Shown: in pieces, positions 1 through 64,000 of the stretch | Layout: every line of letters starts with the position of its first letter | Position numbering within the stretch: position 1 is the stretch's first letter | NCBI GenBank assembly: GCA_963995505.1 | Contig: OZ023190.1 | Location: 14,626,092 to 14,690,091 of the forward strand | DNA from: Hypericum androsaemum | Lineage: Eukaryota > Streptophyta > Magnoliopsida > Malpighiales > Hypericaceae | Reading direction: 5' to 3' | DNA length: 64,000 nucleotides | Program-made: the position numbers and the translations under genes | Notes under the pieces: model-generated | What the model saw: the letters and a program-made list of their open reading frames with translations, nothing else | Told to the model about the DNA's origin: nothing | Databases searched by the model: none

Positions 1-1549
1 AAATAATATATATGTATATTAATTATTAGATATAATACCAAATTCTCAATTTTAACTTACCCGACTTCAATTTTTTTTTGAATTTGTTTGTTTGGTTTAT
101 TTGTATTGATTTGTTTAATGAATGAAAATATCTTATTACTATTTCAAAACTATCAAAAGATAATTTAATTTTTTTAAATCAAATATTAAAAAAAATACAG
201 ACCCGCGAGTCGCCCTGATCCTGCCCAATTTTTTGGGACCCAGATCCTGCCAGAATCCTTATTTTTAAAGAGGATAAAGGTAAAAATCTGGGTCTACTAT
301 TCAAAAAGATGATAAATATCTAAAAAAATAGTAAAAATCTGAGTCCAATAGCCAGATTCTCAATTGTCATCCTTAGTAGAAGCCAATAACCGGCATGATG
401 TGAGAGAAAATGTAATCATTATAATACCGTTATAAACTTGCAGGAACAAAGAATAAATAAAACTTCGTACTTATTCATAAAATTGAAAAATAAGAATCAG
501 ATCCAAATATTAAATTAAATAAATAATATTTTATAAGATATTTTTAATTTTTAAAATTGATTGCATTTTTTAATTTTTATATAATTACAAAAACCTTTTC
601 TATTTTTTTAGTTATTTTAGATATAACCAGTATCCGGAAAACTAATAACGTGACATCCTATGGTCTGAGGTGACGAAAAGCCAACATCGGGACGCTAAAC
701 ATTCCCGTCGAGTACTAATTGTTCGGATAGCCGGATAGGAAAAGTTTGAGATGTTAAATGAACCAAATTTAGAATATAATGGTAATTGTATTTTATGAAG
801 AGTACATACAAAATCTTATTTGTTCCTTATTCCTTAAATTTGTATAAGAGTTAAACATTCTAAGTCTCCAAAGTCATGTACTATTATTAAGTCTAGCCTA
901 ATGAATATACCGACACGTCTTTCTCGTTAGACTCTTTTTTGACGCGTTTGACATTTTTCCCCGCAAAATTGTTTTTTGACCATTTTTAATAAAATATCCT
1001 TGACCATAAATAATTTTGGGCAAATTCTCTTTTGTCAAATTATTGATGCTACCTTTTCTCCTTAAAAATTATTTGCTGTTACTGCTGTTTGGTCTAGTTA
1101 TATTTTTAGGTCTCTCGGTTATATCAGTAAATTTTAGCTTTTTTTGTCATGTAAAATCACCTATATACTCTTAATATAAAAAACATATAAAATTTCAATC
1201 ATCTTCTCCACCGGATGTAAAATGACCTCTATAGTCTATACCGTTAATGTAAAATTATTTTAAATGAATTCTTAATTGAAATTCATTTGCGAATTTCACC
1301 TATTTTGTTTTGTTTTTAGTTGTAATGAAATTTACTCAGCTTTAAAAATCGAACCAAACATGCGTGAAGATTTGTAAATCAATTCTAATTTTAAAACCAA
1401 TCAATCACACAGATGTGAATTTTCAAATGCATTATACAAATAAAATGAAATCCTAGTGCAACCAAACATAGTCTTAACAGACGGGATCTTTTCTGTACTT
1501 GTAAAATTAAGGGAATGCTAAATAAAATTAAACGAGGGATTAAACTAAC
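1..1549. other. AT-rich spacer, no gene seen
   Basis: No protein family, tRNA or rRNA is recognisable on either strand. It may be intron or 3' flank of the receptor exon that ends at 1550, because the donor site there points leftwards into this stretch, but no second receptor exon was found in it. Confidence 0.5.
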
Positions 1550-1808
1550 CTGCAGCTGCTGCATTGACGACGTCGTCACGGGAGTCCCTTTTGTGAATCA
1601 CCAACCTGGTCTTGTAGTGACCATGCGTGGCATAGAAATCGGACAGAGCGATCTCGATCGCACACAAAACACCCATCCCTTTGCCCTCCAGGTCATCAAA
1701 GACAAGACCAACATTCACCTCGACACTAGTTGTGTTTCGGGCCTCTGTTAATATTATTACTAGAGCGATCACGAGGATACTACACATGAAAGAGCTCATC
1801 CTCGTCAT
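1550..1808 (-). CDS. First exon of a glutamate receptor-like (GLR) gene, orphan or partial
   Basis: The minus-strand ATG at 1808-1806 opens 86 codons. Residues about 5-22 are a hydrophobic signal peptide. Motifs then follow that fit the start of the amino-terminal ligand-binding domain of plant GLRs: VEVNVGLVFD, IALSDFYATHGHYKTRLV and DVVNAAAA. The exon ends in CAG followed by GTTAGT, a good donor. Plant GLRs are plasma-membrane cation channels of about 900 residues, so only about a tenth is here. No acceptor or later exon was found in 1-1549, so the rest is either outside the window past a long intron or has been lost. A TATA-like sequence lies about 45 bases upstream. The GLR identification is firm. 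Whether the gene works is unknown. Confidence 0.75.
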
Positions 1809-1850
1809 CTTGTCTCTCCAGCTCTACCGAAATATGATCAGTCTCTTTGC

Positions 1851-1860
1851 ACATATATAG
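1851..1860 (-). promoter_or_regulatory. TATA-like box upstream of the GLR exon
   Basis: On the minus strand this reads CTATATATGT, about 45 bases before the ATG at 1808. The spacing suits a TATA box with a very short 5' UTR. It is inferred from sequence alone. Confidence 0.4.
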
Positions 1861-1998
1861 AAGTGCTACTTAATTAACAGTAGTGTGGCCACATTATTGT
1901 CTTGTGGAAATTCAACGAGTTGAGCTACACCGCGCCTGCATCGAAATTTCTGGGTCCTTTCCATTTGGTCCCCCACTTACACACAAAATATAGCGAAG

Positions 1999-2166
1999 CC
2001 TCATAGCAACAATCTGGAAATTCACCGATTAACTACAATTCACCGAGTTGAACTGCAACGAGACTCTCAAGGTTCTGTCTTGGCTGAACTACAATTCACC
2101 GATTATGACCAATAGGCTATCATAGGTAGTCCATGCAAATCCTCATAGCAACAATCTGGAAATTCA
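1999..2166. repeat. 26-bp direct repeat, copies 142 bp apart
   Basis: A 26-bp sequence beginning CCTCATAGCAACAATC occurs identically at 1999-2024 and 2141-2166. Between the copies, ACTACAATTCACCGA is also duplicated. It looks like a local duplication in the upstream region of the GLR exon. Confidence 0.7.
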
Positions 2167-2911
2167 TCTGACCCAACAGTATCACATTTTTTTTAAGTGT
2201 CTTTCATTAAAGAAAGAAGAGTAGCTAGACGTAACAACTGGAACATAAAGATAGCTATGCTATGAAACCATGTTGCCAAATGATAACGTTGGTTATATTA
2301 GTCATAATATTAGTTTCAGGAGCTAAAAAGAACTAACCGACTATACGTTGACCCAAAACTCCTATGGTAAAGTTGGTGTATTTTATATTTATAAGACTTA
2401 AATTCACAACATCCTTAAATAAATTCAAGTCTTTTACCACTTAAAATATCTCTCAGCCATAATTAAACATTAAGATTTGCCCATCGTACTTTGCCATATG
2501 TTTAGCATTTTGATTATGCACTTTCTTGCTAAAAAACCTATATATTTAGATTGAATATTTCGATCATAAACAATATCTTCCGAATCCAATTACCCTCAAC
2601 CAAGTATACTGAGTTGGTAGACGGTAGCATTGGAGATTCAAACATCACTATTCAATTTATCTGTGTAAACTAATGTAAATACCTAGAAGAGCGAATCTTC
2701 ATGTTTATTTATCTAAGGGGCACAATTTAACGAGAAAAACTGGCGATCAACTAATGGTTCTATCTTGCCTGTTTATTTCTTATGCGAGACTAAGCAATGG
2801 CGCATTGACAGATACCTAGGTAAAATGGAGATTAACATCGGCGAGCACGAAAAGTTGCCGACTAAAGATAAAAAGGTGCAGCCAGGTTTCCAATGAAAGA
2901 CCTCCATGCGA
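2167..2911. other. Intergenic, no gene seen
   Basis: AT-rich spacer between the GLR upstream region and the 3' end of the Rossmann-protein gene. It must include the 3' UTR of that gene, but no clear polyadenylation signal was assigned. Confidence 0.5.
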
Positions 2912-5211
2912 CTATTTGGTCTTCGGCTGGGCATAACGTTGAATTCCGTGAACATCAACAATCCCAGGAGGGAAAACAGGATCACTTGCTGCTCTTACTG
3001 CAACCTGGGCTACTGCTGTGACATTGACCGGCGGAGTGAAGAGTGGCCCCACAAGCGGAAGCTGGTTCAGAGGTTTTGCATGTTGAAGTACCTGCAGTTT
3101 ATTAACAAAAGCTTTTAAACGCCAAGATCAAAATATTCAAGCATTTACACAATTCATATACCCTCCAGATAATGAAGGGACACATGCAAACTCGTGAAAG
3201 GAAAACTGAGGCTTCTAATCTTCAAACATATATTTTGATTAACAAAAAAGCAGGCGAGAATGAAAAACCGACAACATGCGGAACTTCAGAAAGATTCAAC
3301 CAGGTAGATGTCTTTCCCAAATCCACATAATGGAGCAAAATAACCTTAAAACCCCATTAGAAAGCAAATCAATGGAAGACATTATGTTAACCACACTCAA
3401 TCAAGTCGTTCGAGAAGGTACCATCTCTAATGGAGAACCAATTACTCCAAGAGGTAGTTTCATGCTCCCTACAGAGCGAGTTCCATAAATGAACCCCGGC
3501 CTCAGAACCACTCCTGAACAAAGATGTCGAAAAATGAACCAAATGCTCATAATTCTGCTTGACTACAGGAAAATAATACATCTATGACACAGCCAAAAGC
3601 AGACGGAAAAACAAGTGTTTTTACCTCCATATGGAAACTTGGTCAATAATTCAGTCTCGGCGGCTCTCTACTTCAACAAGCCATGAGCAAAAGGATCAGC
3701 AGATGAACTTGGAAAATAGTCAACCATCCAATGATGGAACAAAGCTACTTAATTCTGGTAAAAAAACCAATTTCCAATTCTCTAGAATCAGATACATGCT
3801 AACAGTTTTCTTCACACAACACATGCAGGAAATAGAACATTACCTTCCCCTCATAGTATCCTTGCAGTAAGTAATTAGCCACTCCAAAATCAGATGCCGA
3901 GATGTAGACAAATCTCTTAACACCTGTAGATAAAAATATTCTTTCACTTAAGCACAGTTAAAAGTAGCAGAAGAGACATATCATGAAACATATCAAGACA
4001 TTTCTTAAGTTTGCTATCAAGAAACATATCAAGACAAACAGAAGACGATGTTTGTCAGTGAAGAGATAGATACAACACGACCAAAGAAACAACCTAGATA
4101 TAGAAAGATCACCTACAGTCTAAATCAGAAAATGAATATAAATGCAGTCAAAATCAAATTGAGAATACACAAATAATCACCAGCATACCCATTTCTGAAG
4201 CAGCTCTGATTGCATTAATATTTGCAGTTCCATTGATCTTGTACATGTAAGATTGAGAGCCAAAACCGCCAACGCACGATATCTGGATGGTGCAGGTATT
4301 ATATTAGACTATTTTCAAGTCTACACGAGGAACCACCAAAATAATCATGGTCAAACATCCAGCAGGTCTAGATCGAAAGCTGTTATGATACAACATAAGT
4401 GAACACCTAGAGGCAGGTTCAACCAAAGGAATTTCGCAATTAACGTCAGATTCAGTTTCAGAACGTACAACAGAAGTTACACCATCTAGAGCTTCCTTCC
4501 ACGAGTCAGGATAGACCAGATTCCCTGGAGAAAAGCAGACTGACAAGCATCATGGCCATAACTCCACAACACCAAGCTGATCAAGAAACAACAGAAACCG
4601 ACAGCTAACCTTTATGCCAGATGACATTGTTAGCCCAAGAGTCATGCAAGGACGATCGGCCGGACCTGAGAGATAGTGAAGCGAAAACTTTCAAGGACTA
4701 ATCCACACACATCGTACTCCTAGTCGAAAATGTGATCAAAATTCTTACAACATCAAGCAACAGATTACCTGCTAAGGCTGGCAACGGTTAATCCGCGATC
4801 CAGCGCCTCCCTCAATACGTGGGAGCCGACGAACCCGTTCCCACCTAACACTAGCAACTGAGACTTTCCCCATTAGCCTCACTCTCAACCTTCCCGCGCA
4901 AAATAAAATCCCTAGGGTTTCCGTAATCGTATACTAATTTCAATTACCTTGTCGGTTGGAGGGGGAGGCGTTTTCACCGTCTCCGCCTCCTCCACTTTGA
5001 AAGGCTCATCTATCTTGTTCGGATCCGTCGATAGATGCCTCCCGCTCCCCAACCGGTTCGTTAAACTAGTTCCCACAAAAAATATATACACGACCATTTT
5101 AGAACCCTCGGTACAATTAAATAAATATATAAATAAGTGGAGAACGATATACTTGCGTAATGTGGAGAGCGGCGCTCTCGAATTGATCAACCGCGACGCC
5201 ACCGCGTTCAT
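2912..5211 (-). CDS. Mitochondrial-type NAD(P)-binding Rossmann-fold (atypical SDR) protein, 10 exons
   Basis: Ten exons can be read on the minus strand: 5211-5153, 5065-4948, 4857-4769, 4665-4610, 4524-4469, 4282-4189, 3923-3844, 3667-3625, 3513-3422 and 3091-2912. All introns are GT-AG and phases match. The exons total 867 bases, giving 288 residues and a TAG stop. The N-terminus (MNAVASRLINSRAPLSTLR) is basic and lacks acidic residues, like a mitochondrial presequence. The third exon carries LLVLGGNGFVGSHVLREAL, a GxxGxxG dinucleotide-binding loop. Later blocks are SYMYKINGTANINAIRAAS, RFVYISASDFGVANY, LRPGFIYGTRSVGSM and FTPPVNVTAVAQVAV. These match the plant family of Arabidopsis At5g10730/At5g15910, relatives of NDUFA9 and yeast Coq11. 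By that kinship it may act in inner-membrane redox or quinone metabolism. The substrate is unknown. The exon 1-2 junction is the least certain. Confidence 0.88.
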
Positions 5212-5678
5212 CCGGTCAAACTTAATTTAGCTCCGGTCAAATTCGGTGATGAGGAAAATTTATGGAACGGGTGTTATGGGGGAAAACAAGGAGGTCGAGA
5301 AGAGAAGGCGAGAGACAAGGGAGGAAGGGAGAGGACACGTGGCAAGTAACGCAGGCGCCAGGTCCTGGTCTAATTATGTGGCCCGATGTGAGCCTGAGAG
5401 AGTCGCGCCTCTCGCGGCGGTTCTCGTAAAATGTGGGAAGACGTTGGGCCTATGGATTTGGGCCGCATGTGCGGAATTGGTGTTTGTGCTTGGGCCCAGA
5501 CTATTTGCTGAAACAGATATGCTATCGTTTCACGCTCTTCTTCCCTCTTCCTCTTTCTTGTATACAATTATTTCAAGAAACACGTTCCATGTGATTTAAA
5601 CTTTTTTTGTTTTCATATATTTCTATATTTTTATAAAATCAGATTAGAAGTTTTGATATTTTAGCAACACATACATGT
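5212..5678. other. 5' flank of the Rossmann gene up to the Copia LTR
   Basis: This holds the presumed promoter and 5' UTR of the minus-strand gene. An open frame on the plus strand (5246-5599) has no recognisable domain and overlaps the promoter region, so it is not annotated as a gene. The Copia element inserted about 470 bp from the ATG, which could affect expression of this gene. Confidence 0.5.
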
Positions 5679-6220
5679 TGTTGGACCTAGGGCCCATTAG
5701 TCACATATTATTGGGCAAAAATGGGCCCAGGCCCATTAGGCCTAAAAGTCATTAGGCTTTTGGGCCGCCACGCGGCAAAGCTATTGGGTAGCTTTGACAC
5801 GTGGCAGACGCGTGGCATGCCACGTGGCAAAGCTAGTGGGTAGCTTCGACACGTGGCAGACAAGTGGCGCCACGTGGATGACACATGGCACACAAGTGAG
5901 AGCAGGACCTCCCTATAAAAGGGAGAAAGAACTGGTGATCAAATTGTAGTTTTTCTCATTCTGATATACACACATCAGAGAACTTATTACGGATTAGTTC
6001 CAGTAGTTCTCAAATTTTGCAAAGTAAGAAAACTCGTGGAAATCGTTTACGTATCCGATCTGTTTGTGATCGTAAACCACCGGTGACAATATCTCGTTAT
6101 TCGATCCTGTGTGAAGCACGCTACAACAAGTAAGTCTTGTTATTTATTAATGAATTTATTTTATTAATTAGTAGGTAATTAACTCATATTTATGTATTAA
6201 TTATGGGCTGAATTCCTTCA
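5679..6220 (+). repeat. 5' LTR of Copia-1 (542 bp)
   Basis: It begins TGTTGGACC and ends TTCA two bases before the primer-binding site. U3 contains several CACGTGGC/CCACGTGG (G-box) sequences between about 5795 and 5885 and a TATAAAA at 5914-5920. The first 110 bases match the LTR start at 12392. Confidence 0.88.
5914..5920 (+). promoter_or_regulatory. TATA box in the Copia-1 LTR
   Basis: TATAAAA lies in a CCCTATAAAAGGG context near the middle of the LTR, downstream of the G-box cluster. That is the expected U3/R boundary position. Confidence 0.6.
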
Positions 6221-6222
6221 AA

Positions 6223-6234
6223 TGGTATCAGAGC
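6223..6234 (+). other. Primer-binding site (initiator tRNA-Met type) of Copia-1
   Basis: TGGTATCAGAGC, two bases after the LTR end, is complementary to the 3' end of plant initiator methionine tRNA, the usual Copia primer. Confidence 0.85.
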
Positions 6235-7203
6235 TTGCTTAGATATTGTTCTAGTTGTTATATGATTTTTGAAATCAAGTTTATTTGTGAATATTTGGTT
6301 CAAAAATCGAGTTTAATTGTGATTTTTAATAAAAATTACAATTTGGTGTACTTTATTGAAATTAATTTAAAACCAGTGGGAATAAATTAAAATTTGTCCT
6401 ACCAAGCGGGCAAAATTTGTGCACGCGCGAAACTTTAAGGTACTAAAGTGAAATTTGGCCATCTACGTGGCACCTGCATGTCATGTCCTTCAGTGAAAAT
6501 TTTAGAAATATTTTGGGATTAAACTGAAATTTGTCATTTTAGTTTAACCCTGAAATCCCTAATCGGGTGATTTTTCCCCAAATCGTAAATCCTTCAAAAT
6601 CTGTCGATTTTTGACAATTTTGACGCCGTCAATCAACGTAGATCTATTCTCCGGCGTGTTCTCGACGTTTTGATACCATCTTTATGGATCGACGTCACCA
6701 GAATTGTACGATTAAAACTCGAAACTTCGTCGGCGACCGAAAGAGAGAAGATAACAGCGAAGGAGAATGGCGGCACGACGGGCCGTGCGCCTGGTACGGT
6801 CGTGACCAGGAGACCACGGCGAGTCGAACACGACCGGTGGCGGATGCTGAATCACCGCCGTAAGAGAGCGGTCGTAGGAGGGTGATTCGGAGGCGATTTT
6901 GTCTTCGTCGTCGGGGAAAGAGAAAGTGAAGAGGGAAAATCTGCGAGGGACAAAATCGTAATTTCACTTTTTTTTTGGAAATTTTTATACCCTAGTTCGA
7001 TTCAATTGTAACCGGACGAATTGGTCTAGTTCTTGGTTCGACCGAATTCAATTTTGGCCAATTTTGACTTAAGTCAAAATTGGGCAGAATTATGACTTAA
7101 GTCAAGGACTTTATATCATTCAGAGTTATAACATATAGTAAATTTGTATCGTATTGCTAATAATGACTCATTTATGTACTTTTTTTAATAATTTCTGTTA
7201 GTT
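6235..7203 (+). other. Copia-1 leader between PBS and gag
   Basis: About 970 bases without a supported gene. Parts resemble the leader of the second Copia element (31400-32230, inverted), including a run around GTGGATCGACGTC. The GC-rich open frames at 6670-6967 are coincidental. Confidence 0.6.
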
Positions 7204-8015
7204 ATGTCGATTGCTTCCAAATCGATTGTCGCTGAGCTCAACAAGGAGTTTAAGCTTAATGGTGACAACTACGATAACTGGAGTATGAAAATATTATATG
7301 TGCTAGAAGAACAAGATGTTCTTGAGATGATATCTACAATATTAGTTGAACCTGGGTGAGGTACCACTGCACAGTTTAAGCGTGATAGTGACACTTTTAT
7401 AGCTTGGAAAAAGAAGAACTCTACTGCTCGTCTCATCTTGCTAAGTGCGATGATGGATGATATTACCACGCAGTTTCGTGTCTATGGGATGCTCTAAAAG
7501 AAAGATTCAGGAGGCTTTCAATCTCGAAGCTACGTGCTTTGACTATAAGATTTGATACTTATAAGAAACGCCCTGATCATTCTATGCAAAAGCATCTCAG
7601 GGTAATGTCAAACATGATTGGTGAGCTGGTTGAGGCTGGCCACATGCTTAGTAATGAGCAGCAAATCCAGGTTGTCATTCGTTCCCTACCTGTGAGCTGG
7701 GAACACATGAAAATGACACTTACCTATGCCGATAATGTTACGACATTTGACGACATGGCCCGACACCTTGAGCTAGAAGAGGATCGCTTCCTAGCTATTA
7801 GAGTACACCCTGAAGCCCACATGACTCAGTCTAGTGGCATATGGAGTACGAGAAAAATAGAAAAAAAGGGAAGGGTAAGAAAAATAGAAACAAGAGCAAA
7901 GCTGAAAAATCTGAAACTAGTGAGAAAAGTTCCGGAAGAAAAAAAAAGAAAGTTTAACATCTAGAAAGTCAGATTTTACAACTGTCAAAGGAAAGGTCAT
8001 TTCGCTAAAGATTGC
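7204..8015 (+). pseudogene. Copia-1 gag remnant
   Basis: From ATG 7204 the frame reads a Copia gag N-terminus (IVAELNKEFKLNG, YDNWSMKI). It is cut by TGA at 7357-7359, shifts frame near 7485, continues through KKRPDHSMQKHLRVMSNM and HLELEEDR, and meets TAG at 7962. The zinc knuckle just after reads FYNCQRKGHFAKDC; its first cysteine (CFNC in the sister element) is phenylalanine here. Gag would normally form the virus-like particle and bind RNA. This copy cannot make a full-length product. Confidence 0.85.
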
Positions 8016-9617
8016 ATGGAAGAAAAGAAGGTACATCAGATTCACTCATATGTGAGTAAATTATATGTATCTAGTACTGTTCTTCTATCTGAAACTCATC
8101 ATATGTGGGTGATTGATTCAGGAGCGACCGACCATGTAACAAAAGATCGTGAAGCTTTTGTTGATTATCGACGGTTGTCGATAGGAGCAAAATACATTTT
8201 TGTTGGTAACAACACACGAATGGATGTTAAGGGTATGAGTACATGTAAATTGAACCTACGTCAAGGACGTACCCTATTTCTACATGATGTGCAGTTTGCT
8301 CCAGAAATTTTCCGAAACTTAATTTCTGTCTCATCCTTGATGGCTCTTGGCTTTCAATTGTTGTTTGAGAATACTTATGTACAGTTATTTTTAGAACACG
8401 TTTTTTATGGATCTGGTTTTAAATCAGGTGGTTTCTTAATTATGGATGTTGATCAGTTATCAAAATCTTGTTTTTCCTTAGTCACTAATGTGCGAACGTC
8501 TCGAGATGACGTTAATTTGTGGCATTCTAGATTGGGCCATATTGGTCAAGATCGCATGAATCGTCTAGCTAAGGCATGACTATTAGGTAATTTAGAAAAA
8601 GTGATTTTACCTACATGCGAACGATGTCTAGAAGGAAAACTGATAAGCAAACTATTTGGTAAAGGAATTAGAGCCACCTTTCTACTGCAATTAATTCATT
8701 CTGATGTTTGTGGTCCAATGAATGTGAGGGCTAGACATGGAGCGTATTACTTCATCACATTTATAGACGACTATAGTAAGTATGGTCAAGTCTATTTAAT
8801 TTTTCACAAATCTGAAGCATTTAGTTGTTTCAATATTTTTATGAATTTTGTAGAGAATCAACATGATCGAAAGATTAAGGCCTTACAAACAGATCGTGGC
8901 CGTGAGTATCTTTCTGATTAATTTAATACTTTGTGCCAAGAAAAAAGAATTGAACATCAGTTGTCCATTCCTTATACACCTCAACAAAATGAGGTAGCAG
9001 AAAGAAGGAACGGAACCCTTCTTGACATGGTTAGATCTATGATGGCTGAGGAAAATTTACCTATATCATTTTATGGAGATACGCTCCTTGCCGCCGCATA
9101 TGTTCTAAACCGAGTCCCCTCTAAATCTGTCGCCACCACCCCTTACGAAATATGGACAGGTCAAAAACTCGATCTAAGCTACTTAAGACCGTGGGAGTGT
9201 GCGTCTTATGTCCATTCTACCTCAAGTTCTTTCGGTAAATTAGGACCGAGAGGTAGAAAGAGTGTCTTTATGAGATACCCTGAAGTATCAAAGGGATACG
9301 TTTTTGTAGGTGAACTCGAAAATGGACAAGTGACAGAATTTGAATCACGAGATGTCACATTTTTGGAAAGCGATTTTCCAAAATTGGGAGACGCAAGTAG
9401 TGATCTTACGTTATTCGAAATTGATAAAGCAGAATCATCTGGATCGCTCCAACCGAGTGGGAGAACTATGGAGGAAAATCAAGTTTTTCCATCTCAAAAT
9501 GATCCGGTAGTTCACGATCCTAGTGTCAGTACATTTCTAAATTCCAGTGGGAGTATGGATTATCCCTTTAGTGGGAGTATTATTCCTGGTTGTGATGAAT
9601 ATATTAGAGATATTTAT
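8016..9617 (+). pseudogene. Copia-1 protease and integrase remnant
   Basis: One frame carries a retropepsin active site (WVIDSGATDH), then the pre-integrase zinc-binding block (LWHSRLGHIGQDR, CERCLEGK), then the integrase core with FITFIDDYSKYG and TPQQNEVAERRNGTLLDM. In-frame stops occur at 8577-8579 and 8919-8921, and another at 9618-9620 before reverse transcriptase. Apart from these stops the frame is collinear with the sister element at 27229-29373. Confidence 0.85.
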
Positions 9618-9698
9618 TAAAACTGTGAACTTCGTAGAACCAAAAGAACTAGCATTCCACGCAAACGATTTGAGGTTGAATGCGCTGCTAATGCTTTC

Positions 9699-11327
9699 TT
9701 GGCATCATTGAAAAATAACAATGGTCCAAGTAAAATTCTTTTGGCAATCTTACAAGATGAGAATGAACCCAAGAATGTTTCTGCTGCTCTATCATCTCCT
9801 GATAAAAATGAATGGATTAAAGCAATGGAGGAAGAGATGGCTTCGATGAAAAAAAACCATGTTTGGAAATTGGTTGATCTGCCTAGTGGACGTAGGGCAA
9901 TTGGGAACAAGTGGGTTCTCAAGATTAAGCGTAAAGCAGATGACTGTATCGAAAGGTACAAAGCTCGCTTAGTTGCCCAAGAATTCAAACAACAGGAACG
10001 AATAGACTATGAGGAGACTTTCGCACCTGTTGTGAGATTTACATCCATTAGGATAATTCTGGCTATGGTGGCAAATTTAGACCTTAAGCTACATCAAATG
10101 TATGTTAAGACTGCTTTTCTCAATAAAAAATTAGATGAAGAAATCTATATGATTCAGCTAGAGGGCTACATCCAAAAAGACTGCGAACGTAAAGTTTGCA
10201 AATTGATGAGAGCAATTTATGGCCTTAGACAGTCTTCTAGACAATGGCACATTCGCTTTCATAATACGATCATGTCGCATGATTTTAAAATGATAGACGA
10301 AGACCATTGTGTCTATTTGAAATATTTGGATAATAAGTTTGTCATTATTACTTTATATGTAGGTGATATACTGATAGCTGAAAATGACAAGGGATATCTT
10401 AATGAGCTCAAAGTTTGGTTTTCGTCCAACTTTGAAATGAAAGATATGGGTGAAGCTAATTACATTCTCGGAGTTAAGATTACGAAAAATTGCTCGAAAA
10501 GATTATTATATCTTTCACAAGAGATATATATCCATAAAGTAGTAGAGCGATTTAATTATAATAATAGTAATCCCAAGTTTGTCCCGATTGCCAAAGGCCA
10601 TTATCTTAATAAAAATATGTGTCCTATAACAGCTCAACAGAAAAGGGATATGATAAAAATTCCTTATGCTAATGCAGTTGGTTGTCTGATGTACGCAATA
10701 TTGTGTACAAGACCAGACATTTGCTATGTTGTCGGTATAGCTAGTAGATATCAGTCTAATCCAGGTCAAGCACATTGGAAAGCAGTTAAGAGAATTATGA
10801 AATACTTGAATATGACTGCAGAATATTCACTAGTTTATCAAGGTCAATACCTGATATTGAGAGGTTACACCAATGCTGATTGGGGTGGTGATGTGGATGA
10901 GAATAAATATACATCTGGATATATCTTCATGCTTGACGGAGGTGCTATTTCGTGGAGTAGCAAGAAACAAAAGTGTGTTTCTCTGTCAACTATGGAAGCT
11001 GAGTATGTTGCTTCTGCGGCAGCTGTACAAGAAGCAGTATGGTTGAAAAGATTTCTAAACTATTTATCCCTAACCAACTCAAAAGGACCAGTGAGCTTAT
11101 TTTGCGATAATCAAGCGTCAATAGCTTTTGCTAAGGATCCTATATACCATAGCAGAGCAAAGCATGTTGACATTAAGTATCACTTTATTAGGGATATGAT
11201 TGTACATAAGGAGGTTAGCATAAAACATATGCCTACGCAAGATATGATTGTGGATCCTATGACCAAGGTTGTATCCAGAGATGTGTTTGAAAAATACGTC
11301 AAATCCCTAGGTTTGAGTAGATGCTGA
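9699..11327 (+). pseudogene. Copia-1 reverse transcriptase and RNase H, open but catalytically altered
   Basis: A 542-codon open frame covers the RT connection (KWVLKIKRKADD), palm and thumb, then RNase H. Two RT catalytic aspartates are substituted. The motif A block reads QMYVKTAFLN where the sister element has QMDVKTAFLH, and the motif C block reads LYVGDILI where the sister has LYVDDILL. The RNase H entry motif reads YTNADWGGD, where Copia elements usually have a D at the N. The frame is long and undamaged, but the enzyme is predicted inactive. It ends at TGA 11325-11327. Confidence 0.88.
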
Positions 11328-12391
11328 TATTTTTTGCACGTGTTATAATAAATTAGTTGTTCAATATAACATGGTTATTCTGGCAATACGAATGTGTGAA
11401 TGTTGTTTTGGAAAATATTTACCAGAGCATGTGAGACATAAAAGTAACGCACTCACATGGGTGTTTACCTCAGTGGGAGTCAACGAGTTGATTCCTTGTT
11501 GAGATGAGGCAGTTTTAAGAACATTATTACATCGAGTGCCTGTTCTAAAATGTTAATGCCGTCTTGCTTAACTACAAGAGAAGTTCTTGTTAAAGTGCGA
11601 GATTTGTGAAAATGCAAGCATCTGTTGCTGCATTGGATTTTTTATAAATCCAAATGATAAGAAACAAGTGGAACTTATTATTAATCTATCTATATAGCCT
11701 AGAGCAATTTTTAGTAAACTAAACTCGTTGTTCAGTAAAACATCGAGACTGATGCTCTAGTATGATGTTTAATTATGAATTACATGCGCTTCTTTTTAAG
11801 AAAAGAAATGAACATCATAAAACGTGGACTGTACCATGTTTGCTTTGTCGACCAATGGATGGAAAATCATAACGTGATTTATGTTTTCCTGGTGTGAGAC
11901 CAATTCTGAAAAATATATTTTTTCATTACACTATCCTCATGATCCTTAACGTATTTTGAAAGTATGATTATGTGCTGCTAGCTTGGAAAGTCTATGAAAA
12001 GGTCATGATTTATTATTCGACCTGGCAAGACTGACTAGAAAAGCATGCTTTATCATGATGGAAGAAATACGTATAAAGGAGAAGGTTCATCATCGATCAC
12101 ATTCCTAAGTTTCGTTGTTCAATGGTGCGCACCTATTGTGTTGAGAGCAATACAATATTGAAAATAATTAAATTGTTTGAAATCACATATGCAAACAATG
12201 GAATATGAGATGAGACCTAGGATAAGGCATACCTTATGTAATGAGAATGTCGAGATGCTATCATTCAAGTAGCCCGTGTGTGTGCTCTTGAGTTTAGCTA
12301 CGTGCACTCGATGTATGCTGGTCGCACGAAATTTTTGCTGAATATAATCTGAGACATTGTTGATTATGATCAATAATATGTGAGTGAGAGA
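11328..12391 (+). other. Copia-1 3' untranslated region
   Basis: This non-coding stretch corresponds to 25391-26330 (inverted) in the sister element. It ends in a purine-rich tract (GTGAGTGAGAGA) immediately before the LTR start at 12392, the probable polypurine tract. Confidence 0.7.
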
Positions 12392-12738
12392 TGTTGGACC
12401 TAAGGTCTATTAGTCAGCCATTATTGGGCAAAAATGGGCCCAAGCCTATTAGGCCCAAAAGCCATTGGGCTTTTGGGCATGCCACGCGGCAAAGCTACTG
12501 AGTATCTTCTAGTTCTTCTACTTCTTCCAACTTTGACGGCAACTGCGTCAGCACCACGTCACGCTGACGTGGCGTTTGCGTGGCCTTGGGCCGGTCAACT
12601 CGGGTTGCTCGGCCCATTCCACCCAAAATTTAGGCATGATGGGCCTGGGCCCAATCAGGCACAACAATAATTGCCTAATGGGCCTGGGCCCAATCAGGCA
12701 CAACAATAATTGTCTGATTGGGCCTTTTAGGTCCAACA
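12392..12738. repeat. Chimeric right end: Copia-1 LTR start joined to an inverted LTR start
   Basis: Bases 12392 to about 12505 match the first 110 bases of the 5' LTR (TGTTGGACC onward). From about 12540 to 12738 the sequence instead matches the LTR of the second Copia family read in the opposite direction, ending GGTCCAACA. The result is two LTR 5' ends facing outward with no LTR 3' end, bounded by inverted TGTTGGACC/GGTCCAACA. Confidence 0.8.
12639..12712. repeat. Two tandem copies of a 39-bp unit
   Basis: A unit starting ATGGGCCTGGGCCCAATC and ending AACAATAATTG occurs at 12639 and again at 12678. The sister LTRs at 25320-25360 and 32790-32830 carry only one copy. Confidence 0.8.
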
Positions 12739-14977
12739 GTAAAGAAATACACAATTTGTGTACAAGAAACATTCGTCCTAAGAATGATCTACAATCAACT
12801 AATTTTTTCTTGTGTTTCTTCTTTTTATTTTAATTTATTTATAGACTCTTTACTTTGTAGGAACAAAGTCTAGCACCAAAATTATACATTCTTCCAATGA
12901 TTATTGAAAATTAAATTTAGTATTTTTTTAAATTTGAATATAATAAAATTTGAACATATTTCTTTTATTAATAGCTTGGTTCTATCTTTTCTTGAAATGA
13001 AAATTTTTATTTAGGAAATAGTTTGTTTTTAACCTATGTAACCATGTTACAATAATACTTGATTTAGTTTCCATAAGTATATATCCTTGTCATTTAATTA
13101 ATTAGTTGGTTGGACCCAAATTCACTTGACACTTTTTTATTGTTGGGTAATACCAAGTCACCTTATCTATATATCGGAGAAGCTTATGATTAAAAAGGTG
13201 ATCGGTGTGCGTCACCGTAGTGGGGGAACAAGTGCTCGCTGTCTGTCTCCATTCTCAAATATTTCTCTGTGCTGTGACAGAAGATTCCAACAATATATAT
13301 CCTAAAGATGGCCACCACAGACGCCTTTAAATTTGTATAATTGATTTGTTAATCCTTTCCACTAGTTAGATTTGGTTATTAATGAACCCAAATCTAAAGC
13401 GGAACTCAATTTGGCCCAATCTATGTGCTGCTTCCACTAAATAGAATGTTCCAATCGGGAGCAGATTTGGTCCTGAAGACGAAATCCAATCAGGACCGTC
13501 CTGGACAATTTAATGGGTGATTTAGTTATTATTCAATAGTTGATTTAGTTATAATTCAATAGTCTATTTAATTATGATTCAATGGTCTGTTTTATCCCGT
13601 CCCGGATATGTCGGGACCATTCCAGTTACCCAATTACGATTCAATGGTTTACTCAATTACGATTCAATGGTTCACCCAGTTATTATTCAATGGTTTACCT
13701 AGTTACGATTCAATAGTTGTGGGCTTTTTTCATTTTGTTCTCCCGTGTTTCTGCATTTTTGCAAAAAAGTTCCCGCGTGTCCTTCAATAAAAACTCTCCA
13801 GCACTGTACTGGAGTGGTCCTCCAGAACCAAATCCGGTCCCGTTGCAAACATGATATCATCCCAATAATTCTTGTGAAGACGATGGGAAATGATATTATT
13901 CTCATCTTTAAAATATTTTAATCCTTTTAATTGAGTAAAGCTCTTGTCTCTTTTGAAATATCGACACGAAAAGGGTCCACCAGCTTAATTAACCACTATG
14001 CACGACATTATCCTCTTACTCGTTAAATTTTCTCTACGCTTATTTGTAACCGACTACATCCTTTTTTTTGTTTGAAACAATTTTATCCGAATATTCATTA
14101 TACAAACTAATCCGTATAACAAACTTTTTCTAACAAATATTTATAAAACAGTTGTACTAGCAAGGTTTAGACATCTAAAAAAAATTTAGATATCTTGCTT
14201 AAACTATAATAACTCATTTATCAATTTATCGTATTTGTTGGTGTTTGGATAATAGGTAGTTTAAAAATAATAATTGTTGTGGACCTTTCTAGCTGAGGAA
14301 GGATCATTAAGTACCTTTAATAAAAATCGAGACAAATAAGTACATTTAATCAAAGGGTGGAAAGGAGCATGGTAGTAGAAAAGTGGAATCTGATCATCTG
14401 ATAATTAAATATTGTTAAAAGGAACAAAGAAAACACTATTTAAGTTGAAGAATAAAAGTTGTGGCTGCATTTCAACCCCAAAGTGGATAATGAAGTGAAA
14501 GGAGACAAGATTATCTAAAAGCAAAATCTAGTGCTGGATGCAAATTGCAGGGCATCAAGTGGGAACCTATGAAGTGCTCGAGGGTGAGAAATATGCTTCC
14601 ATATCTATTACGATAATTCATTTCTTGGCCGGATCTCTATTCCTTTAAGTATTCACAAATATACAATAACATAGGTGATTAAATAAATAGTTGAAACTCG
14701 AAACAACTACTCCAACTTGATTATTAATTTTTTTAAATTTCCCAAATGTTTGTTTAAATAGTTAGATTATTTTTTACATGTATGCATCTCCAGACAATGA
14801 GATTGATCTAACTAAAAAACTAGACAACCAGCAAGTTTATATTATAATTGACAAGATTGATAAACGCATCCTATACATACCAAAGAAAATCATCATATTG
14901 AACAATTATTTTGGCATCAATGTTAAAACTAAACATTTGATACTTCTTGATTAATCCTTATAATGGGTGTCCACGAC
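12739..14977. other. Intergenic, AT-rich, no gene seen
   Basis: No recognisable coding sequence. It contains the minisatellite at 13516-13712, listed separately. Short open frames around 13600-13900 run through that repeat and are not genes. Confidence 0.5.
13516..13712. repeat. Minisatellite, unit about 24 bp, about seven copies
   Basis: Degenerate tandem units of the type AGTTATTATTCAATAGTT / CAATTACGATTCAATGGTTT recur across this stretch, with one interruption near 13590-13620 (GTCCCGGATATGTCGGGAC). Confidence 0.75.
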
Positions 14978-16120
14978 CAGGGGTGGAGCCAGAAAATTTG
15001 GGGAGTGGGGGTAATATAATTTTTTTTCAAAAAGTTTAACGTATGTAATTATAACATTTATAATTGTCCTCTACGATTATTCATGCGCTGAAATCGCTCC
15101 ATAATAGCTACATTGTCAATACAATCAAATACGTCTTTCTTGATATATTTAATTAAACAATCAAAAGCACATAAGCGTGTTCGATACTGTCTTTTTTCTA
15201 ACTCAGAATACCTACTAAAATAGGTGCTCAAATGTTGTGTCTGATTCATCAAAGCATAACATTTTTTCACTGATTGAGAATGACTGCTATTAAGTTTTCC
15301 TGCATGAGTAGTAAACCTTTCTGGTTTATTCCAGGAACTAAAACCTTTCACAACAAAGGAGTTTCTACCTCCATGCTTGTCATTTTCAGACTTAAATAAA
15401 TAGCAACAAATACAAAATGCAGCCTTCTTTGTTTATGCTATACTCCAACCAAGTTTTATAATCATCAAACCAAGCGGGATTAAAAGAACGTCCCACATTT
15501 CCAAATTTTTTTTTCTGAAAATTGTGTCGCCTAGGCTGACAAGGTCCAGATAACAGATACTTTCTTCTTACTCTATCACGGACATCAGGATGATATAATG
15601 AAATTTTTGGTCTCAAACCAGGATCTGAAGGAAGATTTTTCAAATCAATCTCGATATAAGCTTGCTTGAAACTCCTTTATGTACTTTTAGAACCACTAAC
15701 TTCGTCAATAGGTCTCTTATCTTTTGTCATGTACTTATCCATAACTGATCAGAAATATAAAACCAAACAGATTAATATAAATTAATACTGCAATAAGAAA
15801 GATAATTTGCGAAAAAATGACAACAAGACTACCCACGTAGAGATCATAAAAGTTCAAGAAACAATGATAAAGCAATCAAAAGAAATCACGAAAATAAAAT
15901 GCAAAAAAAAAAACCATAGAACAACTAACCCAAAGCAACAAAAACGTAAATAACAACAAATACAATACCACTTATCCAAATTTTTAGGTTGGTTAATTTT
16001 TTAGTGGGGTCAATATCTAATTTTAGTGGGGACATACATTAAAAAATATACTTAGTTATAAAAAAAATAATTTTAAGTGGGGGCAATTGCACCACTCAAT
16101 TACACGTCCCTCCGCCCCTG
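14978..16120 (-). mobile_element. hAT-family DNA transposon, defective, with 8-bp target duplication
   Basis: The left end reads CAGGGGTGGAGCCAG. The right end, reverse-complemented, reads CAGGGGCGGAGGGACG. These are typical short hAT terminal repeats. The flanks are TCCACGAC (14970-14977) and TCCACGGC (16121-16128), an 8-bp target duplication with one mismatch. Inside, on the minus strand, is the N-terminal part of a transposase. Most of a full transposase (700-800 residues) is missing, so the element is non-autonomous. Confidence 0.88.
15058..15739 (-). pseudogene. hAT transposase N-terminal remnant (TTF-type zinc finger)
   Basis: On the minus strand the frame starts near MDKYMTKDKRP (about 15739), is interrupted by a stop, and continues with LPSDPGLRPKIS, YHPDVRDRVRRKYL, GPCQPRRHNF and FNPAWFDDYKTWLEYS. 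A second open piece (15351-15058) carries GFSSWNKPERF and YRTRL. This order matches the TTF-type zinc finger and start of the DUF4371 part of ZMYM1-like hAT proteins. The catalytic region and dimerisation domain are absent. Confidence 0.8.
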
Positions 16121-16386
16121 TCCACGGCGAGAGTTTAGGTAAGACAGGTCTTAACTATTATTTTTATAAAAAATTATAGTAACCAAATTAATTTTATTAT
16201 TACATTTTTTACATGCCCTATAAAATGACATTGATACCATTAAAAAAAATTAGACAACCACAAAGTTAATATTGTAATTAAAAAATAAATAAATCAAGTT
16301 ATTTACAAAAAAAAAATGAATCCGTGATTTGTTGTCTACTCGTGGGTCGTACTTTCTATTATTTCTTTTTTTAAGGTTTCTTTCTT

Positions 16387-17369
16387 GGACAAATTGCCCT
16401 CAGCCCCTAAGATTTGCTGAAATTACTATTTCAGCCCCTTCTATTTCGAAATCGAAAGTTTGGCCCCCCTAGTTTGCTTTTATTAAACTCTAAAGCCCCT
16501 TGCTGAAATCATCATTCATTATTTATTTTTTTAATCATAGAAATAACTATTATACCCTTCAATAAAAGTACATCTTCTTCCCCGACCATTCCGGTCGTCC
16601 TTCCTCACCGGAAACCGCACCAGTCTGAAATCAGATGACGGGATGCAACGATGAGAAACCACACCAATCTGAAACCACACCAACGCCATTTTCACAACCT
16701 TTGATCAGCTGGGTAAAAATTCTCAACGACGGGAAACAACGATGCTCCGGAGGTAAATGACCAAGAGAGGAGGTAGTGGGGCCCACCACAAGGAGGAGAC
16801 CGCTCCTACGGCGGCAGTAACAATGACGATTCCCTCCGGCCCTCCCGCTTCTCCAATGGCCCATAATTCCTCTTCCCGAACCCTAATTTTGGCCCTCCCG
16901 CAGTAAGCCGCCGCGACTCCGTCCCTCCTTAACGGCATCCCCGCGTTGGTCCAGAGGTACATCTCGGCAAAGGCCAGGTTGGCGTCAACTTGCCCGGCGG
17001 TGGAGGAGCAGCTCGGCCACCCACTCTCAACGACCACGATGGGGGTGGTCTCGTTTTGGGGAAATTTTTTAAGGGATTTGGCCAAACTTTTTTTGGATCA
17101 GTTTCGAAGAGGATGTTAGGATCAATCACCATTGTAGATGCAGTTGCCGATGACAAGAATGGTTGGGGAAGAATATGTATTTTTTTGTTTTTATTGGAGG
17201 GTATAATCGTCATTTCTATGATAAAAAATAAAAAAAAGAATGATGACATTAGCGAGGGATCTTAGAGTTCAATAAAAGCAAACTAGGGGGCCAAACTTTC
17301 AATTCCGAAACAGGAGGGGCTGAAACAGTAATTTTAGCAAATCTCAGGGGGTTGAGGGCAATTTGCCCT
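16387..17369. mobile_element. Mutator-like element with long TIRs carrying a glucanase fragment
   Basis: The first ~140 bases (from GGACAAATTGCCCTCAG) reappear inverted in the last ~140 (to GAGGGCAATTTGCCC). The flanks TTCTTTCTT (16378-16386) and TTCTTTCTA (17370-17378) give a 9-bp target duplication with one mismatch, the Mutator signature. The interior is GC-rich and contains host-gene sequence instead of transposase, a Pack-MULE structure. It shares a subterminal CATAGAAAT module with the elements at 22163 and 56651. Confidence 0.82.
16850..17060 (-). pseudogene. Captured fragment of a glycoside hydrolase 17 (glucan endo-1,3-beta-glucosidase) gene
   Basis: The minus-strand reading contains PIVVVESGWPS, the GH17 nucleophile glutamate motif, followed by VDANLAFAEMYL and MPLRRDGVAAAYCG. 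This is the order seen after the active site in plant beta-1,3-glucanases. It covers about 70 of the usual 330-480 residues. Its place inside the TIRs shows it was captured and is not a resident gene. The family call is confident; which subfamily is not. Confidence 0.72.
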
Positions 17370-17526
17370 TCTTTCTATTATTTCTCGGTAAGCTGTATAT
17401 GCTTTTCTAGATAGCATGCGGATGCGGGCTTCTCCCGCTCGGGTGACGTGGATCTTCTTCGAACCTTATTTTATTTAAAACTCTTGTATTCATAATTTTT
17501 TTTCTCATTCATAATATAGTTTTTTT

Positions 17527-18470
17527 CACTAATTAAGAACTTTATTAATAAGAAAAAGAAAATTACAGAAGGAGATGAGAGAAGAGAAAAAGAAAAAATC
17601 AAGGCCAAACAGGCAACCATAGAGGTTGACCCGCTGCCACAACAAGAACTCTATTCGAGCACACCCACAAGCCGAGTGGTAAAAAATAGATAACAACCAA
17701 ATACCTTGGCCTAAACGGGCAACCAAATAGGTTGACTCGTTGCCATAATAAGAACTCTATTCGAGCACACCCACAAGCTGGATGGGCAAGAATAGATACT
17801 AAACTAGATCTTTCGCCCATAGTGACTCGTGGGAGTCATGTCCATTGAAGCGGGCCTGAATTGAGAGAAAGCGGACCCAAAATCTGACGACTGAGGGCCT
17901 GTAAAGGTGAGGCAGACTGTGGCCCTGCAGGAATAGGAGGGCCCACCAGGAGCAGGCCAAATGTTGAATGCCTAGACCGCGGCCCGTGCAAAAACCACTG
18001 GCGCTTGACCACTAGAAAGAGAGGAGAACCCACAGAGAAGAACTCCATCGCTGCCAACCACCGACGAGCCCATGCCAACCTCCGGCTGCCTGATAGAAAG
18101 TGGCACCTCTGAAGGGTAACCACGAGCCACATGAGAATATAGGCGAGGAAACGCGGGAGGAGGAGCACCAAAGCCTGCCCCCACTGAGAGGGATCCGAAG
18201 AAGCCCTAGTGGAGACGCCACTGGAGAGGCCACCTGTGCAGCGGTTGGTGTAGGAGCAAGACCCCTAGCCTCGGGCTAGGGACGAGGACTTGCGAAAAAA
18301 GACCCCGCAAGGGAGGAGCCGGATCAGACCATAACGACGACATGGGAGGGAGGGCCGCCCCCTTTGGAGTCGCTGGATGCCCCGCTATGGTGACCTGCAG
18401 CGGGGCAGCGCCGGCGGCAGAGCAAAAAATGTGTGGTGCACAGGAGTCGCCCAAGATCGCCAATCGCCCG
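17527..18470 (-). mobile_element. Probable LINE (non-LTR) 3' fragment
   Basis: Read on the minus strand, a GC-rich stretch ends in a tail resembling LINE 3' ends (CTTATTAATAAAGTTCTTAA before an A-rich run). Several overlapping open frames occur without a domain I recognise. Confidence rests on the tail only. Confidence 0.35.
17604..17800. repeat. Tandem duplication, period about 104 bp
   Basis: A block with AAGAACTCTATTCGAGCAC and CCACAAGC occurs twice, at about 17604-17700 and 17708-17800, with scattered differences, inside the LINE-like fragment. Confidence 0.75.
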
Positions 18471-19185
18471 TATTATTGTCGGATTCTATTTTAGAGATAA
18501 TTTTTTAATAATATCTTTTACATTCCGTAAAAGATAAATCAAAAAATTTCCATAGATGAATTCAAATTTTTTATCACCTCATTCTCTTGACTTTATCATA
18601 AACCTACGTGCACGTAAATTCCCTCAAATTAGGGTCGAAAAAAGATATAAAAGGTCATGTGACATCAATTCTAAATATAATTATTCTTGCAACTGTTGTT
18701 CTTACTTGGAAGGATCAGTGATATGCGGATTACTACTTGGTGACAACTCGGAATGGTACCAACATGAGTTGGTTGATCAATTGGAAAAGGCACTTTGGGT
18801 GTTATTAAATAAGTTTTGGATTGCAAACTTGTAAATATGTCATTGCTATAAATAGAATTTTGAATTATTTATTAAGCGTTTGAACTAATTGAAATAACCA
18901 AAAGTTACCTCATTCCAAAATATACAAGATAATTAAAGGCTCCACTGGAAGAAAAAAAGTGACTTAATACTTGACAGATCACTAGATCCTTTGTGCTACT
19001 CTTCGTCAAATAATATTTTTACAAGTACATTTTTACACTAATAATTACATGCATAAAGGATTCAACCTTAAAACTTTGTCAATTCTTACTAAAATGCCAT
19101 TTGGCGATCAATTTATGTTATTGTGTACAAATTTCATTTGTTTACATTTTACAAAGAAACCAAATTTCCGGGTCGATTGTCAAAC
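18471..19185. other. Intergenic, no gene seen
   Basis: A 92-codon open frame at 18556-18834 has no recognisable motif and no supporting context. Nothing else is visible. Confidence 0.45.
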
Positions 19186-19289
19186 TTTTTACGTGACATG
19201 TAGATAAAACACATACTCGCTTAATTCAACGATGTATTTTTTACGTGACATGTAAATAATACACATACTCGCTTAATTCAACGATGTAT
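19186..19289. repeat. Tandem duplication, 52-bp period
   Basis: Two copies of a unit containing ACGTGACATGTA and CACATACTCGCTTAATTC end in CAACGATGTAT. They lie directly left of the TRIM element. Confidence 0.8.
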
Positions 19290-19315
19290 ACGTGAGGTAC
19301 TAATTAATCTCAATT

Positions 19316-19655
19316 TGTTGAGAATCACACGTCCTTTATAACATGAGTATGGAGCAAGTTTATAAGTGTGAAAAATCTACTAACCCATTGCTTTAAGCTT
19401 TGGGGTTGGATATGAAAATTATAACATGGTATCAGAGCGGGTTGATCTCGTGCCTATTGTTGATCTTGCATGACCCGCATCTTTCGCACTTTGGTGAAGT
19501 AAAAGCCAGCGCAACTTTCGATCCAGTAGATCTCGTTTGAGAGGGTATGTTGAGAATCCCACATCGGTAAAAATACGAGTGGGGAGAAAATTTATAAGTG
19601 TGAAAAATCTACCAACCTATTACTTTAAAATTTTGAGTTTGATATGAAAACGAGT
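19316..19655 (+). mobile_element. TRIM (terminal-repeat retrotransposon in miniature)
   Basis: A 111-bp terminal repeat (19316-19426) begins TGTTGAGAATC and ends ATAACA. It is followed at once by TGGTATCAGAGC, an initiator-tRNA primer-binding site. After about 120 bases and a purine-rich tract (TTTGAGAGGGTA), a second repeat starts at 19548 with TGTTGAGAATCCCACATC and runs to about 19655. There is no coding capacity. Size and layout fit a TRIM mobilised by another element. The right repeat is degenerate at its end, so no target duplication was assigned. Confidence 0.78.
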
Positions 19656-20400
19656 ATGATTAGTCTGATTGAGAAGAGTATGGCGATATTATGTCATGTC
19701 AGTCGAAAACTGACACAAGTATCATATATTTCAACAAAATTTCCTAGATTAGTAAATTTTAAGAACCAGACCCGGTAAGCCAGAATAACCAGAATAGAGT
19801 ATACATTGGAACGCACATTATATTTGTACTTATTCACATTATATATTTTTCTACAAATTAACTGTGATATTTTTTTAATAATTTAATTACAAATTTTATT
19901 AAAAGGAGAGAAATAGAAGAACCTATAATTTCTAGTTACACGAATAGAGCAACCAAAAGCACCAAAGACCATATCAGCCTAGAACAGAGTTCCGTACAGT
20001 AAAAAGGGAAAAGCAACAGCTATTGCCAACATACGTCAACGCGACAATGTGTTTCCGTGAGAACTAAATAGGAAATCACCAACCAATGCGACAGGACTTT
20101 TGATCATTTACATATAGACAAATTATTTTCAAGTCCCGCTTCTAAGTCATATTATGGTTAACAAAGACGGCAAAATAATTTTTTGAATAACAGTGACTTT
20201 ATCTGTAATTATGCCATAGACCAGAGACCTGAAAGTAATTTGTCTTTTACGTATGTTCTAACTATTTCCATTTGAATTTGAGACATTATCATTATAGTAC
20301 GTGAACAAAACAAAGTCAAACTAAAAGACTCATAATTACATTATATACGGGCAAAGTCCGATGAACTTTACAAGCTAAAATATCTCCATTGGAGAATGCT
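19656..20400. other. Intergenic, no gene seen
   Basis: AT-rich, with no recognisable coding sequence or repeat on either strand. Confidence 0.45.
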
Positions 20401-20411
20401 CCCGTTAGGTC

Positions 20412-21830
20412 GTGGTTATTTCGTTTTTCAATTCCGAGGCTGATCAGGACGCAGTTTGGGTTTCTCCTGTTTGGAAGTTGACAGAGGGACCGTTGCATTT
20501 GCAACCTTGGGCGCCATGTTTCAAGCCCTCTAAGGTTATCACGATAATGGCGAAGGAGTGGATCAAGTTGGTTGGTCTTGGTTTGCAACATATTTCTAGG
20601 GACATCGTGTTCAGGTTGGCTACTACGGCAGGTTCTCCTATTCGTGTGGACCTGGAAGCTCTTAATCATTTCAATGGGGCAAAGGTTCGTGTATTGGTGG
20701 ATTTGGACTTGTCGAAGCCTCATCGTGATCAAGCGTTGTTGAAATTGGCTAGCAAAAATATCTTAGTCGACCTTGTGTATGAGGATCTTTCATTGTTTTG
20801 GGTCACCATGTTGATAAATGTCGCAAGTTGCATCCACTCTCTAATGACGTGCGAAGAAAGGATGCTGCTTTAGGTATATAAAAAAAGTGGTACATGAGGA
20901 TGCTCCCATGGATATGGCTGGTCTTCAAGGCAAAAACAAGTGAGTTTGTGTCTGAAAGGGCTCCAACACTTTGGTCGCAACTCTTACTGCTCCTTAGGCA
21001 GTTGCTAAAGCTTCTTGTTCTTCATACTACGGAGGCAACTGTGAGTGTGCTAGTGACGAATGCCTTTGATGTTTTGCTGGACACAGAAACAGAAGAAGGC
21101 AAACTTTCTAATAAGGCAGAGCATTTGAACCCCTCTAAGGTGGAACTGCATTTGGGGGCGGAGAAGGAGTGCAACTTGGAGGAAATTCTACCCCCATTGT
21201 TTCTAATGCTACAAAAGTGCAAGAGTCCGCGGCAAGAATTGCACCTTCAAGGATGAATTTGGATGTGCATGTCTCTCAAAGCATGCTAGAAAGACAACAG
21301 CTAAGGCTTTATCTTTCTCAATCAATAAGAAGGCTTCTATTCAAACTGAAACCATTCTCTTGGGAAGCCTCCTAGCACAGACAAACCAGAGGATCAAATC
21401 TCTTACCTCCTCTCCTCCTAAAGTTGATCATGATCAAAGATTTGCTGAGAGGGCAGTAATCACTTGGGAGGTGGCGAAGCGTGTTGGTACAGAATGGGAT
21501 GAAGAGTCGGGAATGGTTCTAAACATTGCTAAGCAAACTGTTGTACAACCTTCAAGTCTGGAGGTTTTGGACCCACAATGATCCTATGCTCTTGGAAATA
21601 TGGGTTATCATTGGTGGCATGATCAAGAAGGTGTGGTTTGCAACTTTTCATTGCAACGGAGAGCTTCTTACTCATGTTACCCATCTACTCTTTCATGAGT
21701 GGGTTGGTGTTCGATTTTTGACTTTAAGGTTGGGGGTTTGGCAATGTATTTTTCAGGTAGTGTGATATATTATTGTACTACTTGATGTAAATTTCGAGAT
21801 ATACAAAATTAATCCATTTACCAAAAAAAA
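20412..21830 (+). pseudogene. LINE-type ORF1 remnant (DUF4283 and zinc-knuckle region) with A-rich tail
   Basis: An open frame (20412-20873) reads LHLQPWAPCFKPSKV, then IVFRLATTAGSPIRVD and VRVLVDLDLSKP, then LVYEDLSLF. This order is that of the DUF4283 RNA-binding region in plant LINE ORF1 proteins. The zinc-knuckle remains (GHHVDKCRK) follow in another frame near 20805-20840, showing a frameshift. Downstream open pieces to about 21770 are low-similarity remnants. The unit ends near ACCAAAAAAAAC at about 21830, like a LINE tail. No endonuclease or reverse transcriptase remains, so this is a truncated or deleted copy. Confidence 0.6.
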
Positions 21831-22152
21831 CTTTACAATAACAAAAATAATACCGTTATAATTTTGTACAATTAGTAATTTTATAAATCATAATCACAAG
21901 AGGAATGATGTAAAGTAAGAAAAATAGATGGGTTTGTTATCACTTTAATAGCAATGCTTATTTTTTGTTATATTTACGGTCGACCTCATTAGGCACACAA
22001 TACATCTCATAGCACCGAGAGAGAAAAATCAGTAGTTTCAACTACTGTTGCTGGAGGCGTTATCGATAACTTTGAATATAAATGGACCCCAAAGAACATG
22101 ATATAGTGCTTGTCACACCTATTATGGCTAAAGCTGTGTGCTTTGGATGTGA
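21831..22152. other. Spacer, no gene seen
   Basis: AT-rich sequence between the LINE remnant and the left target duplication of the next Mutator-like element. Confidence 0.5.
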
Positions 22153-22759
22153 TATAATTACAGGGCAAATTACCCTCACATCCCTGAGGTTTGGCCACCC
22201 TCCCCCTAGGGTCCCTGACTTTTGGAAAAAGATTGTCCCGTCCCTAAGTTTTGACGATAATAGACTCTCGGGTCCTTGGCGGACGTCATCGGCTCTTTTT
22301 TTCATTTTTGGTCATAGAAATGACCAAAATACCCTTAAACAACTAACAACCAAAAACCAATTCAAAAATAAGATCAAACTAAAAAAAATTAAGAACACAA
22401 CCAACAACGTGAAGAGAGAAAAAAACTCAGATCAAAACTAACCAATCTTGTCTCTTCCAAACACCAGATCGGTTATAGGAGGTAACCAAACCAGAACACC
22501 AGCAACAAAAATGTGCTACAGAGAAACCCAGGAAAAAAAAATCCTCGACTGGCTGATCGGATTGGGTCTGGGAGCTATGGGAACAAGACAGCCTCGACAC
22601 GGCAGGCAGCCATCTGACGCCCAGCATCAGAAAAAGTGGTTCCCTCCCCGAAAATGGCCACCCAACTGAAACCCAATCTAGATATTAATTCCCAATTCGA
22701 CTAAATTAGAAAATCAGATTAACAAAAAGGCAGAAACTTTTTCACGGCGGGAGACGAGG

Positions 22760-22913
22760 ATGGTGCTTTCTCAGCTTAACGAAGCATTCAAGGGTATAGG
22801 TGAGAGGATGACGGGCCCACGTACCGTCTCCGCCTTCAAGGAGAAAAGGGTCTTTAGCATCTCCGAGTTCGTCCTCGCCGGCGATAACCTCATCTCTAAA
22901 TGACCCACTTGGT
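22760..22913 (+). pseudogene. ATG3: Captured first coding part of autophagy gene ATG3
   Basis: From ATG 22760 the frame reads MVLSQLNEAFKG, then GPRTVSAFKEKRVF, ISEFVLAGDNLISK and, after a TGA at 22901-22903, PTW. This is the N-terminus of ATG3, the E2-like enzyme that conjugates ATG8 to phosphatidylethanolamine; the TGA sits where the family has cysteine. One residue after MVLSQ is missing. About 51 of ~310 residues are present, without the catalytic cysteine domain. Some bases before the ATG are probably captured 5' UTR. Confidence 0.85.
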
Positions 22914-22917
22914 CTTC

Positions 22918-23122
22918 ATACAATTTTGGTGCCGACGTCAGTGGCCCGCTTGCGCATGTCCGCGATGGAGAAGTCGCGAAGCTGGACGTGGTCGTCCCGG
23001 AGGGCGAGGGCTAGGTCAGGGAAGTTGAGGCGGGCGGTAGTCCTGCGAAGGTAGAACACGGTGGTGTTAGGCTCCCTAATCTCCACGACCCACTTGTCTC
23101 ACTTCCTCATCCTTATCCCCCT
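22918..23122 (-). pseudogene. Captured fragment of an AP2/ERF transcription factor gene (ERF008-012-like)
   Basis: The minus strand reads GIRMRK, a stop in place of the conserved tryptophan, then KWVVEIREPN, the start of an AP2 DNA-binding domain. It jumps directly to TVFYLR and ARLNFPDLALAL, the end of the domain, and on to DFSIADMRKRATDVGTKI. The AVFYLRGPSARLNFP and IRKKATEVGARVD blocks are typical of the ERF subgroup containing ERF008-ERF012. About 20 residues of the middle of the domain are missing, so DNA binding would be lost. Confidence 0.8.
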
Positions 23123-23811
23123 GTTGGGTTTTTTTCTCCTTGGTGGGGCCCAGCATTTGCCTCAGTTTTCGACCGTTGGCCGCGGAGTTCGGGGAAGCCG
23201 AGTTTGTGGAACGTTTAATTAGTGACCGCTCCTCCTCTCCCATCGTTGTTGTCCTCCAGTGCTAGCGACAGAATCCCTAGCGTCGTTGTCCATCACTGAG
23301 ACCCAGAAACCTAGAAGCTAAGAACCAAAAAATAGCAGAATTCGAGACCCAGAATCAGCATCGTCATCGTCTTGCGTTGTCATCCTCCGCCTTTGGTCTA
23401 ATTTTTTTTAGAAGAAGAAAGCTAGATCCGAGTTTGGTCTTAATTTTTTTAGAAGAAGAAAGCCAGATTCGAGTTTTAGAATAAAAAACCCTAAATTTTG
23501 ATCTGAGTTTTTTTTCTTTGGTTGTGTTCTTAATTTTGGTTAGTTTGATCTTATTTTTGGGTTGGTTTTTGGTAGTTGTTGTTTTTGTTCAAAGGTTGGA
23601 AGAGGTACATATTTTTATTTTTTGTTTAAGGGTATTTTGGTCATTTCTATGACCAAAAATGAAAAAAAGAGTCGATGACGTCAGCCAGGGACCCGAGAGT
23701 CTATTATCATCAAAACTTAGGGACGGGACAATCATTTTTCAAAAGTTAGGGACCCTAGGGGGAGAGTGACCAAAGTACAGGGACGTGAGGGTAATTTGCC
23801 CTATAATTACA

Positions 23812-24785
23812 TGCATCATAACTCCAGTTACTAAACATATAATTATAGCCGGGAAATAAGAATTTTCTTTGTAGTTGTACTATAAAAAAGGTTTAGTTTG
23901 CGTTATTTGGTGTAACTATATGGAATGTTTAGATATAATGTTTGGAAGATTGAAAAAGCAAAGCTTACTCTAGAAGTGGGAGGCGGATTAGGGGGCGGAT
24001 TAAAACAGGTGCAGGAAAGACCTTTATCCGAAACGAAAGGGACATAGCGAACTATAAAATCCAAAGATATGCACTTGCAAAAGCAATTTTAAAGATTCGA
24101 TGCAAATGCAGGTAGAATATTACAGTTCCACTTCCATATTCATGTTTAGTTCTCACTCGTCACAATTCCATATTTATATTACCCATGGGAATTGGAACAA
24201 TTAATATCAAAATCAGTTTTCTGTAGCAATAAATAAATCAAATCAAACTGAAAAGAATTGTCTGCGATATTTAAGTTTTAAAATGTTTAACTATATTTAA
24301 CTATATTCGATTCTGAATTAGTAATTGATCGATAAGTTAGATAGCATCTACCGAATTAAAACATAAACAAACATGCCAGATTTATTCATCGGTTAAAGTT
24401 GCAATATGGAACCGGATCTGGATAAGTACTCGACCTATGATGCATCTATATGTTTTCTCACGTGTCCTAATCGATCTCTCTTTTTTCCCTTGATTGAAAT
24501 CTATCGAGAGAGCTTAAGAATCCCATTATGACTCATGAAATGTCAATGGAAGCAAGCTTTCCTTTGACGCTATTTCAACTTGACATGAAACCGACCTTAT
24601 ATATATACGAATTAACCACTTCAGTGTTTCCGGACATATTCTAAACTGCTTGCGTAACAAAAAATATTCGGTGATCGGATCTCTCAGAGAAAATTGGAGT
24701 TCAAGCATCTTTATCGCATTTGATGCAAAATATTAATATATTACGAGTTAGTTAGAGTGATAAAAAGAACGTTATCGGGTTAAAT
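23812..24785. other. Intergenic, no gene seen
   Basis: AT-rich stretch between the Pack-MULE and the second Copia element. It ends in CTTAC (24786-24790), the target duplication of that element. Confidence 0.5.
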
Positions 24786-24790
24786 CTTAC

Positions 24791-25380
24791 TGACGGTTTT
24801 GACGCGTAATTAACGAGTAATTACGTGTTAAACCCGTTTAATTAACAAATTAATTAATAATAAATCACTTACTTGTTGAAGTAAGAGGTCCACAGGCTCG
24901 GGTCCACGATTTCTTCGTGTTGGTCGAATTACGATCACGTTTGAACGGATTCGTAATTGATTTCCACGAGATTTCCTCTATAGAAAATCTGATTAAAATT
25001 CTAGAACTAATCCGGAATTTTCCTTTCTGAGTGAGTAGTTGTGCGAAAAGTTACATTTCAGTCCAGCCGGATTCCTCCTTTTATAGGAAAGTCCGGCCAG
25101 TCAAAATGTGCCACGTGGCACTCCGAGCCGCATGACCACCCAAGTGGCGTGCCACGTGGCACTCCGGACCACATGTCTGCCACGTGGCAAAGCTACCCCT
25201 AGCTTTGCCACGTGGGCTGCCACATGTGACGTCAACGCCACATCATACTGACGTGGCGTTTGCGTAGCTTGAGCCGGTCAACGCGGGTTGACCGGCCCAT
25301 CCAACCCAACTTTATGGGCCTAATGGGCCCAGGCCCAATTAGGCACAATAATAATTGCCTATTGGGCCCAAGGTCCAACA
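24791..25380 (-). repeat. 3' LTR of Copia-2 (590 bp)
   Basis: On the minus strand it runs from TGTTGGACC (25380) to CAAAACCGTCA (24791). It is very similar to the LTR at 32251-32853 except for a rearranged block of CACGTGGC-rich sequence around 25110-25210. Confidence 0.92.
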
Positions 25381-25390
25381 TCTCCCACTC
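25381..25390 (-). other. Polypurine tract of Copia-2
   Basis: On the minus strand GAGTGGGAGA directly precedes the 3' LTR start, the expected second-strand priming site. Confidence 0.8.
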
Positions 25391-26330
25391 AATTATTATT
25401 GACCTTGATCAACAGTTATCAGATTTCTTTAAAGGATTTCGTGCGACCAGCACACGTCGAGTATGTTAAGCCAAATTCAAGAGCACAGACACTCAGGCTA
25501 CTTGAATAGTAGCATCTCGACAATCTTCTTGTATAATGTATGCTATTACCCCAGGACTCATGTCACATTCCATTGTTCATATCAGTGATTTCAAACAATT
25601 ATATTCGGGTTCACTATTGTACTTTTCAATACAATTGGTGCACCTGAACCACGAAACTCAGAATGTGATGAACAGAGTTCCTTCTCCCTTAACTATATTC
25701 CTTTCATAATGATACAGCCTGCTTTTCTGGTCAGCCCTGCCAGGTCGAATCACTATGCCATAACCTTTTCATGAACTTTCCAAGCTAGCAGCACTGGATC
25801 ATACCTCCAGAATACGTTTAGGATCTTAAGGGTAGGTTTCGGGAATCATAATTCTCGAAAAAATTGGTCTCACATCAGGGATTGTAAAATCACTCAACAT
25901 TTTCATCCCATCCAGTGGTCGAGTAGCACACATGATACTGATCACGTGTTACAGTGTACTTTCCTTTTTAAAGGAACACATGTCATTTAACACCATACTA
26001 GAGTATCAGCCTTAGCTTAACTCTAGGCTAATAGGACAGACAATATGATAAGTTCCACTTATATCTTATCATATGGATTGTAGAAAATCCAAATGCAGCA
26101 ACTTATTCCTGCATCCCATAAGGAAACTTGCTCTTAAGCAAGACGGCATTCTGCCATAGGATATGCACTTATGAATGTCCAATAACTGCCTCATCTCAGC
26201 CAGGAATCAACTTCTTAACTCCCACTGAGGTAAACACCCGTGTGAGTGGGCTACTTCTCTGTCCGACATGTTTCACATTTAACTCGTATTGCCAAATAAA
26301 AAATTCCTTTATTCTAACTAATTGGATTAC
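25391..26330 (-). other. Copia-2 3' untranslated region
   Basis: Non-coding sequence between the end of RNase H and the polypurine tract, similar to 11328-12391 of Copia-1. The small open frames here are not supported. Confidence 0.65.
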
Positions 26331-27240
26331 AAATGAAACCGTCGTAAACCCAGTGACTTAACATGTTTCTCGAACACTTCTCGAGGTAATGCTTTAGTCA
26401 TTGGATCTGCGGCCATATCTCGTGTAGATATGTGTTTCATACACAGTTCTTTATATTTTATTAAATTTCTCACAAAGTGAAATTTAATATCTATATGCTT
26501 AGCCCTACTATGGAATCTAGGATCCTTAGCATATGCTATAGCTGCCTAGTTGTCGCAGAATAGACTCACTGGCTCGATAGCACAAGGCGTATTCTACAGT
26601 AGTATTCAAATATTTCAAAATCCCTTTGACAGCCTTCCAGTGAGCGCTGTCTGGATCAGACTGATATCTGCTTGCTATCCCAACAGCATAGCAAATGTCA
26701 GGTCTAGTACACAACATTGCGTACATCAGGCATCCAACTGCATTGGCATAAGGAATCTTCTCCATGTCCCTACGTTGTTTAGCTGTTTTTGGGCACATGT
26801 CCTTACACAAATTATGACCTTTAACCAATGGGACATACTTTGAGTTACTGTGATCACAATTGAAACGTTCTACTACTTTGCGAATATATGTCTCTTGTAA
26901 AAGAGACACTATTCTCTTCGAACGATTCCTCGAAATCTTAACTCTGAGTATGTAATCCGCTTCACCCATGTCTTTCATTTCAAAGTTGGAAGATAACCAA
27001 TCTTTGATTTCGACAAGAAATCCCATGTCATTTCCAGCTAAAAGTATGTCATCAACATACAAAGTGATGATAACAAACTTCTTTCCTGATCGCTTAACAT
27101 ACACACAATGATCTTCGTCTATCATTATAAAATCATGCTGCATGATCGTATTATGAAAACGAATATACCATTGTCTAGACGACTGCTTAAAGCCATAAAT
27201 TGATCTATTTAATTTGCAAACTTTGTGTTCACAGCCTTTT
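26330..27240 (-). pseudogene. Copia-2 RT C-terminal part and damaged RNase H
   Basis: This frame (27143 down to 26526) follows a frameshift near 27240 caused by two missing bases. It holds the intact motif LYVDDILLAGND and the thumb region through DICYAVGIASRYQSDP. Shortly after LCYRASE the N-terminal half of RNase H is deleted: the sequence jumps to PVSLFCDN, in another frame, with a TAG at 26548-26546 in place of a sense codon. The rest, to about 26330, is recognisable RNase H (AYAKDPRFHSRAKHIDIK). No active RNase H could be made. Confidence 0.85.
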
Positions 27241-29373
27241 TGAATGTAGCCCAGGCTGAATCATATAAATTTCTTCATCCAATTCTCCGTGGAGAAAAGC
27301 AGTCTTTACATCCATTTGATGTAATTCTAGATTCATGTTAGCAACCATAGTTAAAATGACCCTAATTGACGTAAATCTAACAACACGTGCAAAAGTCTCC
27401 TCATAGTCTATCCCAGCCTGTTGTTTAAATCCTTGGGCAACCAAACGCGCTTTGTATCTTTCGATACTGCCATCTGCATTGCGCTTAATTTTGATCATAG
27501 AAGCCATTTCTTCTTCCATTGCATTCATCCATTCATCACGTTTTGGAGATGACAATGCTCCAGATACATTTTTAGGTTCATCTTCATCCTGCAGGATGGC
27601 CAGAAGAATTTCACTTGGACCACCAAATTTCTTTAGTGATACCAAGAACGCATTAGCCTCGCCTTCGATGTCAAATCGTCGGCGTGGTATGCTAGTTCTG
27701 CTAGACCTACGGTATTTCCGATTTTGATAAACATCTCTCATATATTCATCATATCCAGGAATCGCACTCCCACTGGGTGGAAATACTGTACTCCCACTGG
27801 AATAAGGAATTACCTCCGTTTCAGGACTCAGATCACGACCTTCCGGATCATTTTGAGTTGGAAAATCTCTATCTTCCTCCTCAATTCTCCCACTCGGAAG
27901 AAGTGATCCAGATGAATCTGGTTCATCTGTCTCATAAAGGGTAAGGTCACTACTAACCTCTCCCAACTTTGGAAATTCATTCTCCAAAAATGTGACATCT
28001 CGTGATTCAAATTCTGTTACATGTCCATTGTCCAGTTCACCCACGAACACGTACCCTTTAGATACCTCTGGGTATCTTATAAAGATACTTTTTCTACCTC
28101 TCGGTCCTAATTTACCGAAAGCACTTGAGATAGAATGGACATAGGACGCACACCCCCATGGCTTAAAATAGGATAAATCGGGCTTCCGATCTGTCCACAT
28201 TTCATAAGGAGTGGTTGTAACAGACTTAGAGGGAACACGGTTTAGAACGTATGCGGCAGTCAGGAGCGCATCTCTATAGAATGATATAGGCAAATTTGCC
28301 TCTGCCATCATCGATCTAACCATATCAAGAAGGGTTCTATTCCTTCTTTCAGCAACTCCATTTTGCTGTGGTGTATAAGGAATGGACAACTGATGTTCAA
28401 TTCCTTTTTCAATGCATAGAGCTTTGAACTCATCAGAAAGATATTCACGGCCACGATCAGTTCGTAAGGCCTTTATCTTTCTATCATTCTGATTCTCAAC
28501 AAAACTCATGTATGTCATGAAGCAGTTTAAGGCTTCAGACTTGTGAGAAATTAGGTATATCAGACCATATCTAGTATAGTCGTCAATAAAGGTGATGAAG
28601 TAATATGCTCCATGCCTTGCCCTCACGTTCATTGGACCACATATGTCAGAATGGACTAATTGTAGTGGAAATTTGGCTCTAGTCCCAGTACCGAAAGGTT
28701 TTCTAGTACTTTTCCCTTCTAGACAGAATACGCAACTAGGTAATATAGATTTCTCTATATTGCCCAACAGTCCTGCCTTAGCTAGACGGTTTAAACGATC
28801 CTGACCGATATGGCCAAGTCGAGAATGCCATAGTTTAATATCATCCTCTGATGAATTTGAACTAGTGACAAAAGAAAAACTTTCAGAATGATCAATATCC
28901 AGAATCAAAAAACCTTCCAATATATATCCAAGGCCAAAATAGGCATCATCCAAAAACAATATAACGGTGTCGTTCTCAAATGACAACCGGAAACCTAAAG
29001 ACATTAAGGCCGAAACTGAGATCAGGTTTCTTTGTATGTTTGGAGCAAACAACACGTCATGTAAAAGAAGGGCACGACCACCACGAAGATGTAATCTCCA
29101 AGTGCCCAGGCCTTTCACATCCACGCACGAGTTATTACCGATAAAAAAAGTTTTTGCTCTAGCCGGCAACCGCCTGTACTCAACGAACGAACCACGGTCT
29201 CTAGCTATATGGTCTGTCGCTCCTGAATCAATCACCCACACAGAATGTGATTCAGTTAGAAGGGTACAAGAGGATACATACAATTTACTCACACTTGAGT
29301 TTAGATGTACCTGCTTGGGCATTTTGCAATCTTTTGCAAAATGTCCCTTCTGTTGACAGTTAAAACATTTCAC
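27229..29373 (-). pseudogene. Copia-2 protease, integrase and RT N-terminal frame
   Basis: A 714-codon open frame begins with the zinc knuckle CFNCQQKGHFAKDC, then protease WVIDSGATDHIARDRG, pre-integrase LWHSRLGHIGQDRLNRLA, and the integrase core with FITFIDDYTRYG and IPYTPQQNGVAERRNRTLLD. It ends in RT with QMDVKTAFLHGELDEE and stops just after EIYMIQP, where two bases are missing. It has no ATG of its own at the junction with gag: a single missing base at about 29372 separates it from the gag frame, so it was once continuous with it. Key residues of protease and integrase are present. Confidence 0.87.
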
Positions 29374-30170
29374 TTTTGAAATGTTAAACCGCTTGTTCTT
29401 TTTAGCTTGGAGCCATCCAACTTGGTTCCATGGTTTTCAGCCTTTGGAGTTTGTTTACACTTACACTTACCCTTCCCTTTACCTTTACCTTTACCTTTTT
29501 TCTTTTTCCCACCACTCCCAGTCGAACAAATCGAATGGGCTTCTGGGTGGGATTTCATAGCTAGGAGGCGATCTTCCTCCAGCTCAAGGTGTCTGGCAAC
29601 ATCATCAAATGTTACCAAATGATCGGAATGGGTAAGATTCATCTTCATCTGTTCCCAATTTGGTGGTAGAGAATGGATGACAGCTTGAATCAGCTGCTCG
29701 TTGCTGAGTATGTGACCGGCCTCTGCCAGTTCACTGATCATATTGGACATCACTCTCAAGTGTTTCCTCATGGAAACTTCCGGACGCTTTTTAAAGGTAT
29801 CAAACCTTATGGTCAAAGCACGCAGCTTCGACACTGAAAGCTTTCCGAATTTTATTTTGAGAGTATCCGATAACTCTTTCGCGTTGTCATGCACGCGAAA
29901 TTGTCTGGTGATATCATCCATCATGGAACTCAATAAGATCAATCGAGCAGTAGTGTTTTTCCTCTTCCAAATAACATAAGCTTCCTTATCTCGCTTATGT
30001 TGAGCAGTTGTGCCTTCTTCAGGCTCATCCATTATGACATGTATGTGCTCCAGAACCTCTTGTTCTTCAAGCACATATTGGATTTTCATACTCCAATTGT
30101 CATAGTTTTCACCGTTGAGTTTTAACTCACGGTTTAGCTCAGCTATGATGGATCTAGAAGCGACTGACAT
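29370..30170 (-). CDS. Copia-2 Gag
   Basis: ATG 30170-30168 opens 266 codons: a Copia gag N-terminus (IIAELNRELKLNGENYDNW), the UBN2-type region (MRKHLRVMSNMISELAEAGH, HLELEEDRLLAMK) and a basic tail of repeated lysine-glycine pairs (KKKKGKGKGKGKGK) before the stop at 29370. Gag forms the particle and binds RNA. The zinc knuckle that should follow in frame is now in the next open frame because one base is lost, so this Gag would lack it. Confidence 0.85.
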   Translation of the reverse strand: MSVASRSIIAELNRELKLNGENYDNWSMKIQYVLEEQEVLEHIHVIMDEPEEGTTAQHKRDKEAYVIWKRKNTTARLILLSSMMDDITRQFRVHDNAKELSDTLKIKFGKLSVSKLRALTIRFDTFKKRPEVSMRKHLRVMSNMISELAEAGHILSNEQLIQAVIHSLPPNWEQMKMNLTHSDHLVTFDDVARHLELEEDRLLAMKSHPEAHSICSTGSGGKKKKGKGKGKGKGKCKCKQTPKAENHGTKLDGSKLKRTSGLTFQK

Positions 30171-30532
30171 TTCTATAGGGATTTTTAATATGAGAACATA
30201 TTAGAAATTTGATTTGTCAATATGATTCAATTTACTAATCACTTATAACTTTTAACGATATGGAGTTCTTGATTAATCTCAAAATCGAAGTGGGTCGCGG
30301 GCATGCTTCCCCTCACCATTCAAGTATTAATCTTAAACTTCAACCGTTTAAAGTTCATCGATAGTAAATTCAAGTGGAAGCAACTAAACAAACATCTTTA
30401 TTTAATTGCATACATTTGTACATTCTGAGCTTATACACACTTGTACAAAAAACTCAGATGAGGTCTCAACCTATTGTACAAAAAAAATCCCCCAAAAACA
30501 AAATATGTATATGGGGACAGTTAAACATATAA
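30171..30532 (-). other. Copia-2 leader segment between the extra ORF and gag
   Basis: AT-rich, non-coding, with a T-rich run and a stretch like a transcript 3' end (AATTAAATAAAG near 30405) downstream of the extra open frame. It has no counterpart in Copia-1. Confidence 0.5.
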
Positions 30533-31123
30533 TCACACAGGAATCGGATGTCCAGGCGATCCGGTAGGAGAATCCAGATACATATCTGGATCAAGGTCCG
30601 AAGACGATCCTTGGGGAACCGGGTGCGAGGACGATCCGGCGAGAAGTTCCAGGGTATTTCCTGGAACTGGAATTGAGTCCATGATCCAGATGATCAGGAG
30701 CGGAGGAAAACTATAATAGTAATCCTTAGCGAGGTAGCGGTTCAAGATCAAACCGCTTCGCAGCTCCAGAACAGGAGAAGGTATTTTGCTTGATACTACT
30801 CTGAGAAGACCCAACTTCTCGAGATAGTGAATCAAACCATAGAGAGCATCTCTATGGGTTTTGAACTCAGGTGCCGAGAAGACACTCATATCTTCTCGAA
30901 TTTTCATTGTGACCAGGAGGTCTCGAAACATAGAGGGCCAGTCCTCTCCATGATCGTAACCTCCGGCCCAGATGCACTCTTGCATCTCCCGGTGAACAGC
31001 CTTAATGTGCTCAACAATGACATACATGTCATTCTTGGGCACACGCAGCGGTAAACGGCGCTTAAGAATCTTCTGTCAAAGTTCTGTTGCACAGAAGTTC
31101 AGATACCTGTCTCCAGTAGCCAT
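30533..31123 (-). CDS. Unidentified extra open frame in the Copia-2 leader
   Basis: From an ATG at 31123-31121 (MATGDRYLNFCATEL) the frame meets a TGA near 31077 and then stays open to 30533. The uninterrupted part is 169 codons. It reads VPKNDMYVIVEHIKAVHREM, WPSMFRDLLVTMKIREDM, RDALYGLIHYLEKLGLLR and a serine/proline/aspartate-rich tail. I do not recognise the family. It is sense to the element and lies between the 5' LTR and gag, in about 1.1 kb that Copia-1 lacks. It could be a captured host-gene fragment or an accessory gene of this lineage. Confidence 0.5.
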
Positions 31124-32236
31124 CAAATCTTGCAACAATTGCAATTCAATTTCGGGTTAATACTCATATTTTCCCAAAATAGGATTGAAAAACTCATTTT
31201 CCAATCTTTTGATGAACATTCTATAGATCAATTTATGTGATTTTAGTTTAACTTTCACATATCTCGGAACTCGTTCCAAAATATTTTCTTTTTAAGTTTA
31301 TTAAAATATAATTTTGATAAACCTAATTGACAAAAATTTCTCAAAATTTTTATCAATTTATTTGATTTTAATTGAATAAAAACTGATTTTATCCAATTAA
31401 AAGAGAAAAAAACCCAATTTTTAAGTGCAATTTTGACTCAAAATTGACCGTAAATCGGGTTGGGTCGAACCAAGAAACCGGGCCAATCCGTCCGGTTTTT
31501 TGATTTTCTTGACCCGGGTATAAATATTTTCGAGAAAAATTGTGAAATTACGATTTTGCCCCTCTCTCCCCGATTGCGCGACGAAAAACCGGCGGCCGCT
31601 CCTCTCCACGACCGCCGCGTAACAGCGGCGAACCACGGGCCGAGACCGGTCGCAATCGACTCATCTCGGCCTTGCGAGCACGGCCGTAGCGGCCACGCGG
31701 GCCGTCGTCCAGCCGTTCGCCGCCGCGATCGTCTTCTCCGTTCCGCGTCTCTCCGCCATCGTCGTCCTCGATCTCGCGATTCCGGCGACGTCGATCCACA
31801 AACGTGGTATCGGGACGTCGAGGAGAAGCCGGAGAATCGACTATCGTCGATCTCCTGCGTCGAAATCGACGGATTTCATTTTTGGGCGAAAACGCCCAAA
31901 TCGCCCGATTAGGGTTTGATTCGATTTGGGAATTTTTGGGAAAATTTCCAATTAATCCCCAAGTTTTCCAAAAATTGCACCGAGGTCCATGACACGCAGG
32001 TGCCACGTAATCGGTCAAATTTCATATTGGTACCTTAAGGTTTCGCGCGTGCGCAAATTTCCCCGCGCGGTTAGGCAAAATTTAATTTAGTCCCGCTTGT
32101 TCCAAATTAATTACATTAAAGTCCAACAGATTATGATTTTTCATAAAATCACAATTAATATGATTTTTAACTCAATAAATTACATAATTATTTGAATCAA
32201 AATATCATATTATTATCAAAACATGGTTTCAACCAT
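31124..32236 (-). other. Copia-2 leader
   Basis: Non-coding leader. The part from about 31400 to 32230 is similar to the Copia-1 leader (inverted). A GC-rich core (31550-31860) creates long open frames on both strands, none with a recognisable domain. Confidence 0.6.
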
Positions 32237-32248
32237 GCTCTGATACCA
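32237..32248 (-). other. Primer-binding site of Copia-2
   Basis: On the minus strand TGGTATCAGAGC lies two bases inside the 5' LTR, complementary to initiator methionine tRNA. Confidence 0.88.
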
Positions 32249-32250
32249 AT

Positions 32251-32853
32251 TGATAGTTTTGACGCGTAATTAACGAGTAATTACGTGTTAAACCCGTTTA
32301 ATTAACAAATTAATTCATTAATAATAAATCACTTACTTGTTGAAGTAAGAGGTCCACAGGCTCGGGTCCACGATTTCTTCGTGTTGGTCGAATTACGATC
32401 ACGTTTGAACGGATTCGTAATTGATTTCCACGAGATTTCTTCTATAGAAAATCTGATTAAAATTCTGGAACTAATCCGAAATTTTCCTTTCTGAGTGAGT
32501 AGTTGTGCGAAAAGTTACATTTCAGTCCAGCCGGATTCCTCCTTTTATAGGAAAGTCCGGCCAGTCAAAATGTGCCACGTGGCACTCCGAACCACATGTC
32601 TGCCGCGTGGCACTTCATGCCACATGTCCGCCACGTGGCGTGCCACGCGGCTAAGCTACCCCAAGCTTTGCCACGTGGCGCCACGTGGGCTGCCACATGT
32701 GATGTCAGCGCCATGTCATGCTGGCGTGGCGCTTGCGTAGCTTGGGTCGGTCAACGTGGGTTGATCGGCCCATCCAACCTAACTTTATGGGCCTAATGGG
32801 CCCGGGCCCAATTAGGCACAATAATAATTGCCTATTGGGCCCAAGGTCCAACA
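32251..32853 (-). repeat. 5' LTR of Copia-2 (603 bp)
   Basis: On the minus strand it begins TGTTGGACC at 32853 and ends AAAACTATCA at 32251. It carries many CACGTGGC sequences (about 32572-32705) and a TATAAAA at 32549-32543. Confidence 0.92.
32543..32549 (-). promoter_or_regulatory. TATA box in the Copia-2 5' LTR
   Basis: TATAAAA on the minus strand in the context CCTATAAAAGG, downstream of the G-box cluster, in the same relative place as in the Copia-1 LTR. Confidence 0.6.
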
Positions 32854-32858
32854 CTTAC

Positions 32859-33188
32859 TAATAAAAAAATATAATTATAAATAATCACTCCAAATAAGAT
32901 CCAACAATAATTGACAAAATATATTTGACTGCATGCACCAAAAGGGAACTAACGAGAACTGAAAAAAATAAAGAAAAGATTGCATCTTGATTGAAACCAT
33001 CGATCACGAGTTTCATCTCGCGGATCGTAACCGAATAAGAAATCGGTAATCAATCCATGTTTTAGGCTCTTACAAATGCCAAACGACTCCGTTTCGAAGT
33101 TGACTATATGTCGGTAGGATTGGGAGACAATACGCTTGGTAAATTTCTTTAGAATTCTTGGATTTTTGAAAGGTAAATTTACACCATG
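32859..33188. other. Intergenic, no gene seen
   Basis: AT-rich spacer between Copia-2 and the small MITE-like element. Confidence 0.5.
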
Positions 33189-33196
33189 CTAATGTC

Positions 33197-33793
33197 TAGG
33201 AGTGAGTCTCAACCTGATCAAACTCGATCAACCGTCATACCGAAAAAAAATTGACCGACTGAAAAAGGCAGACCATCATACAATTTGGTCTTTGGGTCGG
33301 TGTCGGTGCAAACCGACCAAGTCGGTGTATGAGCATGCTTCAATTTCCGACATCACCATGACACCGAAGCACCGAAGAAGACGACGTCAACCGCCGCTGC
33401 TCCTCCTCCTATCTCCGGCCGCCGCTGCTCCTCCTCCCTTCTCCCTTTCTGTCAGCTGGTGTACGACCATCGATTATCGCAGCTCCTCCTCCCTTTTTTG
33501 TTCCACCGCTGCTCCTCCTCACGTCTCCGACGCTGCTGCTCCTCACATCTCCGACGCTGCTGCTCCTCCTTGCATCTCCGATCGTTGCTGCTCCTCCTCT
33601 CTTCGGTGCACACCGCCAAATCGATCATCAATTGGTCACACCGCTGCACTGTGAAACCATCCGCTGCACTGTGAAACCATCGGTGTTATCCTACACTGTG
33701 ACACCGTCGGCTGGATTTTTTGAATATTGGCGACGTCAGTGTCGGCAGCAAAAAGTGGCCCAAAACTACGACACTGACGTTTCCTCACCCCTA
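33197..33793. mobile_element. Probable hAT-type MITE with trinucleotide-rich core
   Basis: The left end TAGGAGTGAG and the right end, inverted, TAGGGGTGAG match the common TAGGGGTG hAT-MITE termini. The 8-bp flanks CTAATGTC and CCAATGCC agree at six of eight positions. The core is rich in CTGCTGCTCCTCCT-like repeats, which produces long open frames on both strands that I do not regard as genes. Confidence 0.5.
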
Positions 33794-33801
33794 CCAATGC
33801 C

Positions 33802-35540
33802 AAGGTTGGAACTCTGGACCTCTTAGATATTTACAACGCCTTGTGCTGTTAGACAAGAAACCTTTGACTTTAGTATTCTTGGATTGCGATTTTTTTTGGA
33901 AATGGAGGGGCAAAAACCCCTAATATATTAAGATACAACCAAAAATATCCTACTTAATGCAAAGCCCCCCCTCTCGGCCACTTATGAGATTGCGACCGCC
34001 AGCTTCGTCAAAACCCTTTCACGGGAAAATCCATTGGAAAAAGCCTGTGATAAAAAAAGAGTACCTCGGGAAGGAAAGTCTCCTGTATCGCAAAAATATA
34101 CCTTGCATCGTCACAATCTATTACACTCCAAGGTAAAACACTCTCCCCATTACCATTGGGATCATGATATATTGTTCGGAGCTCATTTCATAATTATTTA
34201 GCCCATTTCATAATTATTTAGGTATATTGGTATGTTGGGTATTCAATATTATTTTTTTTGGAAAAAAAGAACTTCATTAGAAAGAAAAAAGCAAAAATAC
34301 ATCGTCAACCATACGACCTACCTCCGCTGATCCCACATCCTGGGCAGTCAAAAAGTGGTTCCTCTCATCAGCAGACCATATGAGAGCCTGACCACCTTAT
34401 ATCTAAACTGTTGTTTCCCACAGGTCGGGCAGTAGGTAGTCAGAGTGACACCTCAAGCCAGCAGGCCTAGAGAAGTCGCATATACACTAACTCAGCTGAG
34501 CCCACAAGTCGGCAGTCTAGGAGGCCAACCAACATACAATAGTCCAATAAGCTGACCGCCTAACCCCTCTAGCCTCGAGGTATCTCATGCAAGAGATTCT
34601 TTCCCATCTACCCACCTTGGGGGTTGGATTCAGTGGGGACAAGATATGTTTCCACTGAAATGGATCAAGTGATTTTGGTTATAGGCACGATTTTTTATGA
34701 ATGTCACATCTCTAGACATGATTTTAAATAAAATCTGATGGTCCAAACGAAATTCTCTCTGTAGGGACGACTTTTATGTTGTCCCCACTCAATCCAAAAC
34801 CCCCGCCTTGAGGACGCACACACCTATTTAAAAAATCATGTTACCACCTAACGACATGAAAAAAGAGCACCAAAATCTCGTTATCATTGCGAAAACCTAT
34901 TACAAACGGCAACCACAATTGATATTATACACTAACGACAGGGTATTCAATATTTAGTTTTCAATATATGTCCCTATGTAAATTGATATTTGATATGAAT
35001 ACAAGGGCCATGATATCGTAAGAAAAAAAAGTTAGAATGAGTAAGTACAACATAACCCACAATTAATAAATGAATTCAAATGAATATATCAATACTATAT
35101 TAAATACCAACAATTACTCACATCATCAAGAAGTTTAGAGATTGAACTCTTGAAAATGTAAATAAAATTTTAAAAATAAAGTTTATTAATGATATAAAAT
35201 TTACAACATAAAGGCAGTGATTTCCCTCTCGTGAGGTTGAGACGGTCTCGTCAAAATTTTATTGAGATCTTGAAAATTATAAATTGTTAAATATTTGTTG
35301 AAATTTTTTTGTCATCTTTCAAATATTCCATCGGATTCGGACATGAATTAGTTGGCATAATGAGTGTCCAGAACCGCGTACATACTAATTAAGTATTTAT
35401 AGTCATCACATTCAGCTATCTATTATCTATTAAATACATATTATAAAAAATGGGCCAAATTAATGAAAAAATGACCACAATAATAATCAAAAGTTAAATG
35501 ACATCAACTTAATTAATTAAGTCATAACAACCCTCCCACT
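33802..35540. other. Intergenic, with a probable LINE 3' fragment at 34240-34620
   Basis: On the minus strand 34620 to 34240 ends in TAATGAAGTTCTTTTTTTCC followed by an A run, like a plant LINE tail. No reverse transcriptase is visible. The rest has no recognisable feature. Confidence 0.35.
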
Positions 35541-35548
35541 TATAAATA
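35541..35548 (+). promoter_or_regulatory. TATA box of the GLUTAMINE DUMPER gene
   Basis: TATAAATA lies 127 bases before the ATG, followed by a CA- and CT-rich 5' UTR, typical of a strong plant core promoter. Confidence 0.65.
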
Positions 35549-35674
35549 CACCACAATCCCCCAACCTCTCTCACATCTTCAAAACACACCTGAAACCTTC
35601 CTCTCCTCCACATCACTTTCCCTAACAACCAACACCACCACCTATTCCCTTAAAATTTAAAAACAAAACAAAAA

Positions 35675-36247
35675 ATGAGGCATATAGCCGTAAGCGCAAC
35701 AACGGCACCGACCGCCGCAGTCACGGTGGATGCGACGCAGCCGCCGGCGGTGATTCAGCCTCGGTCGCCGTGGCACTCACCGGTGCCCTACCTCTTCGGG
35801 GGCCTCGCGGCCATGTTGGGTCTGATCGCTTTCGCGCTCCTGATTCTAGCCTGTTCCTACTGGAAGCTGTCGGCGACCGGTCATCCGGACGACGACGGGG
35901 ACGTGGAGAGCCAGAAGGAGGGCGGAAATGGAGGGGGGAAGCCGGAGAAGGTTTACGAGGAGAAGTTTCTGGTTATAATGGCTGGGAACGAGAAGCCCAC
36001 CTTCTTGGCGACTCCTGTCTCTAACAACAAGCTCAAGGGCTCTTCCTTCAGAAACGACGACGTCGAGTTGCGAGAAGAAGACAATAATACCCAAAGCGAA
36101 GCTAAAGTGGTCGCCGCCGCTAAGGAGGAGGAAATGAGTGGCGCGGATAATACAACTTCTGGTAATTATAACTCAGCCGAAGCGGTGGAAAGTTCTAGAA
36201 CTCGTAGTAACGAAGAGGAGACCCAACAAGAAGAAGTAGACCACTAA
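35675..36247 (+). CDS. GDU: GLUTAMINE DUMPER (GDU) family membrane protein
   Basis: A single-exon gene of 190 residues from ATG 35675 to TAA 36247. The block SPWHSPVPYLFGGLAAMLGL (residues 31-50), continuing as a hydrophobic helix to about residue 60 and then SYWKLS, is the hallmark GDU transmembrane segment. The cytosolic VIMAG motif follows at residues 100-104 (EEKFLVIMAGNEKPTFLATP). GDU proteins are plant-specific, single-pass plasma-membrane proteins that promote amino-acid export with the ubiquitin ligase LOG2. The acidic, low-complexity C-terminal tail makes it somewhat longer than the common 100-160 residues. The start is supported by the upstream TATA box and 5' UTR. Confidence 0.93.
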   Translation: MRHIAVSATTAPTAAVTVDATQPPAVIQPRSPWHSPVPYLFGGLAAMLGLIAFALLILACSYWKLSATGHPDDDGDVESQKEGGNGGGKPEKVYEEKFLVIMAGNEKPTFLATPVSNNKLKGSSFRNDDVELREEDNNTQSEAKVVAAAKEEEMSGADNTTSGNYNSAEAVESSRTRSNEEETQQEEVDH

Positions 36248-37975
36248 ATTTTTTTTCTTTTTCTTTTTCTATTTTGTTGGCTACTTCTTCGGAAGTGTAA
36301 ATTTTGATTGGAGAGTGGTAGAGGTAGAGAGGAGAGGGAGAGGTTTTTTTACCTCTTCCAGCTAAATGAAAGCTAAATTTTGCAGAGTAATGACCAATTA
36401 AAAGTTTCCCTTTTACCCGCACGATTAATCATGCACATCGAAGGAAAGTTTTGGTGCGGTGTCACTGTCAGTGTAAAATTGATGAGATTCGCCAACTGTG
36501 TTGGTATAATGTTAAGCAATTATCAAATAGGTGCATTAATCTAGAGGTTTAGATTTTACAAATCGATATAATAAATGTTGGGAATTATTGTAAGGAAAAA
36601 TATCTGCAAAATAGGCTGTTATGAATCTATGTTTTTCTGTTCTAAGCCTGTGAATTAATTTGCCCTTCAATGATTTGGAAAAGTACACTTGGAAAACACA
36701 TACAAAACCTATATTTCCAACTTCAGATTATTGCCTTTGTTGATTTTTTGAAACCATATCGTATTTGAATACTATAATTGATATTAAATTTCAAGATTTT
36801 TATATGCACGCACCCACTATTAAACGATACTGAAATTAGATAACCAAAAATTTATTACAAATATTTTAAAAAACTAGATTTTTGATTAATACTATTTGTT
36901 ATCGTGAACTGAATGGGCTGATTAATTTAAATTTGAGGCGGGTATGACTTTCAGGACAAAATGATACTAAAAATTAGATAACCAAAGATTTATTACAATA
37001 GTATTAAAAATTAGATTTTTTTAATTAATACCTTCGATATTCTAGCACTTAATGAATCGATTATTCAAATTTGAGTAAAATATGATATTTGAAAGGCGAT
37101 AAAATTGTAGGTGTATGAAATATTGCGTTAATGACCTTTGAAATGTAAGTAATACAGATTTTTTTACTCCGTCGTCGGAGAGGATGCGGTTGCTCGTATT
37201 AATTATGCCACTGTTTATTTCTCTCGTGTGTACTGTACAGGTCGCTTAGGACGATGATATACAGCGCCGCCGATGAGGCTCCGGTGAACGGTGGAGGAGA
37301 AGTGGTTTTAGGAAGGACTTTACAAAAGGGTGAAAAGTGGACATGCACGAGAAATAGGAGATGATTCCTCAAAAAGAGAAATAGGAGATGAGCCGGACAA
37401 GTGGTGTTTACTGTTGGGTTGATCGCTAGTGGGAGAAACGTGGAAGGCAACCTTGTTCGCACTTTCTTCTTAAATGTTTAACCACTTCCACTTTTTAATA
37501 TTATTGTTTTTTTTATTTTATTCGCAAAAAAAATTTCTCTCCGATGCTTCTCATTTTTTATTAAATAAGGAAAAATGGACTGAAGTACTGCCGGATCCGT
37601 TTTAAATAATGCTCTTAGAGGTTACTGTGAAGATTCTCTCGGGTGTAAGAGGTTTTAATGTTGGTATTTTGTTAGAATTTTCGTATCAAATTTATAATTT
37701 TAAAATTATAGATAATTAAATTTTCAACATTTATAATCTTATTGCAATGTGAGATCTCAAGGATAAGAAATCAATAGACAATTATTTTTACAGAATTATA
37801 CAACTAACCCAAATGTAACATTATGTGACCCTTAATTTGAAGGCCTAATTTTACTTTAATATTGTGTATTTTCAACATATTTTTTATGAACAAAATCTAA
37901 ACTAAGATTAAAAATTTTGGTTGACATATTAGTGATATTTGCTTAATCTGCCATCCATTTTATTTTATATACTTG
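36248..37975. other. Intergenic, no gene seen
   Basis: It contains the GDU 3' UTR and AT-rich spacer. Around 37425-37470 is a stretch also found at 52655-52715 on the other side of the Gypsy element (GCACTTTCTTCTTAAATG shared). The end, ATTAT (37976-37980), is the Gypsy target duplication. Confidence 0.5.
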
Positions 37976-37980
37976 ATTAT

Positions 37981-39121
37981 TGTTGCTGAGAAAGTGGGTA
38001 CAAGAACGTCAAGACTACCCGAGACGGATCCGGAGTGGTCGTTCCAAGGTCGGCCTAACAGAAAGGGTGAAAAAAGAGCTAGACTACGAGCTACGAGCTA
38101 AGGAAACGATAAAGAGTAAATAAGTTTGTTTGTTGTGTTCGTCATCTCCGTTCTCTCGCCCGAGCTCCCTTTATATAGCACGTCTTGACCTAGCTCCATC
38201 CTTCCCGTGCAAGAAACGCCGTCCCGAGTGAATATTTCGTTTCCAAATTAACCCAGCTTAGAATAGGAAAATATAAACCGTCTTCCTCATATGAACAGAT
38301 CTCGTCTCCGATTAGGAATATGCCGGTCGTGTCGCCCAAGCAACTGTGCCCCAAAGTCTTATTGGAATCTCGGAAATCCCGGCTCTACTTAGGAAAATAT
38401 AAGCCGAGCCGACCCGATCCTCTCGAACCTTCTACGCAAAAGCTCATTTTAAGCTTGTCATCGCCTAAACAGCTTACCGTCTTTAAACCCACAACGGGCC
38501 CAAGCCTTCCGCCTACATGGACCAAGATGAACTTTCTACCCGGGCCCCCAAAGCGGGATCGTCAAATCCATCCGGGCCCCTAAACGGAATCGGACCTTTC
38601 GCCCGCGAACACGAAGTAAAAGGCGGGCCTTACCGCCTTCAAAGCGGAAACTCGTAGGCCTACCGCCCGGGCTCCAAAACGGGCCTTACCGCCAGCTCCT
38701 CCAAGCGGGCTCATTCCGCTCAGGCCCTAGGCGGAATTCTCCTTCCGCCTTCAACCAAGAGAAAGGCCGAACCGGTCCTACTGCTCATGTTCCAAAGCGG
38801 ATCCTACCGCCCGTGCTTGCACATGAAGGGCGGTATACTACCGCCCGCCCGTGCTTGCACTTGACGTTCTTGTTGACGTTCTTGTTGATGTTCTTGTTGA
38901 TGTTCTTGACATGAAGGGCGGTATACTACCGCCCGTGCTTGCACATGAAGGGCGGTATACTACCGCCCGCCTTGAAGGGCGGTATATTACCGTCCACCTC
39001 AGAATGCATTGAGCGGTCCAATGGGTCGTTCAAAGACAACGACGAGTCCGGACCTTTCCACGCAAACCCGAAAACAACCATCTTCGTCTGAAACCCGGCA
39101 TATAATTTTTGTATTCCAACA
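37981..39121 (-). repeat. 3' LTR of the Gypsy element
   Basis: In element orientation it starts TGTTGGAATAC (39121) and ends CTCAGCAACA (37981). It contains the hairpin array listed separately and many CCGCC/GGCGG segments. Confidence 0.92.
38821..38996. repeat. Hairpin repeat array in the left Gypsy LTR (4 copies)
   Basis: Four copies of GGGCGGTATACTACCGCCC, an 8-bp inverted pair around TAC, are spaced by GTGCTTGCACATGAA-type linkers and a TTCTTGTTGA[C/T]G 12-mer array. The last copy is degenerate. Confidence 0.85.
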
Positions 39122-39136
39122 ATGCCCCCCGCACAT
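39122..39136 (-). other. Polypurine tract of the Gypsy element
   Basis: On the minus strand ATGTGCGGGGGGCAT directly precedes the 3' LTR start. Confidence 0.75.
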
Positions 39137-40008
39137 CAATACTTCGAGATAACCAATCGAGAAGTGTTGATGTGTTTTCCTCCAAATTTTCAAGTTTTGG
39201 TCAAACTTGAGTCCTTTGAATTTCAAGCTCCCACCTTTGACCTAGTAATAAAGGACCCCAAGCACTTTTGACCAAGCCTCTCCTTCCTTACACACTTTCA
39301 TCATCCTCTCTTTCAAACTCCTTAATGGAAAACAAATCTTGGCCTCCATCCCCTTCTCTTAACAACTTTAGTTAAGACTTTAATCCCTCCTCCTTATCTC
39401 CAAAGTTGCTAAGTTGTGCTTAATCTTCTTCCTCATCTTCAAAGTAAGTGTTCTTTTCTTTCTTCATTATGTTTGTAAAGGAAATACACAAAAGTAGCTC
39501 ACTTTGATCAAACTTTTATACGTCGTAGGAAGACCCTTACTTGGGATTGGAGTTGCTTTCCATTTTTCGGGAGCTTACATCTTCTTGACATCTTTTTGGC
39601 TCAACTCCACTTCTCCTTCAAGGTATGTTCCCAAGCCTAAACTCTTGCACACCAAGTGTTTGTGAAAATGCCAAATCCAACATTTTAGCACTTTTTGCCT
39701 TGGCTCTTGACTTAGGAGAATGTATTATGCAAGCTTTACCTTTTCGCCATCACCATCGGTCCATCACCTACCGCTTGTGCCTGAAATGAGCTCGACTTGT
39801 TCCACCTAAGCGGACTCGGACTCGGGCTCGTCCATCATCTCCGTGCTTGGCCCAAAGCGGTAAGCATATACTGTCCGGGCAGTTGGAGGACCAAGGCGAG
39901 ACGTTTGATCCGCCTAGAACGGTCGGGTGGACGAACAAACCATCATATTGCTCTTGTGTGAAACTGCCATTTGCTCACCTTTGCTTATTTTGTGATGATA
40001 GGACGATC
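39137..40008 (+). other. Region between Gypsy 3' LTR and the antisense gene
   Basis: No domain recognised. It must hold the promoter and 5' UTR of the plus-strand gene at 40009 if that gene is transcribed. An open frame extends upstream of 40009 without ATG, and TGATGATAG at 39992-40000 could be a 5'-UTR splice acceptor. Confidence 0.45.
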
Positions 40009-43000
40009 ATGCCGATACCTCCCGACGTAGCAAAAGAAGAGCAACTCTCCGCCGACATACTCATCACATCGACACTTGGAGAAAGCTACCCGGTCGACGA
40101 CATTTCTAAAGACAAAGAGAACCGGGTACTTGGACCCATGGTCACTAATGTTGAGTCCTTTGGAACCACCCTTCCGGTCTACTACCGTGACGTGCCTCTC
40201 TTTCAAGGTGCTCCCATCAATTTACACTTTTGGAGCAATAGTAGAGGATACCGTGGATGGCCTACACCGTTCGAAGAATTTGAGACTTGGCATGTCGTCT
40301 TGAAAAAATTCCATCATCCACTATGGGACCAAACCGGCATCGCCTCACTCTTGTCCCTTTGCACTCACAAACTCGAGCCATATCGTCCACTACTCAGCAC
40401 CTTGCTTCTCTATTGGTGTCCAAGTGCCAACGTGTTTCTTTTCCGTTCCGGTAAGCTATGCTCAATATAGATGATTCCTTTACCGTCTACATCAAGCTTT
40501 TCACCCGTCTTACTTAATCTTGCAGGAATGAAGACCATCACACTATACGACATGGCTGCCCTCTTCGGTCTTCACCCCGATGGTGAACCAATCCTTCCAT
40601 CCACCCCAGTGACCGATACAAATGCCTGGATCCGGCACGATGCCAAGAGGCCAACAGCAAATGGCTTTCCCGCCTATGTCGATGCTTACCGACTAGACGA
40701 TAAAGACCCTCGAAAAGAACTCAATCCCGGTACTGTTCCCGGAGAGAGTGATCCTGACTATATGCCCGGCGATGAGTTTCGCCGTAAGGACGAACATACG
40801 GCCTTCCTTCTTCTTTGGATTGCTCGTTACATCACCTGCCCGTCCTCCAAACGTGTATCGAATGAATTCTTCAACTTAGCCGCTGCACTCGCTGAAGGAC
40901 GGAAGATGGCGATGGGACAATTCGTCCTCTCCCACCTCTATAATCAGATGGCAGTATACGTGAACGCCTACCGATTGAAGAAGACCTTTACCGCCAACGG
41001 TCCCTTATGGATAGCTGCCATGTGGTGCTTGGCTTACTTCCCCGAACTGACGCCCTCGCTACCAACATACGATGGGTCATTATCCAGTTATAGCCACCAC
41101 CTTCTTCGGGCTCGGGTAAGGAAACCCATAAAAGATCTTCGTCCCTACTTTCGGGTCTTCAACAAGGACCACGGCGGCAACCAAGCTTCCCCACTTCTTC
41201 ACGAATCATGTCGTCCTAGCTTCCTCGAGTTTTCTGACGTGACCCAAAGTGCTGATGCCTGGAAGAATATACTCACAGCCCGAGATCTTATTAGTGGAGG
41301 CTCTACTGGAAGAATGGTTGTAGAACCATATAATCCTCACCTCGCCGCTGAGCAACTCGGCCTTGTCCAAGGAGTACCATTCCCGACCACCTACCTTTTC
41401 CATAGACAACGAGCCGACCGAGGTTCATACCAGTGGGAGAAGGTCGAGCTCTCCCTCGAGGTCAGCAGCTACCTTTTACAGCGAAGTACGATAAGCAACT
41501 TCAACTTCTCTCCCGGTCGTACTCCCGCCTTTGCGACTTGGTGGGCTACACTCACGTGTTGGGAGGCTAACGACAAGCAGCTAGCCGAGACCTTTACTCT
41601 TGTTAAAGCAACATCCCCCACGGCAGGCCATATCTCGAAGTCGGGAAAAACCCCTCCGAAGAAGAAGCAAAAGGTCGATCATTCAGCCGGAAGCGACCGG
41701 GCGGGTGCTTTGACATATCCTTCCAAAGCCGATGACTCCGGCCTACCAGAAGATGGTAAGTCTCCTAACTCTTACAACCGCCACGTTCCTTACTTGGCAA
41801 TTTCAAACATTCTTTTCTTGTTAAATAGGTGACGTCCTTCGAGCTTCCTCTCCTCCGGCCAGACTTGTGGGATACCCTTTCTTCTTCATCCGAAAAGGTA
41901 AAGATTAACTTCAGGAACTCACTCGGTATGAATCAAACGTTCCTAAAGTATGTTCTCACCATTTCAGGATTCATCACCTGAGGCATCTCCCGCATGAATC
42001 GACCCTACTACGGGCCCTGAGTCCACCCGTGCCATCTCTTCTTTAAGGCTCAGAAGAAATCCTCCGCGTCAGGGTCGCCCTACTAGCATTATGGATTCCG
42101 CACCCTTAGACGATGAAGCCGAGTTCCAAGTAATGCTCGATCCTGTTTACTCACCTGGTTATACTCCTTCACCTCCAGCAGCACGTCCTTCAACCGGCGG
42201 CACCACTTACACCGAGATGACCAAGATCGAGCAGGCGCCGGGCCTGATACGTCTCACTCCGCGGGATGATCCTTATCCCATAGGTGAGACCGTGCACGCC
42301 TCTACATCTATGACCATTACGCATCATCAGACCACCTCGGATGTCGTACATCCTCCAATGCCTTTAACCGTCGCACCGCTTCCTGCGGCTGGACCACCAA
42401 CACCTACCGTTGTTCCACCTCTGCCTACATCTCTGATCGACGCCTCCGAACTCGTAAGTGTTTTTTTTTCCAACTTTGTTTTTCCATACAATTCATCGCT
42501 CCTTAGGCCATATACGACACTTCATGCTAGGCTTTCTACGAGAGCATTGGATTTACTATAGACGAGTTGACCGATCCTCCGGTCATCCCCGCTTTGGTGC
42601 CTGAAGTCCCGATACTCGCTCATGCTGACACTGAAAAGGACAAGCGAAAAGCCAACTTGATCTGTTACCTTCGCGACCTCAAAAACCAGACAATAAGCAC
42701 TATGCTCCCAAAGCCTCCAGCCTATGCATATGACGCTCTTGAGTACTTGACGAACCATGGGCCATCCACCGGGACTCAGCTTGCTCCCATCCGTAAGCTA
42801 CATGCCGACTTTGCACATACGATCCATTGGTAAACTCCCTCGTACTCGTTCTTCTCTAACCGCATTGACTGAACCTTGTCCACTTCTAACACTTGTTTCC
42901 TTCAGGTATCAAAAGGGCCAAAGGTACGTCGACTCCATTCATTGTATGGAGCAAAATGCAGAAACCCACATTAAAACCTTCACGGAGACTCAGAACAAAA

Positions 43001-43413
43001 TGGCATCAAGGGTCGCCGAGTTCAAGCTGGTTAAGGCTGAAGAACTTGAAGCCGCGCAAACGGCCGCCACCCATGCTGAGATGACAAATCGAATTCGAGC
43101 TGAGATCGCTCGCCTTCAGGAGAGCTTGATCCAAGCCAATTCCGAGCACCAGAAATCACGAGACGAAATTGCCCGTGTGAAAGAGAAGAGAATAGCCTAC
43201 CATCAAGCCAACATGGAATACGGGATGACCATCTTCAAAAGCGCCAAAGATGAGTCCGAACGCGCCGACGTGCTATTAGGGCATGAGAGAAATGCCTATG
43301 CCAATGACCGAAGTTTTATCGATGCCGCCCGAGAACTAGTAGACGAGACGATCTCCTACCTTTCTGAATCCGATGTCGGTGCCGCCCCGCCGGAGGATGA
43401 CCGACGAGCATGA
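40009..43413 (+). CDS. Plant mobile domain (PMD) protein with coiled-coil tail, six exons, antisense inside the Gypsy element; one in-frame stop
   Basis: Exons are 40009-40450, 40526-41755, 41863-41897, 41968-42453, 42531-42829 and 42906-43413. The five introns (70-107 bases) are all GT-AG, and the exons sum to exactly 3000 bases. Residues about 60-510 match the plant mobile domain (aminotransferase-like, as in MAIN/MAIL1): LYWCPSANVFLFRSG joined to MKTITLYDMAALFGL, then FLLLWIARYITCPSS and FNLAAALAEGRKMAMGQFVL. An NLS-like PPKKKQKV lies near residue 525, followed by a proline-rich region and a helical, charged tail (about 830-970). A TGA at 41995-41997 interrupts the frame, consistent with a CGA-to-TGA change. 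Cellular PMD proteins act in silencing and transcript processing. A role for the element is inference. Start choice: first ATG before the conserved block. Confidence 0.8.
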
Positions 43414-43816
43414 GCTCGACTTCCTAAAGCTCTCTGATCCCGCTGGCTTGACTAGCTTTTTGTGTTAGGGATCTTTTGAACTGTCGTATTTATTATTTAC
43501 CCAACTTTGATGTATGTACGCTCGGTCTTATCGAGACCGTATGCTAGACTTGAGCACGACACATGATTTTGATGGCCCTTGAAGAGGCTGATGGAGTAAC
43601 TTGACCTTGGTTGACCTTTTACATTGACTATTAGCCAACTAGATACATTGTCAAGCTACACGTATGATCGATTCCATAAAAAACCGAAAAGACTATCGTC
43701 ATAGTCTATACCGACTAAGTACGATTCTACTACAAATCCATCACCGGCTAGGTTACATCTCTCGATTGTAAGTTCGTGCGTAATCTTCAAATAGACGATC
43801 ATCCACCCCCTCCCAC
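43414..43816. other. Spacer between the antisense gene and the integrase end
   Basis: The two genes converge here. No coding similarity to the missing integrase C-terminus is visible. Confidence 0.5.
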
Positions 43817-44290
43817 ATGCTAGGCCGGTACCTCTTCAGGTAACCCGAACCTATGTATGATGTGTTCTTTAAAGAACTGGATCACCATCTCTTGATTCAC
43901 AACCTTCATTGGGACTGCCTTCACCCACTTTGTAAAATAGTCAGTGGCTACTATGATGAAGGCGTGACCCTTGGTAGAAGCGGGATGGATCTTCCCGATA
44001 ACATCAACTGCCCAGCCCCGAAATGGCCAAGGCTTTACTACGGGATGAAAAGTGTCAGCCGGCGAGTGTTGAACTTGTCCATGTCTTTGGCATTCTTGAC
44101 AACCTTTCGCATAATTGATGCAGTCATTTGCCATACCCGGCCAAAAGTAGTAGTGACGATGCATCAACCATCTCATCTTAATGCCTGATTGGTGTGCTCC
44201 ACATATGCCTTCATGGACCTCTGTCATGGCTAGCATAGCTTCTTGTGGACTTGGGCAAACCAGAAGTAACCCGTCGATAGAGGGTGTCAT
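43817..44290 (-). pseudogene. Gypsy integrase, truncated
   Basis: The minus-strand frame carries the H2C2 zinc-binding module (HEGICGAHQSG, HYYFWPGMANDC, GCQECQRHG) and the start of the catalytic core (WAVDVIGKIHPAS, DYFTKWVKA). It stops with TAG after FGLPEEVPA. The second core aspartate, the glutamate and the C-terminal domain are absent. The frame is shifted by one relative to the RNase H before it, near 44270. Confidence 0.87.
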
Positions 44291-44975
44291 TGATGAGCTC
44301 GAAACGAAGAGCCCTTATCTTCAAAGCGTTGTCGGAGGAAGAGCTTGGGTCCTTGAGGTAGTCAATGTATTCCTGTCGCCAGTCTCGGTCGAGTTGTAAC
44401 AAAGCAATCTCGACTGTCGGGTTAAGCTCCTCTAATGCCGAGGTCGACCTGACCTTCACCGGTACGGAGTTAAATTTGGTGAATGCACGGAAACCAGACC
44501 CGACCTGTGCTAACTTGTTGGCCTCCATGTTCTTGGTGCGATCCACGAATCCAATGATCGCGTCTTCGAAACTCCGTAGTAACGACCGGGCTGCGTCACA
44601 ATAGGCCTGGAAGCCTTCTCGCTCGCACTTAAATTCGCCTGCCACTTGTTTGACCACCAACATTGAATCACCAAGCACCCGGACGGTTTCGGCCCCCAGG
44701 TCCTTCAAAATATATAACCCCAGCATCAAAGCCTCGTACTCGGCTCGATTGTTGGTGCAAGGAAAATTAAGTAGGAAGGATGCCTTTGTTTTGATACCAG
44801 CCGGAGACTTGATCACGATCCCAGCCCCGGCACATTTATTGGTATGGGAGCCGTCAAACTAGAGCGTCCATGGTTTCTTTGCCACTAACCTGAAGTCCAC
44901 CAAAGTACCAGCAGACATGTCAACACATGGGTGGTCGGCCAAGAAGTCAGCCAACGCTTGTCCCTTCACTGCTCG
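44211..44975 (-). pseudogene. Gypsy second RNase H (aRNH-like)
   Basis: After TAG codons at about 44973 and 44862, the frame reads FDGSHTNKCAGAGIVIKSP, then NNRAEYEALMLGLYILKDLG and VLGDSMLVVKQVAGEFKC. These are the D-E-D blocks of an RNase HI fold of the extra type found in Tat-lineage Gypsy elements after their own RNase H. The frame is the same as the RT frame upstream, so only the two stops separate them. Confidence 0.8.
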
Positions 44976-46682
44976 CTAAGGCACGAACGTTAAGTTGAAT
45001 TCTACTAAGGCTAATGCCCACTTGCCAAGTCTTCCTCTCATGATGGGTCCAGCGAGTAAGTGCTTGATGACGTCGGTCTGGGCTACTACCTTCACCTCCG
45101 TGGGTAAGAGGTAGTACCTCAACTTCCTACAAGCAAAGAAGAGACAAAGGCATAACTTTTCAATGGATGAATATCGTGTTTCCGTTCCTAAAAGAGATCG
45201 GCTCAAGTAGTAGACAGCTTGCTCCTTCCCGTCGTTATTCTCCTGAGCAAGTAGACACCTGATTGAATCTCGAGCGGCCGATATGTACAGCAACAATGGT
45301 CTGTTCGGGGTCGGCGGAGTGACTACGAGGGGTGAGGATAAATACTCTTTGAGCTCGTCGAAGGCTTGCTGGTGCTTGTCTTCCCATTGGAATTCGCCTC
45401 CCTTTAACTTGAGCAAGTTAGAAAACGACCGTGTCCGGCCCGCCGTGTTGGATATGAACCGACGCAAGAAATTTACCTGGCCGAGGAAACGTTGCAACTC
45501 CTTCTTGTTTCGAGGAGGTTGGGCTTGTTGAATCGCCTTGATCTTGTTTTTATTGATCTCGATGCCTCGCTTATGGACAAGAAATCCCAAGAAGTTCCCT
45601 GCAGACACCCCGAACGCACACTTTAACGGGTTCATCTTGAGCTGGTGTTCCCGCATCCTCTCAAACGATGCCCGTAAGTGCTTCAAGTGTTGGGCGTGAT
45701 CATGGGACTTGACCACCACATTGTCAATGTATACTTCCATAAATTTGCCGATGAAATCCGGAAAGATCAGGTGCATCCCCTTTTGGTATGTAGCTCCGGC
45801 GTTCTTGAGTCCAAAAGGCATAACTACCCATTCAAAAATCCCGATAGACCCTGGACATCTGAACGCCGTCTTATGAACGTCCTCCTTAGCAAGATAAATT
45901 TGATTATAACCGGAATGACCGTCCATGAAGCTCAGTACTTCATGCCCGCCTGCCGCGTCAACCAACATATCGGCGATGGGCATTTGATATTCATCTTTTG
46001 GAGTAGAAGAGTTTAAATCTCTAAAGTCAATGCAAACCCGAATTTTTCCATTCTTCTTGACAACGGGTACAATATTGGATAGCCACTCCACATAATTGGC
46101 TTTTCGTATGAAGCCGGCTTCTAAGAGTCTATCTATCTCTAGCTTGACTTTCTCTACTACTTCTGGCATCATCCTCCTCATCGGCTGCTGATAAGGCCAA
46201 AAACCCGGCCTTATAGGGAGTCGATGTTCTATGAGGGATCTATCCAGGCCTGGCATCTCGTCATAATCCCAAGCAAAATAGTCTTGGTACTCCGTCAGTA
46301 GCTCGACCAGGTCCTTCTCGAAGTCTTCAGGAAGCCGCTCACTGATGAACACAGGCCGGCCTCCTTTTTCTGATTGGAGAATTATTTCCTTTAGGGGATC
46401 CTTCACCTCTGCCTTGGCATCATCGAGCTTGCTTGGTGCCGGGTGAAGATCGCTCATCCTTAATAGCTCCAGTGGGTCTTGGCCGTCATCCTCGAAGACG
46501 TACTCGGCCGCTTCATATTGTGACAAGGCGTAGACCTCCATCCGCCTTGCCATCTCCTCAACAGTTGGATTACTCCCGAAAGGCAAGCCTAAGCAGTTGC
46601 CCCCCGAGTGCAGCTGTAACTGGTCGTTGGGTAGAAGGGACCTCCCTTTCGACCGAGCATGCGATCCCAGCAATGCGGCCAT
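44976..46682 (-). pseudogene. Gypsy reverse transcriptase and RNase H
   Basis: A 568-codon open frame reads RT fingers (IRVCIDFRDLNSSTPKDEYQ), motif A (LSFMDGHSGYNQI), motif B (FGLKNAGATYQKGM), motif C (EVYIDNVVVKS), the thumb, and an RNase H-like domain to FNLTFVP. Motif C has YIDN where the family has YIDD, so the second catalytic aspartate is asparagine. The frame is shifted by one base relative to the protease frame before it. Confidence 0.88.
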
Positions 46683-47613
46683 CTTCGTTGCTCCATGCCA
46701 TTGATGTTGGTATCACAGAGCCATCATAAAAGGCCGCTTCCACATTATTGGTATTCAACGCGAAGGGATTGGTGTCGGCAGCCACCAACTCTACCTTGCC
46801 GTCCGGCTTCCATTGGATGAGGAACTGATGAAGGGATGACGGGATGACTTGAGCCGAGTGAATCCAATCTCGCCCCAACAACCAGTTATAGGAAGTCTTC
46901 GCCTCTATGACAAAGAATGCGACCTCCCTACTCACAGAACCGACACTAACTTCGGCTGCGAGCATTTTGAGTGGACGTGTACCCTTTCCCGCAAAGTCCA
47001 TCATGACCATGTCAGTCGGAATCAAACGCTCCTTCTCCTTGTTCAGCCTCGAGAGTAATGACTGGGGAATGATATTGACGGTAGCCCCATTGTCCACCAG
47101 AATCCTTCCAACCGGCTTCCCGAATATATGAGCCGTGATGTACAACGGCTTGAGGTGCCTACACATGTTGGTGGTGGGTTTTGCAATAGTGATGCTATTG
47201 CTGAAGTCTTCAATTATGGGCACCGCCATAGACTTTTCTCCGATCTCGTACTTTCCGAGATCTCCTTCAATCACATCCCCTTCTAGGTAACTGGGCTAAT
47301 TCTCCTTTGGTCCGAACATGGCCGGGAGGGTGAAGACCATATTGACTTGTAAGTCTTGGTTATTTTCATCAAGGTCATCCTCATTCGCGCTATCCTCCAG
47401 CTCTACCTTCTCGCCCATCTCATCTTCACGAACAAAATGCCTCATCTGCCATGCCAGGTACTCTCTCTCGTTACTAGGACTTGGTGGTTCATCGTCCTCG
47501 CCGTCCAGCATGAGACCATCACCATCCCCAATAAGTTCATCTAAATCTAGTAACTCTTCTTCGTGATGGTCGGGGAGACCGTGTAGTCTCAACTTCTCAT
47601 AATTCTTGATCAT
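46570..47613 (-). pseudogene. Gypsy protease region
   Basis: The frame includes LYITAHIFGKPVGRILVDNG followed by ATVNIIPQ, the DNGA-type aspartic protease site of Tat elements, and SYNWLLGRDWIH, the second conserved block. Upstream, an acidic linker (47613-47296) lies in the same frame after a stop. A frameshift near 46680 separates it from RT. Confidence 0.82.
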
Positions 47614-50600
47614 AACGCAGGCTGGGTGTACGGCCTTTTCTCTTTGAGAGGGTTGCTAACCTCATTGTCCTCGCTAATGCTATCATCCCGACCTGACCCC
47701 TCATTCCGACTCGAGATGTCGTTGAGACTCAACTTCTTGAAGGATCCAAACCTTGCCACCCCCACATCTAGATCGACCATGACTTCCCCGTGTGAAGTGG
47801 TTTGCCCTTTTTGTGGGGAGTTATCTTTGGGGCGGACCTTACATTCCGTCTTCGATACCCATACCTTATTCAGCTCTCGTTCTCCCCCGAAGTCGACGTG
47901 CCTCTTTGCCTTGATGAGTGTTGCCGACATCCTCGATCCACTAAATTCCTTCATTGGAGCTTTCCCCTTGTCGAATCTTTGTGTTGATAACTTCGTTTCA
48001 TCACCAAAGTCTTTCATGGGCGTCTGGTCCTTGCCATCGACCTCTCTCATCGGTGCTTTTCCTTTGTCGGGCCTTGGGGCGTCGATCTCCATGGACCGGC
48101 TTTGTCTGAAAGCCGCACGGCATGGAACTTCGGGAAGGGCTATGAGGGCTTCTTGCTCTTTGAGTCGAGCCTTGCGCTCGGCTAACATTTTTTCCAGATC
48201 TCGAGTAACTTGCTTCTCGACCTGAATCCTACTTTCCAGGCGACGCCTTTGAGTATGAGTAAGGGGTTCAGGTGTAAGTGGTCTCGGTGCACGCCTCTTC
48301 TCTCCTAATCGGTGGAATACACCTCCCTGACGCTCAGTGCTATCTCGAAGATCTATTTTGATGTGAGGGTGACGAAGTTGTCCACCTTGCCCCCCGAGTC
48401 TTTCTTTTACGTCTCTTGGATGTTCTCGCCTCTCGGGACTCTCCTCCGGGCCTCTTGGAAGTTCTTTCCCTTCGAGTGTCTCCTTGAGCTCCTACAGCAG
48501 TTGTTGTGCCCTAAGTTGTCTCGTGGACTCACTCGACTGCTCTCGTCTTTCATGTTTAGGCGATCCTTGCTGTCCGTGTTTCCCGGGTCCATCCCTCTAG
48601 TCCCGGTGGTATTCTCGTCGTTCATTTCTCCCGAGTCTATCCCTCAGATCTCGAGAAGGTTCTTGGTGCCCATGCCCCCCGAGTTTCTCTCTCAGGTCTC
48701 GGGCAGGTTGACGTTTATGCCCCCCGAGTATCTCCCTCAGATCACGAGAAGGTTTTCGGCATCCATGTCCTCCGAGTATCTCTCTCAGGTCTCGGGAAGG
48801 TTCTTGGCATCCATGTCCGAGCTTCTCCCTTAGGTCGTTGAGGGGTGACCGTCGGGCATGCTTGGGATCTTCCTCCTCATTCTGGTCCCTTGCCATACTC
48901 ACCATATTGATGGGTACGGTGAAGGGTGCCGAGGGTTGTTCTTTGGGGAACCTCAAACGCCCGTCCTTGATTGCTTGTTGCACTTGGTTGCGAAATACCA
49001 CACAATTGGCTGTATTGTGTGACTTACTCGCATGCCACTTGCAGTACTTCATCCCCTTCAGCTCCTTCTCTTCGGGTATCTTGTGTCCGGGTGGTAACAC
49101 GATCTGGCCGTTCTTGAGGAGATTATCGAAAATCTCATCGGCCTTTGTGACATCGAACGAGTACTCTCGGCCGACCTCGTTGAAGCCCTTGCTCTGTTGA
49201 GGCGAGTTCCCAGGACGGGTGAACTCGTTGGGGACCATCATCGTCTTGTGGACCAAGCTTTCGCACTCGTATGGCTTACCCTTCTTGAACTCGGCCACCA
49301 TCTCCTCCATTGTTTGTCCTTCTTCGAGACCCCATTCATCACTAAATTGGTCAATCTCAAGCATAGGGTCATAGCGATGATAGGTACCTTTTGAAGAAGA
49401 AGTCCTTATGTCCTTTTCGTAGATCAGCTGATGTGCCATGGCAGCCTTTTGCGCCAACTCGGATAGGTCTCGGAACCTCCCGACTCTGAGCTTCTTCCGA
49501 AGGCGAAAGGTAAGCCCTTGCATGGCCAAAGCTGCTAAGTCAGACTCTGATAAGTTGGTCGGGCACCTGTTCTTCGCCTTCCGAAAGCGAATTATGAACT
49601 TTTCCACAGATTCACCTTCGAGCTGTTGCATATGAGCGAAGTCTGATATGGTTATGGTCGGCTCTGCCCTGTAGAATTGGTCGTGAAACTTCTGTTCCAT
49701 GTCAGGCCAATCTCGCACCGATCCCGGCGGTAGGCTAATATACCAAGCGAAGGCTGTCTTGGTCAGAGTCATAGGGAACTGGCGTAGAAGCCATGCTCCA
49801 TGGATCGAGGTTTCTCCGCATTGAATGACGAAGCGAGCAACGTGCTCTACCGTCAACTGGCTCTCTTCGCCCGAAAACTTGGTGAACTCCGGGACTCGAT
49901 ATCCCTGTGGGTAGTGGACTCAATCAACATCCGCCGGGTAAGGCTTAACGAACCTTGGATGCGGGATATTCCTTGGTTCGAACCCCAGGTTCCTAAGCAT
50001 CTCGGCCAATCCCTCCCTCTGGTAGACCTCTTGGTTGAGGTTAGGTATCGGCCGTCCCTCTAAAGGTGGTCGCTGGTTCAGCTCCTCTTCTTCAGGTCTA
50101 GGTTGTCGCTGGCTTGGCCTTGCTTGATTTCCATCATATATCAGCTGCCGAATGACGGGGTTGTGGACGTCCTCCTCGTCCAACTCGGTTTGCCTTGGTC
50201 GAGGGGTCATAGTGATCGGGGCGAAGTTTGGAATCATTGGCTCGTACAGGGCGTTTGTCCGGATGCTCCCCCTCTCGAAGGAACCTTGATCAGCCTCAAC
50301 CCTGGTAGGGCATGACCTCTCCTGAGCGCCGAGTGGTTGGGTGTACCCCATTCCTGAATCATCTATCCCTTGGGTCTCCTTGCGTGAGGATGCTTGGAAT
50401 GGCACGTACATGGGCGTCCCTGCTGGTGGCTTTCGGCTGAGCACATAAGGTGTTTCCGGCGCTTTGTCGAACGACATGGTGCCAACCTTGGAGTGATCGA
50501 ACGGTGCGGAGACACCCTTCCCTTTGCTTTGAGCCTCCAATGCCTTGGCAATTTTGTTCACTATAGCAGGCCTCACGATCTGGGTGAAGTAGTCCACGGT

Positions 50601-51113
50601 GTGCTGGTTGCTTTCCATAGCCGCTCTCTGGATTGATTCGTCCGCGTGTTTACAGACTTCTTGGATCTGACTGGAGATCTGATTAGAGAATCGCTTGTAG
50701 GACTCCTCTGTTTGTCGGGTCATCCCTGAGATCTCCTCTGAACGCTTGATGACATGTTCGAGGTCCTGTTGTAGTCATTCGTTCCTCTGCTCTATGATAT
50801 CAAGCTTCTCAACCATTGAGGTGATTTGGTCGGCTAGCCTCATGAGTAAAGCCGAGTCGGTAGTATTCGATTCCTTGAAGGGAACCGGGTTGGTATTGCT
50901 CCTCCCGATCCCCGTCTGGACAACAGGGAGAGCCGGCTCCTTGTTGCGAGCCGAGTTGGTAAAGTTCTTCCCGGCATTTTGCTGAGAAGATATGGGTGGT
51001 GCCGTCTCCTTGCCGGAAACTGCGTCGGATGAACTCCTCCCAACGAGTTGCTGGGAAGAAGGTGCCGCCTCCTTGGGGTTGGAATTGGCTTGAGCAGCAT
51101 GGTTCTTGGTCAT
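47610..51113 (-). pseudogene. Gypsy gag polyprotein, interrupted by stops
   Basis: ATG 51113-51111 starts a frame that runs, with stops at 50775-50777, 49920-49922 and around 48500-48597, to 47610. The gag core reads AWYISLPPGSVRDWPDMEQK, HDQFYRAEPTITISDF and MQQLEGESVEKFIIRFRKAK. A zinc-knuckle-like CKWHASKSHNTANC follows. The C-terminal region has the RDLREILGGHG repeats, then KGKAPM repeats. Gag assembles the particle and packages RNA. All segments down to 48188 are in one frame, so the stops are point changes. Confidence 0.82.
48610..48850 (-). repeat. Tandem repeats in the Gypsy gag C-terminus
   Basis: About five units of 50-60 bases encode variants of SRDLREILGGHGCRKP on the minus strand. 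Confidence 0.8.
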
Positions 51114-51156
51114 CTTGATCGAACGAAGCTAGACCGCCTTCTCAGACGCCCTCCTT

Positions 51157-51177
51157 AGTCCCACCGAGCGTGCCAAA
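51157..51177 (-). other. Probable primer-binding site of the Gypsy element
   Basis: On the minus strand, four bases inside the LTR, TTTTGGCACGCTCGGTGGGA resembles the GGCACGC-GGTGGGAC leader common in Tat-lineage elements. The matching tRNA was not identified. Confidence 0.55.
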
Positions 51178-51181
51178 AATA

Positions 51182-52343
51182 TGTTACGGAGAAAGTGGGT
51201 ACAAGAACGTCAAGACTACCCGAGACGGATCCGGAGTGGTCGTCCCAAGGTCGGCCTAACGGAAAGGGTGAAAAAAGAGCTAGACTACGAGCTACAAGCT
51301 ATGGAAATGATAAAGAGTAAATAAGTTTATTTGTTGTGTTCATCATCTCCGTTCTCTCGCCCGAGCTCCCTTTATATAGCACGTCTTGACCTAGCTCCAT
51401 CCTTCCCGTGCAAGAAACGCCGTCCCGAGTGAATATTTCGTTTCCAAATTAACCCGGCTTAGAATAGGAAAATATAAACCGTCTTCCTCATATGAACAGA
51501 TCTCGTCTCCGATTAGAAATATGCAGGTCGTGTCGCCCAAGCAACTGTGCCCCAAAGTCTTATTGGAATCCTGGAAATCCCGGCTCTACTTAGGAAAATA
51601 TAAGTCGAGCCGACCCGATCCTCTCGAACCTTCTACGCAAAAGCTCATTTTAAGCTTGTCATCACCTAAACAGCTTACCGTCTTTAAACCCACAACGGGC
51701 CCAAGCCTTCCGCCTACATGGACCAAGACGAACTTTCTACCCGGGCCCCCAAAGCGGGATCGTCAAATCCATCCGGGCCCCTAAACGGAATCGGACCTTC
51801 CGCCCGCGAACACGAAGTAAAAGGCGGGCCTTACCGCCTTCAAAGCGGAAACTCGTAGGCCTACCGCCCGGGCTCCAAAACGGGCCTTACCGCCAGCTCC
51901 TCCAAGCGGGCTCATTCCGCTCAGGCCCTAGGCGGAATTCTCCTTCCGCCTTCAACCAAGAGAAAGGCCGAACCGGTCCTACTGCTCATGTTCCAAAGCG
52001 GATCCTACCGCCCATGCTTGCACATGAAGGGCGGTATACTACCGCCCGTGCTTGCACATGAAGGGCGGTATACTACCGCCCGCCCGTGCTTGCACTTGAC
52101 GTTCTTGTTGACGTTCTTGTTGATGTTCTTGACATGAAGGGCGGTATACTACCGCCCGTGCTTGCACATGAAGGGCGGTATACTACCGCCGCCTTGAAGG
52201 GCGGTATACTACCGTCCACCTCAGAGTGCATTGAGCGGTCCAATGGGTCGTTCAAAGACAACGACGAGTCCGGACCTTTCCACGCAAACCCGGAAACAAC
52301 CATCTTCGTCTGAAACCCGGCATATAATTTTTGTATTCCAACA
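51182..52343 (-). repeat. 5' LTR of the Gypsy element
   Basis: 1162 bp, nearly identical to 37981-39121 with scattered substitutions and one more hairpin repeat copy. Confidence 0.92.
52020..52218. repeat. Hairpin repeat array in the right Gypsy LTR (5 copies)
   Basis: Five copies of the GGGCGGTATACTACCGCCC hairpin unit, one of which lacks a C before the last unit. The left LTR has four, so the array changed by whole units. Confidence 0.85.
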
Positions 52344-52348
52344 ATTAT

Positions 52349-53517
52349 ATAACATTATGGGACCCAAATATTATAAATTTTGCCTATCAAATTAGAAACC
52401 AGTTACATGTAGCTGGACTTTCATGTGGATATGAATGAGCCATGTTTTTCACATAAGTTAATTTTGACCTGTTAAGTAAGAGGATGACAAGGAAAAAAAA
52501 AAGAGGATGACAAATTACAAATTCTCTTTCGGTAAAACATGTATTTTGAACTCAATCGATTATCACTATTTTGGATATAAATTAGATGTCCGTATTCAAT
52601 TGTGCGGCCAACATGTTTAAAAAGTTGAATCGCCACTTACTATGATGAAATAAATAGTCAGGTGGAAAGCAACGTTGATTGCGCGGCGACCCGAGAACGC
52701 ACTTTCTTCTTAAATGTTTTATCATTCCTTCGTACTACTATAATAATAATTATTATTTTAACAAAAGGGAATGCTGCAGATTTCTGTTGGATGCTTTTCC
52801 TTGTTAGTTTTTGTACGAAAACTATAGAGTAAACGACTGTCACATCAGTTTCAATTTCATATAACGCTCTTATACTAATAGGCGATTGTTTTGTTAATCG
52901 CAGAATACTCGCTAAATTTTGTATAATATTTTCCACCGATCTCACACAAAGTTCAACTTACACCATCTAAAGTTTAAAATTTTAAAATAAATTAAAGATT
53001 TAAAAAGAATAAAAATTTATTCCAAAAAATTTTCTGATTCCTCCGATCTCCGAGTCAACCGGTCGGACTGCCAGTCGAACCGGATATTTTTATATTTTTT
53101 TCCTATTTTAAAATAATATATAGACTAAATTATACATTTAAAAACCTATATTCTCCGTATATTGGTTTATTCATTTCATCTCTAGCATTATTTTCTATGT
53201 TGATTTAGTTTATTTTGTGCTGATTTCAAAAAATTGAGTTCGGATCTGATTTTTTTTTAAAATTTTTGGTTTGGGTTGGACAAAATCTGGTCAGACCGTC
53301 TAGTCCGAGTCAGAAAAATAGACCAACCCACCCAATCCAACCGGATTTCGTCCGGTTGGTATCTTAACCACTTTTTCTGACCCGGGGTTGAGTCTGATTT
53401 ATAATTCGACCGGTCGGACCATATTTTTAAAAATTATGGTTCAAAGTTCAACCATTTTTATGGCATAAATATTTACCTGTCAAAAAAATCTAATTATAAA
53501 TAAAAATTCGTCAGGGC
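52349..53517. other. Intergenic, no gene seen
   Basis: AT-rich. Around 53040-53420, CCGGTCGGACC-type words recur in degenerate direct and inverted form, suggesting an old unclassified repeat. Confidence 0.4.
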
Positions 53518-53625
53518 TCTCAAGTTCAGGATGGGCACCGAGTATATAGTATGGGCCAGAGGAATAGCATGGCCCAAATACAAACCCAACACCAGAGCTT
53601 CGGGTCGCAGGCTGGGACGAGATGA
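53518..53625. repeat. Direct repeat partner of 56280-56395
   Basis: The two stretches share GAGGAATAG followed by ATGGCCCAAAT and CTTCGGG words in the same order. They bracket the first ARL1-like copy. Confidence 0.55.
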
Positions 53626-53632
53626 GTTCCAG

Positions 53633-55468
53633 ATCGGCTTCAGATGGGGGAAGTAGTCTCCACGATTCCGAGTAGGTTCCTCCCCATTGTTTCGGCGATT
53701 CTTCTTTTTTTTTTGTGGAATTTGATTTGGGAGATTGTGTTGGCGGCTCAGCGATTGGGTTCAATGTGGAGACCGTACAGTACAACAACATCAAGTTCCA
53801 GGCGTGGGATCTGGGTGAGTTCACTCTCTTTTTTTATTCATTCGGTCGATGTCTCGTATCTTATAGATTTTGGTATAGCGGATTAGTGATCGAGAACTAG
53901 GGTTGAGAGAGTCTGCTTGATCCGGGTGAGCGTGATCTTGAAGCGGATGCTTAATAGATCTAGGGTTTATTCTAGGAACGATGAACGGTTGTTCTCGTTA
54001 GTGTTTGAGCTGGGGGTTTATGCTGGCATGCCGTGGTTTAACGAACTTGTGGCTTTGTTTGAACAGGTGGGCAAACAAGTATCTGGTAATTCTTTCAGTC
54101 CCATGCATCTGCCTCTATGTGCAATGCAAATATTTTAGGAATTGTGTTGAGATCATAAAGAATTAGCTGCTCAGTTCTCTTAGGAATTGTGTTGAGTCTT
54201 TTACACGCCAAGTTGAGGCAAGCACATGATACAAAATGATTTGAAGTAGTGTTTGGGACCAAAAGACTTGGTGATATATTGCATCGTTTACGATCTCTGT
54301 CGAGCACAATGTTCCGTTTAGTGGACATCTGTCAACAATGGTTCGCGTTACCCTTTGATATGCGGGGTGGGGTATCTCCTCTTTATTAATTTCCTGCGAT
54401 CTGCTTGGAGGATACTTTTGTAGTTGAATATCATACTAAAAGGACATTAACAAACCCTTCCCCTAGTTAACATCTTCTCTAGTGCTTCCCTAGCACTTGT
54501 CAACACTTATACCGTGTTTATATTTTCTGGGAAGATCTTTATTTCTATTTCATGCCATATTGGAGGTGTTATTTTCCAAACTCCCAGGCTGTAATATATG
54601 TGGTTGATTCAAGCGACACGGATAGGTTGACGACTGCCAAAGAAGAATTTCATGCTATTCTAGAGGTATCTTCTTGGCTGAATCATTTTTTTTTAATACT
54701 TGCTATTTCATGCTAGTACTTTTATTGCCTGCTTATGAAACTTTCTATTATTGCCTGCTTATGAAACTTTCTATCTTCTTTTTCATAATGTACACGAGTC
54801 AATCTTTTAGAGCTAGTACGTTTCCTGAGGTCATCCGGCATACTGTTCTTGGTCTGGATTTCTTTAACAAGCAAAAAAACTACAGAAGTGTAACAAAAAG
54901 AGGGTTGAATCAGGAAACAGTCCATTGGTTCTTTGGATATGATTGATATGTTTCAGTGACCATTTATTTCCAAACAGAGACATGTATGCATGTAGTTGGG
55001 TTGAACGGAACTGGTCCTTTCCTTTTCTGATCTGATCAATGGATACCTCTGTTCAAGTCTTTTGATTTTTGATCTATTGGCAGTCCCCTTTTTTCCAATT
55101 CTGTTGGGATGAGGGGATCTTAGAAGGATAAGCAGGATGATCAAGCAATGAGAAACTTTTGCGGATTATGTGGTGAAATTTGTAATCAAATAGATTCATT
55201 GTACTATTGTTGTATGGAGCAAGATTTTCCTTTCCTGCATCAAGAAAGGGGATGGATATAGCTGAGTGCATGAATGTGCTTTATTTATGGGTAAACCTTG
55301 TCTGAAACCAACTTTCCTGCTGCCAGATGACAGCCATTAGTCTCAGATGGAATTTTCTCCTCTTCTAATGGCCGGTGCTTGATTGTTTTCATGTTGTTAA
55401 TCGAAGGACTCACTATAGAAATTATCAATTGCAGGTTGAGTAACACCTTAAGGGCTGGAGGGAGCTAA
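53633..55468 (+). pseudogene. ARL1: ARL1-type ARF-like GTPase pseudogene, copy 1
   Basis: Exons recognisable by homology are 53633-53671 (MGEVVSTIP), 53752-53814 (IGFNVETVQYNNIKFQAWDL), 54067-54085 (GGQTSI), 54554-54665 ([23 protein letters not shown]) and the last exon 55435-55468 (LSNTLRAGGS and stop). ARL1 is a Golgi small GTPase of about 182 residues. The first exon with the P-loop is absent, the acceptor before 54554 reads CAT where CAG is expected, and the exons carrying NKQD and the helix after it are deleted. It is a clear pseudogene, although the remaining exons have few substitutions. Confidence 0.85.
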
Positions 55469-55935
55469 TTTACACAAGAAAATCGCAACATTGACCCGAT
55501 AAGAAAGACCTCAGTGGTATCAGCCAACAGCGTGATTTACCCGTCTCCCTTCTCTTGTTCTACTAAATCTCTGTTGTCTTCTTCATCCAGTGGAGAACAT
55601 TCAACCATTGAGTTCCCGCAACCGCCCGTGTATGATTAGATACGAATATAGTGCATGATTTACCTAGTTCTCAGGTTATAATTCTTTAATTTATCATCAG
55701 CAATGGCCCATGTACTCTTCTCGTTCTCTCTGTTACTGCAATTGCATCCATACACTTGCAATAACACCAATGCACTTGCATCCATGGGTTCCATTATTGA
55801 TGAAAGAAATTGCAGGTTTCGAAGTACTACCTACTATCAAACGGTGTTTTGGGCCCATATTTTGATAAGGGAAAGCTGGCTGGATTCATAGGATTGCCTC
55901 TACATGTCATTCTACGATTCCAAAGCTCGCATTGG
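55020..55935. repeat. Duplicated 3' segment shared with 62520-63035
   Basis: Intron and downstream sequence of the two ARL1 copies align (TTTTCCAATTCTGTTGGGAT, GATAAGCAGGA, AAGCTGGCTGGAT). This shows a segmental duplication reaching past the stop codons, not a processed copy. Confidence 0.8.
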
Positions 55936-56279
55936 TAGGGCCTGTGACTGATTTGGGTTTCTTCGATTAGGGCTTCCGTGTTCCTAATTTGGGGAAAACT
56001 TGTGAGAATTTTTGGAATTTTTTTGGTCCTTTTATGCATTTTTGGTCCTTTTATGCCTTTTTGGTTTGGCTATTTTATTAATTTTTTTCCGTTGACTCGG
56101 ACCAATCCGGGTCAGCCAAGTTGTCGAACCACCACCGAATTTTTTATGCGGTTAGATTGCTCTTCAGATTTCAGGCAAACTGACTCGGGGTCTCTTTAAC
56201 ATTGATTGGTACCCAGAACTTGCATTCAGCAATTAGTGTACAGCGGTAACGCCATTATCTGCTTATATCTTTTAAGTTA

Positions 56280-56395
56280 AAATTCGCTGAGTTTTCAAAG
56301 ACGAGCACCCGATTATACTGTGGGCCTGAGGAATAGAATGGCCCAAATGGAAACTCAACGCTCGTCTTCGGGCCACGAACCGGGCAGAATATGAC
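56280..56395. repeat. Direct repeat partner of 53518-53625
   Basis: See the partner entry. This copy lies just left of the large TIR element. Confidence 0.55.
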
Positions 56396-56650
56396 CGGTC
56401 GTGTGGGTTTCGGGGACCTCGTTATTATGTTAGTACAATGTAGTTTTGCCATTTGATACTTACAATTTTGTAGTTCAAAACGCATCAAATTGGTCTCTGA
56501 AGTTTTAAAAAATCTTACGGGCAGCTGCCCTCCTGTCCAAAATCAAAACTACGTCGTCTTGTGCTTACATGACTCGCCTACTGGGCAAAACTTTTACCTC
56601 TTATTGCAGACTTGTTTTGAAGGCAAATATCTTACACTATAATAAAAGAA

Positions 56651-57657
56651 GAGATAATTATTATCAGGACCCCCGGGTATAGTCAAATAGACTCTGAGGA
56701 CCCTGTAGTTTTTCTACTAATTACTGAGCCCCTGTAATTTGGTTATTATTATACATTCCGATCCCCGACTGATGTCAACATTTTTTCCTTCCTTTTTTTG
56801 TCATAGAAATGACCAAAATGCCCCTCCCACTTAAAAAAACAAAAAAGCAAATACCTCCTCTTTCCATGACCGCCGCCCTCAGCTTCCCCAAGACCGGCTT
56901 CGGCCCCAATTCTGACGTCGTCGCAATAGACGTCGGCGGCCAGATATTCCAGACCACGAGGCAGACCCTGACCCAGTCCGGCTCAAAACCGCTCGTCTCT
57001 TTGGTCCCGAACCAGTTCATCGACCGCGACCCGGACCTCTTCTCGGTCCTCCTCTCCCTCCTCCGGACCGGCGCCCTCCCCTCCAAGGCGAGGGCCTTCG
57101 ACCTCGAGGATTTGATCGCCGAGTCGCGATTCTATGGCGTGGAGCACCTCCTCATCGCCGCGCTCTCCGACCCCTCCCTCTTGGAGGGGTTCAACCTGGA
57201 GAGGTCGAACCGATTGCCGCTTAGCGAGCGGGACTCCCCCTCGGCGATCTCCGCCACGCCGTTCGGGACCCTCCACGTGTCCCACGGCTCCAAGATCACC
57301 TCCTTTGATTGGTCTCTGAGGAGGAAGCACACCATCCTCACGGAATTCCCCGCCGTCGACTCCCTCCTCGCGATTAACCCTAGCCTCGTTGCCGTCGGGG
57401 CCACCGACTTCTCCGGTCCATCGAGGTTTGGCAGAGTCCGGTAAAGGGGTTCTGATCTGAACGATGACAATTTTTTAGTAGGAGGGGCATTTTGGTCATT
57501 TCTATGACAAAAAAAGGAAGAAAAAAATGCTGACATTAGCCAGGGATCGGAATGTATAATAATAACCAAACTACAGGGGCTCAGTAATTAGTAGGAAAAC
57601 TACAGAGTCCTCAGAGTCTATTTAACTATACCCTGAGATCCTGATAGTAATTATCTC
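56651..57657. mobile_element. Pack-MULE carrying a BTB/POZ gene fragment
   Basis: The terminal repeats begin GAGATAATTATTATCAGGAC and return inverted at the right (ending CTGATAGTAATTATCTC), about 170 bp long. The perfect 9-bp target duplication ATAAAAGAA is at 56642-56650 and 57658-57666. The interior is GC-rich and carries one long open frame of host origin. It shares the TCATAGAAATGACCAAAATG subterminal module with the element at 22163. Confidence 0.92.
56866..57444 (+). CDS. Captured BTB/POZ (At5g41330-like) gene fragment, open
   Basis: From ATG 56866 (MTAALSF) the frame runs 192 codons without a stop. A possible earlier ATG at 56809 lies in the terminal repeat. The frame reads VVAIDVGGQIFQTTRQTL, FIDRDPDLFSVLLSLLRTG and LEDLIAESRFYGVEHLL, a T1-type BTB domain. 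It continues with RDSPSAISATPFGTLHVSHG and KITSFDWSLRRKHT, as in the plant At5g41330 family, whose members (about 460 residues) may act as CUL3 ubiquitin-ligase adaptors. It ends at VAVGATDFSGPSRFGRVR, so the C-terminal half is missing. The intact domain means a small protein is possible, but expression is unknown. Confidence 0.83.
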   Translation: MTAALSFPKTGFGPNSDVVAIDVGGQIFQTTRQTLTQSGSKPLVSLVPNQFIDRDPDLFSVLLSLLRTGALPSKARAFDLEDLIAESRFYGVEHLLIAALSDPSLLEGFNLERSNRLPLSERDSPSAISATPFGTLHVSHGSKITSFDWSLRRKHTILTEFPAVDSLLAINPSLVAVGATDFSGPSRFGRVR

Positions 57658-57666
57658 ATAAAAGAA

Positions 57667-58084
57667 ACATCATTTTTTGTCCTACACGGTAGAAATTTCA
57701 AAAGTACTCATTTAAAACACCCCTCCCACTCTCTCCTCCGCCACCTCCTCTCTGCCTCTCCCCTTCCCGTCTCTCTTCTCCGCCACCAAATCAGATCCAC
57801 CAAATTAATCCCTTCCCTCTTCCTCCACGATTTTGGATTGGCTTCATGAACAAACTCCGTACTTCAAATGACGACCAACATTACACCACCGATTTGTCCC
57901 ATGCAACAGAGACCATTTTTTCTTCGGCGGGAGCAATACACTTGGCCGAGAGAAGCAATTTGGTGTTTGGTTATGGAGCAATCCAATGGAGGAACGAAGA
58001 GCTCATGTCCAATTGGTTAGGAGGAAGCATTGAATTCGGAAAGGGAGCAATCCAATTGTCCAAGAGACTTATCTGTGGTTGACA
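57667..58084. other. Interior of the large TIR element, no gene seen
   Basis: CT-rich sequence followed by an unrecognised 78-codon frame (57846-58082). On the minus strand the part near 58085 continues from the P450 fragment but soon loses similarity. Confidence 0.4.
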
Positions 58085-58161
58085 TTGTTGCCACGAGAGG
58101 ATCGGGCCCGGTGGGTGTGTACACGTAGGGTCTCCTTCACCACGGCCTGCAAGTACGGGAC
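58085..58161 (-). pseudogene. Captured cytochrome P450 (CYP78A-like) fragment
   Basis: The minus strand reads VPYLQAVVKETLRVH, the K-helix with the ExxR motif (ETLR), directly after a TTTCAG acceptor. After a two-base insertion it continues with PPGPILSW, the block that follows in CYP78A enzymes. Only about 25 residues of ~530 remain, with intron sequence before them, so it was copied from genomic DNA. Confidence 0.72.
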
Positions 58162-59700
58162 CTGAAATTGAAAATGTTGTATTTTGGAGAAACCCCTAAT
58201 TGAGAAGGTGGAAGCGGGGCAAGAAGAAGAGGGAGGGAAGAAGAGACTGAAGTGGAGAGGGTATTTAATTTTGGGGAGATTTCTTAATGGGAAGACGAAA
58301 CTGCCCCTTTGTTTTCAAACTTTTTAGGCCCTTTTCCGTAATTTGGCACGCTATTTCCTTTTCTGTTTAGTTTATTCCTGTTTTGGGAGTTTATAGCTAT
58401 CTCCAAAGCGGTAATATCAAATATGACCGTTGGGGAGAAGATTTGATATTTCCACGCCTATTCCCTTCTTATTTAGGACTTGGGATGGAAATGGCAATTT
58501 CAGCCTTATGTTTGCTTCTATAGGATGGGAATGTAGGGCTCTAGGGGGGGATCAGGCTGTAATTTTATAAAGGGAAGGAAAATGGGATGAAAGAACGTAA
58601 AGTAAAATAGTAGAATCTATATTGGTCCTTTAATAAAACTATTTATCTTAAAGATAAGTAATTACTAATTACCTTCATTCTATGGTGACAAGGGAGAGAG
58701 TATGAGAGGAAAGTTCTGTTTACTCCATTTCTAAGGGAGTTGCATTTTTTAACCCAAAAAATGACTTAACTCTTAACGGGCATATAGTATTAAGAGTCGA
58801 GTATTTGTTGGATACTATTTTAAGGATGACACTTTCGATGACGTCTTTTACATCTGTGAGGCTTGGACATGATATTTTATTTAAATGAATCTAAGTTTCT
58901 TACTACTTGAATCAACTACCGTTAGAATCTATTTGAATATTTTGATATAGGGATGAATAAGTATTAGGTCAAATTACGTACACTAAGATGTATTTTACTA
59001 AAAGGAATATTATGATGATCGTATGGAAAGGAGGTATCAAGTATTGGAGAGTTAAAATGTTCAAGAAATTGAAGCAAATACCATTACAACTTTGCAAAAA
59101 TTGATTACTCGCGGAAAAGGCTAAGCGCCGAAAAAAGGAGCTCGGCCTATCAAGTTATCTTGGGCCCCGGACGGAATTATGTGCAAGCCCAACTAAAATC
59201 AGACCCCATGTTCTATCTGTACTCACCCAAAGTTGTACTGATTAATCAATGTTCGAATCGGTATAATAAAGTAATAAAAAAATTAATAAATATTTAAATT
59301 ATTGAATATCTCAAACACATGATTTATTAGATTTTCCCAACACGTCTTTGCTAATTCAGAAGGAATAACGAGCGCCCAATGGTTTATGCTTCTTTTATTA
59401 ATGTGGTTTGGACGCTTCCACCAAAAAAAAGTGGTTTGGGCATTGAAACAAAATAGTACTCACATCGAGCGTACATCTTTGCTAGTCAAAATAATCACAA
59501 CTTTGTTAATATGTTTCAAAAAACACCCTCACCTTCCTCGTAGCAAAACCACACCCACCTTCCCACGGCCTGCTCCTCTTCCTAACCCCCTTCTCATTCG
59601 CCTTCTTATCTATTTCTAGACTAAGTGGCAACCATCGAGTATGATCATAATCGATTCTTTCAACCATCGGGTATGATCATAATCGATTGTGTTAATGCCA
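58162..59700. other. Interior of the large TIR element, no gene seen
   Basis: Mixed GC- and AT-rich sequence without a recognisable domain. Confidence 0.4.
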
Positions 59701-59716
59701 CTGGAGTGTAAATTTC

Positions 59717-59985
59717 GTGACGAGTCCTCCCCTCTTTGATCTTAGCCAACATGAGCTTGAACCTATCAAATTCATTAAGAGAGGCCCATTTCTTTTGCCC
59801 CATGAACTGCTCTCCCATTTGTTCTTCACGTCAGCTTTCTCCATGGCTTCAATAATCGTCTTCTTCTTAGGAACTCTGTTGATGTCTATCTTGATACCCA
59901 GTCACACACAAAAAAGCCTCTTGAAGTTCATCTGGCTCCTAACCATATCAGGAGCATCAACAAGGGCCATGTTCTTAACTTGGGA
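59717..59985 (-). pseudogene. RPL14: Ribosomal protein eL14 fragment, intronless
   Basis: The minus strand reads MALVDAPDMVRSQMNFKRL, then after a damaged spot [27 protein letters not shown] and, in a shifted frame, [20 protein letters not shown]. These are consecutive blocks of the large-subunit protein eL14. The N-terminal third and the last residues are missing, and frameshifts are present. The blocks are uninterrupted, so this may be a processed copy or one exon captured by the element. Confidence 0.82.
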
Positions 59986-60625
59986 CCGAGCTTATTCTAT
60001 AAAATAGTGGTTAAAAGCAATTGATTTGCGCTCATCTCCAAAGGGAAAGCAAGATTCAAGCGAGATTTTCATTAGGCACTTAGTCAAGAACAGGTGGCGA
60101 GCATCACAAGACTAACCAAAACGAAACCAAAAAAAATACGGACATTTTCATCAGACATTTTATTGACACGATGACATCAATAGACAGGATTGCATCGGTT
60201 CTCCTTTTCCGCCGGTGCCATCGCCATGTATAAGTTTCTCACTCTCTCTGCTCTGATTCCTTCTGGTTGCTTCAAGATCGGGGAACGGAGGCGGGTCCCC
60301 TAAGCCGTTGGCCTTTGGCCGGAGGGCAGCAGGTGTGGAGTGAGAGGGCGTCTGATCCTCGAGAGGAGAAGATAGAGCAGGCGAGGCGAGGCAGAGGAGG
60401 AAGGCCGAGAGGGCTCTATTGAATTTGCAGCAGAGCTTGGTTGGTGATGATAGTAGAAATGGTGGTGCTAGGGACTTCGATCGAGTTTTATGTGGTTTCG
60501 GTGGAGCAAGGTTTTAGCTGTTGTTTGATGGATTGGAGGGGAAGGAAAGGAAATGGGGATTTTGAAAAAAAGAAGGAAATTAATGTGGGATTGTTATGAA
60601 ATTTTTAACCACGCCAACTCATCCA
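59986..60625. other. Interior of the large TIR element, no gene seen
   Basis: It contains a GC-rich stretch (60190-60520) that may be another captured 5' region, but no family is recognisable. Confidence 0.35.
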
Positions 60626-61010
60626 TAAGTATAACAGGGTAAAAGTTTTGCCCAGTTGGGCTGCCATGTAGGCACAAAAACATGTAGTTTTGATTTAGGG
60701 TACGAGGGCAGTGTTGTCCGTGAGGTCTCTTTGAAACTTCAGGAACGTGTTCAATGCGTTTTGAATTATAGGATTATAAGTGTCAAACGGTAAAACTACA
60801 TGATACTAAAATAAAGTTTTTCCTTCTTTATTTGTTCAGTGCAACGGAAACAAGGAGTTGACAATTGACGCAAGTCATATGCGTCGGAAGATATGACTCA
60901 CGGAGAAGTCAACGAACGATCGATTTTCTGGAGAAGAGCGAGGGAAAATATTGAGAGGGGAGAAATTGAAGAAATTATAGCGGGGGGGAGAAGAGAAATT
61001 GAAAAAGGAG

Positions 61011-62885
61011 ATGGAGAATTTATTTACTCGGATGTTATCTTATATCTTGGGGAACAAGGAAGCTAAAATCGTCGTGCTCGGCCTCGACAATACCGGGAAA
61101 ACAACCATCCTCTGTAAGTGTAACCTCCCTCCTCCCCCTCCCCCGTTGTTTTCCCGTTCTCTGAGGTGCTCTGTTGGATTCCCAATGTAACCGTTGTAGT
61201 TTCTGTATTTACGCGTGGTGGATTCGTTTGGTTTGATTTGTTGTTCCAGATTGGCTTCAGACGGGGGAGGTAGTCTCCACGATCTCGAGTAGGTTCCTCT
61301 GTTTTGGTCCCCAATTATTTTGGTGATTCTTCTTCTTCTTTTTGTGTGTGTGGAATTTGATTTGGGAGATTGTGTTGGCGGCTCAGCGATGGAGTTCAAT
61401 GTGGAGACCGTACAGTACAACAACATCAAGTTCGAGGTGTGGGATCTGGGTGAGAGAGTTCACTCTCTTGATTTATTCAATTGGTTTTTGGTATAGCGGA
61501 TTAGTGATCGACAACTTGGTATAGCGGGTTTTAACGAACTTGTGGTTTTGTTTGAACAGGCGGGCGACCAAGTAACAAGTAATTCTGTCACTCCCTGCAT
61601 TTGCTTGCCTCTTATCTGCTATGAAAATATTATACTGCCTTCATCTTTTCCGGACCAATCTATCCACCTTTCTATTTCAGGATATATTGGAGGCACTTAT
61701 TTCCAAACACCCATGCTGTACTATTTGTGGTTGATTCAAGCGATTCGGATATGTTGACGACAGCCAAAGAAGAATTTCATGCTATTCTAGAGGTATCTTC
61801 TTGGCCGAATCATATTTTTTTATGCTTGCTATTTCATGCTAGTACTTGCTTATGCAACTTTCTTTCTTCTTTCTCATGATGTACACGAGTCAATCTCTTA
61901 GAGTTAGCAATCTGGTATACTGTTCTTGGTTTGGGTTTTTTTTTTTACAACCAATGCATGTAACTTCAGTTACTTGAGGAAGAAAAAAGACTACAAATGT
62001 GTATATAATTAATAACCAGAGAAGTCGAGCAAAGCTTAGCCCATCAGCTTTCCGAGCTGCCTGCTATATTGAGTTGAGCCTCGCTGATACGGATGATTAG
62101 TTTTTAATCCGTACTTAGGTTTTGTGTGCACCAGTTGTTCTGGATGGGAACTTGAGAATGCTGTTATCCTTTTTTTGACTCGTGTAATTCTTGGTATCTC
62201 TTTGTTCAGAGGGAGGAATTGAAAGGAGCCATTGTCCTTATTCTTGCGAATAAGCAGGTAAAGAAGCTTCCAGTACCATAAAATTCAAAGAAGGAAGATT
62301 GATGTGAGACATTATGGGTCAGAAAGAGAATGTTGGAGATCCTATAAGATCTGAAACGCGTACAATTTTTTCGAATAAGATCTGCCCGGAGCTCTAGACG
62401 ATGCTGCAGTAACTGAGGCCTTGGAATTGCACAAGATTAAAAGCCGCCAGGGGCCATCTTTAAATCCTGCGCTGTTAAGGGGGAAGGCCTCTTCGAGGGC
62501 TTGGACTGGTAACAATGCTGCTCTGATCAATGGAGGATACCTTTGTTCAAGTGGTCTCCTTTCTTTTCCAATTCTGTTGGGATGAGTGGTTCTTAAAAGG
62601 ATAAGCAGGAAGGATAATCAAGCAATGAGAAACTTTTGCAGATCACGTAATGCAAAATGTAATCAAATTGATTCATCATACTATTGCTGGGTGCATGGAA
62701 TGTTCTAAATTAACGGGTAAACCTTGTCTGAATCAAACTTTCCCGCAGGCAGATGACAGCCGTTACTGTCAGATGGAATTCTCTCCTCTCTTCAGGGCCG
62801 GTGTTTCATGTTGCTAATCAAAGGACTCACTACATAAATAATCATTTGCAGGTTGTGTAACACCTTAAAAGCTGGAGGGGGCTAA
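61011..62885 (+). pseudogene. ARL1: ARL1-type ARF-like GTPase pseudogene, copy 2
   Basis: The exon series is 61011-61113, 61250-61288, 61387-61449, 61560-61578, 61681-61792, 62210-62257, about 62380-62508 and 62852-62885. It begins MENLFTRMLSY and has an intact P-loop (VVLGLDNTGKTT). Defects: the switch region reads FNVETVQY after a changed TME in place of TIG; the GGQ catalytic glutamine codon is CGA; the NKQ exon lacks a clean join to DLPGALDDAAVTEALELH; and one base is missing after KSRQ near 62450, shifting the frame. The last exon ends LCNTLKAGGG and stop. The parent gene is about 182 residues, a Golgi GTPase. All exons are present, unlike copy 1. Confidence 0.85.
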
Positions 62886-63239
62886 TTTACACAAGAAAAA
62901 TTCAGCATTGAGCTGACGAGAAAGACCTCGGAAGCATTACCTCTACTGTCAAACAGTGATGTATGTGGCCCATATTTTTGCAAGGAGAAGCTGGCTGGAT
63001 CCACATGTCAATCTACGATTCGGAAGCTGACATTGGCTGGATCCACATGTGAATTAGTTAGTGTACAGAGGATAACCCCACTAATCTTTTTTTGAATTCC
63101 GTTTGATGATGATGCTAATGCGTGGAATCTAGTTCTGACGAAATTTCGTGGATAAGGATCCTTTTGTGGATTAAAGAGGGTTATTTTTCGCAGTGGTGTT
63201 GAAAATTCTGACACATCCGAAAATGGAGTTGTCAGTTAA

Positions 63240-63365
63240 AGTATTCTCTGTCTGGGGTTGGTTAGAAACCGCACAAAATATTGCGGTTTTGATTTGCAAA
63301 GAAACCGCACAAAATTGTGCGATTTTTGGCAAAAACGCACTTTTTTGTGCGGTTTCTTGCACAAG
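63240..63365. repeat. GAAACCGCACAAAA inverted and direct repeats
   Basis: AGAAACCGCACAAAAT occurs twice as a direct repeat (about 63266 and 63300). Its complement, TTTTTTGTGCGGTTTCT, occurs at about 63340-63357, so the stretch can form a hairpin. Confidence 0.7.
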
Positions 63366-63460
63366 CTGAACATTTGGCTCCGGTTATCGGCTTGGCTCGT
63401 TGTCTACTTTTTTTCTGATTATTTAAAAAAAATTGTAATTATCTCGATTATTTGTAATGT

Positions 63461-64000
63461 TTATCTTTATTTTCGGTATTTGTAATAATCTTGAACCCTT
63501 CCGTATATAAATTTTCTCTGTACCTCGAATAAAAATGCGTCTTTTTTAGCTAAAAATAGATGGAGTAGTATGGCATTTGATTCCTTCAGATGCTTAAAAG
63601 AAAATTATATGTCCATGACATGCTCGGGAATACGTACAAGAAACATGGACAATTACGTTCATATCTTGTAATGACAATTACAGCCTCTAAATTTGAGCTG
63701 ACTAATAATTTGTAGATATGAAATTAATATTTATATGATATAGTTAGTTGGGGTCAATCTCACCACATCAATAATCCCTTCGACATTACCAGAGAAGAAA
63801 GTGAGTATCCATTTCCCATAAAACACAAGGCCATAATTAGAATGTCGCATAAAAACAGATGGCCAAAAAATGCAACAAATCGTGCGTTTCACATTAAAAA
63901 CTTAAAACGCAAAAAAAGATGCATTTTTATTCGAGGTACAGAGAAAATGTATATACGGAAGGGTTCAAGATTATTACAAATACCGAAAATAAAGATAAAT
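63461..64000. repeat. Long inverted-repeat pair at the window end (MITE or foldback)
   Basis: About 90 bases from TTATCTTTATTTTCGGTATT (63461) to AAAATGCGTCTTTTTT (about 63550) recur inverted at about 63912-64000. The spacer is about 360 bases and non-coding. The right end is at the window edge, so target duplication and true boundary cannot be judged. Confidence 0.78.

Follow-up and report, generated by a model that had tools for sequence, protein, structure and literature searches.

A probable antisense accessory gene with a plant mobile domain and five introns in a family of Tat-clade retrotransposons of Hypericum androsaemum

We estimate at about 0.85 the probability that a family of LTR retrotransposons carries a conserved accessory gene in antisense orientation in the interval between integrase and the 3' LTR, with six exons, five short introns and a product of about 1010 amino acids. 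In this reading, the gene would have its own promoter, its transcript would be spliced in a host-like way, and the resulting nuclear protein would aid the element. The predicted product has an N-terminal plant mobile domain (PMD), followed by an NLS-like patch and a linker rich in proline, and ends in a long coiled-coil tail.

Results

The window, the 64-kb stretch of DNA that was analysed (contig C11 of a 385-Mb genome; G000:C11:14626092-14690091), contains an LTR retrotransposon at 37981-52343 on the minus strand. Its 3' LTR (37981-39121, minus strand, 1141 bp) and 5' LTR (51182-52343, minus strand, 1162 bp) are identical in 1113 of 1165 aligned columns, with 39 mismatches in 1138 ungapped columns. 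The 5-bp sequence ATTAT is present at both flanks of the element (37976-37980 and 52344-52348), consistent with the matching duplication described in the original prediction. Rfam scans at gathering scores and tRNA scans of the 64-kb window gave no hits.

The element's own genes are all on the minus strand. Gag is located at 48597-49856 (PF03732), and Pfam scans place an aspartic protease at 46570-47274 and reverse transcriptase with RNase H at 44976-46682. The protease and reverse transcriptase reading frames overlap at 46570-46682. Next to the reverse transcriptase-linked RNase H is a second RNase H of the aRH type (44211-44816; PF13456), a marker of the Tat clade, which is followed by an integrase remnant (43820-44290). 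The order on the minus strand is thus RT-RH, aRH, integrase. According to the available text of Neumann et al. 2019 (PMC6317226), an aRH between RNase H and integrase distinguishes elements of the Ogre/Retand type. Because its second RNase H lies between RNase H and integrase, the window element belongs to the Tat clade, Ogre/Retand type.

The integrase remnant consists of the zinc-binding domain and the first part of the core. Specifically, Integrase_H2C2 scores above its cut-off, while rve is matched over positions 4-69 of 102, below its cut-off. The match between the window copy and its relatives stops at 43843 in all eight full relatives, and in the two relatives that were translated past this point a longer integrase continues, as judged by eye. 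Pfam found no match in the presumed integrase ends of those two relatives. Judged from these alignments, the window integrase is internally deleted.

Between integrase and the 3' LTR lies an antisense gene on the plus strand, opposite to the element's own genes. Exon 1 (40009-40450), which contains the start of the PMD, is 442 nt long in 7 of 10 copies. Exon 2 (40526-41755) encodes most of the PMD and then the patch PKKKQKV, exon 3 (41829-41897) is short, and exon 4 (41968-42453) encodes the proline-rich linker. Exon 5 (42531-42829) is 299 nt long in 10 of 10 copies, and exon 6 (42906-43413) encodes the long helix or coiled-coil tail and ends with the stop. The five introns on the plus strand (40451-40525, 41756-41828, 41898-41967, 42454-42530 and 42830-42905) are all GT-AG, as had been proposed, with lengths of 70-77 bp; they are AT-richer than the six exons, with GC of 0.36-0.45 versus 0.49-0.55.

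Spliced exons 1-2 match the PMD profile PF10536 with 127 bits (gathering score 34.9; E=1.2e-36); the match covers profile positions 1-346 of 347 and spans the junction of exons 1 and 2 at intron 1. The profile check suggested earlier therefore identifies the domain well above the gathering score, and the description of a multi-intron PMD gene antisense within a Tat-clade Gypsy element, recognisable by its second RNase H, holds for this locus. The NLS-like patch PKKKQKV is found in 9 of 9 copies of subfamilies A and B. The last exon encodes 168 residues, for which single-sequence AlphaFold2 predicts one continuous helix (residues 2-154, mean pLDDT 85.6). Patch and C-terminal helix had both been anticipated. 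Single-sequence prediction for exon 2 reached a pLDDT of only 32.7 and gave no usable fold. A search by sequence for solved structures returned no match below E 0.8, and none of 7999 scored candidates outside the own genome was a protein relative at E<=0.001.

A conserved non-coding stretch (39122-40008, plus strand) between the 3' LTR and the gene start is a candidate promoter and 5' UTR. From 39124 to 40008, its mean divergence is 1.6% among seven subfamily A copies, and its identity to the subfamily C copy is 90.9%, compared with 80.2% for the LTR of that copy. TATA-like hexamers were absent from the stretch upstream of the gene.

When the strong splice sites are used, the exons of the window copy add up to 3034 nt and the frame meets a stop after 584 codons, which contradicts the earlier figure of exactly 1000 codons. 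Related copies define the family structure as 442/1230/68/486/299/508 nt, namely 3033 nt and 1010 amino acids. Exon 3 is 68 nt long in the subfamily C copy on C4 (hereinafter the C4 copy) and in seven of the eight other fully read A/B copies, and the eighth has a deletion there; in the window, exon 3 is one nucleotide off the usual family length, and the frame is shifted. The premature stop in exon 4 of the window copy is present in none of the eight other fully read copies. Thus, the frame break of the window model results from a one-nucleotide length change in exon 3 together with the premature exon-4 stop. Both the antisense gene and the integrase of the window copy are decayed, so the intactness that the original prediction implied does not stand.

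Alternative exon models for the window copy were also considered. Within narrow splice-site ranges, there is no stop-free six-exon model. When weak GT/AG sites were allowed mid-gene, 6296 stop-free models were obtained, seven of them with 3000 or 3003 nt, which makes the 1000-codon figure uninformative.

An LTR search of the own genome returned at least 50 matches (40 scored of 1744 first-look candidates). From these, ten LTR pairs were formed by position; they include that of the window and belong to the main subfamily or to close ones. They are near-full or shortened, the pair C3:4014303/4022219 being only about 9 kb long. The ten do not include C3:6715646/6725083, the flank of which contains only part of the upstream stretch, C4:3348080/3370938, which represents diverged subfamily C, or two close pairs of LTR fragments, located on C20 and C1.

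Among the LTR matches listed, the upstream stretch and exon 1 adjoin the 3' LTR in the same orientation in all ten pairs. Matching 5-bp duplications are visible by eye in seven of the ten; the duplication of the C14 pair is ambiguous by eye, and for the two subfamily B pairs the matching sequence stops at some distance from the LTR edge. The LTRs of a pair diverge by 1.7-3.6% in subfamily A (eight pairs) and by 0.6-0.8% in subfamily B (two pairs).

The gene was fully read in nine pairs (the window, L047-L052, L053 and L054). Over 4.7 kb, the eight other full copies share 96.6-97.9% identity with the window, and all nine have the five introns at identical positions. The search for further copies that had been suggested as a check thus recovered the same place, orientation and intron positions. 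Canonical splice-site dinucleotides are present at 87 of 90 positions, with one loss in each of three copies. Three of the nine copies have an uninterrupted 3033-nt frame from ATG to stop, and one of these three has lost one splice acceptor. Exon 1 and part of exon 2 were also found at one partnerless LTR place (L056), and no gene match was found beside the LTR at three others (L055, L057 and L058).

The exon-6 protein has at least 128 matches in the genome (150 scored of 161 candidates), some of which are pieces of one copy. Among the matches listed, 20 have at least 80% identity, a large group has 64%-78%, and weaker ones extend down to 22%. A genome search with the PMD profile gave at least 135 matches, with 117 of 858 candidates scored; it is not a census, because the window's own gene is absent from its matches. 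Eight other PMD places were rejected as members of the family; one of them has a 25% match to exon 2 and one has 23-28% matches to reverse transcriptase or integrase. For a PMD cluster on C8, identity is just 22-26%.

The C4 copy, the LTR of which is about 80% identical, defines the deep comparison. Its exons measure 442/1230/68/489/299/508 nt, it has lost none of the 10 splice sites, and every exon phase is kept, while introns 2, 4 and 5 differ by 19-37%. Compared with two open copies, the sole exon indel is 3 nt long, and indels in introns and flanks measure 1, 2, 5, 8, 16 and 39 nt. The C4 copy is itself decayed, with four stops, at least three of them premature.

Nei-Gojobori dN/dS between the C4 copy and the three open-frame copies, the check between copies that had been suggested, is 0.23-0.25 for the whole gene. 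By parts, it is 0.22-0.23 in exons 1-2, 0.38-0.44 in exons 3-4, and 0.15-0.17 in exons 5-6. dS is 0.33-0.35 overall; it is about 0.09 for exon 1 and increases to about 1.0 for exon 6, a gradient that suggests recombination between subfamilies. Between one open copy and the C4 copy, the non-synonymous share is 0.469, lower than in any of 500 neutral simulations that used the observed mutation spectrum (mean 0.676, minimum 0.608). Against two open copies, the observed value is reached by 0 of 1000 simulations in exons 1-2 and likewise in exons 5-6, and by 29 and 22 of 1000 in exons 3-4.

Among the nine copies, ten variants change a stop, all of them singletons, and none of the 66 shared or between-subfamily variants does so; these counts exclude 44 gap columns and nine columns in which three or more bases occur. 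The average dN/dS within subfamily A is 0.55 (0.40-0.90), and the exons, at 1.7-3.2%, diverge no less than the upstream stretch does (1.6%). The ratio of non-synonymous to synonymous changes is 18:14 between A and B and only slightly higher, 131:81, among singletons. Values of this kind for the A copies and for the A/B comparison are expected from neutral decay after insertion, and the case for selection therefore rests on the C4 comparison. There, splice sites, exon phases and amino acids are conserved across diverged copies, which points to purifying selection on a family-borne gene, the deep comparison being with one decayed copy.

Discussion

The antisense orientation offers an explanation for the persistence of five introns in a retrotransposon. 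GT-AG introns of an antisense gene are unrecognised in sense genomic RNA, and a sense-oriented intron-bearing gene tends to lose its introns. Because they are unrecognised in sense genomic RNA, the antisense introns would survive each round of retrotransposition. That the introns are kept also implies that the full-length sense RNA, and not the gene's own mRNA, is the form in which the gene is transmitted.

We propose that transcription starts from a promoter of the gene's own within the conserved 0.9-kb stretch adjoining the 3' LTR, by analogy with Grande gene23. Judging from its sequence, the antisense transcript would be spliced like that of a host gene, and the product may be imported into the nucleus via PKKKQKV. 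The predicted coiled coil may mediate oligomerisation. In the nucleus, the product would probably aid the element as a regulator of chromatin or transcription.

The form of this aid can be read in two ways. The PMD/coiled-coil protein may be an integration or packaging factor, such as a chromatin tether, rather than a silencing antagonist. We hold this version to be possible and put it forward tentatively: the NLS-like patch in 9 of 9 A/B copies and the long predicted helix fit it, and the Grande antisense protein is nuclear according to the available text of PMC7264820, whereas the PMD relatives MAIN and MAIL1 act in silencing (PMC5418596, as far as available). The second version is a role against PMD-based host silencing (MAIN/MAIL1), to which we give about one chance in four. 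A function as a chromatin or integration helper is at least as likely as counter-silencing. The most specific form of the second version describes a retrotransposon lineage with a host-style five-intron PMD/coiled-coil gene, the introns of which are hidden by antisense orientation and the spliced nuclear product of which is a decoy or antagonist of host MAIN/MAIL silencing; we consider it unlikely. An idea of this kind has precedent, since the use of captured PMDs against silencing has already been speculated upon for MULEs in the accessible part of PMC5418596.

A gene that was once useful and under past selection could also survive today only as decaying remnants. The frames of the window copy and of five of the eight other full copies are not open, and the subfamily A average dN/dS of 0.55 would suit such an account. 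We nevertheless judge it improbable: three of nine frames are still open, the stop-changing variants are all singletons, the two subfamily B LTR pairs differ by 0.6-0.8%, which indicates recent activity, and decay is expected of old insertions anyway.

A still smaller probability attaches to an antisense regulatory RNA, in which case transcription opposite to pol would matter and the protein would not. The available text of PMC7264820 puts forward the idea that antisense transcripts may form dsRNA. However, dN/dS of 0.23-0.25, differences at codon positions 1/2/3 of 75/94/201 and the keeping of exon phases indicate selection on the protein and disfavour such an RNA. A single event, in which one element captured a host PMD gene or received it by insertion, would suit the host-gene look (five introns, a PMD) and the orientation opposite to pol but is refuted for practical purposes by the recurrent copies: the start of the gene occupies an identical position in 10 of 10 LTR pairs, nine of them fully read, the gene is also present in a copy whose LTR identity is only about 80%, and it is just 22-26% identical to the C8 PMD cluster.

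A conserved antisense accessory gene of the family therefore remains our preferred reading, and its novelty is smaller than first suggested. Antisense ORFs in Tat elements, including those of Retand, and PMDs in Gypsy/Ogre elements have already been published. In the literature that was searchable, mostly outside subscription journals, we found no description of an antisense multi-intron PMD/coiled-coil gene, and the five-intron antisense form is the apparent new part.

Antisense accessory ORFs of Tat elements have long been known without an established function, and a review urges a look at antisense and spliced transcripts (PMC7264820, available portions). The family described here offers five conserved introns, a clear indication of purifying selection, numerous copies and a domain akin to that of MAIN and MAIL1. 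It makes two questions testable. One is why extra genes borne by elements are often antisense, an orientation in which an intron-bearing gene could persist; the other is whether element PMDs act on host silencing.

Extra ORFs with a PMD in Tat/Ogre Ty3-gypsy elements were reportedly described by Steinbauerova et al. in 2011. In the survey of Neumann et al. 2019 (PMC6317226), which scored extra ORFs of at least 250 codons, 57% of Ogre elements have a PMD (pfam10536) in the extra ORF. Such a PMD, common in Ogre and not defining, is present in the window element (PF10536, 127 bits), which resembles these elements as well in its Tat-clade membership and second RNase H. A five-intron gene with a coiled-coil tail, as in the window, is not described in the available text of that survey. 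The PMD was also the most frequent non-canonical domain in the screen of PMC9289625, as its accessible part reports; further background, likewise in part, is provided by PMC7156037, PMC10673657 and PMC11152179.

PMD genes are also located beside MULE transposases (Babu 2006, as cited in the available text of PMC5418596), and a PMD lies beside a MULE transposase at two of the places analysed here (L009 and L010). Those PMDs are of a different class and belong to a DNA transposon, whereas the window PMD is in a retrotransposon; the window exons have no tblastn match to L009 or L010 at E 1e-5. Closer are the PMD-A1/A2 clades, which are Gypsy-encoded, widespread in angiosperms and related to MAIN and MAIL1 (Ikeda et al. 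2017, PMC5418596, available portions). Both they and the window gene are Gypsy-borne PMDs, a likeness by description. Intron structure, orientation and selection, undiscussed in the accessible text on PMD-A1/A2, were analysed here for the window gene.

Antisense ORFs between pol and the 3' LTR are known from PMC7264820 and PMC11963269, as far as their text is available. In Retand elements, the accessible part of Vicient 2025 (PMC11963269) reports an antisense ORF with Transposase_28 (PF04195), TRP28, in 97% of recent clusters. TRP28 was scored as ORFs, and the word intron is absent from PMC11963269, whereas the window gene has a PMD and five introns. Pfam gave no match to PF04195 up to E=1 in exons 1-2 or from the ATG of exon 4 to exon 6, and the window gene thus differs from the Retand antisense Transposase_28 ORF in the exons scanned. 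Finally, Grande gene23 of maize is an antisense accessory gene by the 3' LTR with its own promoter and a nuclear protein, as described in the available text of PMC7264820. That text reports no clear protein similarity for gene23 and no PMD, in contrast to the PMD of the window gene; the two genes share the antisense accessory position next to the 3' LTR.

Repeats within the Tat-clade element

Both LTRs of the Tat-clade element contain short tandem repeats (window 38861-38999 and 51998-52190). Specifically, the repeat units are a 12-bp unit, TTGACGTTCTTG, and a 34-bp unit containing GCGGTATACTACCGCCC, and their copy number is unequal between the two LTRs. Another tandem repeat is located at the end of the gag frame (window 48630-48815), with periods of 48 and 93 bp, each divisible by three.

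Features outside the element in the window

A single reading frame beside the element (window 35675-36247) presumably resembles GLUTAMINE DUMPER proteins. A Pfam scan of this frame gave no match. The frame is likely a host gene adjoining the element. Two Copia-type elements, one on the plus strand (window 8016-11327) and one on the minus strand (window 26526-30170), have interrupted pol reading frames. An inverted repeat with 187-bp arms, 92% complementary, spans window 56651-57657, and a BTB_2/At2g24240-like fragment lies between its arms.

Divergence gradient in the C4 copy

The copy on contig C4 of the same genome (C4:3348080 onward; stretches L044 and L059) belongs to a diverged subfamily. 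Compared with the window family, its dS rises from ~0.09 in exon 1 to ~1.0 in exon 6. Such a rise inside a single gene suggests that the C4 copy is a recombinant element.

Other plant mobile domains in the genome

A cluster of eight plant mobile domain (PMD) open frames spans ~80 kb of contig C8 (G000:C8:16594889-16673436; L001-L008). The frames, four per strand, are 717-864 aa long and share 22-26% identity with the window's PMD.

In two further stretches, L009 (C20:4252000-4261000) and L010 (C6:16243000-16252000), PMD reading frames of another class than the window's lie antisense to Mutator-type transposase frames. The transposase side has Pfam matches to MULE and SWIM in L009 and to SWIM in L010. 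Because the PMD and transposase frames oppose each other, DNA transposons may also carry antisense PMDs in the H. androsaemum genome.
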